The position numbers and the translations under genes were made by a program. A DNA stretch of 64,000 nucleotides, taken from NCBI RefSeq assembly GCF_041415945.1, contig NZ_JBGCUS010000003.1, forward strand, positions 57,084-121,083, written 5' to 3'. The notes beneath the pieces were generated by a model that saw nothing but the letters and a program-made list of their open reading frames with translations, was not told the DNA's origin and made no database searches. The stretch's first letter is position 1, and the number at the start of each line of letters is the position of its first letter. This document shows, piece by piece, positions 1-64,000 of the stretch. The stretch is from Ancylobacter sp. IITR112. GTDB lineage: Bacteria > Pseudomonadota > Alphaproteobacteria > Rhizobiales > Xanthobacteraceae.

Positions 1-779
1 TCGAGGTCTGCGGCCTCGCCGTTTTCTGCAGACTTGCGCTGGATCGCCTTGGCGCCGACGCCGATATGCGTGGTCGGCACCAGGTCGATGCCGCGCTCGG
101 CATAGGAGCGCCCGTCGACGCGGATCTCCAGGCCGGCGAGCGCCAGATGCTGGTTCTGCAGGTCGAGCCAGCCATTGCGCTGCTCCAGGAACTCGGTCTT
201 CTCGCCCGACCAGAGCCGGTAGACGATCTTGCCGGCCCTGTTGCGCAGCACCTCGCCGTCCTCGCCGATGACGGGGATACGCTTCGGGCCGAAGCCGTCC
301 TCGGTCAGTGGCCGCAACGTCGTCATCAGGTGGACGTGCGGATTGCCCGGCTCGTCGTGATACACCCAGTCGGCCACCTGCCCGCGCGCCAGCACCTGCT
401 CGAGCACGAACTGGCGCATCAGGGCGATGTTCTGCTCCTGGGACAGCTCCACGGGCAGCGCGATGATGAACTCGCGGGCGAACTGCGCGTCCTCGCGCTT
501 TTCGAACGCCTCGACCCGGTTCCAGAACGCCTCGACGGCGCCGGCGACGGAACGGTCGGCGATCAGCGCCCTCGCCCATTCCGGCGCGTCAGCCGGCAGA
601 AGGAATTCCTCATGGGCGAGATTGCGCTTGTTGGAATAGTCGACCGTGCGCGCCTCCGCCTCGTACTCCATCCGCGCGCAATGGCGATACGCGGCCGACA
701 GCACGGCGCTGCGGCCATTCCCGCGTCCGATGAGCTGGGGCGTGAAATGCGTGATCGCCACGGTGACGGCGTCTCCCAT
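1..779 (-). CDS. traA: Ti-type conjugative relaxase TraA, N-terminal part (runs off left edge)
   Basis: First ~259 codons of a MobQ/TraA relaxase, the enzyme that nicks oriT and leads the transferred strand into the recipient; full-length relatives exceed 1000 residues and add a helicase domain, which lies outside the window. The N-terminus reads ITHFTPQLIGRGNGRSAVL, followed by SAAYRHCARMEYE and DYSNKRNLAHEEFLLP, the pattern of Agrobacterium and Rhizobium TraA. A metal-binding histidine cluster (NPHVHLMTT) sits near residue 148. ATG at 779 has GAGG five bases upstream; an in-frame GTG at 761, preceded by GGGAG, would give the more usual start at the VAITHFTPQ segment. It is divergent from traC, with oriT between them, exactly as on Ti plasmids. 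Family assignment is secure; the start is uncertain by six codons. Confidence 0.95.
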   Translation of the reverse strand, partial: MGDAVTVAITHFTPQLIGRGNGRSAVLSAAYRHCARMEYEAEARTVDYSNKRNLAHEEFLLPADAPEWARALIADRSVAGAVEAFWNRVEAFEKREDAQFAREFIIALPVELSQEQNIALMRQFVLEQVLARGQVADWVYHDEPGNPHVHLMTTLRPLTEDGFGPKRIPVIGEDGEVLRNRAGKIVYRLWSGEKTEFLEQRNGWLDLQNQHLALAGLEIRVDGRSYAERGIDLVPTTHIGVGAKAIQRKSAENGEAADL

Positions 780-838
780 CGAGGCCTCGAACGGCGTGTT
801 CGTCGGGAGAGGCCGGCCCCGCCAGGGCCGGAGCAGCA

Positions 839-870
839 CGTCGCGCCAGCGACGTATTACTGCGCCGTTG
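839..870 (+). other. oriT core: inverted repeat plus nic-like region
   Basis: A perfect inverted repeat CGTCGC-gcca-GCGACG (839-854) is followed directly by TATTACTGCGCCGTTGG. This is the layout of RSF1010/Ti-type origins of transfer, where a hairpin abuts a nick region ending in a TGCGCC-like motif. From memory, the Ti-plasmid oriT carries the same GCGCCAGCGACG hairpin arm. Its place between divergent traA and traC also matches. The exact nicked bond cannot be fixed by eye. Confidence 0.8.
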
Positions 871-911
871 GAAGCCGCTCCTTCGGAACGGCCGGGATGA
901 TCTCAAGCGGC

Positions 912-943
912 GTCGGCTTCGCCGACTAGCTTTTTTACTAGTC
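912..943 (+). terminator. Hairpin followed by six T, between oriT and traC
   Basis: GTCGGC-ttc-GCCGAC (912-926) is followed by TAGC and a run of six T (931-936), the form of a Rho-independent terminator read on the plus strand. A second overlapping repeat, GACTAG (924-929) with CTAGTC (938-943), encloses the T run. It may insulate traCDG from transcription entering through oriT, or may be part of the oriT region structure. Confidence 0.45.
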
Positions 944-1014
944 GCCGCTGGCGCTCATCCGGGGAAAGCTGGGCCTCAATCCAGCAGAAACCGGACAGCG
1001 GAAGGTCGACCGGA

Positions 1015-1311
1015 ATGAAGAAGCCGTCACGACAGATCAGGGAGGAAATCGCCAGGCTGCAGGATCAACTGCGCCAGGCCGAGACGCGCGAAGCCGAGCT
1101 CATCGGCCGGATCGCGCTGAAGGCCGGTCTCGGCGAGATCGAGATCGAGGAGACGGCGCTGCTCTCGGCCTTCGAGGAGGTGGCGAAACGGTTTCGCGAC
1201 GGCACCGACGCGTCGACCGGGAGAAGGAGCGTTGCTGGCCGGCAGCCAAATGGCGAGGCGTCCACGACGCTCGCAGTTGGCGCGGCTCCGAGCAGCGATC
1301 GCGAGGCTTGA
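1015..1311 (+). CDS. traC: Conjugal transfer protein TraC
   Basis: A 98-residue protein of the Ti-plasmid TraC family, an oriT-region accessory protein of relaxosome processing. The N-terminal two-thirds shows the family pattern: charged start ([19 protein letters not shown]), a coiled helix, then [15 protein letters not shown]. The last ~35 residues are low-complexity (ST/GRR/AAP) and overlap the start of traD in another frame. GGAAGG lies nine bases before the ATG. It begins the traC-traD-traG run just downstream of oriT. Function is by family; what TraC contacts is not established here. Confidence 0.85.
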
Positions 1312-1531
1312 GCGCATGCACCGGTCGAGCTCATCGGACGCCCGCAAGAAGGACACGCGCGAGAAGATCGAGCTCGGCGGGCTGATCGTGAAAGCTGGGC
1401 TGCGCTACGAGAAGCGCGCCGTGCTGCTCGGCCTGCTCGTCGATGGACATCGCCGGATCGGCGAGGACGATGGCGAGCGTGCGCGGCTCAGCGCCATCGG
1501 CGCGGAAGCCTTCGGGCGCGATCATGAATAA
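1250..1531 (+). CDS. traD: Conjugal transfer protein TraD
   Basis: A small TraD-family protein; its conserved part is [22 protein letters not shown] and a second helix ending [12 protein letters not shown]. The start is ambiguous. ATG 1250 keeps an amphipathic helix ([15 protein letters not shown]) but overlaps traC by 62 bases. ATG 1316, just after the traC stop and preceded by GAGG, gives 71 residues, close to the size I recall for Ti TraD. Its stop overlaps the traG start by eight bases, so traD and traG are probably translationally coupled. It is an accessory protein of the DNA-processing apparatus; molecular role unknown. Confidence 0.8.
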
Positions 1532-3455
1532 GGTGCTATTGGCCGGGCTGCATGCGGCGATCATGATCGCCGTGGCGATCGCGACGACCGGCGCCGAGCA
1601 CTGGCTGGCGGGCTTCGGCAAGACCGAGTCTGCGCGGCTGATGCTCGGCCGTGCCGGGCTTGCGCTCCCCTACGTGCTGTCGGCCGGGGTTGGCGTGATC
1701 CTGCTCTTCGCGGCGGCCGGCGCGATCGCCATCCGGGCGGTCGGATGGGGCGTCGTGACCGGGAGCGCGGCCGTCATCGGCATCGCCACTATCCGCGAAG
1801 GCGCGCGCCTCGCCGCTCTCGCGGGCCGCGTGCCGGCGGGGCAATCTGTGCTCGCCTATGCCGATCCGGGAACGATGATCGGCGCGGCGATCACGCTCGT
1901 CTGCGCGATGTTCGCGCTGCGTGTCGTCATCAAGGGAAACGGCGCTTTCGCCGCGGCGTCTCCGCGCCGGATCAAGGGCCGGCGCGCGATCCATGGCGAG
2001 ACCGACTGGATGCGGATGGAAGCGGCCGGCAAGCTGTTCGGCAATGCCGGCGGCATCGTCATCGGCGAGCGTTACCGGGTCGATCGCGATTCCGTCGCCG
2101 GCAACGCGTTCCGCGCCGACAGCCGCGACAGCTGGGGTGCCGGCGGACGCTCGCCGCTGCTCTGCTTCGACGGCTCGTTCGGCTCCTCGCACGGCATCGT
2201 CTTCGCCGGCTCGGGCGGCTTCAAGACGACGTCGGTGACGATTCCCTCGGCGTTGAAATGGGGCGGCGGCCTCGTGGTGCTCGACCCCTCCTCGGAGGTC
2301 GCGCCGATGGTGATCGGCCATCGGCGCAAGGCGGGCCGCAAGGTGGTGGTGCTCGACCCGGCCGATGCCGCCACCGGCTTCAACGCGCTCGACTGGATCG
2401 GCCGTTTCGGCGGGACGAAGGAAGAGGACATCGTCGCGGTCGCGACCTGGGTGATGACCGATAGCGCGCGGCAGGCTTCGGCGCGCGACGACTTCTTTCG
2501 CGCCTCGGCAATGCAGCTTCTGACGGCGCTGATCGCGGATGTCTGCCTGTCGGGTCATACGGAAAAGAAGGACCAGACGCTCCGGCAGGTCCGCGCCAAT
2601 CTCTCGGAGCCGGAGCCGAAGCTGCGCGAGCGGCTGACCCGGATCTATGAGCAGTCGGGATCGGACTTCGTGAAGGAGAATGTCGCGGTCTTCGTCAACA
2701 TGACGCCGGAGACCTTTTCCGGCGTCTACGCAAATGCGGTCAAGGAGACGCACTGGCTGTCCTATCCGAACTATGCCGCGCTCGTCTCGGGCGACAGCTT
2801 CGCCACCGACGAACTCGCCGACGGCGGGACCGACATCTTCATCGCGCTCGACCTGAAGGTGCTGGAGGCGCATCCGGGACTCGCCCGGGTCATCATCGGC
2901 GCGCTGATGAACGCGATCTACAACCGCAATGGCGAGGTGAAGGACCGCACGCTGTTCCTGCTCGACGAGGTCGCGCGGCTCGGCTTCCTGCGCATCCTGG
3001 AGACCGCCCGCGATGCCGGCCGCAAATACGGCATCACCATGACGCTGCTGTTCCAGTCAATCGGCCAGATGCGCGAGGCGTATGGCGGCCGCGACGCCAC
3101 CTCGAAATGGTTCGAGTCGGCGTCGTGGATCAGCTTCGCCGCGATCAACGATCCCGAGACCGCCGACTACATCTCGCGGCGCTGCGGCGACACTACGGTG
3201 GAGGTCGATCAGCTCAGCCGCTCGTCACAGATGTCGGGCGCGTCGCGGACGCGCTCCAAGCAGCTGGCGCGCCGCCCGCTGATCCTGCCGCACGAGGTCC
3301 TGCGCATGCGGGCCGACGAGCAGATCGTGTTCACCGCCGGCAATCCGCCGCTGCGCTGCGGGCGCGCCATCTGGTTCCGCCGCGAGGACATGAGAAGCTG
3401 CGTCGGCGAAAACAGGTTCCACCGGAAAGAGGCGGTGCAGGGAGGAGCGCTGTGA
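1524..3455 (+). CDS. traG: Type IV coupling protein TraG (VirD4 family)
   Basis: A 643-residue coupling ATPase that links the relaxosome to the mating channel at the inner membrane. The N-terminus has membrane segments (about residues 4-24, 45-75 and 100-130), then the VirD4-type motor domain. Walker A is GSGGFKTTS near residue 230; Walker B is [13 protein letters not shown] near residue 477, with the usual downstream LFQSIGQ helix. The start at 1524 is set by overlap with traD (ATGAATAA), since an upstream in-frame start would run through all of traD. Length matches Ti TraG. The stop overlaps the next gene (GTGA), continuing the coupled operon. Confidence 0.95.
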
Positions 3456-4648
3456 GACGGCTGCGCATCGGCGATAGCGAGGTGGAGGACGCCTCCGGCG
3501 ACTTCGCGGTGCGGCTGGCGGACGCATTTGCGCGCCGCGAACATCCGCTGTGCCTGTGCCAGCCGGAGGGCGTGCCGATGTATGTCGCGCGCGCGGGCGG
3601 GCGCCATGTGCTGAAGCGGATGCCGGGCAGCGGACCGCGGCACGATCCCGACTGCGATTCCTACGAGCCGCCGCATGCGCTCTCCGGCCTCGGCGCCGTC
3701 GACGGCGAGGCGATCGTCGAGAACGCCGAGGATGGCGTCACCCTGCTCAAGCTGGATTTCAGCCTGTCGAAGCAGGCCGGGCGGACGGCGCCGACGCCGC
3801 GGGAGGCGATCGATGCCGGCGCGGTGAAGACCGACGGTTCGCGCCTCTCGCTGCGCGCCCTGCTGCACTACCTGTGGGAGCAGGCCGAGTTCAATCGCTG
3901 GCGACCGGCGATGACCGGACGGCGCAATTGGGCGGTGCTGCGCAAGTTTCTGCTCGAGGCGTCCGAGGGCAAGACCGCGAAGGGCAAGGCGCTCGGGGAC
4001 GTCCTGTTCATTCCCGAAATGTTCGACGCCGATCGCGACGCCGCGATCGCGCAGCGGCGCGAGACCTTCCTGAGCCGCGCGTTGAAGGCAGACGGAAAGC
4101 GGCGGTCCCTCGCCCTGCTGATCGGGGAGGTGAAGGAGGTCGCGCCGGCGCGCTTCGGCTACCGGCTCGTAATCAAACATCTCCCGCGCTTCCCCTTCAT
4201 GCTGAACGAGGACGCGCACCGGAGGATCAACGCGGTGTTCGCCCCCGAGCTGGCGCTGTGGGACGCGACGGCGGATTCGCATCTGATCGCCATCGCCACC
4301 TTCGGCATCGATACTGCCGGCATCGCCTCGATCGAGTCGATCGCGCTCATGGTCGTGACCGATCGCTGGCTGCCGTTCGAGAATCGCTACGAGGCGGCGC
4401 TGATCGACGCGCTGGCGAAGCGCGGCGCGAGCTTCGTCAAGAGCCTGCGCTACAACATGCCGGCAGCGCAGCCGATGGCCTCCGCGGTGCTGCGCCAGGA
4501 CGGCGCGACGCCGCTCGGCATGTATATCGTGCCCGACGAGGCGGGAACGGACTATCGCGAGAAGCTCGACGAGCTGATCGCCGAGAGCGGCATCGCATCG
4601 TGGATCTGGAGCATCGGCGACGGCGCCATGCCGGAGCTTCCGGCATGA
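3452..4648 (+). CDS. DUF1173 family protein downstream of traG
   Basis: A 398-residue protein recognisable as DUF1173: N-terminal RIGDSEVED, a cysteine-rich stretch HPLCLCQPEGVPMYVA, then SGPRHDPDCDSYEPP and LKLDFSLSK. GTG 3452 is chosen because GGAGGAGC lies directly upstream and the codon overlaps the traG stop. DUF1173 genes commonly follow traG in alphaproteobacterial plasmids and ICEs, so a role in or beside conjugation is likely, but no activity is known to me. The paired cysteines and histidine near residues 35-75 could bind a metal (inference). This is the last gene of the tra-side operon; the next gene is convergent. Confidence 0.85.
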   Translation: MRRLRIGDSEVEDASGDFAVRLADAFARREHPLCLCQPEGVPMYVARAGGRHVLKRMPGSGPRHDPDCDSYEPPHALSGLGAVDGEAIVENAEDGVTLLKLDFSLSKQAGRTAPTPREAIDAGAVKTDGSRLSLRALLHYLWEQAEFNRWRPAMTGRRNWAVLRKFLLEASEGKTAKGKALGDVLFIPEMFDADRDAAIAQRRETFLSRALKADGKRRSLALLIGEVKEVAPARFGYRLVIKHLPRFPFMLNEDAHRRINAVFAPELALWDATADSHLIAIATFGIDTAGIASIESIALMVVTDRWLPFENRYEAALIDALAKRGASFVKSLRYNMPAAQPMASAVLRQDGATPLGMYIVPDEAGTDYREKLDELIAESGIASWIWSIGDGAMPELPA

Positions 4649-4755
4649 GTGGATCGCGCGCGGCCCCAGTACGAACGCGCGAGGTTCGATCGGGCCCGCC
4701 GCGCCCTCGGCCGGGGCGAGAACGAGAGGCGGCCATGCCGCCTCTCGTCTGCGGC

Positions 4756-5262
4756 TCAAAAGCCGCTCGGCTCCAGCGCGCCGGAGCCGTAGACGATGCG
4801 CCGGGCGTGGAAGCTCACGCCGGTCTCGCAGGCGATCTGGTCAATGATCTGGCGCAGGCCGCAAAGGCTGTGGTCGCTGACCTCGTGCAGCGACGGGCCG
4901 GATTCGGCGAGCGGGTACCAGCGCTTCGTGCGGGGATCGAAGATCTCCTGCGTCGCCAGATCGATGTCGAGATGATCGAGAAGCGGCTGCGCTTGCCCGA
5001 TCCAGCGGTGCTCGAACTCCGCCTCGATCCAATAGAGGTTTTCGGCGGCGTGCTCGGCGCGCGTCGGATCGGCGCCGCCTTGCAGGTAGCGCTTCGCTTC
5101 GACCGCGCGTGTCATCAGCTCGATCAGCTCGCCGAGCTTGGCGACGAGCCGGTCGTGAGCGCAGCGCGCGAGATTGTTGTCGCAGGCGACACGATTGATT
5201 CTTGCGGTGAGCCTGAAGCCGTTCAGGCGCGTGAACAGCGAGAGATAGTCGATGTCGGACAT
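4756..5262 (-). CDS. Hypothetical protein, paralogue of the 7526-8089 gene
   Basis: A 168-residue soluble protein of unknown function. The first ~95 residues are helical and charged; the C-terminal ~60 contain FDPRTKRWYPL, then DHSLCGLRQIIDQIACETGVSFHARRIVY. The same order (YDPSMGRWYRV ... LLDRIERDLGISFSIERVFW) occurs in the gene at 7526-8089, so the two are diverged paralogues. ATG 5262 is set by AAGGAGA eight bases upstream; longer reading of the frame runs through the structured leader and is not believed. It lies convergent to the DUF1173 gene and starts the minus-strand accessory block. Confidence 0.75.
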   Translation of the reverse strand: MSDIDYLSLFTRLNGFRLTARINRVACDNNLARCAHDRLVAKLGELIELMTRAVEAKRYLQGGADPTRAEHAAENLYWIEAEFEHRWIGQAQPLLDHLDIDLATQEIFDPRTKRWYPLAESGPSLHEVSDHSLCGLRQIIDQIACETGVSFHARRIVYGSGALEPSGF

Positions 5263-5314
5263 GAGATGTCTCCTTTCGGTCTGACGGAAGGAGGCCGCAC
5301 CGTAGCCGCGAGGG

Positions 5315-5422
5315 GTCAGGGATCGCGAAGCGACCGCCAGCGGCGGCGAGCAAGGGTGCCGATTTTCCGGCGGCGCCTGGCGGGCGGCGGCGGAAAATTG
5401 GGGGAACCGCGATGTCCTTGAC
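5315..5422 (-). promoter_or_regulatory. Structured leader element, copy 1 (upstream of the 4756-5262 gene)
   Basis: Read on the minus strand, this lies about 50 bases before the ATG at 5262. An outer stem pairs GTCAAGGA with TCCCTGAC (one mismatch). An A/T-based hairpin starts CCCCCAATTTTCCG and returns with CGGAAAATCGGC. Two small hairpins follow, CCGCC/GGCGG and TCGC-ttc-GCGA. It is almost identical (about five differences over ~175 bases) to copy 2. Four further copies with compensatory changes suggest an RNA, or single-stranded DNA, that folds. I do not recognise the family. Confidence 0.6.
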
Positions 5423-5570
5423 GCCGGAGTGGCGGGTGCACAATGGGCCGTCAGAGAGAGGAAAGCCACGGCGCCGGCCAGGCGCCGTGTCCGCAGCCGG
5501 CGGAGCCGGCCGGGTGCGCGAGGGTTGCCCTCGCGACGGGGTGCCCGGTCGATCCGGTCGATCGCGTCCC

Positions 5571-5661
5571 GCGAGAGGGTCGTCACCCGAAGGGCGGAGA
5601 CCGCGCAGCGGGCTCCGTGAGCGAAGCGAATAGAGCCGTACGCCGAAGGCGGATCGCCCAA
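5571..5661 (-). repeat. Second repeated leader element R2, copy a
   Basis: A ~90-base stretch repeated with scattered changes at 8397-8488, each time about 150 bases upstream of a structured leader core and on the same strand. Minus-strand landmarks are GGCGATCCGCCTTCGGCG, then GGCTC...GAGCC enclosing CGCTTCGCTC, then CCCTTCGGGTGACGA and CTCTCGCGGG. It is rich in short hairpins. The rest of 5263-5918 holds leader copy 1 and no gene I can support. Confidence 0.5.
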
Positions 5662-5918
5662 ACCCCTCTCATCATCACGCCGAACATTGAACCACGAGGG
5701 ATCGCGACTTCGACGCGACTGCACCCGATCTGCGCAACTCACGCTCAACATCGCCAGCCGGGAAAACTCGCGGGCGCCGCGCGGCCGTGCCGGCGACGCA
5801 CACGCACGAGAGGCGGGAGCTCCTGGTGCCGCCAGCGCCGCCGCCCGGTCGATCCGGGCGGCGGCGCTTCGGACACGGCAAAGAGCAGAGGCGGCGTGAG
5901 CCGCCTCTGCTCTGGATA

Positions 5919-6296
5919 TCAATCCCTGTCCGGGCCCCAGAGCGGATTGTTCACCGGATCTTCGATTGGATCCTCCTCCAATCGCGCCACCGCGAGGATC
6001 ACCTCCGGGATCGGGCGGCCGCCGATGCGGGTCCGGCGCTGCGCCACCAGAATGCTGACGGCCGTCTCGTTGGCCTCGATCGCCCGAACCGCCTCCTCCA
6101 TATCGTCGTGCGGCTCGAGATTCTCGACGGGGATGACGTCGCCGTCTTCATCGTATCCGCCGTGGAGATAGAGCGGCGCTGTCTCGAGACGCTTCGCGCA
6201 ATCCTCCGCGTCGCGGATCAGGCGGAAGGCCTCGGTCCGCTGCTTCCAATATTCGGCGCTGCCGCCATCGATGGACGTCACGGTTTGATGTGTCAT
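5919..6296 (-). CDS. Hypothetical acidic protein
   Basis: A 125-residue acidic, soluble protein I cannot place in a family. It begins MTHQTVTSIDGGSAEYWKQR, has a helical centre (RDAEDCAKRLETAP; DDMEEAVRAIEANETAVSILV) and ends RIGGRPIPEVILAVARLEEDP...GPDRD. ATG 6296 has AAGGAGA nine bases upstream; reading further upstream passes into the leader element. It stands alone between two long intergenic leaders, so it is probably transcribed with its own 5' region. The leader (copy 2) is nearly identical to that of the next gene downstream, although the proteins are unrelated. Confidence 0.7.
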   Translation of the reverse strand: MTHQTVTSIDGGSAEYWKQRTEAFRLIRDAEDCAKRLETAPLYLHGGYDEDGDVIPVENLEPHDDMEEAVRAIEANETAVSILVAQRRTRIGGRPIPEVILAVARLEEDPIEDPVNNPLWGPDRD

Positions 6297-6350
6297 GAGA
6301 TTTCTCCTTTCGTCTTCTGACGGAAGGAGGCCGCACCGTAGCCGCGAGGG

Positions 6351-6458
6351 GTCAGGGATCGCGAAGCGACCGCCTGCGGCGGCGAGCGGGGGTGCCGATT
6401 TTCCGGCGGCGCCCGGCGGGCGGCGGCGGAAAATTGGGGGAACCGCGATGTCCTTGAC
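6351..6458 (-). promoter_or_regulatory. Structured leader element, copy 2
   Basis: Nearly identical to copy 1 across ~175 bases (6317-6493), with about five substitutions, mostly in loops or unpaired positions. It keeps the outer GTCAAGGA/TCCCTGAC pairing, the AATTTTCCG/CGGAAAAT hairpin and the CCGCC/GGCGG hairpin. It lies directly upstream of the ribosome-binding site of the 5919-6296 gene. Such similarity before two unrelated genes points to recent duplication or gene conversion of the leader itself. Confidence 0.6.
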
Positions 6459-6548
6459 GCCGGAGCGGCGGGTGCACAATGGGCCGTCAGAGAGAAGAAG
6501 AGCCCGCGGCCCCGACCAGGAGCCGCGTCCGTGTGGTCGGGGAGGTTT

Positions 6549-6655
6549 GGAGGGGGTGGACCACCCCCTCCATGGGTGGGGGAGCTTGAGGGGGCGGGGC
6601 TCTGCCCTGCCCCTTCATGGGAGAGGTTGAGAGGGGACTCGCCCCTCTCATTGGG
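6549..6655. repeat. Three tandem GC-rich hairpins
   Basis: Between leader copy 2 and the 6741-7190 gene lie three short inverted repeats in a row: GGAGGGGGTGG-a-CCACCCCCTCC (6549-6571, perfect), GGGGCGGGGC...GCCCTGCCCC (about 6592-6614), and GAGGGGACTCGCCCCTC (about 6631-6648). They could act as terminators for the gene upstream on either strand, or be fold-back repeats. No gene is seen in 6297-6740. Confidence 0.55.
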
Positions 6656-6740
6656 ACCGCAGGGCCGGTCGATCCGGCTTTGCGGTCCGCCTGCGCGGAG
6701 AAGGCGACAGGCGGCCGAAGCCGCCTGCCGCCCTCGGACG

Positions 6741-7190
6741 TCAATCCGCAGCAGACGCCGAAAGGATTGTCGGCGCGACACCCTTGAGCCTCACGTTGAA
6801 GCCACTGACGCGGCTTCCGAAGACGTTCGGCCCACTGAGCACCTCAAACGCGGGCGACAGGACCGGATAGAGGATCGTCAGCATCCCGGCGAAATCCTCG
6901 ATCGGACGCCGGACCGAGACCGTCTCGCCATCGTCGTCATTGCCGATGATGAGCAGGTTTCCCGCGAGCGGACTGCCATAGTCCTTCAGTTCGGTGAAGC
7001 ATGGCAGTTCGCCGGTGAGCCCGTTGTCATTGACGACGACGGAATGGAACCCGTCGATGCGCACCATGTCGATGAGCGCGCATCCAATGTAGCCCCGGAT
7101 CGCAGTGAGAGTATTTTTGGGGTAGACCGTCACGGCGCGGATCGTGCGGCGTTCGACCTCTACGAGATAGGCAGTAATGGTCATTGTCAT
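6741..7190 (-). CDS. DUF3846-like protein
   Basis: A 149-residue protein resembling DUF3846: MTMTITAYLVEVERRTIRAV is a beta-rich start, followed by IRGYIGCALIDMVRI, a variable segment, then SPLAGNLLIIGNDDDGETVS. The small-domain order (catalogue-like strand, IGC, LAG...G.DDEG) fits that family, which is common in plasmids and phages and has no known activity. ATG 7190 is fixed by AAGGAGA eight bases upstream. Leader copy 3 precedes it. Family call is from the sequence pattern, not a search. Confidence 0.65.
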   Translation of the reverse strand: MTMTITAYLVEVERRTIRAVTVYPKNTLTAIRGYIGCALIDMVRIDGFHSVVVNDNGLTGELPCFTELKDYGSPLAGNLLIIGNDDDGETVSVRRPIEDFAGMLTILYPVLSPAFEVLSGPNVFGSRVSGFNVRLKGVAPTILSASAAD

Positions 7191-7245
7191 GCTGATCTCC
7201 TTTCATTGCGATGACGGAGATCGGCCAGGGCAAGTCGAACATCGG

Positions 7246-7354
7246 GTCAGGGATCGCGAAGCGACCGCCGGAGGCGGCGAGCGGGGGGAGCCGATTTTCG
7301 GACGCCGCCCCTTCGGGTGGCGGCCGAAAATTGGGGGGACCGCGATGTCCTTGA
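7246..7354 (-). promoter_or_regulatory. Structured leader element, copy 3
   Basis: Located ~55 bases before the start of the DUF3846-like gene. The A/T-based hairpin is ATTTTCGG/CCGAAAAT here against ATTTTCCG/CGGAAAAT in copies 1-2: a C-G pair has become G-C on both arms, a compensatory change. The outer TCAAGGA/TCCCTGA stem and the CCGCC/GGCGG and TCGC-ttc-GCGA hairpins are kept. Flanking sequence upstream (to ~7395) is shared with copy 4 but not with copies 1-2. Confidence 0.6.
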
Positions 7355-7525
7355 GGCGATGTGAGCGGCCCGTAAGATGGGCAGTCAGAGTGAATGCAAC
7401 CACGGCGCCACCAGGCGCCGTTCCGTATCCGGCGACCAGCCGGCTGCTCCCTCGACGCCAGGCTCCACACGGGAAAAGGGGAGACGACCGCAGCCGCCTC
7501 CCCGTCGCCGGATGGCAGTCCCACG

Positions 7526-8089
7526 TCATCCGGGTTGGGCGGCGGCCCGCGTGCTGCGCGCTTCCTCGTCGAGAGAGAAGGCGACCAGCGTGTCCTCGTT
7601 CCAGAAGACGCGCTCGATGCTGAAGCTGATGCCGAGATCGCGCTCGATCCGGTCGAGCAGCGCGGCCAGCTCGCCGAGCTCCTCCGTGGTGACAGGAATC
7701 CGGATCGGATAGCCCGGCTCCACGCGATACCATCGTCCCATCGAGGGATCGTATGCCCTTCCGTTGCCCGCGAGCGGCGCGGGGTCCAGGAGCTCGGTTC
7801 CGCTCCAATCAATAGCGAAGGCGTCGGAATAGTCGCACCAGCCGGGTTCGGCGTGATCGTCGCGTGCCCGCTCGGCAGGCGTCGTCCTTTCGAGATAATC
7901 GCGATCGGCGGCGAGGATCTCCTGCTCGTAGTCCAGCATATCGTCGAGCACCGCTATCAGGCGGCGGCGAACCTTGCGTGCGACGGGGCGGCTCTCCTTG
8001 CTGCGCCGGCCGAGATGAGCGGCGCGCAGGGAGTGCGCCAGCAGCGCGATCCGGTCGATGTGGAGCTGGATGAGGTCTTCGATCGTCAT
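7526..8089 (-). CDS. Hypothetical protein, paralogue of the 4756-5262 gene
   Basis: A 187-residue protein of unknown function. An N-terminal helical, arginine-rich half (RRSKESRPVARKVRRRL) leads to an acidic centre and a C-terminal segment YDPSMGRWYRV...LAALLDRIERDLGISFSIERVFW, which matches the C-terminal part of the 4756-5262 product in order and key residues (DP..RWY, GxSF). ATG 8089 has AAGGAGA eight bases upstream. Leader copy 4 and repeat R2b lie upstream. The shared C-terminal domain may be the functional unit; nothing catalytic is evident. Confidence 0.75.
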   Translation of the reverse strand: MTIEDLIQLHIDRIALLAHSLRAAHLGRRSKESRPVARKVRRRLIAVLDDMLDYEQEILAADRDYLERTTPAERARDDHAEPGWCDYSDAFAIDWSGTELLDPAPLAGNGRAYDPSMGRWYRVEPGYPIRIPVTTEELGELAALLDRIERDLGISFSIERVFWNEDTLVAFSLDEEARSTRAAAQPG

Positions 8090-8144
8090 GGTGATCTCCT
8101 TCATTTCGATGACGGAGATCGGCCCGGGCAAGTCGCGCATCGGG

Positions 8145-8249
8145 TCAAGGACCGCGGAACGCGGCCGCAGGGCGGCGAGTGGGGGAGCCGATTTTCTGAC
8201 GCCGCCTTCTGGGCGGTGGCTGAAAATTGGGGGGACCGCTCGTCCTTGA
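8145..8249 (-). promoter_or_regulatory. Structured leader element, copy 4
   Basis: The most informative copy. The outer stem is perfect, TCAAGGAC with GTCCTTGA (8 bp). The terminal hairpin is CCGCG-ttc-CGCGG where copies 1-3 have TCGC-ttc-GCGA, so both arms changed together. The small hairpin is GCCGC/GCGGC. The A/T hairpin keeps ATTTTC/GAAAAT but has one A-A mismatch. It precedes the ribosome-binding site of the 7526-8089 gene. Confidence 0.6.
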
Positions 8250-8396
8250 GGCGATGGAAGCGGCCCGTAAAATGGGTCGGCAGAGTGAATGCAACCACGG
8301 CGCCGCCAGGCGCCGTGTCCGCATCCGGCGACCAGCCGGTCCCGCTGCCCTCGCCGCTTTCCGACGGTCCCATGCTCACGCCGCCGGTGCCGCGCC

Positions 8397-8488
8397 GCGA
8401 GAGGATCGTCACCCGAATGGGCGGAGACCGCGTGCGGGCTCCGTGAGCGGAGCGAGTAGAGCCGTCCGCCGCAGGCGGCTCGCCCAAC
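8397..8488 (-). repeat. Second repeated leader element R2, copy b
   Basis: Matches 5571-5661 over ~90 bases, including CTCCGTGAGCG.AGCGA.TAGAGCCGT and CGGCTCGCCCAA. It lies ~150 bases upstream of leader copy 4, the same arrangement as R2a and copy 1. No gene is supported in 8489-8624, although an unassigned reading frame ends with a stop at 8588 (see rejected items). Confidence 0.5.
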
Positions 8489-8624
8489 CGGATCGCGAGG
8501 TTTCGCCGCGGCGCACGGAGAACCGTTTCCACGCGACGAATGGGTCGAGAATGGCTTCAAGGCGCCCGAGAACGCCGTCGAGGGCTAGATGCCGGGGGGC
8601 GATGACGGCACGGCCAAGGCACCC

Positions 8625-9590
8625 CTACGTGGTTGGAGCGAACGCATCGATGCCGGTCAACGCGGCGGACAACCGCCAGAGTCGAGCCGCCTGTTCCGGA
8701 TCGACGGCGTGGCGGCGCACACCGACGAAGGAAGGCTCGACTCCCTCGTCGAGAGGCGCAACATCGCAGTCTTCGCAATATACACCACCTAGCCCACTCA
8801 GCTGAGGCGATGTCGCTGCCCAGACCTGCGTTGCGGCTCCCTGCTGGGGCGTCTTGAAGGTCGGGTCGGCGGGGTTGCCGTTGGTGTCGAGCCAACCGGC
8901 CGCGATCATCTCGTCCTTGGTCAAATGCCGTTGAAGCGGCGTGAAGATCTTGCCGGGGTGCAGGGAAAAGGCACGCACGCCGGAACCGCGCCCGAGTGCA
9001 TCAAGCCGCACGGCGAACAAGGCATTGGCGGTCTTCGACTGCCCATAGGCCAGCCATTTGTCGTACCCCCGCGTGAACTGCACATCGTCCCACCGGATCC
9101 CCGAATTGTGGTGTCCAGCGGACGAGACCGACACGATCCGCGCGCCGCCCGCAAGCGCCGGCCAGAGCAAATTGACGAGGGCATAGTGGCCGAGGTGATT
9201 GGTCGCGAACTGGGCCTCCCATCCCGGTCCGAGCCGCGTTTCGGGACACGCCATGATGCCGGCGCTGTTGATGACGATATCGGCGTGACGACCGGACGCA
9301 AGGAAGCGCCCCGCGAAGGCGCGTACACTGTCCTGGTTTCCAAGATCGAGTTCATCGATCTCAACGCTTGGCATCTCGCCGAGGGTCTCCCGCGCGACGG
9401 CCGGCCGTCGCGCCGCGACGAGGACATGCGCGCCGCCACGGGCGAGCGCGCGCGTCGTCTCCAGGCCGAGACCGGAATGGCCGCCGGTGACAATGGCGAG
9501 CTTCCCAGTCATATCCTGGCCGGCCAGGACCTCCTCGGCCGTCGTCGCGGCGCCGAAGCCCGAGTGGATGGGAGTCTGCAGGCTGGGCAT
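8625..9590 (-). CDS. Short-chain dehydrogenase/reductase
   Basis: A 321-residue classical SDR of the retinol-dehydrogenase-like group (NAD(P)-dependent oxidoreductase, substrate unknown). Visible motifs are the Rossmann cofactor loop TGGHSGLG near residue 35, NSAG (the NNAG position) near 110, a serine in VSVSSAGHH, and the catalytic YGQSK. The N-terminal ~25 residues (PSLQTPIHSGFGAATTAEEV) are usual for this subgroup. ATG 9590 has GGAGG upstream. It is divergent from an AraC regulator, a frequent arrangement in which the regulator controls the reductase. Unlike its neighbours it has no structured leader and is likely cargo. Confidence 0.88.
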   Translation of the reverse strand: MPSLQTPIHSGFGAATTAEEVLAGQDMTGKLAIVTGGHSGLGLETTRALARGGAHVLVAARRPAVARETLGEMPSVEIDELDLGNQDSVRAFAGRFLASGRHADIVINSAGIMACPETRLGPGWEAQFATNHLGHYALVNLLWPALAGGARIVSVSSAGHHNSGIRWDDVQFTRGYDKWLAYGQSKTANALFAVRLDALGRGSGVRAFSLHPGKIFTPLQRHLTKDEMIAAGWLDTNGNPADPTFKTPQQGAATQVWAATSPQLSGLGGVYCEDCDVAPLDEGVEPSFVGVRRHAVDPEQAARLWRLSAALTGIDAFAPTT

Positions 9591-9713
9591 TGGAAACCTC
9601 CAAATGGGTCGGACGCGGGCGGCTGCTTTCGTCGACAAGAAGTACAGGCATGTGCTCGGCACGATCCATGCGCTAGGGTGCGCCATTCTTTGTTGATCGT
9701 ACGGAACTTGGCC

Positions 9714-10640
9714 TTGGACCCTCTTTCCGATGTGCTCTCGCTGCTGAAGCCACGGAGCTATATTTCCGCCGGCCTCGATGCCGGCGGCGAGTGGTCGCTC
9801 GGTTTTCCCGCCCATGAGGGGATCAAGTTCAACGCCGTGATGCGCGGCGCCTGCTGGTTGTCGGTCGAGGGCGATCCAGAAACGGTGCGACTGGTCGAGG
9901 GTGACTGCTTTCTTCTGACGCGCGGCCGTCCCTTCGTACTGGCCTCGGACCCGTCGCTCGATCCGGCTGATTCCCAGCCGGTCTACGAGGCCGCCCGGCA
10001 CGGGATCGCGACGTGCAACGGGGGCGGCGATTTCTTTCTCGTCGGCGGACGGTTTGCTTTCTCGGGCGATCACGCGAGCATGCTCTTTGGTGCCCTGCCG
10101 CCGATCGTGCGTGTGCGGAAAGCGTCCAACCAGGCGACCGTGCTGCGTTGGTCGCTGGAGCTGCTGGCATCCGAATTGCGCGACCGTGAGCCTGGCGGCG
10201 CGCTGGTGACGGAGCATCTCGCCCACATCATGCTGGTACAGGCCCTGCGCCTCTACTTGGCGAACCCGGCCGATATAGGCGTCGGATGGTTCTTCGCCCT
10301 CTCCAATCGGCAGGTTGGCGCCGCGGTGAGCGCCATGCACGCCGATCCGGCCCATCGATGGACACTGGGAGACCTGGGGCGCCTGGCGGGGATGTCTCGG
10401 ACAACCTTCGCCCAGAAGTTCAAGCAGCTAATCGGCATGACGCCGATGGAATATCTCGCACGATGGCGAATGCTTGTCGCAGCCGAGCGGCTGCGCAACT
10501 CGGACGAAACTGTCGCCTCGATTGCGTTTTCACTCGGATACCAGTCCGAGGCCGCGTTCAGCACAGCGTTCAAGAGGACAATGGCCAGCACGCCGATGCA
10601 GTATCGGCGTGGGCGGCCGTACACGCGTGCGAGCGGATAG
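9714..10640 (+). CDS. AraC family transcriptional regulator
   Basis: A 308-residue AraC/XylS regulator with an N-terminal cupin sensing domain (AHEGIKFNAVMRGACWLSV, EGDCFLLTRGRPFVL) of the AraC_binding_2 kind and a C-terminal double HTH from about residue 205: RWTLGDLGRLAGMSRTTFA then the second helix set ending FSLGYQSEAAFSTAFKR. The start is unusual: the frame has no suitable ATG, and TTG 9714 gives the common beginning xDPLSDVLSLLKPRSY; TTG 9690 is an alternative. It probably controls the divergent SDR gene from the 123-base intergenic region. Ligand unknown. Confidence 0.88.
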   Translation: MDPLSDVLSLLKPRSYISAGLDAGGEWSLGFPAHEGIKFNAVMRGACWLSVEGDPETVRLVEGDCFLLTRGRPFVLASDPSLDPADSQPVYEAARHGIATCNGGGDFFLVGGRFAFSGDHASMLFGALPPIVRVRKASNQATVLRWSLELLASELRDREPGGALVTEHLAHIMLVQALRLYLANPADIGVGWFFALSNRQVGAAVSAMHADPAHRWTLGDLGRLAGMSRTTFAQKFKQLIGMTPMEYLARWRMLVAAERLRNSDETVASIAFSLGYQSEAAFSTAFKRTMASTPMQYRRGRPYTRASG

Positions 10641-10776
10641 ATCGCGACGGGTTTTATCGCCGACGATTGAGCCTTCTCGCGGAAGAGGAGAATGCATCAT
10701 CGGAATGAATCGGTCGCCCCTCATCGATTCATGAAAGTCGTTGGACGCCGCTTCCGGAGGAAGGGAGACTCCGGCC

Positions 10777-11040
10777 ATGGAGAAGTTGGAAACGGGTCCG
10801 GTTCATCTTCACCGCATCGATCCGTCGCGGAACATGCGGCGGTTCTATACGCTCGCGATCCAGCCGACGCTGTTCGGCGGGGCGACGGTCATCCGCAACT
10901 GGGGCAGGATCGGGACGAACGGCCAGTCGATGATGGAGACCTTCGATCAGCCTGAGGAGGCTGTGGGCGCGTTCTCGCGCCTAGCCCGGACGAAACGACG
11001 TCGCGGCTATGGCGACGCCGGCGTCAACGGAAACGGCTGA
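10777..11040 (+). CDS. WGR domain protein
   Basis: An 87-residue protein consisting of a single WGR domain: it carries HLHRIDPSRNMRRFYTL, then ATVIRNWGRIGTNGQS, the motif that names the domain, and a lysine/arginine-rich C-terminus. WGR domains bind nucleic acids in eukaryotic PARPs; stand-alone bacterial versions are common on plasmids and their role is not established. ATG 10777 follows a purine-rich GGAGGAAGGGAG. Its 3' end overlaps the convergent toxin gene by 17 bases. Confidence 0.85.
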   Translation: MEKLETGPVHLHRIDPSRNMRRFYTLAIQPTLFGGATVIRNWGRIGTNGQSMMETFDQPEEAVGAFSRLARTKRRRGYGDAGVNGNG

Positions 11041-11437
11041 CCTCGGTGAAGGCTTTCCAGCGGGCGATGAACTCGCGCAGCAGCGGCAGGAAGAAGGCCT
11101 TGCTGAAGCGGCCGATCGGCGGCTCGGGCTCGAGATAGAAGGACCGACCGACAAGATCGGTGTTGAATTCGTCGAGGATGATCCAGAGGCGCAGATCGGT
11201 GTCCAGCCCGGCACGGCGCTTTTCGATGGCCGGGATCTCGGAAAAGAATCGTGATGCTTCCGGTTCCTTGGTGGTGATCGGAAAGAAGAGCACCAGATCA
11301 CCGTCCGGGCGGACGATGCGCACGCCGACAGCGACGGGCCGGTCCTTGCGGCCCTCGGTCTCGCCGGCACGTGCCTGCCGCGCCCACAGATAGGGATAGC
11401 GGATAACGGTCGCGGTCTGGATGTCGTCGAAGCTCAT
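11024..11437 (-). CDS. PemK/MazF-like toxin
   Basis: A 137-residue protein whose start (ATVIRYPYLWARQ), GRKDRPVAVGVRI and DLVLFFPITTKEP segments follow the SH3-like barrel layout of PemK/MazF ribonuclease toxins, of the subgroup annotated as PemK-like in rhizobia. Its start overlaps the stop of the antitoxin gene by four bases (ATGA), so the two are translationally coupled with the antitoxin first, as expected for a type II pair. The C-terminus (FLPLLREFIARWKAF) is longer than in classical MazF. The catalytic activity is inferred from family likeness only. Confidence 0.7.
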   Translation of the reverse strand: MSFDDIQTATVIRYPYLWARQARAGETEGRKDRPVAVGVRIVRPDGDLVLFFPITTKEPEASRFFSEIPAIEKRRAGLDTDLRLWIILDEFNTDLVGRSFYLEPEPPIGRFSKAFFLPLLREFIARWKAFTEVSRFR

Positions 11438-11703
11438 GGCTTTCCGGCCTCATCCTCCCGCGCATAGGCGTCGACGGCGTTCTCGAACTCTGCGAGAAGG
11501 CTGTCGGGCATCGTCTCGATGGTCCCCGCCGAGCGCGCGTCCGACTGGCGCATCAGCCGCTCATAGTCCTCGATGTTGAGGAGCACGAGGCGCGGCTTGT
11601 TGCGCTGGGTGATCGTCACCGGCCGGCGGAGCGCCTCGGCGATGATATCGCCGGACTTCCGGGAAAGCTCGCTCGTGGAATAGGACCCACCTGAACGCGG
11701 CAT
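11434..11703 (-). CDS. Phd/YefM family antitoxin
   Basis: An 89-residue antitoxin. The N-terminal domain reads YSTSELSRKSGDIIAEA with RPVTITQRNKPRLVLL and IEDYERL, the Phd/YefM fold that both dimerises and binds DNA; the acidic C-terminal tail (ENAVDAYAREDEAGKP) would wrap the toxin. It is upstream of the PemK-like toxin and overlaps it by ATGA. An inverted repeat 27 bases before the start is a probable operator, consistent with the autoregulation usual in this family. Confidence 0.85.
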   Translation of the reverse strand: MPRSGGSYSTSELSRKSGDIIAEALRRPVTITQRNKPRLVLLNIEDYERLMRQSDARSAGTIETMPDSLLAEFENAVDAYAREDEAGKP

Positions 11704-11729
11704 AGCGGCCTCCTGTAATTGCTGCCTTT

Positions 11730-11744
11730 GCTGTCATATACAGC
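11730..11744 (-). promoter_or_regulatory. Inverted repeat operator of the Phd/PemK-like pair
   Basis: GCTGT-catat-ACAGC is a perfect 5-bp inverted repeat with a 5-base spacer in an AT-rich patch just upstream of the antitoxin start. Additional half-sites (GCTG at 11721, ACAGC at 11749) flank it. Its place fits autorepression by the Phd-type antitoxin. Confidence 0.6.
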
Positions 11745-11833
11745 ATTCACAGCAACTGTGCAACGGCGGTCCGTCCGAAGCGCCGTCGCCGGGCCGGCAG
11801 CGCTTCGGACAACGCGACATGGCGAAAGCCTCC

Positions 11834-11998
11834 CTACAAGGGAGGCTCGCCGCTCAGCAGACCCTCCAGCTCGGCCCAGATGAGCTCGCACTCCGCGAGA
11901 GCCTTTTCCAGCTCGGCCTCGATCTCGCACCGCTCCACGGCGTCGACGGCGTTTCGCAGCTCGGCGCGCAGTTCCTCGATGTGCTGATCGATCGACAT
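11834..11998 (-). CDS. Small helical protein with structured leader
   Basis: A 54-residue, strongly helical and acidic protein (EELRAELRNAVDAVERCEIEA; LEKALAECELIWAELEGLL), probably a short coiled coil. I do not recognise a family. ATG 11998 has AAGGAGA eight bases upstream, and leader copy 5 precedes it, the same arrangement as the longer hypothetical genes at 4.7-8.1 kb; that shared leader is the main reason to trust the gene. Confidence 0.65.
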   Translation of the reverse strand: MSIDQHIEELRAELRNAVDAVERCEIEAELEKALAECELIWAELEGLLSGEPPL

Positions 11999-12057
11999 TG
12001 GTCGTCTCCTTGATGTTGGTGAAAGACGACACCGGCGGTCATGGCGGGCCGGAGGGG

Positions 12058-12140
12058 TCAAGGAGCGCGAAGCGACCGGCGGAGCCGGCGAGTGGGGGAG
12101 CCGAAATGCGCAGCATTTTGGGGGCACCGCTCGTCCTTGA
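12058..12140 (-). promoter_or_regulatory. Structured leader element, copy 5 (short form)
   Basis: The central hairpin is shortened to AAATGC-tgc-GCATTT: its sequence differs entirely from the ATTTTC/GAAAAT of other copies yet still pairs and still sits between CCCCC and CGGC. The outer stem TCAAGGA/TCCTTGA is perfect. The small hairpin is CCGGC-tcc-GCCGG against CCGCC/GGCGG elsewhere, again compensatory. It lies ~60 bases upstream of the 54-residue gene. Confidence 0.6.
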
Positions 12141-12263
12141 GGCCTTCGGTCCGGCATGGCATCCTCGGACGAACTGAGCAGACATCCCCGCTCCCGGTTG
12201 TGCACCCGACAGACCGGAAGCAGGCTCGATGCCTGCTTCCGGCTGCGACACCGTGGGAGCCGG

Positions 12264-12461
12264 CTAGAGCACGTCGTCCGCGATGCCGAGGGCCGCGAGG
12301 CGAGCGTGGTCCTCGATCGGCACCACTTCGTAGTCATCGGACATCCAGGCGTAATCGCCGTTCCAGACATCGCCGAGCTCGGCCCATGTTCCGTCAGGCC
12401 AAACCGCGATGTCGTCACGGTGGTGCGCCTTTGCGCCTGTGAGATTTGTGGTGGTGGTCAT
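12264..12461 (-). CDS. Small hypothetical protein
   Basis: A 65-residue protein with a clear ribosome-binding site (AGGAGG seven bases before ATG 12461). It starts with a threonine run, then HHRDDIAVWPDGTWAELGDVWNGDYAWMSDDYEVVPI, rich in Trp, Asp and Gly, suggesting a compact beta fold. I recall similar short proteins in alphaproteobacterial ICEs but cannot name a family. It is flanked by the DUF736 gene upstream and the 54-residue gene downstream. Confidence 0.6.
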   Translation of the reverse strand: MTTTTNLTGAKAHHRDDIAVWPDGTWAELGDVWNGDYAWMSDDYEVVPIEDHARLAALGIADDVL

Positions 12462-12541
12462 GTGTGTCCTCCTGGCTGTGGCCGTTCGTCGCCGAAAAGG
12501 CTGAAGGCCCCGCCTTGCGGCGGAGCCCTCTGGTCGGAGGC

Positions 12542-12856
12542 TCAGTCCCGGTTCGGGCGGGACCAGATCAGCTGGAGGCCTTCCTCGCCTTCCACCTCGA
12601 TCAGGGTGGCGTAGATCGGGGCGGGGAAGGACGGGTCGTCGAGCTTGACGGAGAGGTAGTCGCGCTCGGTCTCCTTCGCGGTCTTCTGCCAGGCGGCGCC
12701 GAACTCCACGTTGCGGCTGTCGAGGATGCGGAAGTCGGGGGCCTTGTCGGAGGTGCGCTCGGCGCGAACGATCTTGGCCTTGACGTTGAGGTTGAGGGTC
12801 TTGATGGCGCCGGTGAAGCCGTTGCCGGTGGAGGTGAAGGTGCCGATGGAAGCCAT
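12542..12856 (-). CDS. DUF736 family protein
   Basis: A 104-residue DUF736 protein, among the most common accessory proteins of alpha- and gammaproteobacterial ICEs and plasmids, of unknown function. Hallmarks: the start [20 protein letters not shown], then KAPDFRIL and [12 protein letters not shown], and the end [20 protein letters not shown] 12856 matches the usual family start (MA.IG.F), with AAGGGA upstream; an earlier in-frame start at 12892 is not favoured. A long leader with a strong hairpin precedes it. Confidence 0.92.
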
Positions 12857-12973
12857 TGTCTCATTCCCTTGGTTTTCTCGGGCCGCGCCCACCGCGACCT
12901 CGATGGCGGTCGACAGACCGGAGGCGATCGACCCGCACCCGAAGGGCCGGAATGAAATGGAGGGCGGCCGCGG

Positions 12974-13028
12974 CTGGCTTTTTTGCCTCGCGATGCAAAG
13001 CCGGCTTGCCGGCGGCGGAAAAAAGCCC
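12974..13028 (-). promoter_or_regulatory. Large hairpin in the DUF736 leader
   Basis: On the minus strand GGGCTTTTTTCCGCC is answered by GAGGCAAAAAAGCC about 30 bases later, giving a stem based on GGCTTTTTT/AAAAAAGCC with an inner CCGGC/GCCGG hairpin. The plan (A/T-rich base stem, GC inner part) resembles the central hairpin of leader copies 1-5 without sequence identity. It may be an attenuator or terminator for DUF736. The remaining 12893-13494 holds no gene I can support; overlapping reading frames there are proline/serine-rich and unconvincing. Confidence 0.45.
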
Positions 13029-13494
13029 GACGCGGGCGTTGCGGGGATAAGAGCGAGACGAGCGTAGCGAGATCGGCCTTCGGTCAGACCAGCTACATCG
13101 AGGACGCAGGTGGGTGTGCCCGTCGCGAAGACAACCGGAATGAAGACAGGCGTTTGCCTTGGCCGTTCAGCTCAGGCGACGGCGCCGGCCCGCTCACGAC
13201 CTCGCCCACGACAAGGCCCGTGACGCCAGGACCAACTACCTCGCCACGACGGCAACCCGACATCCACCCGTCCGCTTGCAACCAATGCGGCAGCAAAGCG
13301 CCGGGGAAGTCCGCTGCAGGAGCTCGCGCGACGTCCCTATCAAGCACAACGTCCACCCCCTCGGAGCGACCATCGTCACAGCTCGAAGGTGGGGGCAGCG
13401 GGACCAGCGATCCGGCGCCGCCGGCGACGAGCCCCACGAGGGCGGGTCACAAGGCGGGGCCTTCAGCCTCTTACCCCGGACGGCCGCGCCAGCG

Positions 13495-14361
13495 TCAGAC
13501 ACCACACATGCCCTCACACTCATTGGGCCAAAGATCGAGCTGGCCATGATCGGCTTCAATCGAGAGATCGGCCTCATCAAGCGGCAGGGCGGAGCGATGG
13601 AGATAGACCTCCCCGCGAATCCCGCGCAGGCCGCTGCGGATGGCACGGTCGATCGCGACGGCGTCGCCCCAAGCGTCGGGATCATGGTCGCGGATGCGCC
13701 TCCACGCGGCGTTGCTGTGGAACGGGCAGCCGATGCACGAGCTCTTCGGCGGAATCGGATAGTCGTGCCGCCGGAGCCAGGCGAGGCAATCCTGCCGGCT
13801 CATGCGCCGCTCGATCAAGGGCCAGCGGTTGACCTGCCACGGCTCGAAGCTCGGCTTGATGCGCACGGCCTCGTCGGTCGAAATGCCGATCCATTGCTCG
13901 GCGACGGCAAACGGGGGCGACCTTTTTCGGGTCAGGCCGAGCAGTTCGCGGACCTTCCTGCGGATCGGCGCGATCTTGTAGTCGCCGGTGCATTGACGGC
14001 GGATCATCCCGATCTCCACCCGGCCGCCGCGCTGGATCACGCGGGTGAATGCCGGGATCGAGGCCCAGCGCTCGCCGCGCGATGCATCGAGGAGATTTTC
14101 GCGGATGTTTCCGGCGGAGACGATGTGAACCGGGAAGGGCAGGACGTTCGGCGACATCAGCCAGCGCAGATGCTCGTAGACCGATGCCGGCTCCCAGCCG
14201 GTATCGGCGAATATGGCAAGGTCCGGCATCGGCCCGACGATGCCGTGCGCCGCCATCAGCGCCAAGGTCGTGGATTGGACTCCGGCCCCGAGGCTGAGCA
14301 CACGGAGCCGGATGGGGGATGGCGCACAGCCATCCCCTTCGACGGTTGGTGCGCGGAACAT
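13495..14361 (-). CDS. PP-loop ATPase (PAPS reductase-like) protein
   Basis: A 288-residue protein with the N-terminal ATP pyrophosphatase loop LSLGAGVQSTTLALM (SxGxxS type) near residue 23 and IFADTGWEP, the motif that follows it in phosphoadenosine phosphosulfate reductase-like enzymes. A C-terminal CIGCPFH pair of cysteines with further CTGDYK suggests a redox or metal site. Stand-alone members in plasmids and phages are of unknown substrate; some relatives modify nucleic acids (DndC). The start at 14361 overlaps the ArdC stop by one base (TGATG), so the two are translated together, an interesting link to anti-restriction. Confidence 0.75.
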   Translation of the reverse strand: MFRAPTVEGDGCAPSPIRLRVLSLGAGVQSTTLALMAAHGIVGPMPDLAIFADTGWEPASVYEHLRWLMSPNVLPFPVHIVSAGNIRENLLDASRGERWASIPAFTRVIQRGGRVEIGMIRRQCTGDYKIAPIRRKVRELLGLTRKRSPPFAVAEQWIGISTDEAVRIKPSFEPWQVNRWPLIERRMSRQDCLAWLRRHDYPIPPKSSCIGCPFHSNAAWRRIRDHDPDAWGDAVAIDRAIRSGLRGIRGEVYLHRSALPLDEADLSIEADHGQLDLWPNECEGMCGV

Positions 14362-15287
14362 CAGGCCGCCTCCTGCACCGTCTCGGCCTGCGGCTGCAAT
14401 CCATGCAGGAAGGTGACGGCTCGCTGTGCGTGGGCGGCGGCAGAGAAGATCGCCCGCTTGTCGTTGGCCAGGACCTTCAGCCAGCTTCCGAGATAGGCGG
14501 CGTGGTCGAGCCTGGGCTCGAGCTCCGGGACGATACCGAGATCGGCACAGAGGAGCGCCGAGCCAATCTCGGCCACGAGTTCTTCGCGCGCCCTCTCGCT
14601 GCGATCCTTCGCGTAGCGGCTGAAATCGCGGCCGACGCGGCGCGGATCCGCCGTCCAGTGCACCGATTCATGGCTGAGAACCGCCACATACGACGCCGCA
14701 TCGCGAAACGTCTCGAACGGCGGCATCTGGATGTGGTCGGTCGACGGCGAATAGAATGCCGCCGAGCCCCCGTGGCGGATCACGGCGCCAGTATGCGCAA
14801 AGAAACGGTCGGCGTGCTCGATCCGCGCCATCGGATCGAGAACGGGCGGCGGCGCGAGATAGAAATTCGCCGGCAGGTCCTCGATCTGGTCGACGTTGAA
14901 GACGCTGTAGGTCTTCAGGAACGGGATATCCCGCTCCACCTCCCCGCCGTGAGCGTCCGTCTCGGTCTTCGTGAAACGACTGGCGTAGATGACGATCGAG
15001 CCGGATTCGCCCTTGCGAACATGGCCACCGAGCTCGACCGCCTGTTTGAAGGTCATCCAGGTCGGCGAGGCGAAGCCCCGCGCCATGGCCTCCGACCACA
15101 GCAGCAGCACGTTCATGCCGGAATACGGCTCTCCGGTATGACGCAGCGGGCGGGTGATCCGGCCGGTCGCATTTGCCGCGCTCCATGGCCGGATCCACGG
15201 TCGCACGCCCTTTTCGAGATCGGCGACAATCCGCTCGGTAATCCTGGCGTAGATGTCGCCGCGCTCGCCAATCTCTTTCCTGCTCAT
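14361..15287 (-). CDS. ardC: ArdC-type anti-restriction protein
   Basis: A 308-residue ArdC: an N-terminal ssDNA-binding domain (RGDIYARITERIVADLEKGVR, RPLRHTGEPYSGMNVL) and a C-terminal zincin-like metallopeptidase domain with HESVH (HExxH) near residue 207. ArdC protects incoming single-stranded DNA from the recipient's restriction systems during conjugation, so the gene suits a mobile element. ATG 15287 lies after GGAGG. It overlaps the PP-loop gene downstream. All expected motifs are intact. Confidence 0.92.
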   Translation of the reverse strand: MSRKEIGERGDIYARITERIVADLEKGVRPWIRPWSAANATGRITRPLRHTGEPYSGMNVLLLWSEAMARGFASPTWMTFKQAVELGGHVRKGESGSIVIYASRFTKTETDAHGGEVERDIPFLKTYSVFNVDQIEDLPANFYLAPPPVLDPMARIEHADRFFAHTGAVIRHGGSAAFYSPSTDHIQMPPFETFRDAASYVAVLSHESVHWTADPRRVGRDFSRYAKDRSERAREELVAEIGSALLCADLGIVPELEPRLDHAAYLGSWLKVLANDKRAIFSAAAHAQRAVTFLHGLQPQAETVQEAA

Positions 15288-15632
15288 TTTCCTGAACCTC
15301 CGTTGTGGAGGCCGCGCCGATCGCGGCCCCGTCACGGGGTCCGGTTGCCGGGGGAACAGGCGAGACCGCGCACCCGGAGGCGCCCGACCGCAGGGCGAGG
15401 CGCGACGGGCCGCAACGAAGTGGAGGACGGCGAAGCCGTTGCGCTGACCGCCGGCCCCGGCAGGACCTCCTTCCAGGACGGGACGCGCACGGCGCGCTCT
15501 CCTGCCATTCCTCTTCCTTCCGCGATCGACTGAGCTTTGGTTGCGACATGCGAAAAGGCCGGCGCCTGGAGGGGCCGGCCTGGTCTCATTCAAGCGATGG
15601 GATGGGCGGAGCCGAAGCTCCGCCCGGGCGGC
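15288..15632. other. Intergenic region upstream of ardC
   Basis: About 345 bases without a credible gene. It is very GC-rich with several short fold-backs, for example GGCCGCGATCGGCGCGGCC and CAACGGCTTCGCCGTCC on the minus strand. It does not contain the leader core with the TCAAGGA outer stem. It probably holds the ardC promoter and a leader of a different type. Confidence 0.4.
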
Positions 15633-16220
15633 TCAACCGAGAGCCGCCATCTGGAGCTCGGCCGCCTTGCGGTCGACGCTCTGGCCGGCATTCTCGACCG
15701 GCCGTTCGAAGGGCTTCCAGCGCTCGCCGACGACCTGCTCGTAGGCAGCGACGGCGCCCTCCGCCGCCATGCACAGCACGTGGGCCTGGAGCCCCATGTC
15801 GGCCGCGAATTCGCGCTTGCGCTGCGCAGCGCTCGAGAAGCCGACCGGGCCGTCGAGATCCTCGTCGCGGGCGTCATTGGCGAGCTTGGCGGTCGCGTCG
15901 CGGGCTTCGGTGACCGCGCGGGAATAGAACTGGCCGGCTCCGTGGGCGGATCCGACATAGGCACCGACGATGCGCTGGAGATGGATCTGCATCGCCCGCT
16001 CGCTGAGCCCTTCGCCAAGGCTGTCGGCCGTCTCGACGATCAGTCGCAGGTGGAGCTCCCGGATTCCGTCGCTGTCGGGGACCGGAAGCCCGAAGCTTTC
16101 GGAGATGAGGATGGTCTGGTGGGCGTCGGGGCAAGCCAGCCGAACCATTTCGAGCGTGGTGCCCTTGCGGAGTTGGACGACGCGGGCGGACTGGCGGGGC
16201 GCGCGAGCGGTCTTGGTCAT
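15633..16220 (-). CDS. Hypothetical helical protein
   Basis: A 195-residue soluble, mostly helical protein without a family I recognise. Segments such as VPDSDGIRELHLRLIVETADSL and AMQIHLQRIVGAYVGSAHGAGQFYS precede a helical C-terminus ending RPVENAGQSVDRKAAELQMA. AAAGGAAC lies about eight bases before ATG 16220. It is oriented like its neighbours. Long unbroken coding character and a clear ribosome-binding site support it as real; no function can be given. Confidence 0.65.
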   Translation of the reverse strand: MTKTARAPRQSARVVQLRKGTTLEMVRLACPDAHQTILISESFGLPVPDSDGIRELHLRLIVETADSLGEGLSERAMQIHLQRIVGAYVGSAHGAGQFYSRAVTEARDATAKLANDARDEDLDGPVGFSSAAQRKREFAADMGLQAHVLCMAAEGAVAAYEQVVGERWKPFERPVENAGQSVDRKAAELQMAALG

Positions 16221-16785
16221 GTGAAGTTCCTTTCCTTCGGTTTCTCCTCGGGGCTAGGGCCGGCCCTTGCCGGTCATCCCTTCGGGTGCGGTCGAGAGAA
16301 ACCGGCGAAAGGCGGATGCTTCAGGGTCCGGAGACGGCGAGGCGAGCGAAGCGGGCCTGCGGACAAGCAGGGCTTTCAGCCCTCGCGCGGGACGCGGGTC
16401 CGCTTTGCCGAGCCTGACGGGTCCGGCCGCCAGGCGGCGCGGAACGCGGCCTTGAAGCGGCCGGCCGCCGGTTTACGACCGCAGCAAAACCCGAGGGGAT
16501 GACCGGCAGGGACCTGTGCCCGGGCTTCGAAACCGATATGGGAAGGCCGACATGACCCGCTACCGCGGACCTGCTTTCCCGGTCGGCCAGGACCAGGTGC
16601 AGGCGAAGAGATCGGCCGGAGAGCCCCCGCGCAGCGCTCCACATCCGAACGCCATGGCCGTCTGTGACAGCGATTTGGAGAGAGCCACACAGCGATCGTC
16701 GAGATGGACGGCAAACGGCGAATGCGAGACAGGCGAGGATCCGCTGCAAGCAGACGGACCGTTAGAGACAGCCCGGAGGCGGGCG
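16221..16785. other. Intergenic region with GC fold-backs
   Basis: About 565 bases with no convincing gene on either strand. Notable are CCGCAGGCCCGCTTCGCTCGCC and CGGCCGGCCGCTTCAAGGCCGCG on the minus strand, the kind of hairpin-forming sequence seen in the other leaders, and GGCCGGCCCTTGCCGGTC near 16258. Reading frames crossing it are shadows with no ribosome-binding site. Confidence 0.4.
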
Positions 16786-17088
16786 TCACACCGCTTCGGT
16801 TGCCTTCGCCCACACGTCCGGCCGCCACTGCTGGATGACGTCCTCGATCTCGGTCCGGTAGGCCTCGGGGTACTCCGCCACAGGTCGGCCGGCGACATAG
16901 GCAAAGACCGTCGCCATGTCATGGGCGATGGCCTCGTCGACGGCGAAGAGGTCCGCGATGTCGAAGCCGCCGAGATCGACCGCGTTCCACCAGGCGAGGA
17001 TGAAGCCGGCGACACGGCGCGACTGCCCGGTGTCGCTGCGGGCGATGCTGAGGAGCCGCTCGAACGCGGCGCGCGTCGTCTCATCCAT
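16786..17088 (-). CDS. Hypothetical protein (possible DUF7673)
   Basis: A 100-residue helical protein: DETTRAAFERLLSIARSDTGQSRRVAGFILAWW is followed by GGFDIADLFAVDEAIAHDMATVFAYVA and a C-terminal IEDVIQQWRPDVW. I associate this pattern with DUF7673, often found in proteobacterial plasmids; that is from memory. AGGAAA lies about eight bases before ATG 17088. Unknown function. It lies 91 bases downstream of the next gene of the cluster. Confidence 0.6.
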   Translation of the reverse strand: MDETTRAAFERLLSIARSDTGQSRRVAGFILAWWNAVDLGGFDIADLFAVDEAIAHDMATVFAYVAGRPVAEYPEAYRTEIEDVIQQWRPDVWAKATEAV

Positions 17089-17179
17089 GATGGAGTTTCC
17101 TATGACTCCGGAAGGTTAGCTCAAGCTCGATCCGCGTGCACGCTCAATGCTGCAACCGGACGGCCCAGCCGGCGGGTTC

Positions 17180-17398
17180 TCACGAGAGCGCCTCGATCTC
17201 GTCGCGGCGCTCGAAGGTGAGGCGTTCGACATGCTCGCGGAAGAGCCGCTCATCCGCCGGCGTCCACCCGGCCCGACAGCGCCTCGAAGGCCGGGCTTTT
17301 GCCTTTGCGGTGTTGGTCTTGCGTTCCGCACGGTACTCGATCTGCCGCTCGATGCGCGCGATCTGGCGGCGGACCTCGGAGCCGGCCGGGGGATTCAT
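17180..17398 (-). CDS. Small basic protein coupled to the gene upstream
   Basis: A 72-residue basic protein with an N-terminal helix (SEVRRQIARIERQIEYRAERK) and RAGWTPADERLFREHVERL, reminiscent of a small DNA-associated helical protein. ATG 17398 overlaps the stop of the upstream gene by four bases (ATGA) and has CGGAG upstream; an earlier in-frame ATG at 17443 would overlap more. No family recognised. Confidence 0.55.
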   Translation of the reverse strand: MNPPAGSEVRRQIARIERQIEYRAERKTNTAKAKARPSRRCRAGWTPADERLFREHVERLTFERRDEIEALS

Positions 17399-17670
17399 GA
17401 CGAACTCCGTCGGGCCCGGCTCCGTGAACATCCCGCCGGCCATGCCGGAAACGGGCTGGTGTCCGGTGCATAGGAGGCGGGCAACACGACCGGGGTGATC
17501 GAGGATGCGAGATCCTCGCCAGCAATCGCCCAGTCGACCAGCGGGGATCGCCCGCCGGCATTCTGCCGCATGGCATCGCTGAGGATGTCATGAAGAGCCG
17601 CATCGATGGCGACGCGTGGCTCCGGCCCCGCCTCGACCAGCAGATGAACGGCGACCAGGTACGTGGTCAT
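17395..17670 (-). CDS. Hypothetical protein
   Basis: A 91-residue protein beginning MTTYLVAVHLLVEAGPEPRV and continuing with AALHDILSDAMRQ and VDWAIAGEDL, which suggests a small alpha/beta domain; the last ~20 residues are Ser/Arg-rich. GGGAGGAT lies about eight bases before ATG 17670. It is followed directly by the 72-residue gene through ATGA overlap, so the two form an operon. Function unknown. Confidence 0.6.
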   Translation of the reverse strand: MTTYLVAVHLLVEAGPEPRVAIDAALHDILSDAMRQNAGGRSPLVDWAIAGEDLASSITPVVLPASYAPDTSPFPAWPAGCSRSRARRSSS

Positions 17671-17771
17671 GGCCGATCCTCCCTGCGGAGCAGCGGGTGC
17701 GCCGACGGCGACCGGATCGACAGCAGGACCGCCTGCCTCCAGGCGTCTGTGCCGGAATAGTGGCGGCACAG

Positions 17772-17858
17772 CTAGGGGTGCCAGACGACGAGAAGATTCT
17801 CGTCGTCGTCGTGGGCGGCCTTCCATCCGAAGGCGGAAGCGATGATTTTCCAGGGCAT
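17772..17858 (-). CDS. Micro-protein of 28 residues after the DUF7007 gene
   Basis: A short reading frame with a strong ribosome-binding site, AGGAGG six bases before ATG 17858, which overlaps the stop codon of the DUF7007 gene (TAGGAGGCGGCG-ATG). The product begins PWKIIASAFGWKAAHDDDEN and ends LLVVWHP: a hydrophobic/tryptophan-rich start, an acidic centre and a hydrophobic end. It is too short for most gene finders. The placement of the Shine-Dalgarno sequence in the stop codon favours termination-reinitiation. Real translation is an inference. Confidence 0.5.
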   Translation of the reverse strand: MPWKIIASAFGWKAAHDDDENLLVVWHP

Positions 17859-17867
17859 CGCCGCCTC

Positions 17868-18746
17868 CTATCGGGTCCAGCCGAGGAAGCTCGACGGGCC
17901 GGAATAGATCCGATGGCGATCCTCATCGATGACGAAGCCGAAGGGGCCACTTCGGTACTCTTCCGACGGGACGAGGAAGCGACGCTCCTTGATGCCAGGG
18001 CCACGTCGACCGCCCAGCGTCGCGACGATTTCGACCATGCCTTTCTCGTTGTTCGAGGTGATGTCCGAGATCACGATCCAGTCGCCGGCGTGCTTCTGCT
18101 CGAATGCCCGGCGATCCTTCTCGCGGGATTGGCCGGGGGCGAGGATGGTCCCGAAGATCCCCTCCCATGCCTCCGGCCAGCTGTCCTTGATCGTCTGCTC
18201 GGCGCAGCGCCGCTCGAAGGCGGTGAACAGCTGCGGGAAGGTGATGGCGACGATCGCCCAGGCTTCATCTTCCTCGTACCAGCCGCCCTCGGCACGAAGC
18301 ATGGGATGGACCATGCGGTTGCGCGCCGCCGAGAGGTGGATGCCTCCATGACCGGCCGTGGAATGGAAGACGACATCCTCGGCATAGAGGGTCGCGCCCT
18401 GCGACGGGCCCCAGGGCGTGCTTGCCGTCGCGCGGATCTCGCGGCGGCGCAGCGCAGGCTTCTCGCGCTGATGCTCGGCGTTCTCCATGACCTTCGCGCG
18501 AAAGGCCGCCTCATCGGCGAGTTCGCCGGAATGACCGTAGAAATCGGCGCGCACCCATTGCTCCATGGGGCGGCCGATGCGCCAGCCACTCGCGAGAGTG
18601 AAACGTCCGTCGCGCGAGGGCAGCATGGCGAACGCGGTGTCGGCCACGCGGGCGACGGCAAAGCCGTCGGCGCTGTGGCCGAACGCCACTTCCGGAAATC
18701 CGGTGGTGGGGTCGGCAGCTTCGTTCGGAGACGCCAGCATGGTCAT
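17868..18746 (-). CDS. DUF7007-like protein
   Basis: A 292-residue protein that I associate with DUF7007 (ICE/plasmid accessory, unknown role). Features: FGHSADGFAVARVADTAFAMLPSRDGRF near residue 20, TPWGPSQGATLYAEDVVFHSTAGHGGIHLS near 110, and EEDEAWAIVAITFPQLF near 155. The glycine/histidine stretch could be a binding or catalytic site but no standard motif is seen. ATG 18746 overlaps the stop of the upstream gene (ATGA) and has GGGGAGG upstream, so it is the second gene of a coupled pair with the 28-codon frame behind it. Confidence 0.65.
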   Translation of the reverse strand: MTMLASPNEAADPTTGFPEVAFGHSADGFAVARVADTAFAMLPSRDGRFTLASGWRIGRPMEQWVRADFYGHSGELADEAAFRAKVMENAEHQREKPALRRREIRATASTPWGPSQGATLYAEDVVFHSTAGHGGIHLSAARNRMVHPMLRAEGGWYEEDEAWAIVAITFPQLFTAFERRCAEQTIKDSWPEAWEGIFGTILAPGQSREKDRRAFEQKHAGDWIVISDITSNNEKGMVEIVATLGGRRGPGIKERRFLVPSEEYRSGPFGFVIDEDRHRIYSGPSSFLGWTR

Positions 18747-19219
18747 GCGACGATCCTCCCCTCGACGATGTCGGCGCCGACCTCGTCGGCGGTGACCTCC
18801 TCGAGCACGGCGCGCGGATAGCCATGACGGGAGAGCCACTCTTCGGCAGCCTGCCGATGCGCAGCGAGATGGACGAGCTCGGCGCCGGGGCCGGCGCGGT
18901 CGAAGATTCGCACCGCGCCGATGGCCGGGCGCTCGAGGATCGTGAAGTGGAGCTTCGAGTCGATCGAGAACGTCCGGTGGACGCGCATCGCGATGACGCC
19001 GCCAGCGCCATAGTCCGCCTCGTGCAGGGTGAAGCTGGCGGACAGGCCGACGCTGCCGATCCCGCGCTCCCCCTGCTTCTCGATCAGGCGGCCCTTGCTG
19101 TTGTGGGTCTGCCAGGCGGACAGCTTCCTGGTGAAGCGGTCGGGCGGGCGCGGCGTTCCGTCGGACCAGGCGACGAGGGAGCCGATCGGCGCGTTGTCGT
19201 AGATCGTGTGCGCGGACAT
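18743..19219 (-). CDS. Hypothetical protein coupled to the DUF7007-like gene
   Basis: A 158-residue protein: MSAHTIYDNAPIGSLVAWSD, then FTRKLSAWQTHNSKGRLIEKQG, a beta-rich centre (ASFTLHEADYGAGGVIAMRVHRTF) and an acidic helical end. I know no function. ACGGAGG precedes ATG 19219. It overlaps the DUF7007-like gene by ATGA, so the pair is probably made in fixed ratio. A gap of 92 bases separates it from the parB-like gene. Confidence 0.65.
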   Translation of the reverse strand: MSAHTIYDNAPIGSLVAWSDGTPRPPDRFTRKLSAWQTHNSKGRLIEKQGERGIGSVGLSASFTLHEADYGAGGVIAMRVHRTFSIDSKLHFTILERPAIGAVRIFDRAGPGAELVHLAAHRQAAEEWLSRHGYPRAVLEEVTADEVGADIVEGRIVA

Positions 19220-19311
19220 GATGTCCTCCGTGATTGCGCATGCGTGAAAACGAAAGCGCCGCCGGCAGAGCCGGCGGCGGGATGGATTCGCAGTGCGGAA
19301 AGGTGGGCCGG

Positions 19312-20991
19312 CTATTCGGCCGCGACGCCGTAGGCTCCCTCGTCGGGCGCCTCGTCCGGCTCCGTGCTGTCCGGCTCGCCCGCCCCCTCGTCGAGATCGT
19401 CGTCCTCGCTCGCCTCGTGCTTCACCAGCCAGCTCGCGAGCTTCGTCGCGTCGGGCGCGAACAGCGCCGACGGATGAACGAACCGCTCCTCCTTGAAGTG
19501 CTCGACGAGAGCGGCGCGGGTGTCCTTCACCTTCTGGCGCGGCAGGACAGGGGTGTCCTTGCACGAGCCTTCGAGCGCGGCGCGGGACAGGCACGAGAGG
19601 AATTCGTCCGTGCCCATGTTCGGAAGGAAGCCGTCGGCGCCGATGGCGTCGCCGGCGAGCCGTGCGACGATGCCGGAGTCGGTGCGGTTCTCCCGGCAGG
19701 ACAGCACATCGATGAGGACGCCGCGGGCCGCCTGCTGCAGCGTCTCGCGGTCGAACTCGAGCTTGCCTTCACTGCCGACCAGCCGTGCGGCATGGCGATC
19801 CATGCGAGCGTAGCCATAGACGTCGCCAGACGCGCCGGACGCGATGGAGATGTTTCGGCCGGCGAACGCCAGGACGAGCAGCGCCAGCAGCGTGTCGTCC
19901 TCGATCGGGGCCCGGGCGAGCGCTTCATGCAGCGCATCGGTCCGGAAATCCCCGACCATTTCGATGCCCCTACGGGTCACGTCCGGGCGCGGCTTCGTAG
20001 CCACGATGGCGTCGTCACCAGGAGCGCCACCGGCCGGTCCGGCCTTGCCCTTGGCCGTCTTCGGCTCAGGCATCCGGTAGTGGACCGTCTGCACCTTGCC
20101 TTCGCGATCGACGAACATCGCAGCGTGGTCGGACTTGCCCGGCTTTCCGTAGACCCGCTCGGCCTTGGGAGGCAGCTTCGCGCGTCCCCAGGTGTCGGCC
20201 TCGACGATGACGCCGCGCTTGGGCAGGTGGTTCGACATCCACTCCTGCTGGGCCCCGAGAAAGGCCTCGACATCGGTGGTGTAGCGGCTGTCCTCGTCGG
20301 CCGATGCGAACAGGTCCTCGACCCAGGCGATGCCGTAGGCCTTGGCGAGTTCGTCATCGAAGCTCGCATCCTTCGCGTACATCCGGGTCTTTTCCAGACC
20401 GTTCGCGACGTTGTACCAGGCGACCTGCGGATCGGCCTTGGACGGCTTGTGCTTCTTCCAGACCTCGTGCTGCTCCTCGAGCGAGGCCGCCGCAATGGTG
20501 CGCAACTGCTTTTCGTTCGGCATATCGCCCTTCGCCATGTGGTCCAGCATGGCCGGCAGGACATTGGCGAGAAGACGCAGCTTCTTGATCTGGCGGACCG
20601 GCAAAGCAAGCGCGACGCCGATCGCCTCCTCGGTCCAGCCGAGCGCGACGAGGCGTTCGATCGCGCGCCACTGGTCGACCGGGTTCAGCGGCTCGCGGGC
20701 GATGTTCTCGACCATGGAGCGCATCGCGCCATTGTCGTTCGACGCCTCCTCGACGAGGACCTCAATCACATCGTGGCCGGCGGCGATCGCCTGCCTCACA
20801 CGGCGATGGCCCGCATTGATGATGTAGCCGTTGCCGCCGCCGGTCTCGGGGGCGACGACAGGCGGCTGCACGATGCCGACAACCTTGATCGTCGCCAGCA
20901 GCAGCGCATCGGCCTGTGCCGTCGACTTGGTCCGGCGCGTCTTGTCGGGATTCTCCTTCAGCGCGCGCGGATCGACCTTGATGAGATGCAT
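19312..20991 (-). CDS. Large ParB/Spo0J-family protein
   Basis: A 559-residue ParB-family protein. The N-terminal CTP-binding/ParB domain shows IVQPPVVAPE, the NAGHRRVRQA box (GxRR) near residue 65 and VENIAREPLNPVDQW near 95, followed by a KorB/ParB-like HTH (TEEAIGVALALPVRQIKK). The C-terminal ~350 residues are not found in plasmid-partition ParB and end in an acidic tail. No parA lies nearby, so it may be a ParB-like nucleic-acid protein of the ICE rather than a partition protein. Such genes sit beside the large methylase-helicase gene in many alphaproteobacterial elements. Confidence 0.85.
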   Translation of the reverse strand: MHLIKVDPRALKENPDKTRRTKSTAQADALLLATIKVVGIVQPPVVAPETGGGNGYIINAGHRRVRQAIAAGHDVIEVLVEEASNDNGAMRSMVENIAREPLNPVDQWRAIERLVALGWTEEAIGVALALPVRQIKKLRLLANVLPAMLDHMAKGDMPNEKQLRTIAAASLEEQHEVWKKHKPSKADPQVAWYNVANGLEKTRMYAKDASFDDELAKAYGIAWVEDLFASADEDSRYTTDVEAFLGAQQEWMSNHLPKRGVIVEADTWGRAKLPPKAERVYGKPGKSDHAAMFVDREGKVQTVHYRMPEPKTAKGKAGPAGGAPGDDAIVATKPRPDVTRRGIEMVGDFRTDALHEALARAPIEDDTLLALLVLAFAGRNISIASGASGDVYGYARMDRHAARLVGSEGKLEFDRETLQQAARGVLIDVLSCRENRTDSGIVARLAGDAIGADGFLPNMGTDEFLSCLSRAALEGSCKDTPVLPRQKVKDTRAALVEHFKEERFVHPSALFAPDATKLASWLVKHEASEDDDLDEGAGEPDSTEPDEAPDEGAYGVAAE

Positions 20992-21308
20992 GGGAAGCTC
21001 CTTGTGGGGGATTTCGGACCCCGCCCTTCGCGGGTCCTTTCTCGTCTTCTTCTCGAAGACCTCCCCCGGCCCGCGGAGCGGACGGGCCGGTGCAACTGCA
21101 GCCGAGCATCCCTGCCCGGCCGGCCAAGCGGGGCGTCAAGCCCTGCGCAGGACGCCGTGGCCGGGATCGCGCAGGCCGCGGTTGAGCTTCAGCGTCGCCG
21201 GTTCGGCCGATCGGCGAGCAAGGTTTCTCTCCTTCCCATTTTCCTTTTCCCTCTATCTGATGGCGCGCGCCTCACGCGGCGCAACGGAAACGGATCGCGG
21301 AGGCAGCC
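20992..21308. other. Divergent intergenic region with hairpins
   Basis: 317 bases between the divergent parB-like and membrane-protein genes. Hairpins include GGACCCGCGAAGGGCGGGGTCC (minus strand, about 21018-21039), GTCTTCTTCTCGAAGAC (21045-21061) and CCGGCCCGTCCGCTCCGCGGGCCGG (about 21066-21090). It should contain both promoters. No gene is seen. Confidence 0.4.
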
Positions 21309-22034
21309 TTGCGCGGCATTGATTTCAGCTCCTGGCAAAGCGTGCTCGTCACGCTGATCGGGCTCGCGCTGTTCACCCTGATCAGCATCGGCATCCGCCT
21401 GCTGATGATGTTCACGATCCAGCAACGGCGGGAGCGCATGAACCGCCAGATCAATGAGCGGCTGCGCACGCTGATCGCCGCCTACAAGACGCTCGGAGGT
21501 TCGTTCACCGGCAATCTCACCGTCGATCCCAGGCATCTGCGCGATGTGAATCGGCAGGATCGCGAAGCTGTGGGAGACGAAGAGCCGGACGACGAGGGCG
21601 AGGATCCGGGTGCCGAACGCAGTGGCCCCTCGGACCGGAGGCGCCGTATTCGCGATGCGGTGGAGGCGGCGCTTTCCGACATCATCCTGCTCGGCACCGA
21701 AGAGCAGGTTCGCCTCGCAGAACGTGCCGTGCGTGAGCTGTTGGCCGGGCGCCCTGTTCGCACGGATGAGCTCGTGGTGTCGCTGCGCAGCTTCATCCGC
21801 GAAGCGCTCGATATCGGACCGATCCCGACGGACCTAGCCATCCCTCAGCAAGGCCCTACCCGGCCCTCGAGCTCGGGCGGGCGAGGCAAAGGCGAGAGCG
21901 GGCGGGAGGGCTCGGGGAAGGGCTCCGGCGCCGGCGCCGGAATGGGCGGCGGCATGGGGATGGGCGGCATGGGCGCTGGCTTCGGAACCGGCGTTTCTCC
22001 GGACGACGACCCCCCAACGGATCATCGCACATAG
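21309..22034 (+). CDS. Single-span membrane protein with glycine-rich tail
   Basis: A 241-residue protein, the only plus-strand gene between 11.1 and 31.7 kb. One membrane segment (about residues 11-36, VLVTLIGLALFTLISIGIRL) is followed by a conserved cytosolic part (MNRQINERLRTLIAAYKTLGGSFTGNL; RIRDAVEAALSDIILLGTEEQ; VVSLRSFIREALDI) and a Gly/Met/Ser-rich tail. I recall homologues across proteobacteria but no function. The start is TTG 21309, chosen because GGAGG lies five bases before it and no ATG fits. It is convergent with the methylase-helicase gene. Confidence 0.75.
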   Translation: MRGIDFSSWQSVLVTLIGLALFTLISIGIRLLMMFTIQQRRERMNRQINERLRTLIAAYKTLGGSFTGNLTVDPRHLRDVNRQDREAVGDEEPDDEGEDPGAERSGPSDRRRRIRDAVEAALSDIILLGTEEQVRLAERAVRELLAGRPVRTDELVVSLRSFIREALDIGPIPTDLAIPQQGPTRPSSSGGRGKGESGREGSGKGSGAGAGMGGGMGMGGMGAGFGTGVSPDDDPPTDHRT

Positions 22035-22106
22035 ACGATGCGTCTGACGGTCGACACGCTTCCTCACCTCCACAGCGCGAGCCGACGCGATCGCCAGGCG
22101 ACGTCA

Positions 22107-25100
22107 CTACGCCGCAATCCGACCGCCTTCGGCGCCCTCCCCGTCGGCGCCGCCCTCGCCCGCGTTCGACGCGAGCTGCGCCTCGACCTCCGCCAGTTGC
22201 TCGCGTTTCATCTCGAGTTCCGCGTCGAAGGCGAAAGCTTCGCCGACGCGCGCCTGGTAGGAGGCGAGGCGCTTGCGCGCGCTTTCCAGCCGCCAGCCAT
22301 AGTTCTGCCGCTCGTCCTCGAAGCCGGACAGGGCGTGCTCGAGCCGGGCGACGGCGCCGATCGGCGTGACGGTGACGGGCAGCTCGATCTCGTACTCGGC
22401 GCCCGTGCGCAGCAGCATGGTGCTGTAGTGGAAGCCGTCCTTTCCGAAGCGCTCTCCGCAGAATTCGAGGTCGAAGCCGCCGATCGTGGCGATGCCGGCC
22501 TCTCCTTCGTGCTGGAGCTGGACGAGGGTGAGGATCTCCTTCATCAGCGCCCGGCCGGCGAGCTTGCGCTCGTTATAGGCCGTGCCGGTCACGGTCATGA
22601 CGAAGCTGTCTCCGGTCGTGGGCACAAGGCGTTCGATGTCCTGCCCGATCTCACCGATCCGCCGTGCCGAGATCTCGATGTCGCGCTCGGCGTCGCGAAT
22701 TTGCCGGCGAATGGCGTGCTGGTCATCGACATGGGCGGCGCGAAGGCGATCGAGACGGGCGATCTCGGCCTCGAGGCCGGCTTTCTGCATCAAACGCTGG
22801 TCGCCGCTGGCAATGGCCTTGGCCATGGCGAACTGCGAGGCCTGTCCCTCGCCCATATCCTCAATCCTGCGGATCGAGGTGTCGCCCGAGAGCGCCGCAG
22901 CAATGAAGCGGGCCTTGCGCTCGTTGTTCTGCCACATGGTGGCGTCGAGCGATCCGAGCGTGGCATAGGCGAAGATGTCGACGACATCGTGCTGATTGCC
23001 CTGGCGAGCGATCCTCCCCTCGCGCTGCTCGATCTGTGACGGCAACCAGGGCACGTCCATGTGGTGCAGCGCCTTCAGGCGAAGCTGCACGTTGACGCCG
23101 GTGCCCATCGTCTCCGAGCTGCCGAGAAGGAAACGAACCTTGCCGGCCCGGACGTCGCCGAACAGCCGCTGCTTGGCCTCCGACTTCTTGAAGTCCTGGA
23201 TGAAGGCGATTTCGGAAGCGGGCACGCCGAGCCGGACGAGTTCATCCCGAATCCAGCGATAGGCTGAGAAGCCGCGGCTCTTCTCGACACTGAGCGTGCC
23301 CAGGTCCGAGAAGATCATCTGCGCGGCGCCGGGCAGCTCGTAGGGCTTCCCGTCGGCCCGGACATAGGTATTTACCGCCGTCTCCTGCCAGATGCGGAAG
23401 GCGTTCGCGACGAGCTGGTTGAGCTTGTTGCCCGGTTCATTGTCGTTGTCGGGATCGACCAACCTCAGGTCGATCGCGGCATGGCGTCCGTCGGTGATGA
23501 CGGAGAGCAGGATGTCGTCGCCGGGCTCGGGCGGGCGGTCGCGTTGCTCGATGGCGGTGATGCGGGCGTCGAGCTGGCGCTGATAGGCCTTGAACGCCGC
23601 GCTCGGCGGCGCGGTGATGATCTGGCGCTTGCCGCCGGAGATTTCCGGCACCTTCACGTAGTGGCGAAGGTCGGCCGGCATCACCACGTCCGCGAAAGAG
23701 CGGAACATGGCGATCAGTTCGGCGACGTTGACGAACTGGGCGAAGCGCGTCACCGGCTTGTATTTGCCCGAAGGTTGCAACTCGAGTTCGGTGGACGCAT
23801 CGCCGAAGGTCGAGGCCCAGGCATCGAACTCGTGCAGGCCGCGCTCGCGCAGCGCCGCGTGGCCGAGCAGCCGCTGCACGGTGAACATTTCACCCAAGGT
23901 GTTGGTTATCGGCGTGCCCGAGGCCAGCACCAGCGCCCGGCCCGGGTTCTTCGTCTCGATGAAGCGGGCTTTGACGAACAGGTCCCAGGCCCGCTGCGAG
24001 CCATTCGGATCGATGCCTTTCAGCGTGCTCATATTCGTCGCGAAGCTGAGCTTGCGGAACTCCTGGGCCTCATCGACGATGATCTGGTCGACGCCGATCT
24101 CGGAGATGGTGAGGAGGTCGTCCTTGCGCGTCGAGAGCGCCTCCAGCCTTTCCTTCAGACCCTCCTTCAGGCGTTCGAGCCGCTTGCGCGACACGCGGTC
24201 GTCGCTCTCGACCTTGGTCAGCAGCTCCTCGTAGAGCTCAAGCTCCTCCTGGATCATCTGCTGCTCGAAAGCCGACGGCACGCCGATGAAGCGGAACGCG
24301 CTGTGGGTGATGATGATGGCATCCCAGGTCGCTGTTGCCGCGCGACTGAGAAACCGGTGCCGCTTATCCTTGGTGAAGTTGGTCTCGTCGGCGACGAGGA
24401 TGCGGGCATTCGGGTAGAGCGCCAGGAACTCGCGCGCGGCCTGCGCCAGGCAGTGGCCGGGAACGACCAGCATGGCCTTGGCGATCAGGCCCAGCCGGCG
24501 CTGCTCCATGATCGCGGCGGCGATAGACATGGTCTTGCCGGCGCCGACGGCGTGGGCGACGTAGGTGCTGCCCGACGAAATGATGCGCCAGATGACCCGC
24601 TTCTGGTGGCCATAAAGCGAAAAGGCGCCAGAGGCGCCCGGAAGCTGGAGATGATCGCCGTTGAAGGCGCGGGGCGCGATATTGTTGAAGCGGTCATTGT
24701 AGACCCGCGCCAGCCGGTCGGTTCGGTCTGGATCGGACCAGATCCAGTTCTGGAAGGCTGTCTTGATCTTGGTAAGCTTCTCCCTGGCGGCTTCCGTGTC
24801 GACGACATTGAGCACGCGGCGCTCGGTGTCGCCGTCCTTCACGATGTCGAAGATCTGCGGCACCGACGAGTTCAGCGCATCCGATAGGAGCTGGCCGGCG
24901 TGCCGCCGGTCGGTGCCCCACTCCGACGTGCCGGCCGCCATATATCCGAGCTGCCGGGCCTCGACGGTCCAGGATGCCAGCTCCGGCGTGTGATGGATTT
25001 TGATCTGGGCGCCCATCGTCTCCTTGATGAAGGCGACGATATCGGCGGCCGGAATCCACGGTGCGCCAAGACGCGCGGTGATGTCAGAGGGCCGAAGGTC

Positions 25101-27218
25101 GGCCGGCTGGACGGCCTGCAATGCGGTGACATTGCGCTGGTACGCCGGATCGAGCGCGGCTGCGGCCTGCGCGGCGACGAGCTTCGAACGGACCGCCCCC
25201 GAGAGATAGGCGTCGGCTGTCTGCCAGGAGCCGTCGGCCGGGTCGCGGAAGATGGCGTTGCCGAGCTCTGCGATGACATCCTCGACATCGCGGTGCAGCA
25301 GCTCGGCAATGTGGTCGGGATCGACATGACCGCGCTCGTTAAGCACAACGGCGAGCCCATCGGCCGGAGACGTGATGATCGGCGCCGTCGGCGGCGCAAT
25401 GACGCGCTCGGTGAAGATCGGGCCAGGTTTGGCGGTGTTGCTCTCGAGGTCGTAGTCCTCGATCGAAGCGACCAGCCAGCAATCGGGATCGTCGAGGAAA
25501 GGCTGGATGTTCGGGCGGCGATGCGTCTCGCGCACTTCGCCGGTCTCCTCATCCTCGCTGGTCGAGACGACGGTGGTGTTGATCGGACCGAAGTCGCGCA
25601 CGAAGTTTGACCAGGCGATGCGCAGCTTTACCTGTGCCGGCTTCCATGGCTGGTCGAACTCTTGCGCTTTCAGCACCTCGCGGACCGCGTCGCGGATCGG
25701 GATCAGCTTCCGGATGATGCGGACGTGCTTTTCCGGAATCCCATCACCGCTGCGCCCCTTGCGCACATGAATCGCGACCGGCGCGCCGTCGACGAGCTGC
25801 ATGAGGCCATGCCGGCTGTCGACGAAGTAGCTTCCCTCCCGCACTCGGGACGCGCCGGGCAGCTCAGCGGTCGGGCTCGGCTCATCAAGATCGGCGTCGA
25901 TCGACTCCGGATCGCCGTCATAGATGTCTTCCGGAAGGAAGGTGAGCGCAGTGGCGAGCGCGGCATCGAGATCCTCGCCGTCGCGTGGGCGGCAGGTGTA
26001 AGTCTCGCCGAAGGGACCGGAGGTGAGGCCATGCGTTCCCAGCACCATGCCGGGATGGCGCGCGAACCAGCGGTTGATCCGGATCGCCGCCTCGTCTTCC
26101 GTCGCGGGCCGGACCTCCTCGAGGTCGAGCCAGCACAGGTCGCCCTCCGGCTCGCCATCCCGGCGCCGACGGAAAAAGAGGATGTCGACGACCACATCAG
26201 TTCCGGCGTCCGCGCGAAAGCTGCCCTCGGGCAGGCGGACCGCGCCGACGAGATCGGCCATGGTCGCGATATGCGCGCGGGCCGAGCTGTCCGCCTTGTC
26301 CATGGTGCCATGCGAGATGACGAAGGCGGCGAGCGCTCCCGGCTTCAGCCGGCTGATCGCCTTGGCGATGAAGTAGTCGTGCAGCCGCAAGCCGAGCGAG
26401 CGGAAGGCTCGATCCGAGCGCACGGTGCGGTCGGAGAAGGGCGGATTGCCGATCGCCAGGTCGAAATGTGCCGACAGGTCGGCGCTGGCGAAGTCGCCGG
26501 TGATGATCCGGGCGCGGGGCTGAAGAAGCCGGACGATCCGAGCTGTGACGGGATCGAGCTCGACGCCCGTGACATGCGACGACGCCCGCAAACCCTCCGG
26601 CATCAGGGCGGGGAACAGTCCTGTGCCGATGCCCGGCTCCAGAACGCGGCCACCGCGCCAACCGAAGCGCTGCAACGCTGTCCAGATTGCCCGAACGATC
26701 GGCTCCGGCGTGAAATGGGCGTACTGCGTGCAGCGTGCGAGCGACGCATAGTCCGCGTTACTTACGGCTTCCACCAACCCGCTGCCGAGCGTCTCCCAGC
26801 CCTTCCGGAACCCGTCCTCGCCGGGCCGGCGAAACATCCCATTGGCGAGATCGGAGGCGCCGAAGCCGGTGAACTTGATCAGCGCCGACTGTTCCTCCGA
26901 TTTGGCTGAGCGCTGCGCCTGTTCGATTTCGGCCGAGAGGCGTATCGCGGCGAGATTGTCGCGGGCGCGGTCCTTCCACGAACGGGCAAGCTGGCGCGTC
27001 CCGATGAGATGAAAGTTCTCGCCCCTCTCGGCAGGGGGCGCGGCGGGTCGCCGTTCAGCCGCACCATTCAGCATGGCCGGCGCGGGCGTCGTGGGCGGTG
27101 GATCGTCGTCATCCGGTCCCTCGGTAGAGCTTGGGGCGAATGCGGTGACGCCGAGGCCGAGGCCGGACGACAGCGCGGTGTTCCCGAAAAGGTCGAGGGT
27201 GAAGGGATCTTGCGCCAT
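22107..27218 (-). CDS. Methyltransferase-helicase fusion, DarB-like
   Basis: A 1703-residue protein. Near residue 193 it has LEPGIGTGLF (SAM-binding motif I) and near 257 IGNPPF, the N6-adenine methylase catalytic motif. A superfamily 2 helicase follows: HAVGAGKT (Walker A) near 891, VDEAQE (box II) near 1046, and motif VI QREGRIARQGNQ near 1401. This architecture is that of phage P1 DarB and related proteins that protect injected DNA from type I restriction, and is widespread in plasmids and ICEs. Together with ArdC it suggests a two-protein defence of the element on entry. ATG 27218 has AGGAGA upstream. It could also act in replication or modification; its target sequence is unknown. Confidence 0.88.
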   Translation of the reverse strand: MAQDPFTLDLFGNTALSSGLGLGVTAFAPSSTEGPDDDDPPPTTPAPAMLNGAAERRPAAPPAERGENFHLIGTRQLARSWKDRARDNLAAIRLSAEIEQAQRSAKSEEQSALIKFTGFGASDLANGMFRRPGEDGFRKGWETLGSGLVEAVSNADYASLARCTQYAHFTPEPIVRAIWTALQRFGWRGGRVLEPGIGTGLFPALMPEGLRASSHVTGVELDPVTARIVRLLQPRARIITGDFASADLSAHFDLAIGNPPFSDRTVRSDRAFRSLGLRLHDYFIAKAISRLKPGALAAFVISHGTMDKADSSARAHIATMADLVGAVRLPEGSFRADAGTDVVVDILFFRRRRDGEPEGDLCWLDLEEVRPATEDEAAIRINRWFARHPGMVLGTHGLTSGPFGETYTCRPRDGEDLDAALATALTFLPEDIYDGDPESIDADLDEPSPTAELPGASRVREGSYFVDSRHGLMQLVDGAPVAIHVRKGRSGDGIPEKHVRIIRKLIPIRDAVREVLKAQEFDQPWKPAQVKLRIAWSNFVRDFGPINTTVVSTSEDEETGEVRETHRRPNIQPFLDDPDCWLVASIEDYDLESNTAKPGPIFTERVIAPPTAPIITSPADGLAVVLNERGHVDPDHIAELLHRDVEDVIAELGNAIFRDPADGSWQTADAYLSGAVRSKLVAAQAAAALDPAYQRNVTALQAVQPADLRPSDITARLGAPWIPAADIVAFIKETMGAQIKIHHTPELASWTVEARQLGYMAAGTSEWGTDRRHAGQLLSDALNSSVPQIFDIVKDGDTERRVLNVVDTEAAREKLTKIKTAFQNWIWSDPDRTDRLARVYNDRFNNIAPRAFNGDHLQLPGASGAFSLYGHQKRVIWRIISSGSTYVAHAVGAGKTMSIAAAIMEQRRLGLIAKAMLVVPGHCLAQAAREFLALYPNARILVADETNFTKDKRHRFLSRAATATWDAIIITHSAFRFIGVPSAFEQQMIQEELELYEELLTKVESDDRVSRKRLERLKEGLKERLEALSTRKDDLLTISEIGVDQIIVDEAQEFRKLSFATNMSTLKGIDPNGSQRAWDLFVKARFIETKNPGRALVLASGTPITNTLGEMFTVQRLLGHAALRERGLHEFDAWASTFGDASTELELQPSGKYKPVTRFAQFVNVAELIAMFRSFADVVMPADLRHYVKVPEISGGKRQIITAPPSAAFKAYQRQLDARITAIEQRDRPPEPGDDILLSVITDGRHAAIDLRLVDPDNDNEPGNKLNQLVANAFRIWQETAVNTYVRADGKPYELPGAAQMIFSDLGTLSVEKSRGFSAYRWIRDELVRLGVPASEIAFIQDFKKSEAKQRLFGDVRAGKVRFLLGSSETMGTGVNVQLRLKALHHMDVPWLPSQIEQREGRIARQGNQHDVVDIFAYATLGSLDATMWQNNERKARFIAAALSGDTSIRRIEDMGEGQASQFAMAKAIASGDQRLMQKAGLEAEIARLDRLRAAHVDDQHAIRRQIRDAERDIEISARRIGEIGQDIERLVPTTGDSFVMTVTGTAYNERKLAGRALMKEILTLVQLQHEGEAGIATIGGFDLEFCGERFGKDGFHYSTMLLRTGAEYEIELPVTVTPIGAVARLEHALSGFEDERQNYGWRLESARKRLASYQARVGEAFAFDAELEMKREQLAEVEAQLASNAGEGGADGEGAEGGRIAA

Positions 27219-27326
27219 TGTGGCGATCTCCTGTGATGATGGCGCGCGCCATCGACCCCGCCGGAGGCCGGCGAAGGCGTGACGCGCTCGATGGTTGGGA
27301 AGGACGTGCCTGGCTGGCCTGCCGGG

Positions 27327-27725
27327 TCAGCGACGGATCAGGGAGAGCGACAGGCTGGTGTCGGTGGCCACGATCGTCAGGTGCGTGGCGCCGGGTGCGG
27401 CGGCCATCAGCCTCTCGAGCTCGACGGCGTCGAGGAATTCGATCCCATCATCGCCGCCGAAATGCTGGCGCTTGTAGTGCCAGTAGTCGGGATTGGTCTT
27501 CGGGTCGCACTCCTCGGCGTAGCAGACGAGGGCCCGCTGCCCCTCGGCGAGCTTGCCATTCGAGAGGAGGTAGACCCCTTCATCGCCCACCAGCCACAAG
27601 CCGGGCTGTTCGTCCTTGCCCGGCGCGAGACCGTAATGGGGATTGCGGTAGCCGCCATTGGTCGCGGCGTCGGATTTTCCGCGTGCGATGACGGCGCGGA
27701 CTTCCTCCACGGAGAAGGTGAACAT
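27327..27725 (-). CDS. DUF3085 family protein
   Basis: A 132-residue DUF3085 protein: MFTFSVEEVRAVIARGK, then NPHYGLAPGKDEQPGLWLVGDEGVYLLSNG, a beta-strand and glycine-rich core shared by the family, and an acidic CYAEECDPKTNPD. Unknown function, found in alphaproteobacterial ICEs and plasmids. ATG 27725 has GAGGTGGGGG directly upstream; an earlier GTG at 27734 is possible. It is ten bases from the DUF1419 gene, so the two are one operon, lying just upstream of the large helicase gene. Confidence 0.88.
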   Translation of the reverse strand: MFTFSVEEVRAVIARGKSDAATNGGYRNPHYGLAPGKDEQPGLWLVGDEGVYLLSNGKLAEGQRALVCYAEECDPKTNPDYWHYKRQHFGGDDGIEFLDAVELERLMAAAPGATHLTIVATDTSLSLSLIRR

Positions 27726-27735
27726 GACCCCCACC

Positions 27736-28341
27736 TCACGCCGCGATCGCGTCGGGAAGGTAGCGCAGATGCACCGGCAGCTTGGCGGAGATCTGCGCGT
27801 CGGTCAGGCCGTCGAGCAGGATCAAGCTGGTCCCTTGCCGTCCGCCGTAGAACAGCACGGTGCGCTTGCCGCGATCGGCCTCCGGCCAGCGGTCCCCGGC
27901 ATAGCTACGATAGTCGTCATGCGTTGCGCTCCAGATGTGCTCGAGGCGCTCGGTTCGCGTCATCGCCTTCACCGGCCGCGATTCCCGGTCGATGATCGTG
28001 GCACGCATCCGCTCTGGCGAAGCCGTGTCGGCGAGATCGCAATAGCCATGAAAATGACGCATGCGGCCATCGATCATCAGCGCGAAGAAGACGCTGGTGA
28101 CGCTGCCGGTCAGGAATTCGCGCATCGCGAACATGTCGCCGCGCATCCAGAGCGGCGGCAGGATCTCGAACATATAGTCGTGGTCGATCTGGCCGATCTC
28201 GAACCATTCGCCGGCGTAGAGCGCGAGCGCATCGCCCTCGCAGCGGCTGGGTCGCTGAGTGTGACGGTCGAACATCCGAAACATCTGGCGGCGGTCGGGG
28301 ACGCCCTGAAACACCTTGCGGACAGGGGTGGAGAGGGTCAT
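27736..28341 (-). CDS. DUF1419 family protein
   Basis: A 201-residue DUF1419 protein with the recognisable start TPVRKVFQGVPDRRQMFRMFDRH and GEWFEIGQIDHDYMFEILPPLWMRGDMFAMREF. The middle FFALMIDGRMRHFHGYCDL looks like a beta-hairpin core. Function unknown. GGAGCC lies eight bases before the ATG. DUF1419 and DUF3085 genes often travel together in these elements, suggesting they work together. Confidence 0.88.
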   Translation of the reverse strand: MTLSTPVRKVFQGVPDRRQMFRMFDRHTQRPSRCEGDALALYAGEWFEIGQIDHDYMFEILPPLWMRGDMFAMREFLTGSVTSVFFALMIDGRMRHFHGYCDLADTASPERMRATIIDRESRPVKAMTRTERLEHIWSATHDDYRSYAGDRWPEADRGKRTVLFYGGRQGTSLILLDGLTDAQISAKLPVHLRYLPDAIAA

Positions 28342-28451
28342 GTCGGGGCTCCTTCAGCCTCGTCGGGCCGGAGCGCGGCGCATCCTCCTGGATCACCATC
28401 ATCTTCAGCCCTTCAGGACCTCTCCCCGCGGCCGCATCGAAGCCCGGGCGG

Positions 28452-28499
28452 GTCAAGGGCCGCGCAGCGGGCGAAGCTTCACCCTTGACGCGGCCGGCG
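28452..28499 (-). promoter_or_regulatory. Hairpin with the leader outer-stem motif, upstream of the DUF1419 gene
   Basis: Minus strand GTCAAGGG (28499-28492) pairs perfectly with CCCTTGAC (28459-28452), with an inner GAAGCTTCGCCCGCTGCGCGG segment. The stem motif is the same TCAAGG/CCTTGA as the outer stem of leader copies 1-5, but the A/T central hairpin is missing. It overlaps the end of the Toprim gene and lies ~110 bases before the DUF1419 start. Confidence 0.45.
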
Positions 28500-29432
28500 G
28501 GCATGCGGCAGCCGGTTTCCTCCGCTCTCTCTTTCCCTCCTCTTCCTTGCGCGCAGATCTTCGTTCCAATCCTCCTGCGCAGGCTTTTGCCGTCTGTAAT
28601 CTGCGGCCGCCGCTGCGGCGATCGTCGCGATTCGCTCGGCATAGACCTCGCCCTGCGCATTGTTGTCGGTGGCCGCCACAAGCAGGGCGCCGGGACGCGA
28701 CGCGAGCACCCGGATGGCGGCTTCGGTCGCTGGCGCCCATCCTCCGCCGGTGCTGAGATAAAGGCTGTCGGAACGCTGGCTTTCGATTGCGAAGAGGCTC
28801 ATCGCGTCGATCGCGGCCTCGGTGACACAGAGCCGACGGGCAGCGATCGGCCCGAGCCGGAAGAGGACTTTGCCGCCGCCGGTGGCGAAGCCGCGCCATT
28901 CCGGCCCGCGTTCCTCCCAGCCTGTAACCGCGCCGGTCTCGTCGACATGGGCTGCCCACATGCTGCCGCGCGGTCCCTCGCGCAGCCGGTCCTGCTGGAT
29001 GGCGGCGCGGATGACGGACTCCGGAAGGCCGCGCTCGTCGCGCAGATAGCGCCAGGTCATGGAGCCGCGCCATGGTTTGCGGCATGCCCGCCAACGCTCA
29101 GGAATGCCGATATCGGGATCGCGCTCGCGGGCCTGCCTGGTCCAGACGGGCTCGCTCGGCACGAAGCCGACGAGGTCCGAAACGCGCTGCGTGGCCTCTG
29201 CAAAGTCGATGCTGTCGAGATGCATGACAAGGGAGAACACGTCACCCTTGGCCTCGGACCGGGCGTCGAACCAGCCCTTGCCGTCATGGATCACGATGAT
29301 GATGTCGTCGCCACGCCGATACTTGACCGCCTTGCGGGTGCTCTCCTTCAGATCTATCGCAAACCCCGCCTTCTGGATGACGGCCGCACAGGGCACACGG
29401 CTCCTCAGCTCCTCGATATCCTTCTTTTCCAT
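28479..29432 (-). CDS. DUF3991/Toprim-domain protein
   Basis: A 317-residue protein with an N-terminal DUF3991-like half (IQKAGFAIDLKESTRKAVKYRRG; KGDVFSLVMHLDSIDFAEATQRV), which resembles a degenerate primase zinc domain, and a C-terminal Toprim part (LCVTEAAIDAMSLFA near residue 205; LLVAATDNNAQG near 255). Such proteins are thought to be plasmid primase-like or strand-handling enzymes. The ends are charged. ATG 29432 is chosen by alignment of the family start; its ribosome-binding site is weak. It lies upstream of the DUF1419/DUF3085 genes. Confidence 0.82.
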   Translation of the reverse strand: MEKKDIEELRSRVPCAAVIQKAGFAIDLKESTRKAVKYRRGDDIIIVIHDGKGWFDARSEAKGDVFSLVMHLDSIDFAEATQRVSDLVGFVPSEPVWTRQARERDPDIGIPERWRACRKPWRGSMTWRYLRDERGLPESVIRAAIQQDRLREGPRGSMWAAHVDETGAVTGWEERGPEWRGFATGGGKVLFRLGPIAARRLCVTEAAIDAMSLFAIESQRSDSLYLSTGGGWAPATEAAIRVLASRPGALLVAATDNNAQGEVYAERIATIAAAAAADYRRQKPAQEDWNEDLRARKRRERESGGNRLPHARRPRQG

Positions 29433-29662
29433 TTTCGTTTTCCGCCACGCCTCCGGGTCGGACCTTTCCTGCTTGAGATTTCCCGTCCCGCACCTCGCGG
29501 GACCATCCCCCGGCGCCGCGAAGAGCGAAGGGGGCAAGGGCGCGGCTGGCAACTGGTGAATCCTGCAGGGTGTGCAGCACCCTGGCTTTGGCCAGCTGCG
29601 GCGCAGCCTCCCTTGCGGCCGCCCGCTCGCGAGCGGCACGCGCTCGTCCGGGCGAACCCGGC

Positions 29663-29845
29663 TCAATGAGCCGGGCCGAACTGGTAGGGATCGTATTCGT
29701 GGACGACGACCACGTCGGCATCGTCGAGTTCGTCGCTCGGCATCACGCCGAACTCTCCGTCGACCTCGAACAGCGTGACCGGGACCATCAGGGTGCGGGC
29801 GAGCTGGAACGCGTGGGACTGTGCGAGGGAAAGATCGTGCGACAT
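29663..29845 (-). CDS. Small hypothetical protein
   Basis: A 60-residue protein starting MSHDLSLAQSHAFQLARTL and continuing with VPVTLFEVDGEFGVMPSDELDDADVVVVHEYDP, a short beta-alpha fold with an acidic end. TGGAG lies about seven bases before ATG 29845. I recall this type of small protein in rhizobial plasmids without a named family. It is followed by a 230-base leader to the Toprim gene. Confidence 0.6.
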   Translation of the reverse strand: MSHDLSLAQSHAFQLARTLMVPVTLFEVDGEFGVMPSDELDDADVVVVHEYDPYQFGPAH

Positions 29846-30183
29846 CTGAGGGCTCCATCTTGGAGCGAGGCCGATCCCCGCTCGATGGCGTCCGTCAGTG
29901 TCCTCAACCGGCCGCGATCACCGCGCAGGCAAGAGCCGAAGCGGCGGCATGCATCGCATAGCCGACCCCTTGCGTTGATCGTGGAAGGCCGGGCGGAGGA
30001 CCAGGAAAGCCATCCAACGAGAGCGGGGTCGGGCTCGTCTCAGAGAGGGGTCCGGACCCTCTTGCACGCTCTTTTCCCGGACGCCGAACCTCACTGCGGC
30101 GCGAGAACAGATCCAGTCCCGATCAGCCTCTCAGGTCGAATGGACGGCTTCAGCGCCGAAGCGACGTCGGCCCAGCCGTCCGT
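29846..30183. other. Intergenic region with an inverted repeat
   Basis: About 338 bases without a gene. The main structure is AGAGGGTCCGGACCCCTCT (minus strand, about 30043-30061), a near-perfect fold-back that may terminate the upstream gene. The rest shows no coding signal I trust. Confidence 0.35.
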
Positions 30184-30477
30184 TCAATCGCCCTGGTAGC
30201 CGGAATCCCTCGCCCGCCGCGGCTCATTGTCGACGATCGCCTGGACCACCGCGAGATCCATCTGCGCATGCGGCGAGATCCTCGCCACTTCGGCCGCCAC
30301 CTTAGCCCAATGGATGAATTCGCCGGCTTGCCCGAACGCGCGGGAGCGCGCCGCCAAGCGCTGCGCCTCATAGTAGGCGTTCGGTTCATCGTGTTCGATG
30401 AGGCGGCGGGCGTCCGCCTGCCACCTCCGGCGGATTTGCTTACGGTTCTCCATCCATCGCCGCAATGCAGCCAGCAT
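30184..30477 (-). CDS. Hypothetical basic helical protein
   Basis: A 97-residue protein with a basic start (LAALRRWMENRKQIRRRWQADARRL) and helices EAQRLAARSRAFG, IHWAKVAAEVARIS. No family recognised. GGAGGGG lies about nine bases before the ATG. It is the last small gene of the accessory block before the RES/Xre pair, with a 150-base gap between. Confidence 0.6.
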   Translation of the reverse strand: MLAALRRWMENRKQIRRRWQADARRLIEHDEPNAYYEAQRLAARSRAFGQAGEFIHWAKVAAEVARISPHAQMDLAVVQAIVDNEPRRARDSGYQGD

Positions 30478-30629
30478 GACGTTCTGCCCCTCCGACAGGA
30501 TTTTTCTCGTTTCGCGTCAGGGATGGAAGCCCTTGGGGTGAAGGCGGCTTGCTGGCTTCAGCGCAGCCAACAGCCCGGCCCGCGGGGCGACGCCATTGCG
30601 TCAGGCTCGAGTGCCCTTCGCTACTCGCC

Positions 30630-31091
30630 TCAGAACAACCGGGGATCGAGCGAGAAGGACACCTCGCCGACGATGCGGACCTCGGCCGCTGCCGGATGGC
30701 TGTTGTTGATCAGCACGTTCAGGTCGGGAGAGCCGACGATCGGTACGATCGCCGAGGGCACGCGCAGCAGCAGGGTGGCGCGCGTCTCATGCCAAGTGTC
30801 GCCCTTCTCCTGGCTCCAGGCCTCGTGCCGCCGCCAATCGGTCGGAAGGCCTTCCAACGGCAGGTCCTCAATCGCGATAGTGTCGGGGATCTCATAGGTG
30901 ACCATGACCAGCTCCGGCAGGAGCGAGGGATCCTCCACATGGACGAGCTTTTCGAGGACGCAGAGCGCGGGCGATGTCGCGCAATAGGTGACGGCATGGC
31001 CCACGGTGTTCCAGCGGCCGTCGAAGTGCAGGCCATAGCCGCCGTCGAGCGCCCGCGCATGCTGCTTGCCCGACAGGCGCCAGAGCAGCAT
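30630..31091 (-). CDS. RES domain toxin
   Basis: A 153-residue RES-family toxin, the ADP-ribosyltransferase-like enzymes that deplete NAD+ or modify targets (MbcT/ParT family). The start LLWRLSGKQHARALDGGYGLHFDGRWN contains the conserved Arg and GGRWN-like elements, and TYCATSPALCVLEKLVH is the typical third motif. The ATG overlaps the stop of the antitoxin gene by one base (TGATG). Complete and of normal length, so the pair is likely active. Confidence 0.9.
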   Translation of the reverse strand: MLLWRLSGKQHARALDGGYGLHFDGRWNTVGHAVTYCATSPALCVLEKLVHVEDPSLLPELVMVTYEIPDTIAIEDLPLEGLPTDWRRHEAWSQEKGDTWHETRATLLLRVPSAIVPIVGSPDLNVLINNSHPAAAEVRIVGEVSFSLDPRLF

Positions 31092-31528
31092 CAGGCGGCC
31101 GCGCCCCAGGCGATCTTGCCGAGGATGGTCTCGATCACACGCGCGCCGGCTTCGGTCTGCGCCACGACGAGCGGCGTCTCGCCGCCCAGCTCGGTGAGCG
31201 GGCGGCGCAGCCAGCGATTGGCCTTGTCGAGCTCGCCAAAGGTCTGCTCAGCGAGGGATTGGACGCGGAGCAGACGCACGGCCCGGTCCGATTCATCGAC
31301 CGTCAGCGGCTGCTGCTTGTCGGCGCGGTGCCGGCGGGTGCGTTGCGGGATCACGAACCTCTCGATCTCCTGCTCGCTCATGCCCGCCTGGCTGAGCCCA
31401 CGAAGTGCGGACAGGGGAAGCCTGTTGCGGACGGCGAGGGCCAGATCGGCCTGCGAGCGCACGACCGTGCCGAGCACGCTCTGGCCTCCGAGCTTGCGGG
31501 CGACTTCCTCGACGATGGCGATCGACAT
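31091..31528 (-). CDS. Xre/MbcA/ParS-type antitoxin
   Basis: A 145-residue antitoxin of the Xre/MbcA/ParS family. The N-terminal helical part holds RNRLPLSALRGLSQAGMSEQEIERFVIPQRT, and the C-terminal DUF2384-type toxin-binding domain holds LTVDESDRAVRLLRVQSLAEQTFGE with the ending TEAGARVIETILGKIAWGAAA. AAAGGAGG lies just before ATG 31528; an upstream extension of the frame crosses the operator and is rejected. It neutralises the RES toxin and, with it, represses the operon. Confidence 0.9.
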   Translation of the reverse strand: MSIAIVEEVARKLGGQSVLGTVVRSQADLALAVRNRLPLSALRGLSQAGMSEQEIERFVIPQRTRRHRADKQQPLTVDESDRAVRLLRVQSLAEQTFGELDKANRWLRRPLTELGGETPLVVAQTEAGARVIETILGKIAWGAAA

Positions 31529-31541
31529 GAAAGCCTCCTTT

Positions 31542-31589
31542 GCTATTCGGCAAGGTGCCGTAGACATAGGCGGCATGTTGCCGAATAGC
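31542..31589. promoter_or_regulatory. Operator of the RES/Xre module: 12-bp inverted repeat
   Basis: GCTATTCGGCAA (31542-31553) and TTGCCGAATAGC (31578-31589) form a perfect 12-bp inverted repeat with a 24-base spacer, so the arm centres are 36 bases apart. It begins 14 bases upstream of the antitoxin ATG. Inner GCCG/CGGC bases add partial symmetry. This should be the autoregulatory operator. Confidence 0.75.
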
Positions 31590-31734
31590 AAGGGGTCTGC
31601 CTTGTCTGGTTCTGCTTCCGAGCCGCGCAGTACCGACGCGAGCCAACCCTTTGAAGTCGGATTCGTCCCGACCCGGAACCAGAGGCTCGCCGGACCGTTT
31701 GTTGACTCGCGCTGGTTGTGTCGGAGTGTGCGTG

Positions 31735-32030
31735 ATGGCGACGGCAAAGGCCAATTGGAAGGGCTTCATCAAGTTCGGAGAGGTCGCCTTCGCCGTCGGC
31801 CTTTACACGGCTGCCTCCTCGTCTGAGCGTATCGCCTTCAACACGCTCAACCGCGCGACCGGCAATCGCCGAGAGTTCGTCGACAGCGAGACCGGTGATC
31901 CCGTCGAGCGGGAGGAGCAGGTCAAAGGCTACGAGATCAAGAATGGCGACTATGTCGTGCTCGAGCCCGAGGAAGTCGCGGCCGCGATCCCCTATAGCGA
32001 CAAAACGCTGAAGATCGAGGCGTTCATGCC
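31735..32030 (+). pseudogene. Ku-type end-joining protein, N-terminal fragment
   Basis: About 98 residues of a bacterial Ku (non-homologous end joining): NWKGFIKFGEVAFAVGLYTAAS, ERIAFNTLNRATGNR, EFVDSETGDPVEREEQVKGYE and YVVLEPEEVAAA are near-diagnostic. Homology stops at about 32030, where a complete Ku would continue for another ~180 residues; the frame then runs into unrelated sequence and the LuxR remnant. A Ku fragment beginning with its proper start codon beside a RES/Xre pair indicates an old deletion or recombination. A partial Ku would lack the bridge region and cannot be functional. Confidence 0.9.
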
Positions 32031-32288
32031 CAACAGACGCTCCTTTCGATGCTCCTCGACGTGCTGCGTCGTGTCCCATCGGTGCCGGTGGACGGACGAA
32101 GGCGGGTCCGCTCAGATGAGCTTGAGCTTCGTGGCGAGAGCCGTTGCCTGGGCCAGGCTTCCCGCATCGAGCGCCTTCCGGGCATTGTTCAGATGGAAGT
32201 TCACGGTGGCGAATGACATGCCTGAGGTGGTCCCCGAAATCCGGACAGGGAGTTAAGCTTGGTTCGGCCTGACGGAAGGACGAGCCCG

Positions 32289-32573
32289 ATGACCGGGAAG
32301 AGGAAGCGATATTCATCGGATTTCAAGGCGAAGGTGGCCCTGGAGGCACTGCGCGGGGAACAGACGGTGGCCCAGTTGGCGGCGAAGCATGGTCTCCACC
32401 AGACCATGATCAACGCTTGGAAGAAGCAGGCCATCGAGGGGATGGCCGCAGTGTTCTCCGGCAAGGCGGAAGCGGCCGACGCCGCCCGCGAGAGCGAGAT
32501 CGACCAGCTCCATGCCAAGATCGGCCAACTGGTGGTGGAACGGGATTTTTTGCGTCGGGCCTCCGGGCGATGA
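32289..32573 (+). CDS. IS3-family transposase OrfA
   Basis: A 94-residue helix-turn-helix protein (KRYSSDFKAKVALEALRGEQTVAQLAAKHGLHQ...) with a leucine-rich C-terminal helix, the DNA-binding half of an IS3 transposase. Its stop overlaps the orfB start by ATGA. A run of six T (32546-32551) near its end may serve as the site for the frameshift that produces OrfAB in this family. Confidence 0.9.
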   Translation: MTGKRKRYSSDFKAKVALEALRGEQTVAQLAAKHGLHQTMINAWKKQAIEGMAAVFSGKAEAADAARESEIDQLHAKIGQLVVERDFLRRASGR

Positions 32574-33424
32574 GCGTGGGGGCAAAACGCGACATGATCG
32601 AACCGGATCACCCCCGACTACCGATCACGCGCCAGTGCGCCCTGGTCGGCATCAGCCGGTCGGCTTTCTACGGCGGGCCGCGGATCGAAAGCCCCGAGAC
32701 TCTTGCCATTATGCGGGCGATCGACGGCCAGTTTCTCGAGACGCCGTGGTACGGCTCGCGGCAAATGGTGCGCCATCTGCGCCGGCAGGGGCACGAGGTT
32801 GGGCGCAAGCGTGTGCGGCGCCTCATGGCCCGCATGGGGCTGGCCACCATCTACCAGCGGCCGAAGACCACGGTGCGCCACCCGCAGCACCGCATCTTCC
32901 CCTATCTCTTGCGCACCATGGCGATCGAGGAGCCCGACCAGGTCTGGTGCGCCGACATCACTTACATCCCGATGCGGCGCGGATTCCTGTATCTGGTCGC
33001 CATCATGGACTGGCACAGCCGCAGGGTTCTCTCCTGGCGGCTCTCCAACACCATGGAGGCCGACTTCTGCATCGAGGCACTGGAGGAGGCCTTGTCCCGG
33101 TTCGGGCGGCCGAGCATCTTCAACACCGACCAGGGAAGCCAGTTCACCAGCCCGCGCTTCGCAAAGGTGCTGCTGGACGCTGGCGTGCGGATCTCCATGG
33201 ATGGCCGCGGCCGGTGGATGGACAACGTGTTCATCGAGCGCCTCTGGCGGTCCCTGAAATACGAGTGCATCTACCTCAACGCCTTCGAGACCGGGTCCGA
33301 GGCCCGCGCCGGGATCGGCCGATGGATCACCTACTACAACCGCACGAGGCCCCACTCGGCTCTCGGCGGCAGAACGCCGGAGGAGGTCCACATGGCCTGC
33401 GACGGCATCAACAAGGCGGCGTGA
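32570..33424 (+). CDS. IS3-family transposase OrfB
   Basis: A 284-residue DDE integrase-core protein. The catalytic triad is visible: Asp in WCADITYIPM, Asp in FNTDQGSQFTS, Glu in NVFIERLWRSLKYE, with YYNRTRPHSALGGRTP at the end. Complete, with no internal stops. It is translated from ATG 32570 overlapping orfA, or as part of a frameshifted OrfAB fusion. Confidence 0.9.
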   Translation: MSVGAKRDMIEPDHPRLPITRQCALVGISRSAFYGGPRIESPETLAIMRAIDGQFLETPWYGSRQMVRHLRRQGHEVGRKRVRRLMARMGLATIYQRPKTTVRHPQHRIFPYLLRTMAIEEPDQVWCADITYIPMRRGFLYLVAIMDWHSRRVLSWRLSNTMEADFCIEALEEALSRFGRPSIFNTDQGSQFTSPRFAKVLLDAGVRISMDGRGRWMDNVFIERLWRSLKYECIYLNAFETGSEARAGIGRWITYYNRTRPHSALGGRTPEEVHMACDGINKAA

Positions 33425-34466
33425 CACACACCAGAACCAAGCTTAGCGAAGCCGCCAAAATGTCCGGCGAATGGGGACCACCTCATGCCCTCTATCGAAG
33501 CGATGTCCTTCATCGTCTTTCCCTCGGCTGACCATTTCAGGCAGAGGGCCTGCTTCGCCTTCAGGTCGATCTCCACGCTGGCCGTCGGTTCCGCATCCTG
33601 CTGCTCCATCTTCGCGTGAAGCTGGGCGACCGCCGTCACGGCCGCGATCTGATCGATATCGGTATCCAGGCACAGCGACGGCTTGTGCGATGCCAGCGTC
33701 AGCATTGACATATGCCCGAACGCGGCCCTCACTGGGATCGAGATTCCGGACCTGATTCTAAAGTCACCCGCCTCTGAATAGAATCGACGCAGCGACTTGG
33801 ACAGGGAGCGCGGTGGACCGGCGGCCCATGCAAACGCCTTCATCTGCTCCTTTGCCATGGAGATGACCGGATCGATCTTGGTGTAGTTCTCGGTGAGATA
33901 TCGGGCCTGCCATTCGGGGGCGTAGTTGGAGACCGCAAAGATGCGCACCGGCTGGACGTTCAGATAGGCATAGCAATCGAAGCCTAGATCCTGCACCAGC
34001 TCCGCGAGCGCCTCTTTGAGCGTCTGCTCCGTTTGCGCCAGGGAGGAGACATCGGTCAGCCGTTGGAACCAGGTTCTCATCACATTTACCTCCCTGTCGC
34101 ATTTGCTCCGGCGTGTTTCCTTAGCCCGGTGGGTTTACCCCCCCGTTCAGGTTCGCAGTGGCAATCAAGGGGCGCTTGCCTTGCATCATCGCGTTCATGG
34201 CGACGGTCGGACACGAAACTAGGATTTGGCAACCCACCGGATTGCGCGTCGGGATTCCTTGGGGCCGCGCCAATAGCATTGCGTGCCTCAGATCCCTTCA
34301 TAAGCTATGCGCTCAGTTGCATTGACTCTACTGCCCGAAATCGCAGACATTGCATGCGCAAGCGGTGAACGGCCAATCCATTCTCAAACGGTCTCTGAGA
34401 ACATCGTCTCGCCACCTTGCCAGGTTCCCCGATTGTGCGGGACCCCATTGCGCTACCGATTCCGTC

Positions 34467-34690
34467 TCAATCAGGCGTGGCCGCAAGATTGTATGCTGTT
34501 TCCGCACCGGTCTGCAGATGTATTGCTGAGAGTTCGGGGTCGCTTGTGCTCCGCACCAGTTGACGTGCGCCGATCATCGTAGCGACGATCGCGGCAGCCC
34601 GTCGCTCGCGTACGATCACTGGCACCTGCGGCAAGCGCTGTGCGACCAGGGTAATGCGATCAGCCAATTTCTCGGCGAAGAGCACACGCA
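34467..34690 (-). pseudogene. TetR-family regulator, C-terminal remnant
   Basis: The minus-strand frame reads RVLFAEKLADRITLVAQRLPQ ... RRAAAIVATMIGARQLVRSTSDPELSA and ends in a stop at 34467. This is the C-terminal domain of a TetR regulator of the type with VATMVGA.QLARA..DPALS. The N-terminal HTH part is missing; upstream sequence is AT-rich promoter DNA for the next TetR gene. The stretch 34081-34466 holds no gene I can support. Confidence 0.6.
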
Positions 34691-34773
34691 TCGCCGTACC
34701 GAGAGTTCCGAGCGTTAGAATCAATTCACCATTTGCGAAATATCGCAGCTGTTGATTTAGGTCAATTGAATAG

Positions 34774-34793
34774 TTCGTTCGAATGATATATTT
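34774..34793. promoter_or_regulatory. Possible operator before the TetR gene
   Basis: An AT-rich patch with imperfect symmetry around TAGTTCGTTCGAATGA lies about 25 bases before the TetR start at 34815. The strong local drop in GC marks the promoter region. It is a weak candidate for the regulator's own site. Confidence 0.3.
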
Positions 34794-34814
34794 CCCTCTC
34801 GAGGAGCGACGCCG

Positions 34815-35486
34815 ATGAGCCCCCATTCAGCCCCGCCGAGCGGACACGAAGTTCGAAGCGCGAAAACCCGGTCACAGCTGATCGACGCTGCTATCGAGGT
34901 GATCGGCGCCGTCGGCTACGAAGGCGCCAGCACCCGCGCGCTGGCGAAGACGGCGAACACCACGCTCTCGGCCATCCCCTATCATTTCGGGGGCAAGAAG
35001 GAGCTTTACATCGCCGCGGCCCACATGATCGCGGACTATGCGGCGGGTCGCTTCGGGGAAGCGGTCGCCGTTCTCGAAGACGACCATGTCTCAGACAAGG
35101 CTGTCCGCCTGGAGCAGGCGTTCACGAACTTCCTGCAGGTCATCCTGGAGAGTGCCGAGCCGCATTTCTGGACGTCGTTTGTCGCGCGCTGCACCTATGA
35201 CAACGACGAGGCCTTTACCGTCATCTATGAGCGGGCGATCGCCCCGCTGATTGAGCGCCTTGTCCGGACCGCAGCCGAAATCTCCGATCGCCCCCCCGAC
35301 GACGAGGCGCTTCGGCTGCGCATCAGCGCGATCGTGATGGCCATCGTCAGCTTCAGGTTTCTTCGCGGCATCATGTTGCGCGCGATGGCGTGGACGGAGA
35401 TCAGGCCCGGTAGCGTCGATCAGATCGAGGACATGGTTCGCGATCTCTGCCGCGGCGACTTTCTTGCGATCAATCGCGCTCAATGA
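34815..35486 (+). CDS. TetR-family regulator with CerR-like C-terminal domain (DUF1956)
   Basis: A 223-residue TetR protein. The HTH spans TRSQLIDAAIEVIGAVGYEGASTRALAKTANTT with IPYHFGGKKELY near residue 55. The C-terminal domain resembles CerR/YbiH (DUF1956): AAHMIADYAAGRFGEA, then HFWTSFVARCTYDNDEAFTVIYE. CerR controls an efflux operon in E. coli; here it is directly upstream of the envelope coiled-coil gene cluster (73 bases) and probably regulates it. GAGGAG precedes the ATG. Confidence 0.85.
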   Translation: MSPHSAPPSGHEVRSAKTRSQLIDAAIEVIGAVGYEGASTRALAKTANTTLSAIPYHFGGKKELYIAAAHMIADYAAGRFGEAVAVLEDDHVSDKAVRLEQAFTNFLQVILESAEPHFWTSFVARCTYDNDEAFTVIYERAIAPLIERLVRTAAEISDRPPDDEALRLRISAIVMAIVSFRFLRGIMLRAMAWTEIRPGSVDQIEDMVRDLCRGDFLAINRAQ

Positions 35487-35559
35487 CCGTTCAATCGGTC
35501 AGCGACGTCGTACCAATGCCCACAGCGAAAATCCTATTGAACAGGAAAGCAAACACACC

Positions 35560-36168
35560 ATGAGCAACCAATCACAGGCACATGAGACCGTCGCCTGGGC
35601 AAAGCAGCGTCTCGACGATGTCGACGCGATCATCTCGGAAGTGGAGAAGACTGCCGGCAAGTTGAAGGACGGTGCCCGTGTGCAAGCCGACGCGGCACTC
35701 GCCCGTCTTCAGGCGTCGCGCGCCAAGGTGCAGGATTACTACGACGTGCTGCGGTCGGAGGCCGATGCCGTAAAAGGCGGCGCCGAGGAGGCTCAGCACG
35801 CACTCGAAACGGAATGGGTCGAAGTCGAATCCGCCTTCCAGTCTTTCCTGTCCGCCGCAAAGGATCAGGCCGAGACCGTCCGTGGTGTCGTCGTGGCACG
35901 TGCCGAAGCCCAGCGCAGATCCTGGGCAGCTTCATTTAATAAGCTGCGCGAGCAGGCGGAAGACGCCGTGGAAAAGGCGCGCGGCGAGTTCGACGCCGCC
36001 ATCAAGCGGCTGACCGACGAAGCTGAGAAATTCCAGGCGCGCATCGGAGAGGCCAAGGATGCCGGCGACGAATCCTGGACCGCCGTGAAGGCCGGACTGG
36101 CCGACGCCAAGGCGGTCCATGACCGTACGATCCAGAAAATCAAGGACGCCCTGTCGAAGGTGCTTTGA
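35560..36168 (+). CDS. Cytosolic coiled-coil protein
   Basis: A 202-residue protein predicted to be almost all helix: long heptad-rich, charged segments (WAKQRLDDVDAIISEVEKTAGKL; ARLQASRAKVQDYYDVLRSEADAV; LREQAEDAVEKARGEFDAAIKRL) resembling apolipoprotein A/E-like or late-embryogenesis-like repeats. There is no signal peptide or membrane segment. AGGAAAG precedes the ATG. It is first in a run with a secreted coiled-coil protein, a DUF883 protein and a YqjE-like membrane protein. Role unknown. Confidence 0.7.
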   Translation: MSNQSQAHETVAWAKQRLDDVDAIISEVEKTAGKLKDGARVQADAALARLQASRAKVQDYYDVLRSEADAVKGGAEEAQHALETEWVEVESAFQSFLSAAKDQAETVRGVVVARAEAQRRSWAASFNKLREQAEDAVEKARGEFDAAIKRLTDEAEKFQARIGEAKDAGDESWTAVKAGLADAKAVHDRTIQKIKDALSKVL

Positions 36169-36218
36169 CTGGAACGCTTCGGACCGTCGCGAGACCAGAA
36201 GCTCAAGGAGACAGGAAA

Positions 36219-36944
36219 ATGAAACTTCGACTATTTGTGGCCGGCCTCGCCCTTCTCGGCCAGACCGCGCTGATCACGGCTCCAGCCGCATTCGCGCAGG
36301 ACGCCGGCTCACAAACCCGGCCCGCCGCTCAGGATGATCCCTCCCTCGCGCGGCAGGCCATCGAATGGTCGAAGGACCGCCTTGCCGAGCTCGATGCCAG
36401 CATTGCGATACTGGAGCAGGATGCCGCAAGGCTCCAAGGCGAGGCCAAGGCAAAGGCCGACGCGACGCTGAGAACGCTTCGTGAGCGTCGCGATGCATAT
36501 CGCGCCAAGGCGGATGGAGCTGTGGCGGGCGCCAAATCCTGGACCGATGCACAGGTCACCGAGGCACGCAGATCGCTCGACGAGAACTGGACCGCATTCC
36601 AGACCGCGCGCGACGACTATCTCGACGCGGCGCAAGCCGATCTGGCCACTCGCCGGGCGATCCTGGAAGCCGAGCTCGAGGCCCGTCAGAAGGCATGGCG
36701 GAAATCGATCGAACAGCTCAAAACCGACACTGCAAAGCTCGCCGCCGATCAGCGCGCGGCGATCGACGGGCGGATTGCGGCGCTCAATGCCCAGATCGAC
36801 GGAGCGAAAGCCCGCGTCGCCCGTCTGCAGAATGCTTCCACGGAGGCCTGGGAGACGACGAAGAAAAGCTACGCCGATGCGCAGCAGCTCTTCCTCGATA
36901 CCTACGCCTCGATCCGCAATTCCATAGAGGACGCAAAAAAATAG
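36219..36944 (+). CDS. Secreted periplasmic coiled-coil protein
   Basis: A 241-residue protein with a cleavable signal peptide (residues 1-26, KLRLFVAGLALLGQTALI ... AFA|QD) followed by helical repeats similar in composition and rhythm to the preceding cytosolic protein (AIEWSKDRLAELDASIAIL; DENWTAFQTARDDYLDAAQ). The two look like a cytosolic and a periplasmic version of one helical design, each starting with an AIEW/VAWAKQRL-like segment. In E. coli yqjC encodes a secreted coiled-coil protein before yqjD and yqjE; this gene occupies the same place. AAGGAGACAGG precedes ATG 36219. Confidence 0.7.
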   Translation: MKLRLFVAGLALLGQTALITAPAAFAQDAGSQTRPAAQDDPSLARQAIEWSKDRLAELDASIAILEQDAARLQGEAKAKADATLRTLRERRDAYRAKADGAVAGAKSWTDAQVTEARRSLDENWTAFQTARDDYLDAAQADLATRRAILEAELEARQKAWRKSIEQLKTDTAKLAADQRAAIDGRIAALNAQIDGAKARVARLQNASTEAWETTKKSYADAQQLFLDTYASIRNSIEDAKK

Positions 36945-37014
36945 TCCCTATGGGCCGGAGGTGGGAGAAAGCGCGCCCGTCTCCCGCCTCCGGCATAACT
37001 CAAGGAGAACCCGT

Positions 37015-37296
37015 ATGAGTCTGAAGAGCGAAATCCTGGCACTTCGAGCGGAACTTCGGGCGCAGGCCAACAACACCGCGCCAGCATCGGAAAGTGCGGA
37101 CACAGGCCACTCTTCCGACAAGCCATCGGTGGGAGCGGCGGATGCTGGCACTGATATCGACACTTTCCTGAAAGCGGTAAATGAGACCCTAGACGAGTTC
37201 GCCGACGAACTGGACCGGTTTCCGCGTTTGACGGCGCTTGCCGCACTCGGTCTCGGCTTGGCCGCCGGGATCGTGATCGGACGCCAGCTTCGCTAA
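37015..37296 (+). CDS. DUF883-like (ElaB/YqjD) membrane protein
   Basis: A 93-residue protein: helical charged N-terminus, disordered Ser/Ala centre, a helix (DTFLKAVNETLDEFADELD), then one C-terminal membrane segment AALGLGLAAGIVIGRQLR with the GxxxG pattern of ElaB/YgaM/YqjD. These proteins tether to the inner membrane and have been linked to ribosome association in stationary phase in E. coli. AAGGAGA lies eight bases before the ATG. Probably co-transcribed with the preceding and following genes. Confidence 0.75.
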   Translation: MSLKSEILALRAELRAQANNTAPASESADTGHSSDKPSVGAADAGTDIDTFLKAVNETLDEFADELDRFPRLTALAALGLGLAAGIVIGRQLR

Positions 37297-37354
37297 TAGC
37301 TTCCTGCTCCGCTTGAGAGATTAGACGTTTTCTGTTTCGTCCGACAGGTCAACC

Positions 37355-37804
37355 ATGTCCCCTGTAGCGTCTGCGAAACTTTACGGTCGAGTGGCTCTGC
37401 TGCGCCGTCAAGTTCTACTTCGGCAACTGATCAGGCGCGCGATCGCGGGCTCCCTGGCAGTTGCCGCTTTCATCGTGACCGCCGGATTTGCGACCTATGC
37501 ACTGTTTCTGGCGATCAGGGTGCCACTGGGCGAGCTCAACGCGACATTGACAATCGCGGCATTCTATCTCGCCATAGCGCTGATCCTGTTCGCCTACACC
37601 TTGCGGGAGCCGCACTCTCCGGAGTTGGACGCATTAGCGGAAATGGAGGCCGCCGCCCTCGAGACGATCTCCGCTGACGCGCAGACCGTGATGCAGATGG
37701 TCAACTCCGCCGGCCAACGTGTCGAGAGCTTTGGCAGCAGCCTGACACTCGGCGTCGGCATACTCACCGCGCTTCGTAAGTTGATGGCGTCCCGTAAGAC
37801 TTGA
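37355..37804 (+). CDS. YqjE-like inner membrane protein (DUF1469 type)
   Basis: A 149-residue protein with two membrane segments (about residues 35-57 and 66-86) separated by a short loop (RVPLGELNATL), then a cytosolic helical end (SPELDALAEMEAAALETI). The layout is that of YqjE/Holin-X superfamily proteins. With the upstream DUF883 gene and the secreted coiled-coil gene it reproduces the order of the E. coli yqjC-yqjD-yqjE locus. GACAGG precedes the ATG. Confidence 0.7.
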   Translation: MSPVASAKLYGRVALLRRQVLLRQLIRRAIAGSLAVAAFIVTAGFATYALFLAIRVPLGELNATLTIAAFYLAIALILFAYTLREPHSPELDALAEMEAAALETISADAQTVMQMVNSAGQRVESFGSSLTLGVGILTALRKLMASRKT

Positions 37805-37846
37805 ACACGGGGACAGCCTAACAACGGGCACTAATTCCTAGTGTTC
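37803..37846. terminator. Fold-back between convergent yqjE-like and arcC genes
   Basis: GAACAC (37803-37808) pairs with GTGTTC (37841-37846), and inside it CACTA-attcc-TAGTG (37829-37843) forms a hairpin. It lies in the 73 bases between two convergent genes and could serve both as terminator. There is no strong T run, so this is weak. Confidence 0.3.
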
Positions 37847-37877
37847 TGAGGCAGGCTTTGAGGTCATTGACGCCGCG

Positions 37878-38783
37878 CTAAACTTCGATCCAGGTCCCGC
37901 GCTCGCGATGCACGATGGCGAGCGCATCGGCGAGCCTCCCGATCGCCGCTGGTTTGCCGGTCTGGGCGGCGAAGTCGGCGGCAGCGGCGATCTTCGGCCC
38001 CATCGAGCCGGCCGGAAAGCTACCGGCGGAGATGTCAACCGGGTTCATCTGTAGGATCGGCCGCGCCGCTGGCGTGCCGAAATCGGCATAGACCGCATCG
38101 ACGTCGGTGAGCAGCAGCAGCATGTCGGCGCCGAGCTGGCGGGCCAGCAGGGCGCTGGCGAAGTCCTTGTCGATCACCGCCTCGACGCCCATCAGGCTGC
38201 CGTCGGCGCGCTCGACCACCGGGATGCCGCCGCCGCCGGCGCAGATTACCAGCACGCCGTGCTCGACCAGCAGCGCGATGACCCGCGCCTCCATGATCTC
38301 CAGCGGGCGCGGCGAGGCCACCACCCGGCGCCACGCATTGCCGTCCGGCGCCACCTGCCAGCCGCGCTCGGCCGCCAGCCGCCGCGCCGTCGCCTCGTCA
38401 TAGACCGGCCCGATCGGCTTGGTCGGCCGGCCGAAGGCGGGGTCGTCGGGGGCCACGCGCACCTGGGTGAGCAGGGTGGCGATGAGCCTGTCCTGTGCCA
38501 GCGCGCCGAGCTCCTGCTCGATCAGGTAGCCGATCATGCCCTCGCTCTCGGCGCCCAGCACGTCGAGCGGATAGCTGCCATCCGCCGGCCCGGCTGCCGC
38601 CTGCAGCGCCAGCAGGCCGACCTGCGGGCCGTTGCCATGGGTGACGATGAGCGAATGCCCGTCGGCGATCAGCCCGGCCAGCGCCTGCGCAGCGTTGCGC
38701 ACATTGGCGCGCTGGTTCTCGGCGGTCAGCGGCTCGCCCCGCCGCAGCAGCGCGTTCCCGCCGAGCGCGACGACGATGCGCAT
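37878..38783 (-). CDS. arcC: Carbamate kinase
   Basis: A 301-residue carbamate kinase (carbamoyl phosphate + ADP to ATP + CO2 + NH3), the ATP-yielding last step of the arginine deiminase pathway. It starts [17 protein letters not shown] (glycine-rich phosphate-binding loop) and contains [11 protein letters not shown] and GGIPVV with LITDVD-like [10 protein letters not shown], all characteristic. Length is standard. It is last in arcDABC, four bases after arcB. Confidence 0.96.
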
Positions 38784-38786
38784 GGC

Positions 38787-39788
38787 TCAGCCCCCGATGG
38801 TGGCGACGAGGATGGCCTTGATGGTGTGCATGCGGTTTTCCGCCTGGTCGAACACGATGGAGGCGGCGGATTCGAACACCTCCTCCGTCACCTCCATGCA
38901 GTCGATGCCGAAGCGCTTGGCGATATCCGCGCCCACTTCGGTCTCGGTGTTGTGGAAGGCGGGCAGGCAGTGCATGAACTTGGCGTAGGGGTTGCCCGTC
39001 GCCGCCATCGCCTCGCGCGTCACGCGGTAGGGCGTGAGCAATTGGATGCGCTCGGCCCAGGCGGATTCGTCCTCGCCCATGGAGAGCCAGACGTCGGTGT
39101 AGATGAAGTCGGCACCATGGACCGCGTCCTCCATCTTCTCGGTGATGGTGAAGCGCCCGCCGCTCTGCCCCGCGAGAGCGTCGAGATGCTCGATGAAGTC
39201 CTGGTCCGGCCAGAGCGAGCGCGGCGCGGCGATCCGCATGTCGATGCCGACCTTGGCGGCGCCGACCGCGAGCGAGCGCGCCACATTGTTGCGGCCGTCG
39301 CCGAGGAAGGCGACCTTCATGTCGGAGAGATGCTTGTGGGTGAATTCCCGCATCGTCATGAAGTCGGCGAGCGTCTGGGTCGGATGCGACTCGTCGGTCA
39401 GGCCGTTATAGACCGGCACGCCGGCATGCGTGGCGAGTGTCTCGACCAGGGCCTGGCCGAAGCCGCGATACTCGATGGCGTCATAGATGCGCCCGAGCAC
39501 GCGGGCGGTGTCCTTCATCGATTCCTTGTGGCCGATCTGGCTGCCGCTCGGGCCGAGATAGGTCACATGGGCGCCCTGGTCATAGGCCGCCACCTCGAAG
39601 CCGGTGCGGGTTCGGGTGGAGTCCTTCTCGAAGATCAGCGCGATGTTCTTGCGGACGAGGCGCGGCTCCTCGAAGCCGCCGGCCTTGGCGCTCTTCAGCT
39701 CGGCGGCGAGGCGCAGCAGGTGGCGGATCTCGGCCGGGGTGAAGTCGTCGAGGGTGAGCACGCTGCGCCCGTGGAGATTGGTCGGCAT
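38787..39788 (-). CDS. arcB: Ornithine carbamoyltransferase, catabolic
   Basis: A 333-residue ornithine carbamoyltransferase that phosphorolyses citrulline to ornithine and carbamoyl phosphate in the arginine deiminase pathway. Carbamoyl-phosphate loop [10 protein letters not shown] near residue 55, [10 protein letters not shown] near 160 and HCLPAFH near 270 are intact. ATG 39788 (family start [15 protein letters not shown]) has CGGAG upstream. Its location in the arc operon marks it as the catabolic enzyme. Confidence 0.95.
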
Positions 39789-39806
39789 GGGATGCACTCC
39801 GGAGGG

Positions 39807-41018
39807 TCAGATGGCGTCGCGGACGATCGGGCAGGTCATGCAGTGCCCGCCGCCGCGCCCGCGGCTCAGCTCGGCGCCGTCGATGGTGATGACCTCCACC
39901 CCGGCGCGCCGCAGCAGCGTGTTGGTGTAGACGTTGCGGTCATAGCCGATGACCACGCCGGGCTCGACGGCAACGACATTGTTGCCGTCGTCCCACTGCT
40001 CGCGCTCGGCCTCGTAGGAATCCCCGCCGGTGGTGACGATGCGCAGCGGCCGGCCGAGGCCCATCGCCTCGCTCACCACGTCGGTGAAGCCGGCGCTCTC
40101 CTCGGTCACCTCGACCGCGCCCTCGGCGGAGCCGGGCCGCAGCGAGAAGCTGCGGATGCGGTTGACCACCGGCGGGTAGAGCGTCACCAGATCGCGGTCG
40201 CAGAAGGTGAACACGGTGTCGAGATGCATGAAGCTGCGGTCGCGCGGCATCAGCGCCGCCACCACCCGCTCGGCCGTGCCGGTGGCGAACAGCCGGCGCG
40301 CCAGCGCGCTCACCGCCTGCGGCGTGGTGCGCTCGCCCATGCCCACCAGCACCACGCCCTTGCCGACCGGCATGACGTCGCCGCCCTCGAGCGTGGCGCC
40401 GCCGGGCTCCGAGAGGAAGGAGACGTCCTCGTCGCGGAAGCGCGGATGGAAGCGGTAGATCGCCTCCACATTGGCCGCCTCCGGCCGGCGCGCCGGCCAG
40501 TACATGGAGTTGACGTTCACCGCGCCGTAGATCCAGCAGGAGCTGTCGCGGGTGAAGAGCTGGTTCGGCAGCGGCGGCAGCACGAAATCCTCCGGCGCCA
40601 GCGCCCGGCCGCTGAGCCCCGTGGGGGTGAAGGGCAGCTCGGCCCGGGCGATGCCGCCGACGAGATAGGTCGACAGCGCCGCCGCCGGCATGGCGTCGAG
40701 CCAGCCGCGCAGCTCATCGACGAGGTCCCAGCCGACCACGTCCGGATCGACGCGCCGGTCGAGCAGCCAGCGCCTCGCCTCGCGCAGCTCCATGGTCTCG
40801 GCGAGCAGCGTGCCGAGGTCGTGCACGATGACACCGCGCTCGCGCAGCGCGTCGACGAACACGTCGTGCTCCTGGCGAGCCCGCTTCACCCACAGCACGT
40901 CGTCGAACAGCAGGGCGCGGCAGTTTTCCGGCGTGAGCCGGCGCAGGCTGAGGTCGGGGCGATGGACGAGCACCTCGCGGAGCTTGCCCACCTCGGAATG
41001 AACACCGAGAGCGGTCAT
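39807..41018 (-). CDS. arcA: Arginine deiminase
   Basis: A 403-residue arginine deiminase, which converts arginine to citrulline and ammonia. The active-site cysteine is in [10 protein letters not shown] near the C-terminus, the catalytic His in [10 protein letters not shown], and the substrate loop in [10 protein letters not shown]. The start [24 protein letters not shown] is typical. AGGATCG precedes ATG 41018. Ammonia released by this enzyme can counter acidification as well as feeding ATP synthesis under oxygen limitation. Confidence 0.96.
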
Positions 41019-41029
41019 GATCGATCCTG

Positions 41030-42499
41030 TCAGAGCGGGCTGACGGCGCCGGTCCACATCTCGTAGGCGGCGAACAGGCCGACCGCGAGCAGCGCCAGGG
41101 CGATCAGCGCCTCGACGGGGTGGAAGGTCCGCTGGCCGGCCTCGCGCCGGGCCCAGATGTAGAAGGGGATGCCGAGCGCATAGAGCACGGCGCACATGAA
41201 GAGGTAGGAGGGGCCGGCGGCATAGACCAGCCAGAGCCCGTAGACGGTGGCGAGCAGGCCGAGCAGCAGCGCGCCCGTGCGCCCTTCGCCGGCCTTGTAG
41301 CTCTCCCCGGTGAGCGCCAGCTTGGCGGCATAGGCGCCGGAGAAGATGTAGGGCACCAGGATCGCCGCCGAGGCGATGGAGAACAGCGCCTGATAGGTGC
41401 TCTGCGCGAACAGCGTGATGACGAGGAAGAGCTGCACCAGCAGGTTGGTGATCAGCAGCGAGGTCGAGGGCACGCCGCGCGCGCTCTCCGCACCGAAGAA
41501 GCCCGGCATGGTGCCGTCGCGCGCCGCCACGTGCGGGATCTCGGCCGCCAGCAGCGTCCAGCTCAGGAAGGCGCCGAGCACGGAGACCACCAGCGCGAGA
41601 TTGATCAGCACCGCGCCCCAGGGGCCAACCACATGCTCCAGCACGCCGGCCATGGAGGGGTTCTTCAGTGCCGCGAGCTCGGGCTGGGTGAGGATGCCGA
41701 GCGAGAGCAGCGAGACCAGCGCATAGAGCGCGAGGCAGGTGAGGAAGCCGAGCACGGTGGCCATAGCGATGTCGCGCCGGCGCTCGGCCCGCGCCGAAAA
41801 CACGCTCGCCCCCTCGATGCCGATGAACACCCACAGCGTGACCAGCATGGTGCTGCGCACCTGGTTGGTGATGCTGCCGAGGTCGGCATTGCCGAGCCCG
41901 GTGAAGTCGAGGCTGAACACGTCGATCTTGAACGCCACCGCCACCACGCCGGCGAACAGCACGATCGGCGCGATCTTGGCCACGGTGACGATGAGGTTGA
42001 CGATCGCCGCCTGCCGCAGGCCGGAGAGGATCAGCGCGTGGATCACCCACAGCATGACCGAGCCGCCGAGCACCGCCTGCCAGGTGTTGCCGTCGCCGAA
42101 GGCCGGGAAGAAATAGGACAGCGCGCTGAACACCACCACGGCGTAGGAGACGTTGCCGACCCAGGCGCTGATCCAGTAGCCCCAGGCGCTGTTGAAGCCG
42201 ACGAAGGGACCGAAGCCCGCCTTGGCATAGGCATAGGGGCCGGCGTCCAGCTCGGGCTTGCGGGTGGCGAGCGACTGATAGACGAACACCAGCGCCAGCA
42301 TGCCCACCGCGGTGATCGCCCAGCCGATGAGGATGGCCAGCGGCCCGGCGCCGACCGCCATGTTCTGCGGCAGGCTGAACACGCCCGAGCCGACCATGGA
42401 ACCGATGACGAGTGCGGTAAGTGCGCCCAGCCGAAGCTTTTGTCCGGCGGACGGTGCTGCCGCGACGGGCGCGGTTGCGTCGAAATCCCTTGCGACCAT
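41030..42499 (-). CDS. arcD: Arginine/ornithine antiporter
   Basis: A 489-residue APC-superfamily antiporter that imports arginine in exchange for ornithine. About 12 membrane segments begin at residue 27 ([22 protein letters not shown], the APC GSG loop). GGAGAAC precedes ATG 42499. It opens the operon arcD-arcA-arcB-arcC, all on the minus strand, and a FNR/Anr-type site lies 186 bases upstream. Confidence 0.93.
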
Positions 42500-42684
42500 G
42501 GCGCGTTCTCCGGGAAGCCCTACGCTGGGCCTGGAAGATTTCAGGCGAGACATCGACCGAGGTCGCTGCCCAAGCACGAAGCTGGCGGTCGCGAGGCGGA
42601 AACAGAATGCACCAACTGGCGCGTGAAATCCGCAAGTCGCACTCGCGATTCCTACAGAACTTATCGCGAATGAAGACTACCGCT

Positions 42685-42698
42685 TTGATTTGAGTCAA
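42685..42698 (-). promoter_or_regulatory. FNR/Anr/FixK-type box upstream of arcDABC
   Basis: TTGAT-ttga-GTCAA matches the FNR consensus TTGATnnnnATCAA with one change. Oxygen control of arc operons by Anr/FNR is well established in other bacteria, and this site is the only such match in the 350-base region 42500-42851. Its centre is about 190 bases from arcD, implying a leader of ~150 bases. Confidence 0.65.
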
Positions 42699-42712
42699 CA
42701 AATGATGATTAA

Positions 42713-42755
42713 GACAATTTGCTAGTCGCCCTAGAAAAGGCGGGAAGATATTGTC
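42713..42755. promoter_or_regulatory. Nested inverted repeat between arcD and the TetR gene
   Basis: GACAAT (42713-42718) pairs with ATTGTC (42750-42755), and inside lies CGCC-ctagaaaa-GGCG (42727-42742). It sits in the divergent promoter region between arcD and a TetR gene and is a candidate operator for that regulator. Confidence 0.4.
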
Positions 42756-42851
42756 TCTGCTATGAACGGAAGTTCTTAGTCATCACCCGTTGACTTGTCG
42801 AGTGAGGCAACGCCATTTCCACGCCGACGTCAACCCCTACCGCGAGTGAAA

Positions 42852-43484
42852 ATGCCGAAGATCGCCATCGACGCCCGCCCCGACGACACCACGCGCGAGC
42901 GCATCCTCAAGGCTGCCATGCTGCGCTTCTCGACCCATTCTTACGAGGAGACAGGGTTGCGAGATCTGGCTGCGGATGTCGGCGTCGATTCCGCCTATGT
43001 GCACCGCTGCTTCGGCTCGAAGGAGAAGCTGTTTTATGAGGCGGTGAAGGCGACGCTGCAGCCCGAGCGCATCTTCGCTGGCGAGGCGAGTGATCTTTCC
43101 TTCACTCTGGCCAAGGAGGTTATGGTGGAGCGCGGCGCCAACGAGATACGTCCGCTCGATATTGTCATTCGCTCCTTTTCCAGCCCCGACGCCTCGCGCG
43201 TGCTCCGCGACCTCTTAATGGAGGATTTTATTGCACCGCTCACTAAAAAGCGCCGGTCATTGTCGCCGCAGGGTGCAGCGCTGATTGGCGCGTTCCTGGC
43301 TGGAGTCGGAATCCTTCGCGATGTTATCCGCGCCGATCCCCTGATGGAAGGCGAGGGGGGCGAGGTCGAGAAGATCATCGCGCGAACCATTAGCGGGCTC
43401 ATGAGTGGCGATCCGAATGACAGACAGGAGGTGCCCGTCCGGCCCGTTGCGGAGAATAGGCCGCGGCAAAGAAGGCCCCAATGA
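42852..43484 (+). CDS. TetR-family regulator divergent from arcD
   Basis: A 210-residue TetR regulator with HTH ERILKAAMLRFSTHSYEETGLRDLAADVGVDSAYVHRCFGSKEKLF at residues 16-60 and a helical C-terminus. Start ATG 42852 begins MPKIAIDARPDD; an upstream TTG at 42795 is possible but has no ribosome-binding site. The gene is less GC-rich than its neighbours in part. Its position suggests control of arcDABC or of itself; ligand unknown. Confidence 0.82.
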   Translation: MPKIAIDARPDDTTRERILKAAMLRFSTHSYEETGLRDLAADVGVDSAYVHRCFGSKEKLFYEAVKATLQPERIFAGEASDLSFTLAKEVMVERGANEIRPLDIVIRSFSSPDASRVLRDLLMEDFIAPLTKKRRSLSPQGAALIGAFLAGVGILRDVIRADPLMEGEGGEVEKIIARTISGLMSGDPNDRQEVPVRPVAENRPRQRRPQ

Positions 43485-43647
43485 CTGCTCCGCTCTTCGC
43501 CCGGGCGCCGAGAGTGCAAGCAGATCCGACGATGCACGGCATGCCTGTCATTTGCTTCGGTTTAACCGTCCCGCTCGGCGGCGGGCAGCCGATCGACCGT
43601 CTAGACGTCGATCTTCTGCAGGCACGTGCGCGCCACAACCCATTCTC

Positions 43648-44700
43648 TCAGATATGCGGCTGATCATCGATAAAAAGCGACCAAACCGCGATAAACATGG
43701 CCGCGATCAGCGGGCCGACCACAAAGCCGTTCATCCCGATCAACGAAATACCGCCGATCGTCGAGATCAGGACAGCATAGTCCGGCAGACGCGTTCCTTT
43801 TCCCACGAGCGGGGGCCGTAGCACATTGTCGATCGTGCTGATGATCAGAGTGCCGACGGCCAGCAGTATCAGCCCCTTCACATAGGATCCGGACAATAGG
43901 AGATAGATTGCGGCGGGCGCCCATACCAACGCGGCTCCGATTGCCGGGAGGAGGGAAAACGCGCCCATAAGCACCCCCCACAACAGCGCGGCTTCTATGC
44001 CCAGTGCCCAGAAGGCGATCCCGCCGATCCCACCTTGAATTGCCGCAATGATCACACTGCCCTGGATCGTCGCCTTCACGACGGAGACGAATTTCTCGAG
44101 GATATGGTTCGTGTGGCGTGGATTGAGAGGGCTTCCGTCGCGGATAATACGCGTGAGGTCACCCCCGTCCCGGAGCAGAAAAAACAGCAGATACAGCATG
44201 ATGCCGAAGCTGACGAACAACTCGGCCGTATTCTGCCCGATGCTGAGCGCGCGGGAAGCGAGCGATTGGCTGACCTGCATCAGCCACGATGCCAGCCGGC
44301 CCTGCAATTCGGCGAAATCGCCCAGATCAAACCTCTGGAGCAGATCGAGGACGAAGGGAGGTAGCGCCGCCTGAAGCTGCGCGAGGATGACGGCCGGGTC
44401 GTGCTGGTTGGCATTGATCCGGTTGTAAAGGCCGGTCGCCTCCCGGGCGAGCGATGCCAGGATCAGCGAGACCGGAACGACCGCCATGCCGATGCACGCA
44501 AGCACGCTGATCGCGGCGGCCAGATTGCGGCGCTGGCCCAGCCATGCGACGAGCTTCAACTGCAAGGGATTGAAGAGGATCGCCAGGATGATGGCCCATA
44601 GGATGGCGCCGTAATAGGGCAGCAGGAGCCAGATCATCGCCACCGTCACGATGACGATGACGGCGATGAAGCTCAAGGTCTCGATCATCTCTCGTTGCAT
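43648..44700 (-). CDS. AI-2E family transporter
   Basis: A 350-residue inner-membrane protein of the PerM/TqsA (AI-2E) family. Membrane pairs near residues 10-45 and 60-85, a soluble loop, then five to six C-terminal segments with IIAAIQGGIGGIAFWALGIEAALLWG and VLRPPLVGKGTRLPDY, the signature of the family. Members export autoinducer-2 or act as Na+(Li+)/H+ antiporters; no substrate can be assigned. It is convergent with the TetR gene. Confidence 0.9.
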   Translation of the reverse strand: MQREMIETLSFIAVIVIVTVAMIWLLLPYYGAILWAIILAILFNPLQLKLVAWLGQRRNLAAAISVLACIGMAVVPVSLILASLAREATGLYNRINANQHDPAVILAQLQAALPPFVLDLLQRFDLGDFAELQGRLASWLMQVSQSLASRALSIGQNTAELFVSFGIMLYLLFFLLRDGGDLTRIIRDGSPLNPRHTNHILEKFVSVVKATIQGSVIIAAIQGGIGGIAFWALGIEAALLWGVLMGAFSLLPAIGAALVWAPAAIYLLLSGSYVKGLILLAVGTLIISTIDNVLRPPLVGKGTRLPDYAVLISTIGGISLIGMNGFVVGPLIAAMFIAVWSLFIDDQPHI

Positions 44701-44842
44701 CGGACGGAACTCAACTCCAGCACCGCGCCCCTATTCGGGGTCCCACGCGGACACTGACGCCATAGCCGGAATCCGCAATCCTTCGTTCGTCTTCTTGTAC
44801 CGGCGATCTGCCGATGGCCTCGAAAAGGAACGGAAGCGACGA

Positions 44843-46483
44843 TCAACCGCTCGCGAACCTCGCCTCGATCAGGTCGAGCTCCCGGACGAGCTTGCGCGCC
44901 ATATCGTCCGAGACCCGCCTTTTCCTCGCCAGCCGATAATACATATCGCGCTCGGCGCGGATGCCCGAGAGACGCAATTCGCGTTCGATATGGTCGACCT
45001 TGCGGATGAGATCGGCTTCGTCTCTGCTCTTGGAGCCCCGGTCGATGCGCTGGCGGTAGAGTTCCATGATGCGGGCGCCGGCGTCCGCATAGAGATCCGC
45101 GTCGCTGCGTCCTTCTCCGAGAGCGTGCTGTGCCTGCTCGATCGACCTGATCGCGGCTCTGGCGGCGACGAGCCGCGCCCGATCTTCCTCAGCCCGTTGG
45201 GACGGCTCCGGCGGCAGCGCGAGGCCCTTGAGGAGAACCGGCAGCCCGAGGCTCGCGGCTACCAGCGAAACGATGATGACGCCGGCGGCGAGCAGAATGG
45301 CGAGGTCGCGGGCCGGGAAGGCGGACCCGTCATTCAGGGTGAGCGGCAGGGTAAGCACGCCGGCAAGCGTGACGGCACCACGCACGCCGGCAAGCGACGT
45401 CGCAGCGACCAGCCGCCAGCTCGGCCTCTGTATCGCCTGCCCCCTGCGAGCCGCCCGGTAAAGCGTGAAACGCAGCGACACCCACACCCACAGGAACCGC
45501 AACGCGGCAAGCGCCGCATTGATGGCGATGATGTAGACGACAAGCCAGACCGGCTCATGATGCCCGGTCTGGCTCACCACCTGCGCCGCACCGGCGAGGA
45601 TGGTAGGCAGTTGCTCGCCGAGGAGCACGAAGATCACGCCATTGGCCGCGAACTGGATGGTATCCCAGAACGCCGTTCGGCGCATGCGGGTGGTGGCGAG
45701 CGCTTGGCCCGTCTGCTCCGAATAGCTCATGGTGATGCCGGCGCCGACCGCAGCAAGGATACCCGAGCAATGCAGACGCTCGGCCAGAAGGTAGGCGCCG
45801 AAGGGGATCAGCAAGCTTATCAGGATCTGCGAGCCGGTCTCCTCGCCGAGCCGGCGCGAGATCCAGCCCTTGGCATAGGTCACACCCGAGGTGACGGCGA
45901 CGCCGATCGCTACGCCGCCGATAGCGACCCAGAGGAAGGTGCCAACGGCGTCGACGAGCGAGAACGTGCCGGTCAACGCCGCGACGACAGCGAAGCGCAT
46001 GCAAACGAGGCCCGAGGCGTCGTTGAGGAGGGATTCGCCTTCCAATATGTGCATGAGGCGACTGGGAATCGGCACCCGCGCGGCGATCGCGGACACGGCG
46101 ATCGGATCGGTCGGCGACACGATGGCGGCAAGCGCGAAGGCGACCGCCAGCGGCATGGCCGGGATCATCCAGTTGATGAGAAAACCGACGCCGATCACAG
46201 TCAAGACGACTAGCCCCAGCGCCAGCTCGAGGATTGTACCTTTGTCGTGGAACAAGCCTTCCTTTGGAATGCGCCAGCCATCGAGGAACAGGAGCGGAGG
46301 AAGGAAGAGGAGGAAGAAGATCTCGGGCTTCAGCTCGACTCCGAGGTCGGCTACCGAGGCGATGAAGGCACCGAGCGCGATCTGCACCAGCGGTAGCGGC
46401 ACCGGCACAGGAAGAGCGCGGGTCAAGGAGCCACTGACGACCACGGTTAGCAAGAGAATCAACGCGACAGTGACGGAGTTCAT
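44843..46483 (-). CDS. CPA1-family sodium/proton antiporter
   Basis: A ~546-residue Na+/H+ antiporter (CPA1, YjcE/NhaP type) with ~12 membrane segments in the first 400 residues and a cytosolic helical tail. Key motifs: LALAAIVSPTDPIAVSAI and EGESLLNDASGL, the ion-binding core. ATG 46483 begins MNSVTVALILLLTVVVSG. A GTG at 46543, four bases after the ATPase stop, would add 20 residues and couple the genes; I cannot decide. It lies directly downstream of a cation ATPase, suggesting joint ion homeostasis. Confidence 0.9.
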   Translation of the reverse strand: MNSVTVALILLLTVVVSGSLTRALPVPVPLPLVQIALGAFIASVADLGVELKPEIFFLLFLPPLLFLDGWRIPKEGLFHDKGTILELALGLVVLTVIGVGFLINWMIPAMPLAVAFALAAIVSPTDPIAVSAIAARVPIPSRLMHILEGESLLNDASGLVCMRFAVVAALTGTFSLVDAVGTFLWVAIGGVAIGVAVTSGVTYAKGWISRRLGEETGSQILISLLIPFGAYLLAERLHCSGILAAVGAGITMSYSEQTGQALATTRMRRTAFWDTIQFAANGVIFVLLGEQLPTILAGAAQVVSQTGHHEPVWLVVYIIAINAALAALRFLWVWVSLRFTLYRAARRGQAIQRPSWRLVAATSLAGVRGAVTLAGVLTLPLTLNDGSAFPARDLAILLAAGVIIVSLVAASLGLPVLLKGLALPPEPSQRAEEDRARLVAARAAIRSIEQAQHALGEGRSDADLYADAGARIMELYRQRIDRGSKSRDEADLIRKVDHIERELRLSGIRAERDMYYRLARKRRVSDDMARKLVRELDLIEARFASG

Positions 46484-46546
46484 GTGGGTCTTGCCAAGCC
46501 TCGGTGCAGCGACGGGAACAGGGCGGAGAAGCCGGGCGAGCACGTA

Positions 46547-49393
46547 TTACGCACCTTTTCGCCCCCATAAGCCGACACCGATATCGCCCCAGGGCAGACT
46601 GCTCATCACGGCCTTCTCCATTTCGCGCAACCACAGCACCGAGCTTGCGACCGCAGCGCAGAAAAACCAGTCGCCGGCACTGAGTGCGACGGTGGAGAAC
46701 GCATCCTGAAGAACTGGCGTGTAGATCACGACGGCATGGAGCAGCAGCGAGACGACCACGGCGACCAGAAGCCACCGGTTGCGGAACGGACGATGAAGGG
46801 CGCTGCTCTCGTCGGAACGCGCATTGAAAACGTTGAAGAGTTGGAACATGACGAGTGTGGTGAAAGCCATCGTCTGGCCGTAGGCTATCGTGCCCGATCC
46901 CTCGATCCAACCGCCGGGAAGCGCGGCGTCGAGCACGATGAGCGTGCCGGTCGCCATGATCGCGCCTACGAAGATGATCCCGGCCCACATCCGGCCGGTG
47001 ATGACGCCCTCGCCATGCGGACGGGGCGGGTGGCGCATCACGTCGTCATCCGCCGGGTCGACGCCGATGGCGAGCGCCGGCGCCCCGTCGGTGACGAGAT
47101 TGATCCAGAGGATCTGCGTCGCCAGCAGCGGCAACGCCACATTGCCCGTCGCGGCGGTCGAGAGCCCAATCGCCTCGGCAAGCAGCACGCCGAAGAACAT
47201 CGTCATGACCTCGCCGATGTTTGAGGAGAGGAGATAGCGCAGGAACTTGCGAATGTTGGAGAAGATCGCCCGGCCCTCCCCGACGGCGGCGACGATGGTG
47301 GCGAAATTATCGTCTGCCAGCACCATGTCCGCCGCCTCCTTGGAGACGTCGGTGCCGGTGATCCCCATCGCGATGCCGATGTCGGCCGCCTTCAGCGCCG
47401 GCGCGTCGTTGACACCATCGCCGGTCATGGCAACCGTCTCGCCGCCGCGCTGGAGCGCCCTGACGATCCTGAGCTTGTGCTCGGGATTGACGCGGGCATA
47501 GACCGAGACCACCCGGACAGTACGGTCGAGATCCTCGTCGCTCATGTGCTGGAGCTGCGCGCCGGTGACCGCGCGGCCCTCTCCGGCGATACCGAGCTCT
47601 CCCGCGATGACGGCCGCCGTCTTGGGATGGTCGCCGGTGATCATGATGGAGCGGATGCCGGCGGCCCGCGCCCGCGCCACTGCCTCGTGTGCTTCCGGCC
47701 GCGGCGGGTCGATCATACCGATCAGTCCGATGAAGACGAGGTCACGCTCGGCCTCCTCCTTGAAAGCATCGGCCTCCCGTCCCTCGGCCGGCAGCGAGCG
47801 GAACGCGACACCGAGCGTGCGCAGCGCCTCCTCGGCGAGCGCGTCGTTGCCGGCCATGATCTCGGCCCGGCGCGCGTCGGTCAGCGCGACATCCTCCTCG
47901 CCGACAAGTTCGTGGGTGCAGTGCGCAAGAAGTACGTCCGGGGCGCCCTTGGTCACCATGATCAGGCGCTCGGGCCGCTCCGCGTCGGTGTGGATCGTGC
48001 TCATCAGCTTGCGTTCGGAGGAGAACGGCAGCTCGCCGACCCGACCGAAGCGGGCATCGAGCTTTGCCTGCTGCAATCCGGCCTTGCGGGCGGCGGCGAT
48101 GAGCGCACCCTCCGTCGGGTCGCCCTGAACCATCCACCCGTCGTCGCCCTCGCGCAGCACCGCATTGTTGGCGCGTTCTGCCGCCGTCAATGCGCGGACC
48201 AATTCGAGCTGGACCCGCTCGCCGGACCCGCCTCTCCCCACCAGCTCCACCTCGCCATGGGGCGCGTAGCCGGTTCCCGACAGGTTCGCGCGGCCGCTCG
48301 CCGTTACCACCCGGCGCACCGTCATCTCGTTCTTCGTCAGGGTACCGGTCTTGTCGGAAGCGATGACAGTCGCCGAGCCCAGCGTCTCGACCGCCGACAG
48401 ACGGCGGATGATCGCCCGGTTTCGGGCCATGCGTTGCATGCCGACCGACAGCACGGCGGTGACCACCGCCGGCAATCCCTCCGGGACCGCGGCGACTGCG
48501 AGCGCGACGCCGAGGATGAGCACCTCGAAGACCTCGGAGAAGGTCCGGATGTCCTCGACCAGGAAGATGGTGCCGATCATCGCCACCGCGATGACGACGA
48601 CGATGAGCGCCAGCACCTTGCCGACCCGATCGAGCTCCCGCTGCAGCGGGGTGACTTCGTTCGGCGCCTTCTCCAGCATGCCGGCGATCTGGCCCATTGT
48701 GGTGCGCATGCCGGTCGCGGTCACGACCGCGGTGCCGTGCCCGTAGACCGCCGTCGTCCCGCTGAAGACCATATTGTGCCGGTCGCCAAGATCGGCCGCG
48801 CCGGGGATCGCGACGATGTCCTTCAGGACCGGCACACTCTCGCCGGTCAGCGCCGCCTCGACCGTCTGCAGCGCCGTCGACTGGATCAGCCGCGCATCGG
48901 CCGGGATGGTATCGCCTTCGGTGAGGACGATGATGTCGCCAGGCACGAGATCGGCCGCCGGAAGGCTCTGCCGGACGCCGCCGCGGACGACGTTGGAGCG
49001 GGTGGCGGAGATTTGCCGCAGGGCCGCCGCCGCGCGCTCCGCCCTAGCCTCCTGGATATAGCCCATCAGGGCGTTGAGGATCACGATCGCAAAGATCGCC
49101 AGGGCCTCGTAGGGGACAGGCGCGTCGCCCTCATAGAGCCAGATCGCCGCGGAGATCAGCGCCGCGACAAGCAGGAGCAGCACCAGCATGTCGGTGAACT
49201 GGTCGAGGAACTTCAGCCATTGCGGGCGAGGCGGTGCGACGTCGAGCTCGTTGGCGCCATATTGCGCCAGACGGCGCTTCGCCTCGGCCGGATCGAGACC
49301 GGTGCGGGGCTTGCTCCCGAGGGCGGCAAGGACCTGTTCGGCGGGGTGCCGGTAGGGATCGTCAATCGTCGGATGGGCAGAGGTGGCGGGCAT
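46547..49393 (-). CDS. P2-type cation-transporting ATPase (Ca2+-like)
   Basis: A 948-residue P-type ATPase. TGES lies in EAALTGESVPV, the phosphorylated Asp in SDKTGTLTKNEMT near residue 346, PEGLP in AVPEGLPAVVTAVLS (type of Ca2+/PMR1 and related P2 pumps), and GDGVNDAPALK in the P domain. N- and C-terminal helices fit a 10-span pump. Ca2+ is the likeliest ion by motif; Na+, K+ or Mg2+ cannot be excluded. ATG 49393 is chosen by the family start (N-terminal cation ATPase domain at HPAEQVLAALG); the ribosome-binding site is poor. Confidence 0.9.
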   Translation of the reverse strand: MPATSAHPTIDDPYRHPAEQVLAALGSKPRTGLDPAEAKRRLAQYGANELDVAPPRPQWLKFLDQFTDMLVLLLLVAALISAAIWLYEGDAPVPYEALAIFAIVILNALMGYIQEARAERAAAALRQISATRSNVVRGGVRQSLPAADLVPGDIIVLTEGDTIPADARLIQSTALQTVEAALTGESVPVLKDIVAIPGAADLGDRHNMVFSGTTAVYGHGTAVVTATGMRTTMGQIAGMLEKAPNEVTPLQRELDRVGKVLALIVVVIAVAMIGTIFLVEDIRTFSEVFEVLILGVALAVAAVPEGLPAVVTAVLSVGMQRMARNRAIIRRLSAVETLGSATVIASDKTGTLTKNEMTVRRVVTASGRANLSGTGYAPHGEVELVGRGGSGERVQLELVRALTAAERANNAVLREGDDGWMVQGDPTEGALIAAARKAGLQQAKLDARFGRVGELPFSSERKLMSTIHTDAERPERLIMVTKGAPDVLLAHCTHELVGEEDVALTDARRAEIMAGNDALAEEALRTLGVAFRSLPAEGREADAFKEEAERDLVFIGLIGMIDPPRPEAHEAVARARAAGIRSIMITGDHPKTAAVIAGELGIAGEGRAVTGAQLQHMSDEDLDRTVRVVSVYARVNPEHKLRIVRALQRGGETVAMTGDGVNDAPALKAADIGIAMGITGTDVSKEAADMVLADDNFATIVAAVGEGRAIFSNIRKFLRYLLSSNIGEVMTMFFGVLLAEAIGLSTAATGNVALPLLATQILWINLVTDGAPALAIGVDPADDDVMRHPPRPHGEGVITGRMWAGIIFVGAIMATGTLIVLDAALPGGWIEGSGTIAYGQTMAFTTLVMFQLFNVFNARSDESSALHRPFRNRWLLVAVVVSLLLHAVVIYTPVLQDAFSTVALSAGDWFFCAAVASSVLWLREMEKAVMSSLPWGDIGVGLWGRKGA

Positions 49394-49495
49394 GGCGTCA
49401 GACGGCGTCCTTGGCTTTTCGTGTCGTGATCCACGCCGGCTCGCGCCAACCGGCCTGAAGGCGCCGATAGGAACGGCGTGCAGCATCGGAGGTGG

Positions 49496-49825
49496 TTAGG
49501 GCGCAGGGCCTTCAACCAGATGGACGATGCCCGTCACGGCCTCCACCGGCACGATGAAAGCAAGGCCATTGCCGGGCACGGTGAGCTCCGCCGCTTGGAC
49601 GATCTCCTGAAGCATCGTTTCCTTCAATTCCTCGTCGATCACCGTCAGGACGATCTCCTTCTCCGGTTCGATCTGGATGCCGAAGACGCGCTGCTGCTCG
49701 TTGCGGCCGATGCCACGCCCGAACAGCACCGTGCCGCCGTGGGCGCCGACGTCCATCGTGGCCTTCAGCACCGTATCGCCCCATCCCTTGCGGACGATGC
49801 TGACGATGAGGCACGGGTTCTGCAT
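49496..49825 (-). CDS. P-II-like signalling protein
   Basis: A 109-residue protein with the P-II/GlnB-like fold: CLIVSIVRKGWGDTVLKATMDVGAHGGTVLFGRG contains the T-loop region, and DEELKETMLQEIVQAAEL the second half. It lacks the uridylylated Tyr-51 loop of GlnB. AGGAG lies just before ATG 49825. It follows two DUF1538 membrane genes by a few bases, matching known PII-like partners that gate nearby transporters through small-molecule binding. Confidence 0.8.
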   Translation of the reverse strand: MQNPCLIVSIVRKGWGDTVLKATMDVGAHGGTVLFGRGIGRNEQQRVFGIQIEPEKEIVLTVIDEELKETMLQEIVQAAELTVPGNGLAFIVPVEAVTGIVHLVEGPAP

Positions 49826-49830
49826 GTCCC

Positions 49831-50559
49831 CTACTCCTTGATAGAGCTCTTCAGCTGGACGAGAAATCCAAGTGCCATGACCGATGTGATCGGCGCGAGC
49901 GCGATCAGCGCCACGAAGCCGAAGCCGTGAACGACGGGATCCTGGTCGCCAATCGCCGCGGACGCGCCGAGGGCAAGGGCCAGAAGGAAACTGTTGGCGA
50001 GCGGTCCGGTCGCGACACCGCCGGCATCCGCGGCGATCATGACGAAGTCCCTGTCGCTGAACCACATAAGGACGATGACCAGGAGATAGCCGGGAACTAA
50101 CAGATAGAGGAGCGGAATCCCATAGGCGATCCGCAGCATGCCGAGGCCGACCCAGACAGCGACGCCGATGCAGACGGCATACAGCACAAGCCGGCCTCGG
50201 ATCGAGCCGCTCGAGGCTTCTTCCACCTGACGGGCGAGGATACGCACCGCCGGCTCCCCCCATGCCGTGAGCAACCCGAGCAGGAGCCCGGCCAGCACGA
50301 AGAGCCACGTCTCTTCCAGCCTGCCGAGGGCCGCGCCCACCGCCCGGCCGAACGGCAGGAAACCGATGCCGATGCCAAGCAGGAACAGGAACAGCCCGAC
50401 CGCCGCGATCACCGTCCCCTTGAGGATATCGGCGACCTCCCGCAGCGGCAATTTGAGCAGGAAGACCTGAAAGAGCAGGAAGAGCACGCAAAGCGGGATA
50501 ATGGCGACCACCACGCTCACGCCCGTGCTTTCGATCTCCGCGATCCATTCCCCGGTCAT
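49831..50559 (-). CDS. DUF1538 membrane protein (second)
   Basis: A 242-residue protein with ~7 membrane helices and the DUF1538 pattern: PLCVLFLLFQVFLLKLPLREV near the start, GEPAVRILARQVEE near residue 105, DAGGVATGPLANSF near 175, and GDQDPVVHGFGFVALIALAPI at the end. ATG 50559 overlaps the preceding DUF1538 stop by ATGA. Members are often fused or paired; probably the two halves form one transporter, controlled by the P-II-like protein five bases downstream. Confidence 0.88.
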   Translation of the reverse strand: MTGEWIAEIESTGVSVVVAIIPLCVLFLLFQVFLLKLPLREVADILKGTVIAAVGLFLFLLGIGIGFLPFGRAVGAALGRLEETWLFVLAGLLLGLLTAWGEPAVRILARQVEEASSGSIRGRLVLYAVCIGVAVWVGLGMLRIAYGIPLLYLLVPGYLLVIVLMWFSDRDFVMIAADAGGVATGPLANSFLLALALGASAAIGDQDPVVHGFGFVALIALAPITSVMALGFLVQLKSSIKE

Positions 50560-51248
50560 CGCTGCATGATCCCCATCAGCAGCACGATGATGATCGGGCC
50601 GACGGAGGCGAAACCGAGGAGCCCGAAGCCGTCGGACACCGCCGAGCGGCCCGCGAGCACCGAGCTCATGCCCACCGCCAGGGCGATCAGTACCGGGGCC
50701 GAAAGCACGCCCGTTGTCACGCTGCCTGCATCGAAGGCCAGGGGAACGATCGCCGCCGGTGACACCAGGGACAGAGCTATGACGAGCCCGTAAGCTGCCG
50801 CCAGCATGACCCGCATCGACCAGCCGAGGATCGTCCGCACGATCGCCATGGCAGCGAACAGGGCGACACCGAATGCAATGAGCACGACGGCCGCGCCCCC
50901 CGACGCGGCACCAGCGAGCGCCTCGACCTGGCTGGCGAGAACGAGCACATCGGGTTCCGCCACGGTTGTCGCGAAGGCAAGGGCGAACGTCACCGCGGCG
51001 ACCAGCGCGACCGATCCCTTCTTCGGCATCTCGGCGCCCACGAAGCGGCCCATGGGCAGAATCCCGAGATCGATTCCCACAAAGAGCAGCATCATGCCCA
51101 CGACCGTGAGGGCAGAACCGGCGAGAAACTGCAGGAACAGATCTGTTGGAGCCTGCACGATTGCGACCTGCAGCACGCAGATCATTCCGACAAGAGGCGC
51201 GACGGCTTTGAGTACGTCGACTAGCCTGCCTCTCAACGATATCCACAT
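50556..51248 (-). CDS. DUF1538 membrane protein (first)
   Basis: A 230-residue DUF1538 protein: PLVGMICVLQVAIV at the start, MGRFVGAEMPKKGSVAL near residue 60, AEPDVLVLASQVEAL near 90, DAGSVTTGVLSAPV near 175 and SDGFGLLGFASVGPI at the end parallel the second copy position by position. ATG 51248 has CGGAG upstream; ATG 51290 is a possible earlier start. Together with the next gene it likely forms a two-subunit transporter of unknown substrate. Confidence 0.85.
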   Translation of the reverse strand: MWISLRGRLVDVLKAVAPLVGMICVLQVAIVQAPTDLFLQFLAGSALTVVGMMLLFVGIDLGILPMGRFVGAEMPKKGSVALVAAVTFALAFATTVAEPDVLVLASQVEALAGAASGGAAVVLIAFGVALFAAMAIVRTILGWSMRVMLAAAYGLVIALSLVSPAAIVPLAFDAGSVTTGVLSAPVLIALAVGMSSVLAGRSAVSDGFGLLGFASVGPIIIVLLMGIMQR

Positions 51249-51340
51249 GACGTCGCCGCTCCGTCTTCCTGGCGTTGTCGATACCCGCATCTGTGATTGC
51301 CCGGCCTCCGCAATATCGCGCGCCCGGCAGGGTATCGTAG

Positions 51341-51994
51341 CTATTCTGCCGGCCTTCGCAGCGAGTAGCCAAAACGAGCGATCGACACGCCATACATCGA
51401 AAGATCGACACACAGAACGATATCGGGATCGATCCGCATGGCCGCGACACGCGTGGCCACGAGCCAGACCACACAGAACAGTCCGGTGCCAGCCCCGGCC
51501 GTGAGCCATACCCTCCCGTTGTCATTGGCGCAGGTTGTGCCGAGCCATAGGCGCAAAAGCGCGGAAACGAGAAAAACCGTGCAGAACAGGACGAAGCTTT
51601 CGGTTGGAACCAGCCCGGGCTGCCCCGACAGGAGGACGCCGAGCCCTGTATAGATGAGCCCGACCATGATCCAGTCGAGGTAGAAAGCTGGCCTGGCGAT
51701 GCGGAAAATCCCGATACTGAGCAACGCGCCTCCGAAGATCGCCGCAATGCCGGGGATGTAATCGGGAATCCAATTGCCGAAGACGAGATGTGCCAAGCCC
51801 AGCGCCGCTGACGTGATCAGCATCGCGCCAAGCACAACAATGCGTCGCGGGTCGGAGGGGTTGGGAAAACGTCGAGCAGATCGTTTGCGGCCCGCCGCGG
51901 CGGCGGCCTGACAGAATTCGAGAAGGCCCGGGAAGCGCTTCTGGAAGATTGCGCGTCCGGGACGATGAGCGATGAGGCGTGAGCGTTTGGACAA
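51341..51994 (-). CDS. HdeD/DUF308-like membrane protein
   Basis: A ~217-residue membrane protein with six to seven predicted helices from about residue 50 (VVLGAMLITSAALGLAHLVF; GIAAIFGGALLSIGIF; WIMVGLIYTGLGVLLS; FVLFCTVFLVSALLRLWLG) and a basic N-terminal stretch. The pairing of helices is like HdeD (DUF308), linked to acid resistance. The start is uncertain, because the basic first 45 residues may be untranslated; RBS not obvious. It is 11 bases from the RND pump gene. Confidence 0.65.
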   Translation of the reverse strand: MSKRSRLIAHRPGRAIFQKRFPGLLEFCQAAAAAGRKRSARRFPNPSDPRRIVVLGAMLITSAALGLAHLVFGNWIPDYIPGIAAIFGGALLSIGIFRIARPAFYLDWIMVGLIYTGLGVLLSGQPGLVPTESFVLFCTVFLVSALLRLWLGTTCANDNGRVWLTAGAGTGLFCVVWLVATRVAAMRIDPDIVLCVDLSMYGVSIARFGYSLRRPAE

Positions 51995-52005
51995 CGCTTC
52001 TCTCC

Positions 52006-55000
52006 TTACGCGTCATGAGAAGGGGAGAGGACGGTATGCTTGGACTTGAACAGGCCCTTGATCTTCTCGCGCAGCGTCTGGAAGGTCACGTAGAGCATCG
52101 GAATCAGGACAATGCCGAGCGTGCTCGACGCGATCATGCCCATGAAGACGGGTGTGCTCACATTCTGACGCGCCAGCATCGAGGCACCGTTCGCCCAGAC
52201 CAGCGGGACAAGACCGAGGATGAAGGCGATGGAGGTCATCATCACGGCGCGGAAGCGCAGCCGCGCACCCATCTCCGCCGCATCGCGGATGCTCAGCCCG
52301 CGCTCGCGCTGCTCCTTGGCGAACTCGACGATGAGGATACCGTTCTTCGCCGCCAGGGCGATCAGAACGACGAGGCCGATCTGACCGTAAAGGTCGAGCG
52401 TAAGGTGCCACCAGACGATAGCGGCAAACGCCCCGAGCACACCGACGATCACGGACAGCAGCACGGGAACCGGGATCATCCAGCTCTCATAGAGCGCGAC
52501 GAGGAAGAGATAGGCAAAGAGCAGCGCCAGTCCCAGGATGATTCCGGTCTGACCGCCGGCCTGCTGCTCCTGGTAGGACGTTCCGGTCCATTCGAGGGCA
52601 TAACCGGCCGGCAACACCCTCGCTGCGAGCGACTGAAATGCCTGCATGGCGTCGCCGGACGAGACGCCCGGAGCAGGCGAGCCGTTGATCGTGACGGCAC
52701 GGTAGTTGTTGTAGCGGGTGATGACGCCGGGACCCACCATGGTCTTGAGCTCGGCGATCGCCTGGAGCGGCACCATGTTGCCGCCCCCGCTGCGAACATA
52801 GATGTTCCACAGCGCGGGAATGTCGCGGCGGTTGTCCACGTCCCCCTGCACCTGCACCTGCCAGGTGCGCCCGAAAAGATTGAAGTTGTTGACGTAGGAG
52901 CCGCCGAGCGTCGCCTGCAGAGCAGAGAAGATGTCGTTGATGCCGAGCCCGAGCGCCTGGGCCTTCTCCCGGTCAATGTCGAGATAGAGCGAAGGAGCGT
53001 TGGCGGCATAGGTGGTGAAGACGCGGCTTAGCGACGGGTCCTGGTTTGCGGCGCCGACGAGCGCATTGGCGACGCTGCCCATAGTGGCGGGGTCGGCACC
53101 CTCCAGGGAATTCACCATCGCCTCGAAGCCCCCGCCGGTGGACAGGCCGATCACCGGCGGCAGATTAAATGGCAGGATCATGGCCGACCGGATCTGCTGG
53201 ACGCTGCCGAACACCTGCGCAACGAGGACCTGCACCTTGTCGCTGGCGGCCTTGCGGTCCGCAAACGGTTTCAACTGTGCGATCATCAGGGCGCTGTTGC
53301 TTGCCGAATAGCTGTCGAGAAGGGAATAGCCCACGACGGAGGTGACGTTGGCGATTTGAGGAAGTCCCTCGAGCAGCTTCTCGACCTCGCGCACCGCTTC
53401 GCTTGTGCGGGCAACCGAGGCGCCGTCCGGCAATTGTATATTGATGAAAAAGGCGCCTTGGTCCTCCTCCGGCAGGAAACCGCTCGGCGTCACCCTCGAC
53501 AGACCGAAGATCGCGAAGGCGCACAGGCCAACGACGGCGATGGACAGGATGGAAACCCGCAGCGTCTTGCGAACAATGAAGGCGTAGCCGTCGCGCAGAC
53601 CGTCGATCCGCCGGCTGATCCAGCCCATTATGCCGCGCTTCTCGCCGCCATGGCGCAGGAATACCGCGCAAAGTGCAGGCGACAGCGTCAACGCATTGAG
53701 AGCGGATATCAGCATGGCGACGCTGATCGTCACCGCGAATTGCCGGAACAGCTCGCCGGAAATGCCGGGAATGAAGCCGACGGGCACGAACACCGAAAGC
53801 AGCACAAGGGTGATCGCGATGATCGGTGCCGTCACCTGCGCCATAGCCTTCTTGGTGGCGTCGACGGGCGATAGGTCCGGCTCCTCCTCCATCACACGCT
53901 CGACGTTCTCCACCACCACGATGGCGTCGTCGACAACGATGCCGATGGCGAGCACGAGGGCCAGAAGCGAAACGGTGTTGACCGAATAGCCGAGGGCGAT
54001 CAGCGCGGCAAAAGTACCGATGATGGACACCGGAACCGCGATGACCGGGATGAGCGTCGCCCTGAGGTTCCCCAGGAAGATGAAAACCACGACAGCGACG
54101 AGGATGAAGGCCTCGATCAGGGTTTGCACCACCGCATTGATGGTGTCGTAGACGAAGTCGGTCGAGTCATACATGACCTCGGCCTTTAGCCCTTCGGGCA
54201 TGCGGGACTGCAGGACGTCCAGCTTGGCCTTGATGGCCTCGGCGGTGGTGAGCGCATTGGCACCGGGGGCCAGGTAGAGGCCGATGGCAACCGCTGGTTT
54301 GCCGTTCCGCCGGCTGAGGGCATCCTCGTTCTGCGCTCCGAGCTCGATGCGGGCGACGTCCCTGACCTTGAGGACCGAGCCGTCCGGATTGGCACGCAGC
54401 ACGATGTCGCCGAACTCCTGCGGCGTGGTCAGGCGGCCCTGGGTCTGGACGTTCAACTGGAATTGCTGGTCATCAGGGACGGGCCGTGCGCCGATACGGC
54501 CGACCGGCGCCTGGACGTTCTGAGCACCGATGGCCGAAACGACGTCCGACGGCACCAGCCCAAGGCTTGTCAGGCGCTCGACATCGAACCAGATTCGCAT
54601 CGAGTAGTTCATCCGGCCGAACAGCGCCGCCGAGCCGACGCCCGGCGTGCGCGCTAGTTCGTCGAGGACATTGATGGTGCCGTAATTCGTCATGAACAGC
54701 ATGTCGTGACGGTCGTCGGAACTGCTCAGAGTGACGAACTGGAGGATCGAGGACGATCTTTTTTGCACCGTCACGCCGGTTGCCTGTACCTCCGCAGGAA
54801 GTTGAGACAGTGCCGTCTGGACGCGATTGTTGACATTGACGGTGTTGATGTCGGCATCGGTGCCAAGGGCGAAGCTGACGGTGAGCGTATATGTACCGTC
54901 ATTGCCGCTGGTGCTCTTCATGTAGAGCGCCTTGTCGACGCCGACGACCTTCGATTCGATCGGCTGGGCAACGGTTGCCTCCAGCACCTCGGCAGAGGCG

Positions 55001-55155
55001 CCGGGATAGTTTGCGGTTACCTGCACTTGCGGGGGCACGATGTCAGGCAGTTGCGCGACCGGAATACGGGTCAGGGCGAGCGCCCCGGCCAGTGAGATGA
55101 CGATCGCGATGACGATGGCCAGACGAGGGCGATCAATGAAGACGTTCGAGATCAT
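52006..55155 (-). CDS. RND multidrug efflux transporter (HAE1 family, AcrB/BepE-like)
   Basis: A 1049-residue inner-membrane efflux pump, full length for AcrB-type. It begins [21 protein letters not shown]; the proton-relay Asp pair is seen in [16 protein letters not shown] near residue 410, and the repeat 12-helix layout continues to the end. It would pump hydrophobic drugs, bile or solvents together with the adaptor just upstream. No outer-membrane channel gene is present, so a chromosomal TolC homologue would be needed. It is cotranscribed with the adaptor (gap 5 bases). Confidence 0.95.
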
Positions 55156-55160
55156 TCCGG

Positions 55161-56294
55161 TCAGCCCCCAGCGGCCGCCGGCGCCCGAATGGGCTCGGGA
55201 GTCACGGCAGTTTGCGGTCGAACGCGCTGGATGCCCTCGACCACCACCGTGTCGCCCTCGGCGAGCCCTTCGACAATGACCGCGGTGCCGGCCGACGATT
55301 GGCCGAGCTTCACCCGCCGGACCTCGGCGACCTTGTCGGCATTCACGGCGTAGACGTAGTCTCCCTGCTGGTCGGTCATGACCGCAGCGCGCGGGATCGC
55401 CAGCACCCGACGTGACGTAACGGACTCCAGCACGACCCTCACGAACTCGTCGTTGAACAGCTCGCGCTGCCCATTCGCCCGCATAGGGTTGGGAATGGTA
55501 CCGCGCAGCGTGATCGAGTCCGTCGCCGCCGCCACGCTCACATCGACGAAATCCAGCACGCCAATCTGATCATAGAAGCGCCCGTCCGGCAGGCGCAGCC
55601 TGATCCGGAACGCTTTCGCGGCACCACCCTTCTCCTGAAGCTCGATGAGCTTGCGGGTCGGAACCGGGAAGGTGACATACATCGGGTCCTGGCTCACCAC
55701 TGTCACCAGAGTTCCCGAGGAGGAGGAAACGACGTTGCCGATCGTCACGGAGGCGCGCCCTATGCGGCCATCCACCGGCGAGCGGATTTCGGTGTAGCCA
55801 AGGCTGATCTCGGACGCACGCAGGGCGGCTTCGGACGCACGCAGTTGAGCTGCAGCCGTGCGCTGGGCCGCCACGGCATTGTCCAGCGCTGTCTGGGATC
55901 CCGAACCGGATTTACGGAGTTGATCGGCGCGCTCGAAAGCAAGATCGGCATTGTCCAGCTGGGCCTGGGCCTGAGAGACAGCGGCACGCTTGGCGTCGAC
56001 ATCGGCCTCGTAGGGCGGGCGCTCCAGTCGAAACAGGATGTCTCCCTTCTTCACGTCCGCACCTTCACGGAAGAGCTGTTCCTCAAGGAAAGCGGATACG
56101 CGCGCGACGATGTTGACGCGATCGACGGCCTCGATGCGCCCGTTGAACTCCGTACTCTCGGTCACCTCCGTCGGCTCTACGGTCACGACCCCCACCGCGG
56201 GCGGCGCGCCGGCCGGCGTTTGGGCCAGCGCGGCAGAGGACAAGAGAGCAAGCAGGCAACAGGTCGCCCAAAGGCGACCGCGGGAATCGGGCAT
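55161..56294 (-). CDS. RND efflux periplasmic adaptor (MFP family)
   Basis: A 377-residue periplasmic membrane-fusion protein. The signal peptide (about residues 1-24, ending AALA) precedes beta-barrel and lipoyl parts; [20 protein letters not shown] and [14 protein letters not shown] are the typical lipoyl half, [19 protein letters not shown] the hairpin coiled coil. It bridges the RND pump to an outer-membrane channel. ATG 56294 has only a weak ribosome-binding site. A TetR operator lies 29-55 bases upstream. Confidence 0.93.
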
Positions 56295-56322
56295 GGGCAG
56301 ACACTCGAGCAGATGAATTCTT

Positions 56323-56349
56323 CATGTTCGTTTATATACAATCAACATG
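56323..56349. promoter_or_regulatory. Operator candidate before the efflux operon
   Basis: CATGTT (56323-56328) and AACATG (56344-56349) form an inverted repeat around the AT-rich TTTATATACAATC, 29-55 bases upstream of the adaptor gene. A related site precedes the tetR gene. This is a likely binding site for the TetR protein encoded by 56548-57156. Confidence 0.55.
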
Positions 56350-56547
56350 TTTGTAAATGCCTTGCCGCATGACGCTACTCTCCCGACACGAGCGCTCCGG
56401 CTCGCCGACGGGAAGGCTTCTCGGCTATAGATCGGCCGGCCCCTGGGCAGATTCGGGCAACAGGGCTTTAATCGATCCCTTGCAGCGAACGGACGCACTG
56501 ACTGGATTTCGGAACCCGGCTCTGAAGTGCCAAGCCGTTTCGGTCCG

Positions 56548-57156
56548 TCATCCGTTCGTCCATGTCTGCAGCACCATACGGATGAAGGCCTGGCCATCGG
56601 GTGCCAGCCGGAAATTGCCTTTTCCCAAGGCCCATTCCCCGACCAGTCCGCTGATGGTCGCGCTGAGCGCCGACGCCGCCGTTTCCGGTAGCCAGGGCGG
56701 TGGCAACCCAGCGTCCTGCACCACCTTTCGGAAAATCCTGGCCAGATTGCCGAACATCTCGTCGCGGAAGGTACTGCCGCCCTCGCCCTCGCAATCCGAA
56801 AGCGTAATGTCGAGGCGAAGCAGAACCCGGATCAGGCCCTTCTGGCGCGGATCGCTCTCAAACTTCTCGAACACGTTCGAGATGACCTCGTCGAGTCGCT
56901 GCAGCAAGGCCGGGCCGCTTTCTTCGTCGAGGTGATCGGCGAGGCTGCGGAACGGCGCCTGCGCGTCATCCTGGAGAGCGAGAAGCAGACCTTGCTTGTT
57001 CTTGTAGTGCCAATGGACGGCACCGCGCGTGATGCCGGCCGCTGCCGCGATCTGCTCAAGGCTGACATTGTCGTATCCCTCTTCGAGGAACAGCGTTTCC
57101 GCCGCCTGAAGGATTTGCCGTCCGGTCTCGGCCGCCTGCGCTTTGGTCCGTCTCAT
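56548..57156 (-). CDS. TetR/AcrR-family efflux repressor
   Basis: A 202-residue AcrR-type repressor. HTH residues 10-50 are typical (GRQILQAAETLFLEEGYDNVSLEQIAAAAGITRGAVHWHYKNKQGLL). The C-terminal domain is helical with a drug-binding type pocket expected. Inverted repeats lie before both its own gene and the efflux operon, so autoregulation plus control of the RND pump is likely. Runs in the same direction as the pump, 253 bases upstream of it. Confidence 0.9.
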   Translation of the reverse strand: MRRTKAQAAETGRQILQAAETLFLEEGYDNVSLEQIAAAAGITRGAVHWHYKNKQGLLLALQDDAQAPFRSLADHLDEESGPALLQRLDEVISNVFEKFESDPRQKGLIRVLLRLDITLSDCEGEGGSTFRDEMFGNLARIFRKVVQDAGLPPPWLPETAASALSATISGLVGEWALGKGNFRLAPDGQAFIRMVLQTWTNG

Positions 57157-57181
57157 TGTTCCCCCGCCTTCACAAGAATAT

Positions 57182-57198
57182 AAACATTCGGTATGTTT
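57182..57198. promoter_or_regulatory. Operator candidate before the TetR gene
   Basis: AAACAT-tcggt-ATGTTT, extended by flanking ATA/TAT, resembles the E. coli AcrR site in form (inverted ACAT/ATGT arms). It lies 26-42 bases upstream of the tetR start and suggests autorepression. Confidence 0.55.
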
Positions 57199-57287
57199 TT
57201 ATATATGCTGCCTGTGCAGTCGGAAATGCCGTCGGCGAGGGGCGACGATGATGGAAGACGTGCACCCGCGACACAGGGACGGAATCG

Positions 57288-57662
57288 ATGGCCATCAGGA
57301 CGATCGCAGTTCTTATTGATACCCGGCCGGCATACGAGATCCGCATCGCTTATGCCATGGGTCTCGCAGCCCGACATGAAGCCTACCTTGTCGGGATATT
57401 GCTGCTTCCGTCCGAGCTTGCGAACCATCGCGCCTCGTCTCACGTCCGCGGCCAGGCCGCGATCGCCGATCTCTTGCTCCACCAGGAAGCTCGCGATAGG
57501 GCGCTTGCGGATGAGGCTCACGCCGTCTTCAACAAACATGCGGCGCAGCAGAACGTGCGGTGTGAGTTCCGCGTTCACGTTTCCCGTGGTGACGACGAGC
57601 GCCGCCTCGGTTCGCTCCATGCCGATCTTGTCGTTGCTGCCAATCCGAAGGAACTTTGGCCG
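57288..57662 (+). pseudogene. UspA-like universal stress protein, truncated by an IS
   Basis: About 125 residues of a UspA-domain protein (AIRTIAVLIDTRPAYEIRIAYAMGLAARHEAYLVGILL; then a helical stretch and DLVVAANP) before the IS at 57663. Alphaproteobacterial Usp proteins of this type have two domains (~280 residues), so at least half is missing. The stop codon TGA (57663-57665) is supplied by the IS terminus. GGGACGG lies before the ATG. Confidence 0.8.
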
Positions 57663-57723
57663 TGACGTTGCCCCCTGAAATGACCCCGCTCAGAAGCTAG
57701 GATCCGTCGAGAGGAGACGGACG

Positions 57724-57990
57724 ATGCGCAAGAGCCGGTTCAGCGAGGAACAGATCATCGGGATCCTGAAGGAGCACCAGGCCGGAATCCCGGTCGTGGA
57801 CCTCTGCCGGAAGCACGGGATCAGCGACGCGACCTTCTACACGTGGCGCACGAAGTACGGCGGGATGGAGGTGTCCGACGCCCGCAACCTTAAGGCGCTC
57901 GAGGAGGAAAACCGGAAGCTGAAGAAGCTTCTGGCCGAGTCGATGCTCGACGTAGCCACTCTCCGCGAGGCTCTTGGAAAAAACTTCTGA
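57724..57990 (+). CDS. IS3-family (IS407-like) transposase OrfA
   Basis: An 88-residue OrfA with HTH and leucine-zipper helix: [45 protein letters not shown] is the classical IS407/IS511 pattern. It ends shortly after an A6 run (57978-57983, GGAAAAAACTT), a probable -1 slippery site for OrfAB. Confidence 0.93.
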
Positions 57991-58013
57991 CGCCCAGTTC
58001 CCGGAGGAAGGTC

Positions 58014-58835
58014 GTGACCTGGGCGATCGAGGAGAAGGGCTACTCGCAGCGGCGTGCGTGCGGCCTCATCGGCATCGAGCCGAAGACCTATCGCTACGCC
58101 TCGACGCGAGGCGACGATACCGCGCTCCGCCAGCGCCTTCGTGAGCTGGCGAGCTTGCGTCGGCGGTTCGGCTATCGGCGTCTGCTGATCCTGCTTCGGC
58201 GAGAGGGCAAGGAGATCAACCACAAGAAGCTCTTCAGGCTCTACCGCGAGGAGCGGCTGTCGGTGCGCCGTCGCGGCGGACGCAAGCGAGCGCTTGGCAC
58301 GCGAGCGCCGATGACCTTGCCGCAGGCACCCAACCAGCGATGGAGCCTGGACTTCGTCTCCGATGTGCTCGCGGACGGACGCCGGTTCCGCGTGCTGGTG
58401 ATCGTCGACGACTTCACCCGGGAGTGCCTGGCGCTCGTGGCCGACACGTCGCTGTCGAGCCACCGGGTCGTACGGGAGCTGGACGCCATCATCCAACGTC
58501 GTGGCAAGCCGCTCATGGTCGTCAGCGACAACGGCACCGAACTGACCTCGCACGCGGTCCTGCGTTGGCAGCAGGACACAGGTGTCGAGTGGCACTACAT
58601 CGCTCCCGGCAAGCCGGTTCAGAACGCCTTCGTCGAGAGCCTGAACGGCCGCTTCCGCGACGAATGTCTGAACGAGCACCTGTTCCAGGGCTTGCCGATG
58701 GCACGTCGGATCATCGAAGCTTGGCGGATCGACTACAACGGCCACCGGCCTCACACGAGCCTCGGCGGCCTTACCCCAAACGAGTTCGCAGCCCGGTCCA
58801 GGCAGGACCACAACCAGAACGGATTCTGGTTATGA
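58014..58835 (+). CDS. IS3-family transposase OrfB (integrase core)
   Basis: A ~273-residue DDE protein. Catalytic residues: Asp in [10 protein letters not shown], Asp in [10 protein letters not shown], Glu in [13 protein letters not shown], with [12 protein letters not shown] at the end. The listed start is a GTG inside a frame that continues upstream as [12 protein letters not shown], the usual product of frameshift at the A6 run, so it is most probably made as OrfAB. The stop overlaps an ATG by ATGA (58832-58835). Confidence 0.9.
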
Positions 58836-58861
58836 ACGAGGGCATTCAGGGGGCAACGTCA

Positions 58862-59236
58862 ATCGAGATCGAGGCCAATGCCGGTGATCCGCACGCGACG
58901 AAGCCGGTCATCTACAAACTGGATTTCAAACGCATCTCGGCAAAGACAGCCTTCTGGGCCGGCCGGCCGGCCATGCGCGTGATTCAGGCGCTCAGTTGGT
59001 TTCGGGACGAGAAATCGAATCTCGATACCGTTGTGAATGGCATCGCTCGCCATCTGGAACGGAATCCCAATCGCCAGATGATCCTCCAGGACCTGCGCGA
59101 AAACATCAGTGCGATCCCGGCCTGGATGTATCCGTTGGTCGCCAGCATAACGGGCGCACTGCTCCTCGCTGATCGCGATGGCGGGCCGACGGAGGAACAG
59201 AATTCCGAGGACGCGCATGCATCAGACGTTCATTGA
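58862..59236 (+). pseudogene. AbiEi-like (DUF6088) antitoxin, C-terminal part only
   Basis: From the IS end the frame reads IEIEANAGDPHATKPVIYKLDFKRIS ... KTAFWAGRPAMRVIQALSWF ... DLRENISAIPAWMYPLV to a stop at 59236, the C-terminal domain of an AbiEi/DUF6088 antitoxin. The N-terminal winged helix was removed at the IS boundary. The frame can be read from an ATG at 58832 inside the IS end, overlapping the orfB stop. If so, a 134-residue chimeric antitoxin would still be produced. It overlaps the toxin start by 20 bases. Confidence 0.7.
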
Positions 59237-60338
59237 AATCCTTCGCTCCACCGTCGATGAGCGCCGGGCGCTGTTTTCAACCGTCGCGGCCGAACTGGAA
59301 ACGCGAGCCGAGAATATCGAGAAGGACCTCTATGTCTGCTGGGTGCTCGACTTCCTGTTCAACAGGCGACCCGCCGACCCCATCGGTCTCTACTTCAAGG
59401 GCGGCACCAGCCTCAGTAAGGCATATGGTCTGATCCGGCGCTTTTCCGAAGATATCGACATCGGCATCTACAAAGCCGACTTGAAGGTGCCGCTCGAGGC
59501 GGACATAGCCGCCCTCCCCTCCGTGACGCAGCAACAGAAGACCTTGGCCGAGCAGGTCGACGAGGCCGCAGGCCGATATATTTCCGGCCCACTCAAGGAA
59601 CTGCTGGCCAAGGAAATCACCGCCGTCGAAGAAGAAGCCGACCAAACATGCCATTTCTCTCTCGGCTTCGGCTACGACGCCTACCGAAGAAGGGAAGCGC
59701 TCGACATTCTGGTCATCGGCTACAAGAGCGTGTTTGATACCAGCGGCGGCTATATCGAGGCAGCGGTGCGTATCGAAGGCGGCGCCCGCCCCGATCCCAT
59801 CCCGGCCGAGCCTCGGGAGATCGTGCCTTACATCGCATCGGAAATGAGACCGGGACTCGATCTCACGGTTCGCGGCGTCACAACCGTCAAGCCGGAACGG
59901 ACCTTTTGGGAAAAGGTCCTCATCCTCCATGCGATGACAGAGACGACCGAGAAGCGAACTCTCGAGGCAAACCCGGAGCGGAAGGCACCCGATCTCAATC
60001 GGTACTCACGCCACTACTATGACGTCCACCAGATATGGACCCATCCTGACTATGGGGTAGCGACCGCAAACATGCGGGATCTCGCCGAAGCCAGCCGTCG
60101 GCACAAGGAGCTGATGTTTCGTGCGCCGGACCATCGGTATGATCGCGCCGTTCCAGGCAACTATCGACTCGTACCGACTGAGGCCATGCGTAAGAAACTG
60201 GCCGCGGACTACGATCGTATGTCAGCCATGATCTTCGGTGAACCGCCTACCTTCGACGACGTGATGACGAGTATCGAGGCGCTCGAACAATATCTCAACT
60301 CTGCTCCAGACTCAGCGGTAATTGGACCTGCTTCATGA
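59217..60338 (+). CDS. AbiEii-type nucleotidyltransferase toxin
   Basis: A 373-residue AbiEii/AbiGii toxin, a nucleotidyltransferase of type IV abortive-infection modules. Motifs: YFKGGTSLSKAYGLIRRFSEDIDI (G-G/T-S plus DxD) near residue 62 and KPERTFWEKVLILHAM near 225, characteristic for the family. Start ATG 59217 overlaps the antitoxin frame. Stop overlaps the next gene (pepT) by ATGA. The toxin is complete, while its partner antitoxin is truncated. Confidence 0.9.
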   Translation: MHQTFIEILRSTVDERRALFSTVAAELETRAENIEKDLYVCWVLDFLFNRRPADPIGLYFKGGTSLSKAYGLIRRFSEDIDIGIYKADLKVPLEADIAALPSVTQQQKTLAEQVDEAAGRYISGPLKELLAKEITAVEEEADQTCHFSLGFGYDAYRRREALDILVIGYKSVFDTSGGYIEAAVRIEGGARPDPIPAEPREIVPYIASEMRPGLDLTVRGVTTVKPERTFWEKVLILHAMTETTEKRTLEANPERKAPDLNRYSRHYYDVHQIWTHPDYGVATANMRDLAEASRRHKELMFRAPDHRYDRAVPGNYRLVPTEAMRKKLAADYDRMSAMIFGEPPTFDDVMTSIEALEQYLNSAPDSAVIGPAS

Positions 60339-60990
60339 TCGATACTGTGACCAATCGTTTTCTTCGTTACGTTGTCCTCGACACGCAATCGGACCCGGAG
60401 TCATCGACACAGCCCTCCACCGAAAAGCAGAAGAACCTGGGCCGCCTGCTGGTCGAGGAATTGCTGGCGGTCGGCCTCACCGACGCGCATCTGGATGAGC
60501 ATGGCTACGTCTATGCGACCATTCCTTCCAATGTCGAAAAGCCAGTGCCGGTTATCTGCTTCTGCTCGCATATGGACACCGCGCCCGACTTCACCGGAAC
60601 GGACGTCAAGCCGCGGATAATCAGTAACTATCGCGGCGGCGACATACAACTTTCCGGCGACGCGCAGCGGGTCATCCGGGTCAGCGACAATCCAGCGCTG
60701 CTGGACCAAATCGGCAATGACATCATAACAACCGATGGCACGACGCTACTGGGCGCCGACGACAAGGCCGGCCTCGCCGAGATCATGACGGCAGCGCAAG
60801 TCCTGGTCGATAACCCGGATATCCGCCACGGGACGATCAAGCTCCTCTTCACCCCGGATGAGGAGATCGGCCGAGGCGTGGACAAGGTCGATCTTGAGAA
60901 GCTCGGAGCGGAATTCGGCTACACGGTGGACGGCGAGACGGCCGGACACATCGAGGATGAGACGTTCTCGGCCGACGGAGTCAAGATTAC
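60335..60990 (+). pseudogene. pepT: Peptidase T (tripeptide aminopeptidase), N-terminal part
   Basis: About 218 residues of a zinc tripeptidase: CFCSHMDTAPDFTG (His, Asp ligands), LLGADDKAGLAEIMTA and FTPDEEIGRG (Glu-Glu) are intact, but the sequence stops at the IS6 boundary; complete PepT is ~410 residues and needs a final His and dimerisation domain. The ATG overlaps the AbiEii stop (ATGA), which is unusual for a housekeeping peptidase and suggests the gene belongs to this accessory unit. Non-functional as it stands. Confidence 0.85.
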
Positions 60991-61799
60991 GGCGTTGTCA
61001 CGTAAACCTCCTGTGAGTGAGTGGTGGGTAGAGACGGTGGGATGAAGAAACCGGCCATCAGCTACAAGCGTCACCGTTTCCCGCAACAGATCATCGCCCA
61101 TGCGGTCTGGCTGTACTTTCGGTTCCCGCTGAGCCTGCGCCTGGCCGAGGAGTTGCTGCTGGAGCGTGGCATCGTCGTCTCGTATGAAACGATCCGGCGA
61201 TGGGGTCTGAAATTCGGACCGGCCTACGCAAAGCAGCTTCGTCGCCGGCGGCCTTCGCTTCAGGATGTCTGGCATCTGGATGAGGTGGTGATTTCCATCG
61301 CGGGCAGGAAGCACTGGCTTTGGCGTGCCGTTGATCAAGATGGCTACGTTCTCGATGAGATTGTTCAGAGCCGACGCGACACCAAGGCCGCGAAGCGATT
61401 GCTCATCAGGTTACTGAAGAAAACAGGCATGCCGCCAAGGCGGATCGTCACCGACAAGCTCCGCTCATATGGCGCAGCCAGGCGTGACATTATGCCAACG
61501 GTTGAACACCGGTCCCATAAAGGTCTCAACAACCGAGCGGAAAACTCTCACCTGCCGCTTCGAAAACGAGAGCGGACGATGCAGGGTTTCCGATCAGCCG
61601 GAGGCTTGCAGCGTTTCATCTCGATTTTCTCGGCGCTGCGAAATCTCTTTGTCACCCCACGTCACAACCGCTCCGCTCTCGCCACCCACATCCATCGCAT
61701 CCGCGCAATTGCGCATTGGAAAGCTGTGACGGGCGCGGTTGCCTGATTTCCGAGAGCCGTCGGCAGAGCGCAATCACCGCTCGATAACGTGACATCGCC
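60991..61799 (+). mobile_element. IS6-family element, 809 bp, without target duplication
   Basis: Left end GGCGTTGTCACG (60991) and right end CGTGACATCGCC (61799) are inverted repeats. The flanking 8 bases differ (AAGATTAC and GCCGTGAC), so this copy is a recombination joint, which is common for IS6/IS26-type elements. It separates the truncated pepT from the integrase region. Confidence 0.85.
61042..61746 (+). CDS. IS6-family transposase
   Basis: A 234-residue DDE transposase of usual IS6 size. HTH near the N-terminus (SLRLAEELLLERGIVVSYETIRRW), catalytic Asp in DVWHLDEVVISI, Asp in RIVTDKLRSYGAA, Glu in NNRAENSHLPLRKRERTMQGF. ATG 61042 begins MKKPAISYKRHRFPQQII, as in the family. Intact, so the element may still move. 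Confidence 0.92.
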   Translation: MKKPAISYKRHRFPQQIIAHAVWLYFRFPLSLRLAEELLLERGIVVSYETIRRWGLKFGPAYAKQLRRRRPSLQDVWHLDEVVISIAGRKHWLWRAVDQDGYVLDEIVQSRRDTKAAKRLLIRLLKKTGMPPRRIVTDKLRSYGAARRDIMPTVEHRSHKGLNNRAENSHLPLRKRERTMQGFRSAGGLQRFISIFSALRNLFVTPRHNRSALATHIHRIRAIAHWKAVTGAVA

Positions 61800-61869
61800 G
61801 CCGTGACGCATCTCTTCGAGACTGAAAACGTCGTTGCGCTGCCAATGTGACCCGCGCAACGTCCGGCGC

Positions 61870-63951
61870 CTAATTAGGCACGATCCCAAGCTCAGAAACC
61901 ATATCAGCTATCGCCTGTCTCTCTCGACAGGCCTCGTAGAAGGTGTTCTGGCAGTAGGCGGCATCCTTGCTGGTCAGCTTCACCGTCTTGACGAACAGCG
62001 TGCCCGGATCGGCCGCATGCTTCAGCAGCACCCGGCGGTGCCGGTCGATATAGGCCTCCAGATAGTGATAGAGGCCGCCGAGGTCCGGCAGGATCAGCCG
62101 GAACGGCTTGCTGCCGAAGAAGGACGAGTTCGCGTTCTTGAAGGCGACGGAGGGGATGAGCACCTCCCATCCCTGATCGCGCTCGCTCCAGCGCAACTCA
62201 CCACGCTTGAGCTCCGCGAGGCGACGCTCCGAGGTCGGTAGCCGGCCGCGCGGACAGACGAGGAGCTGGCGCAGGTTCTTTTGGCGTAGTCCGAGATGCA
62301 GGCCGAGCCGCAGCATAAGGAAGGCCCGCACTGCCTCGGCCGCCGCGCGCGGGTAGCGCTTCTCGTCCGGCATCAGCCGCACGATTTCCTCGGTGATCTT
62401 GCGATACTCGGCGACCGGGCTGTCGGCCTCCAGCACCGCGATGATCGGCTCGAAGGGGTCACGATGGATACGGGCTACGCGCTGCACCTCCCGTGCGCGG
62501 GCGAGGCCATGGCGATGCATCTGCTCGCAGGCTGCGTCCCAATCAGCACGGGCAGCGGCAACGTCGCGCTCGGTGATCAGATTGGGAATAGGACGGATGC
62601 GTTCCGCCAACTGCGGGTTCTGCCGCAGCCAGCCTGTCTCGGCGCGGGTGAGCGCGGCAGCGATCCGCAGCATGTCGACTTCCCACGCGGTGTAGAAGCC
62701 GCGCCGACGCTCCCGCCATTGGATGTACCAGTCCCACATGATCGGGAAGACCAGCAGACCGAAGCTCAGGTTTTCCAGCGGCACGCCGAAGCCATGGACC
62801 GCGCCGCTGGGCGACGCCGCCAGCGCACCGAACATCAGACCGAGATGCTCGATCTTCTGAGATGCCGTCTCCTCTCCCCAGACACCGTTGCGCTGATAAC
62901 CGAAGGCCGTCAGCGTCGCCGTCTTGAACCGGACGAGATCGGTCATCTCCTCGGCCAGCTGGGGCGGCGCATCGAGCGCCGCACTTGCAAGGTCCGGATC
63001 CGGCAGCGATCCATCCTCCTCCCGGCAAAACCGGTACAGCCCGCGCGGCGGGGCGGATTGGTCGAGCAGGCCGGGAAAGCGGATCGAATAGCGCTGCTTC
63101 ATGGCGGCAGCCTGGAAGCGCCTATAGTCGGTCGTCCCCGTGATCACCACGCGCTGCACCCACTCAAGGATCTCCTCCCTCTCCCTCAACGGGCGCCGAT
63201 CAAAATCATGCGGCAGATGCCAGGCGAGGCGTCGTCTCTCCGCACGGCTGACGCCGGCAATGGTCCCCGCCGAGGTGCAGCGGTCTCCGTTCGACAGCTT
63301 CGAGCGGAAATAGCCCGGCGGCAGGCGGTAGCGCCGCTCTATCATCTCAAGCGCCGCAAGACTTCGCGAGGCGCGCGGCACCTTCACGCCGCGGCGCCAC
63401 AGGTTGAGTGCCGTGGCATCGACCCGGGCCGCGCTCGCCTCAAGGACACGTGCGAGATGCTTGGCGGTATCGCCATGGCGGCGCATGTGAAGATCGAGCG
63501 CATCGGCGAATGTGGGAGGGTCGGTCCAGGGCCGCCCGTCGCTCTCAGGGAACTCGACGATCGGCTTTGCCCGAGGGCCGCGTCGACGTGGCATAGCTTC
63601 CGGCTGGTCCGCGCCACGAGGCTGCGTACCCCGCTCCGAACTAGGTGGTGTGCGGCGCGCCGTGGCACGCTTCACCGTGACGTGGCCGCGGCGCGCCAAC
63701 TCACGGCGCAGCGAATCAAGGCCGGGCGCAAGCACGGAGCCGGCTCGCTGCAGATCGGCGTGATCCACACCGGAGGCGTGAGCGATCGCGTGCCAGTCAT
63801 AGTCGCGCTCCGTCAGGGGCGGTGGCATGCGCGCGGCGAGGAGATCGAGAAGCCAGTTCTGGAACAGGTCGGCGTCGCGAGGCGACAGGACGGTCGTGGC
63901 ACGCTGCTGGCAGAACTTCACCAACATGCGCGCGAAGCTCGTACGGGGCAT
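61870..63951 (-). CDS. Large integrase-like recombinase, C-terminally incomplete
   Basis: A 693-residue protein with a long N-terminal region (~380 residues) and a C-terminal part that resembles tyrosine recombinase catalytic domains: AFLMLRLGLHLGLRQKNLRQLLVCPRGR holds the first catalytic Arg box near residue 560. The second box (HxxR ... Tyr) is expected ~130 residues later but the frame ends at 61870, 70 bases from the IS6 end, so the catalytic tail is probably lost. Similar large recombinases occur in tandem sets at the ends of genomic islands. The gene is preceded, three codons upstream, by the stop codon of another reading frame, fitting a tandem set. Confidence 0.7.
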   Translation of the reverse strand: MPRTSFARMLVKFCQQRATTVLSPRDADLFQNWLLDLLAARMPPPLTERDYDWHAIAHASGVDHADLQRAGSVLAPGLDSLRRELARRGHVTVKRATARRTPPSSERGTQPRGADQPEAMPRRRGPRAKPIVEFPESDGRPWTDPPTFADALDLHMRRHGDTAKHLARVLEASAARVDATALNLWRRGVKVPRASRSLAALEMIERRYRLPPGYFRSKLSNGDRCTSAGTIAGVSRAERRRLAWHLPHDFDRRPLREREEILEWVQRVVITGTTDYRRFQAAAMKQRYSIRFPGLLDQSAPPRGLYRFCREEDGSLPDPDLASAALDAPPQLAEEMTDLVRFKTATLTAFGYQRNGVWGEETASQKIEHLGLMFGALAASPSGAVHGFGVPLENLSFGLLVFPIMWDWYIQWRERRRGFYTAWEVDMLRIAAALTRAETGWLRQNPQLAERIRPIPNLITERDVAAARADWDAACEQMHRHGLARAREVQRVARIHRDPFEPIIAVLEADSPVAEYRKITEEIVRLMPDEKRYPRAAAEAVRAFLMLRLGLHLGLRQKNLRQLLVCPRGRLPTSERRLAELKRGELRWSERDQGWEVLIPSVAFKNANSSFFGSKPFRLILPDLGGLYHYLEAYIDRHRRVLLKHAADPGTLFVKTVKLTSKDAAYCQNTFYEACRERQAIADMVSELGIVPN

Positions 63952-63957
63952 CGGCGG

Positions 63958-64000
63958 TCAGTGCAGGCACGTTGTGGAGAGGCGACTCGCCTCGATCAGG
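63958..64000 (-). CDS. 3' end of an upstream gene (probable second recombinase)
   Basis: The last 14 codons in the window, in the same frame as the integrase and ending TGA at 63960-63958, read LIEASRLSTTCLH. This is compatible with the C-terminus of another recombinase, but too short for certainty. The stop lies six bases before the next ATG, so the genes would form an operon. Confidence 0.4.
   Translation of the reverse strand, partial: LIEASRLSTTCLH

Follow-up and report, generated by a model that had tools for sequence, protein, structure and literature searches.

Structured repeats before small genes near an oriT of Ancylobacter as candidate single-stranded-DNA promoters of the leading region

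Five minus-strand repeats (5315-5422, 6351-6458, 7246-7354, 8145-8249, and 12058-12140) are found in the window, i.e., the whole 64,000-nucleotide stretch of Ancylobacter sp. IITR112 DNA analyzed here, and each lies just before the ribosome-binding site of a small gene, the start codons being at 5262, 6296, 7190, 8089, and 11998. This raises the question of which molecule carries the structure, and what it does in front of such different genes. A preliminary description, which had placed the copies and their genes correctly, took a cis-acting leader RNA as the simplest reading and a DNA-level role in conjugation as its second choice. It was the second choice that gained support, in a more specific form: each copy is probably a Frpo-like promoter formed by the transferred single strand in the leading region, unrelated in sequence to Frpo of the F plasmid. 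The conserved fold, its strand, the promoter-like boxes, the matching flanks, and the position and direction relative to nic were all obtained by computation.

The repeats, their relatives and the genes behind them

A covariance model built from the five copies (R1) scored them at 99.6-132.9 bits, against 13.8-24.7 bits for the eight remaining matches in the window, four of which were + strand echoes within the copies themselves. A second model (R2) returned the five copies and 28446-28492 (17.7 bits, E 0.68). The search for relatives that the preliminary description had suggested, along with the covariance model, gathered 191 unique places, and in the family alignment paired substitutions kept the stems at 21 of 24 pairs. 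When single copies were folded as gene-strand RNA, they were modestly better than shuffles (z -1.2 to -3.9); it is the family-wide comparison, and not single-copy folding, that makes the structure certain. The element is also present on Rhizobium and Agrobacterium plasmids, including Ti-type plasmids, and in Sphingomonas, Acetobacter, and Paracoccus, and two Shinella records gave seven candidate matching places. Of 398 genomes sampled from the window's phylum, 13 had a match, all of them within the window's class. The element was absent from pNGR234a, where the Ti-type nic motif is present. Seven of 120 pattern loci had no model match and were left out as chance (L094, L110, L124, L128, L150, L153, and L161); by title, six come from other phyla and one from Sphingomonas.

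The conserved unit is larger than first proposed: beyond each copy it takes in about 40 nt on the upstream side and the sequence down to the start codon. The whole element spans about 200 nt; its core is branched, a purine-rich 5x5 loop is conserved, and the -35 box is in the outer stem. The outer stem had been read as TCAAGGA/TCCTTGA; this is mismatch-free in the copies at 8145 and 12058, but the other three have TCCCTGA, with an A.C mismatch on that strand. In line with the earlier failure to match a known RNA family, no Rfam family reached its gathering score in the 64 kb, and none came near it in the element region.

A start codon with a ribosome-binding site was found behind 187 of the 191 places, at 43-60 nt from the core in 166. 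The 187 reading frames formed 28 clusters, 16 of which are single sequences and may include chance frames, and this bears out the view that the structure is conserved rather than the gene. Within the window, the genes after elements 1 and 4 are distant relatives (26% identity), and each of the other three belongs to a further cluster of its own. Naming the genes as defence genes was rejected: the sole PADLOC match was a weak one to SspD at 13495-14361, which is not behind an element. The cores, gene-side flanks, and genes are as follows; outliers are those of the strand-difference scan described below.

5309..5425, + strand (folded strand; template and transferred): element 1 core, R1 132.9 bits, + strand fold, outlier
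6345..6461, + strand: element 2 core, R1 130.2 bits, outlier
7240..7358, + strand: element 3 core, R1 127.4 bits, outside the 3-sd outliers
8138..8253, + strand: element 4 core, R1 115.2 bits, outlier
12051..12144, + strand: element 5 core with a short central hairpin, R1 99.6 bits, outlier
5263..5308, - strand: gene-side flank of element 1, partner of the flank on the -10 side, containing the ribosome-binding site (from start codons and family flank-flank pairing)
6297-6344, 7191-7239, 8090-8137, and 11999-12050, - strand: gene-side flanks of elements 2-5, on the same basis
4756..5262, - strand: 168-aa gene behind element 1, outside Pfam and NCBIfam families, cluster of 29
5919..6296, - strand: 125-aa gene behind element 2, likewise without a family, cluster of 11
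6741..7190, - strand: 149-aa gene behind element 3, DUF3846 (PF12957, E 9.8e-12)
7526..8089, - strand: 187-aa gene behind element 4, distantly related to that behind element 1
11834..11998, - strand: 54-aa gene behind element 5, commonest family behind the element (cluster of 78 of 187), no family at cut-off

Strand, transfer direction and promoter-like boxes

DNA folding energies favored the template strand over the gene strand in 190 of the 191 unique cores, by a mean of 8.0 kcal/mol; the lone exception, L025, is probably wrongly oriented, and it shows CTTGAC and CACAAT under another rule. Control stretches within the following genes had an even strand preference (91 vs 90 of 184), and among divergent cores the template strand was better in 48 of 51 before strand correction, i.e., with L024, L031, and L036 oriented wrongly, as they also were in the gene control and in the flank-pairing, mean-pairing, F-yardstick, and nic counts given below; they were turned for the 191-core counts. 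On the gene strand, the outer stem held A.C in 76 cells vs G.T in 5 (127 rows), pair 3 of P2 held C.A in 53 of 104, and pair 3 of P3 held A.C in 103 of 104, and such recurrent mismatches are G.T pairs on the template strand. The asymmetry is driven mainly by three columns, and elsewhere in P2 the gene strand has more G.T (10) than A.C (3). When the window was scanned for strand difference, four of the six + strand outliers at 3 sd were elements, and copy 3 was not an outlier. The remaining two, 21826-21975 and 23426-23625, fall in coding sequence and were set aside. Outliers of the - strand were found at 38276, 40251, and 49651.

The oriT region of the window is homologous to the traC-traA intergenic oriT of pTi-SAKURA, and the nic motif was found in the source genome. 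The nick site and transfer direction at 851..871 are those of the RSF1010/Ti nic motif, which we take to apply here. The relevant features are listed below.

1..839, - strand: start of the TraA relaxase gene, continuing left of the window; MobA_MobL (PF03389, E 1.3e-75), helicase, and BID domains (L186 3043-6423, minus strand)
851..871, + strand: oriT nic motif, nick presumably after base 864; the T-strand is the window + strand, running right
1015..1311, + strand: TraC (PF07820, E 1.4e-28)
1443..3455, + strand: TraG/VirD4 coupling protein (PF02534, E 5e-162)

With oriT so placed, all five copies lie in the leading region and have the transferred strand as template. The same arrangement was observed in all 33 element-nic pairs from 21 sources, at distances of 774-22498 nt (median 4557), and these 21 are the sources in which nic could be placed when sought as the Ti/RSF1010 motif only. 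In the source genome, eight of nine copies are on a contig with the nic motif, and all eight fit. The motif was not found for Rhizobium leguminosarum plasmid p3, which carries the element, and no nic was placed for the Sphingomonas or Acetobacter copies. In Paracoccus pPAN2, typed as non-mobilizable, the sole near match to nic has two mismatches and would have the element's gene read from the other strand; we took this match for chance, and it is doubtful whether it makes an exception to the rule.

Each window copy has a pair of boxes on the folded + strand:

5417..5444: element 1, -35 CTTGAC 5417-5422, spacer 16, -10 CACAAT 5439-5444
6453..6480: element 2, -35 CTTGAC 6453-6458, spacer 16, -10 CACAAT 6475-6480
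7350..7378: element 3, -35 CTTGAG 7350-7355, spacer 17, -10 TAAGAT 7373-7378
8245..8273: element 4, -35 CTTGAG 8245-8250, spacer 17, -10 TAAAAT 8268-8273
12136..12165: element 5, -35 CTTGAG 12136-12141, spacer 18, weak -10 CATCCT 12160-12165

Across the family, 152 of 178 copies had nAnnnT 16-19 nt after the stem-borne CTTGA when the folded transferred strand was read, compared with a mean of 24 and a maximum of 37 in 500 shuffles, the anchor TTGA being set by the script rather than found freely; 13 of the 191 were dropped from this count, 3 with a short flank and 10 without the anchor. At nine other offsets, the hexamer was found in 2-44 copies. It was lacking at 16-19 nt in 26 of the 178, and the -10 box is weak in window copy 5 and in similar copies (CACCCT, CATCCT), while CTTGAG replaces CTTGAC in three of the five window copies. 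Divergent flanks had the hexamer in 35 of 45, with shuffles giving a mean of 6.6 and a maximum of 12. An ordinary gene-directed promoter inside the element was also considered and rejected, as a gene-direction -10 hexamer was found in only 10 of 174 copies and, in another count, in 5 of 114 vs a shuffled mean of 16.

The two flanks pair with each other at 0.352 per nt, vs 0.170 for swapped and 0.185 for shuffled flanks, and in divergent copies their pairing exceeded the swapped control in 41 of 47 and the shuffled one in 40 of 47. Mean pairing was 0.83 for the -35 box, 0.72-0.80 for the spacer, and 0.42 for the -10 box, in 140 copies chosen for having the hexamer. The longest shared run directly below the -10 box (4.95) was slightly above that of swapped controls (4.59, maximum 4.87).

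Comparison with known systems and other readings

In F-like plasmids, it is established that genes are expressed early from the incoming single strand. Two papers describe Frpo/ssi of F, ColIb-P9, and related enterobacterial plasmids as lying in the leading region with the T-strand as template and as occurring more than once, ahead of different leading genes, the folded single strand joining the -35 and -10 boxes (PMC9849209, PMC11541004). The present element is alike in each of these respects: leading-region place, template strand, multiple copies before different genes, and a predicted fold uniting the boxes. Unlike Frpo, it has a length of about 200 nt, a core that branches, a purine-rich 5x5 loop that is conserved, and the -35 box in the outer stem; its hosts are alphaproteobacterial rather than enterobacterial, and the oriT is of the Ti/RSF1010 type, the only motif sought, in all 21 placed sources. 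R2 had no match in the F leading region (L170), so the element does not belong to the sequence family of F Frpo. The F plasmid served as a yardstick: upstream of ssb and of the gene at 64032, taken here as the places of Frpo2 and Frpo1, the template strand was the better folder by margins of 7.5 and 7.1 kcal/mol. In a third F stretch, before the DUF932 gene, the template strand was not better; no boxes emerged from the strict box scan of the F stretches, which in parts favored the gene strand. The yardstick therefore backs the strand and the overall fold, but not the box finder. Among the open-licence PMC matches listed, no report was found of single-strand early expression in Ti-type, symbiotic, or sphingomonad plasmids, or for the element family itself.

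Structured sites that act on the transferred or displaced single strand are also known as sso, ssi, and PAS. A related reading is that the element is a single-strand initiation site, where primase or RNA polymerase would make the second-strand primer on the folded T-strand, the gene being incidental. Strand and leading-region place would fit this, and Frpo itself reportedly serves both transcription and primer RNA synthesis, by the title of a 1997 paper of Masai and Arai. However, the element differs from sso, ssi, and PAS in its gene and ribosome-binding site at a fixed distance (the 166 of 191 places noted above) and in the keeping of -35/-10-like boxes, and copies are repeated, the window having five, all of them followed by a gene, and the two Shinella records seven candidate places. 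Gene, repetition, and boxes would all be needless for a pure priming site, and we consider this reading improbable.

The leader RNA of the preliminary description, i.e., a minus-strand transcript that folds and controls translation or termination gene by gene, shares with Rfam cis-regulatory leaders the conserved stems before ribosome-binding sites; the core lies directly before the site, its stems are kept by paired substitutions, and a hairpin covers the site with pairing above 0.7 in 68 of 129 copies vs 23 of 129 after shuffling. As the core function, however, concealment of this site was rejected, being only partly general and with the hairpin apart from the site in several copies. Unlike Rfam leaders, the element folds better on the opposite strand (the 190 of 191 cores), its conserved mismatches read A.C on the gene strand, where 48 of 94 rows leave pair 11-249 unpaired, and the gene-direction -10 is rare. 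Wobble pairs and folding energy thus point away from a leader, as does the likely start of transcription: a start downstream of the element had been named as an observation against the leader, and the promoter-like boxes would place it downstream of the core. We regard the leader as very unlikely. Hardly to be expected at all is a structured antisense or independent RNA from the + strand; this strand is the better folder as RNA too, with the wobble pairs falling there, but the conserved + strand boxes lie at or beyond the 3' end of the core, and transcription from double-stranded DNA would miss it. Moreover, neither strand has an Rfam match, and the T-strand rule of 33 of 33 would be left unexplained.

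A model for early expression and its implications

As a single-stranded-DNA promoter, the element would work as follows. On transfer, the + strand would enter the recipient with its 5' end leading, and the core would fold so that P3, an A/T-rich hairpin at the apex, and an internal 5x5 loop rich in purines sit atop stem P2, with two small hairpins branching from the fold and an outer stem (P1) bearing CTTGAC or CTTGAG. The flanks would zip below P1 and, 16-19 nt farther on, leave the -10 hexamer mostly unpaired. Of the two arms, the 3' one would then serve as the non-template and the 5' one, which runs on into the gene, as the template, and RNA polymerase may bind there and start about 20-30 nt before the start codon, transcribing the gene ahead of the second strand. 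In double-stranded DNA, the boxes face away from the gene, which would fall silent after conversion, giving early, transient expression that may serve establishment or counter-defence. The same RNA may also act as a primer for second-strand synthesis.

More tentatively, and rather unlikely in our judgment, the element could sense strandedness at two levels: the short mRNA made from single-stranded DNA would have a free ribosome-binding site, a read-through mRNA from double-stranded DNA would hide it in a hairpin, and the branched core with its purine loop would be a dedicated single-strand recognition module. If so, gene expression would be confined, through both transcription and translation, to the time when the DNA is single-stranded.

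The mostly unnamed small proteins encoded behind the 187 places, in 28 clusters, are candidate establishment or counter-defence genes, and comparison of the folding energies of the two strands offers a simple search route to similar promoters without sequence similarity. In plasmids that carry symbiosis and tumour genes from one soil bacterium to another, the family would be a marker of the leading region.

Structure of the element and the genes that follow it

The element is a structured repeat with an outer stem (P1), a second stem (P2) and an apical hairpin (P3), and its structure is real. In the first set, which gave 94 distinct rows, 94.2% of cells were paired and 21 of the 24 pairs changed on both sides. 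The covariation score reached 0.294; shuffling lowered it to 0.073, and sliding to 0.057 at most. The alignment had been fitted to the model, a procedure that favours pairing, and it counted related rows repeatedly. Whole stems were also exchanged: many copies had AATTTT/AAAAT as the central hairpin, others had AAAATGC/GCATTT, and the outer stem of one copy, L018, was TCAAAACC/GGTTTTGA. The 5x5 internal loop occurred in matched versions, for the most part TnCCC together with CnCCC, or CCCCT together with TTCCT. Conservation by paired substitutions was thus borne out, and all five copies of the preliminary description were located, each ahead of a minus-strand ribosome-binding site, with cores of 94-119 nt. 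When the window was searched with a covariance model built from these five, no other match exceeded 24.7 bits.

Element copies in the window, each preceding a minus-strand ribosome-binding site, with the second-hairpin stretch between core and start codon
5309-5425: element 1; second-hairpin stretch 5263-5308
6345-6461: element 2; second-hairpin stretch 6297-6344
7240-7358: element 3; second-hairpin stretch 7191-7239
8138-8253: element 4; second-hairpin stretch 8090-8137
12051-12144: element 5; second-hairpin stretch 11999-12050

The genome itself contained nine copies over four contigs; the core and near flanks of the copy on contig C8 (8436 bases) were identical to those of one copy on contig C2 (the pair is L002 and L003).

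The working set comprised 202 places, 191 of them unique. A start codon with a ribosome-binding site followed the element in 187 of the 191, at a median of 51 nt from the core. The reading frames fell into 28 clusters (78, 29, 13, 12, 11, 9, 4, 4, 4, 3, 2, 2 and 16 singles, a part of which could have arisen by chance), confirming that the genes are not all related. Just two Pfam names, DUF3846 and SLOG-type YAcAr, came from tests on the window's five genes and on six representatives of the clusters, and the Pfam search found no family for the largest cluster (54 aa). In a long transcript, the second hairpin would often cover the ribosome-binding site (predicted pairing >0.7 in 68/129 copies). 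The 5' half of this hairpin would precede the transcription start that is predicted for single-stranded DNA.

The folded strand and the direction of transfer

The folded, conserved strand is the template strand, not the gene strand. Read on the gene strand, the outer stem showed 76 A.C against 5 G.T cells (127 rows), and A.C-type mismatches occurred at P2 pair 3 in 53/104 and at P3 pair 3 in 103/104; on the template strand these recurrent mismatches become G.T. The template strand gave the better fold in 190 of 191 cores, by a mean of 8.0 kcal/mol (DNA energies), an asymmetry that comes mostly from three columns, the remaining P2 leaning slightly toward the gene strand. Control stretches within the following genes were unbiased (91 vs 90 of 184), and in divergent copies (n=51) the mean z was -3.62 for the template and -2.04 for the gene strand. 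The mismatches and fold energies speak against the earlier reading of the element as a cis-acting leader RNA on the gene strand.

The start of the window lies within a Ti-type transfer region, where the stretch between TraA and TraC is homologous to the oriT of pTi-SAKURA.

Transfer genes and further features of the window
Left of the oriT stretch: TraA with a MobA/MobL domain (domain search)
851-871: Ti-type nic motif, CCGTTGG
Right of the oriT stretch: TraC, TraG
8625-10640, between elements 4 and 5: short-chain dehydrogenase gene and a candidate AraC-like + strand reading frame, which may have been inserted into the leading region
11024-11703: Phd/YefM-type antitoxin gene, then an overlapping 137-aa gene without a Pfam family; perhaps a toxin-antitoxin-like pair
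13495-14361: weakly similar to SspD, a component of the Ssp defence system (E 8e-8); no family in the Pfam search
14361-15542: ArdC, right of the elements
22107-27218: 1703-aa helicase-like protein with partial DISARM DrmD-type model matches far below cut-offs

From the RSF1010/Ti nic motif, we take the window's + strand to leave first, running rightwards. In this direction, the transferred strand (T-strand) carries traC and traG, followed by the five elements at distances of 4.5-11.2 kb from nic. Further right, the window also encodes a ParB-domain protein; ArdC and ParB-domain proteins are typical of leading regions, and an antirestriction gene and a ParB-family gene were present in the F plasmid stretch as well. 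The element lay on the leading side, with the gene template being the T-strand, in 33/33 element-nic pairs from 21 sources, including pTi-SAKURA and one Shinella plasmid, although the pairs are not independent because the plasmids are related. In the own genome, 8/8 copies sharing a contig with a nic motif obeyed this rule. A possible exception is Paracoccus pPAN2 (NZ_CP044425.1), in which a nic-like motif with two mismatches (150965-150981) lies on the other strand, in a direction that would not suit the element at 173208. The own genome holds three Ti-type nic motifs, the two on contigs C2 and C8 reading CCCTTGG. On pTi-SAKURA (NC_002147.1; nic at 100331), three elements share a single direction (71940, 77778 and 96443), and transport and metabolic genes separate the two far ones from the near one.

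Putative promoter boxes in the folded strand

The 3' arm of the outer stem of the folded T-strand reads CTTGAC or CTTGAG, close to the alphaproteobacterial -35. Of the 178 usable copies (13 of the 191 unique ones were dropped), 152 had nAnnnT at 16-19 nt past it, compared with at most 37 in shuffles and 2-44 at other offsets; in a set of 114, the commonest hexamers were CACAAT (12), TATGAT (8) and CACACT (7). In the gene direction, nAnnnT occurred in just 10/174 copies. Where flanks were less than 60% identical (n=45), the box was kept in 35 (at most 12 in shuffles), which makes common descent alone a poor explanation.

In linear DNA, the -10 flank and the gene-side flank lie apart by the entire core, and in double-stranded form the boxes point away from the gene. 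The two flanks paired with each other at 0.352 per nt, against 0.170 with flanks of other copies, and the value was higher in 41/47. Predicted folds gave pairing of 0.83 for the -35, 0.72-0.80 for the spacer and 0.42 for the -10 in 140 copies chosen for having the hexamer, and 0.11-0.42 for the -10 in the window copies; in these predictions the -35 and spacer are largely paired and the -10 is largely open. Passages of PMC9849209 and PMC11541004 describe Frpo as a single strand folded into a stem carrying -10 and -35 boxes. The element is alike in that, by computation, its folded single strand rebuilds such a stem. From the computed structure, strand, position and boxes, we infer that RNA polymerase would act at the element.

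Distribution and relation to known Frpo

BLASTN with one element copy and its flanks matched 532 of 72,556 plasmid records, of which 366 were typed conjugative, with Rhizobium and Agrobacterium predominating; the best match was an Ancylobacter polymorphus plasmid. A sequence pattern found at least 120 stretches in named genomes, and the model matched 113 of the 120 listed, among them stretches from Rhizobium, Agrobacterium, Sinorhizobium, Mesorhizobium, Aureimonas, Bosea, Methylorubrum, Paracoccus, Sphingomonas, Novosphingobium and Acetobacter. Under strict filters, searches with the model detected the element in at least 18/296 genomes at family level (E up to 0.001), 10/385 at class level and 13/398 at phylum level (both E up to 1e-5), the last 13 all from the window's class; these are lower bounds because Infernal's stricter filters lose weak matches.

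According to passages of the two surveys, PMC11541004 looked for Frpo in two ways, using five known sequences as BLAST queries and, in four chosen islands, applying a box consensus whose candidates then also served as queries; PMC12826799 ran BLAST with these sequences. As so described, this family would likely escape both searches, and their main texts contain neither 'rhizob' nor 'Alphaproteobacteria'. Among the matches listed from the open-licence PMC literature, no earlier report of the family was found.

The F leading region gave no model match to the family, and a strict scan of the F stretches found no boxes. Two F stretches, which we take to be Frpo places, showed the same template-strand preference as the element, and a third was without it. 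The element has a branched core, unlike F Frpo; on this ground and for want of a model match in F, we regard the family as a variant distinct from known Frpo.
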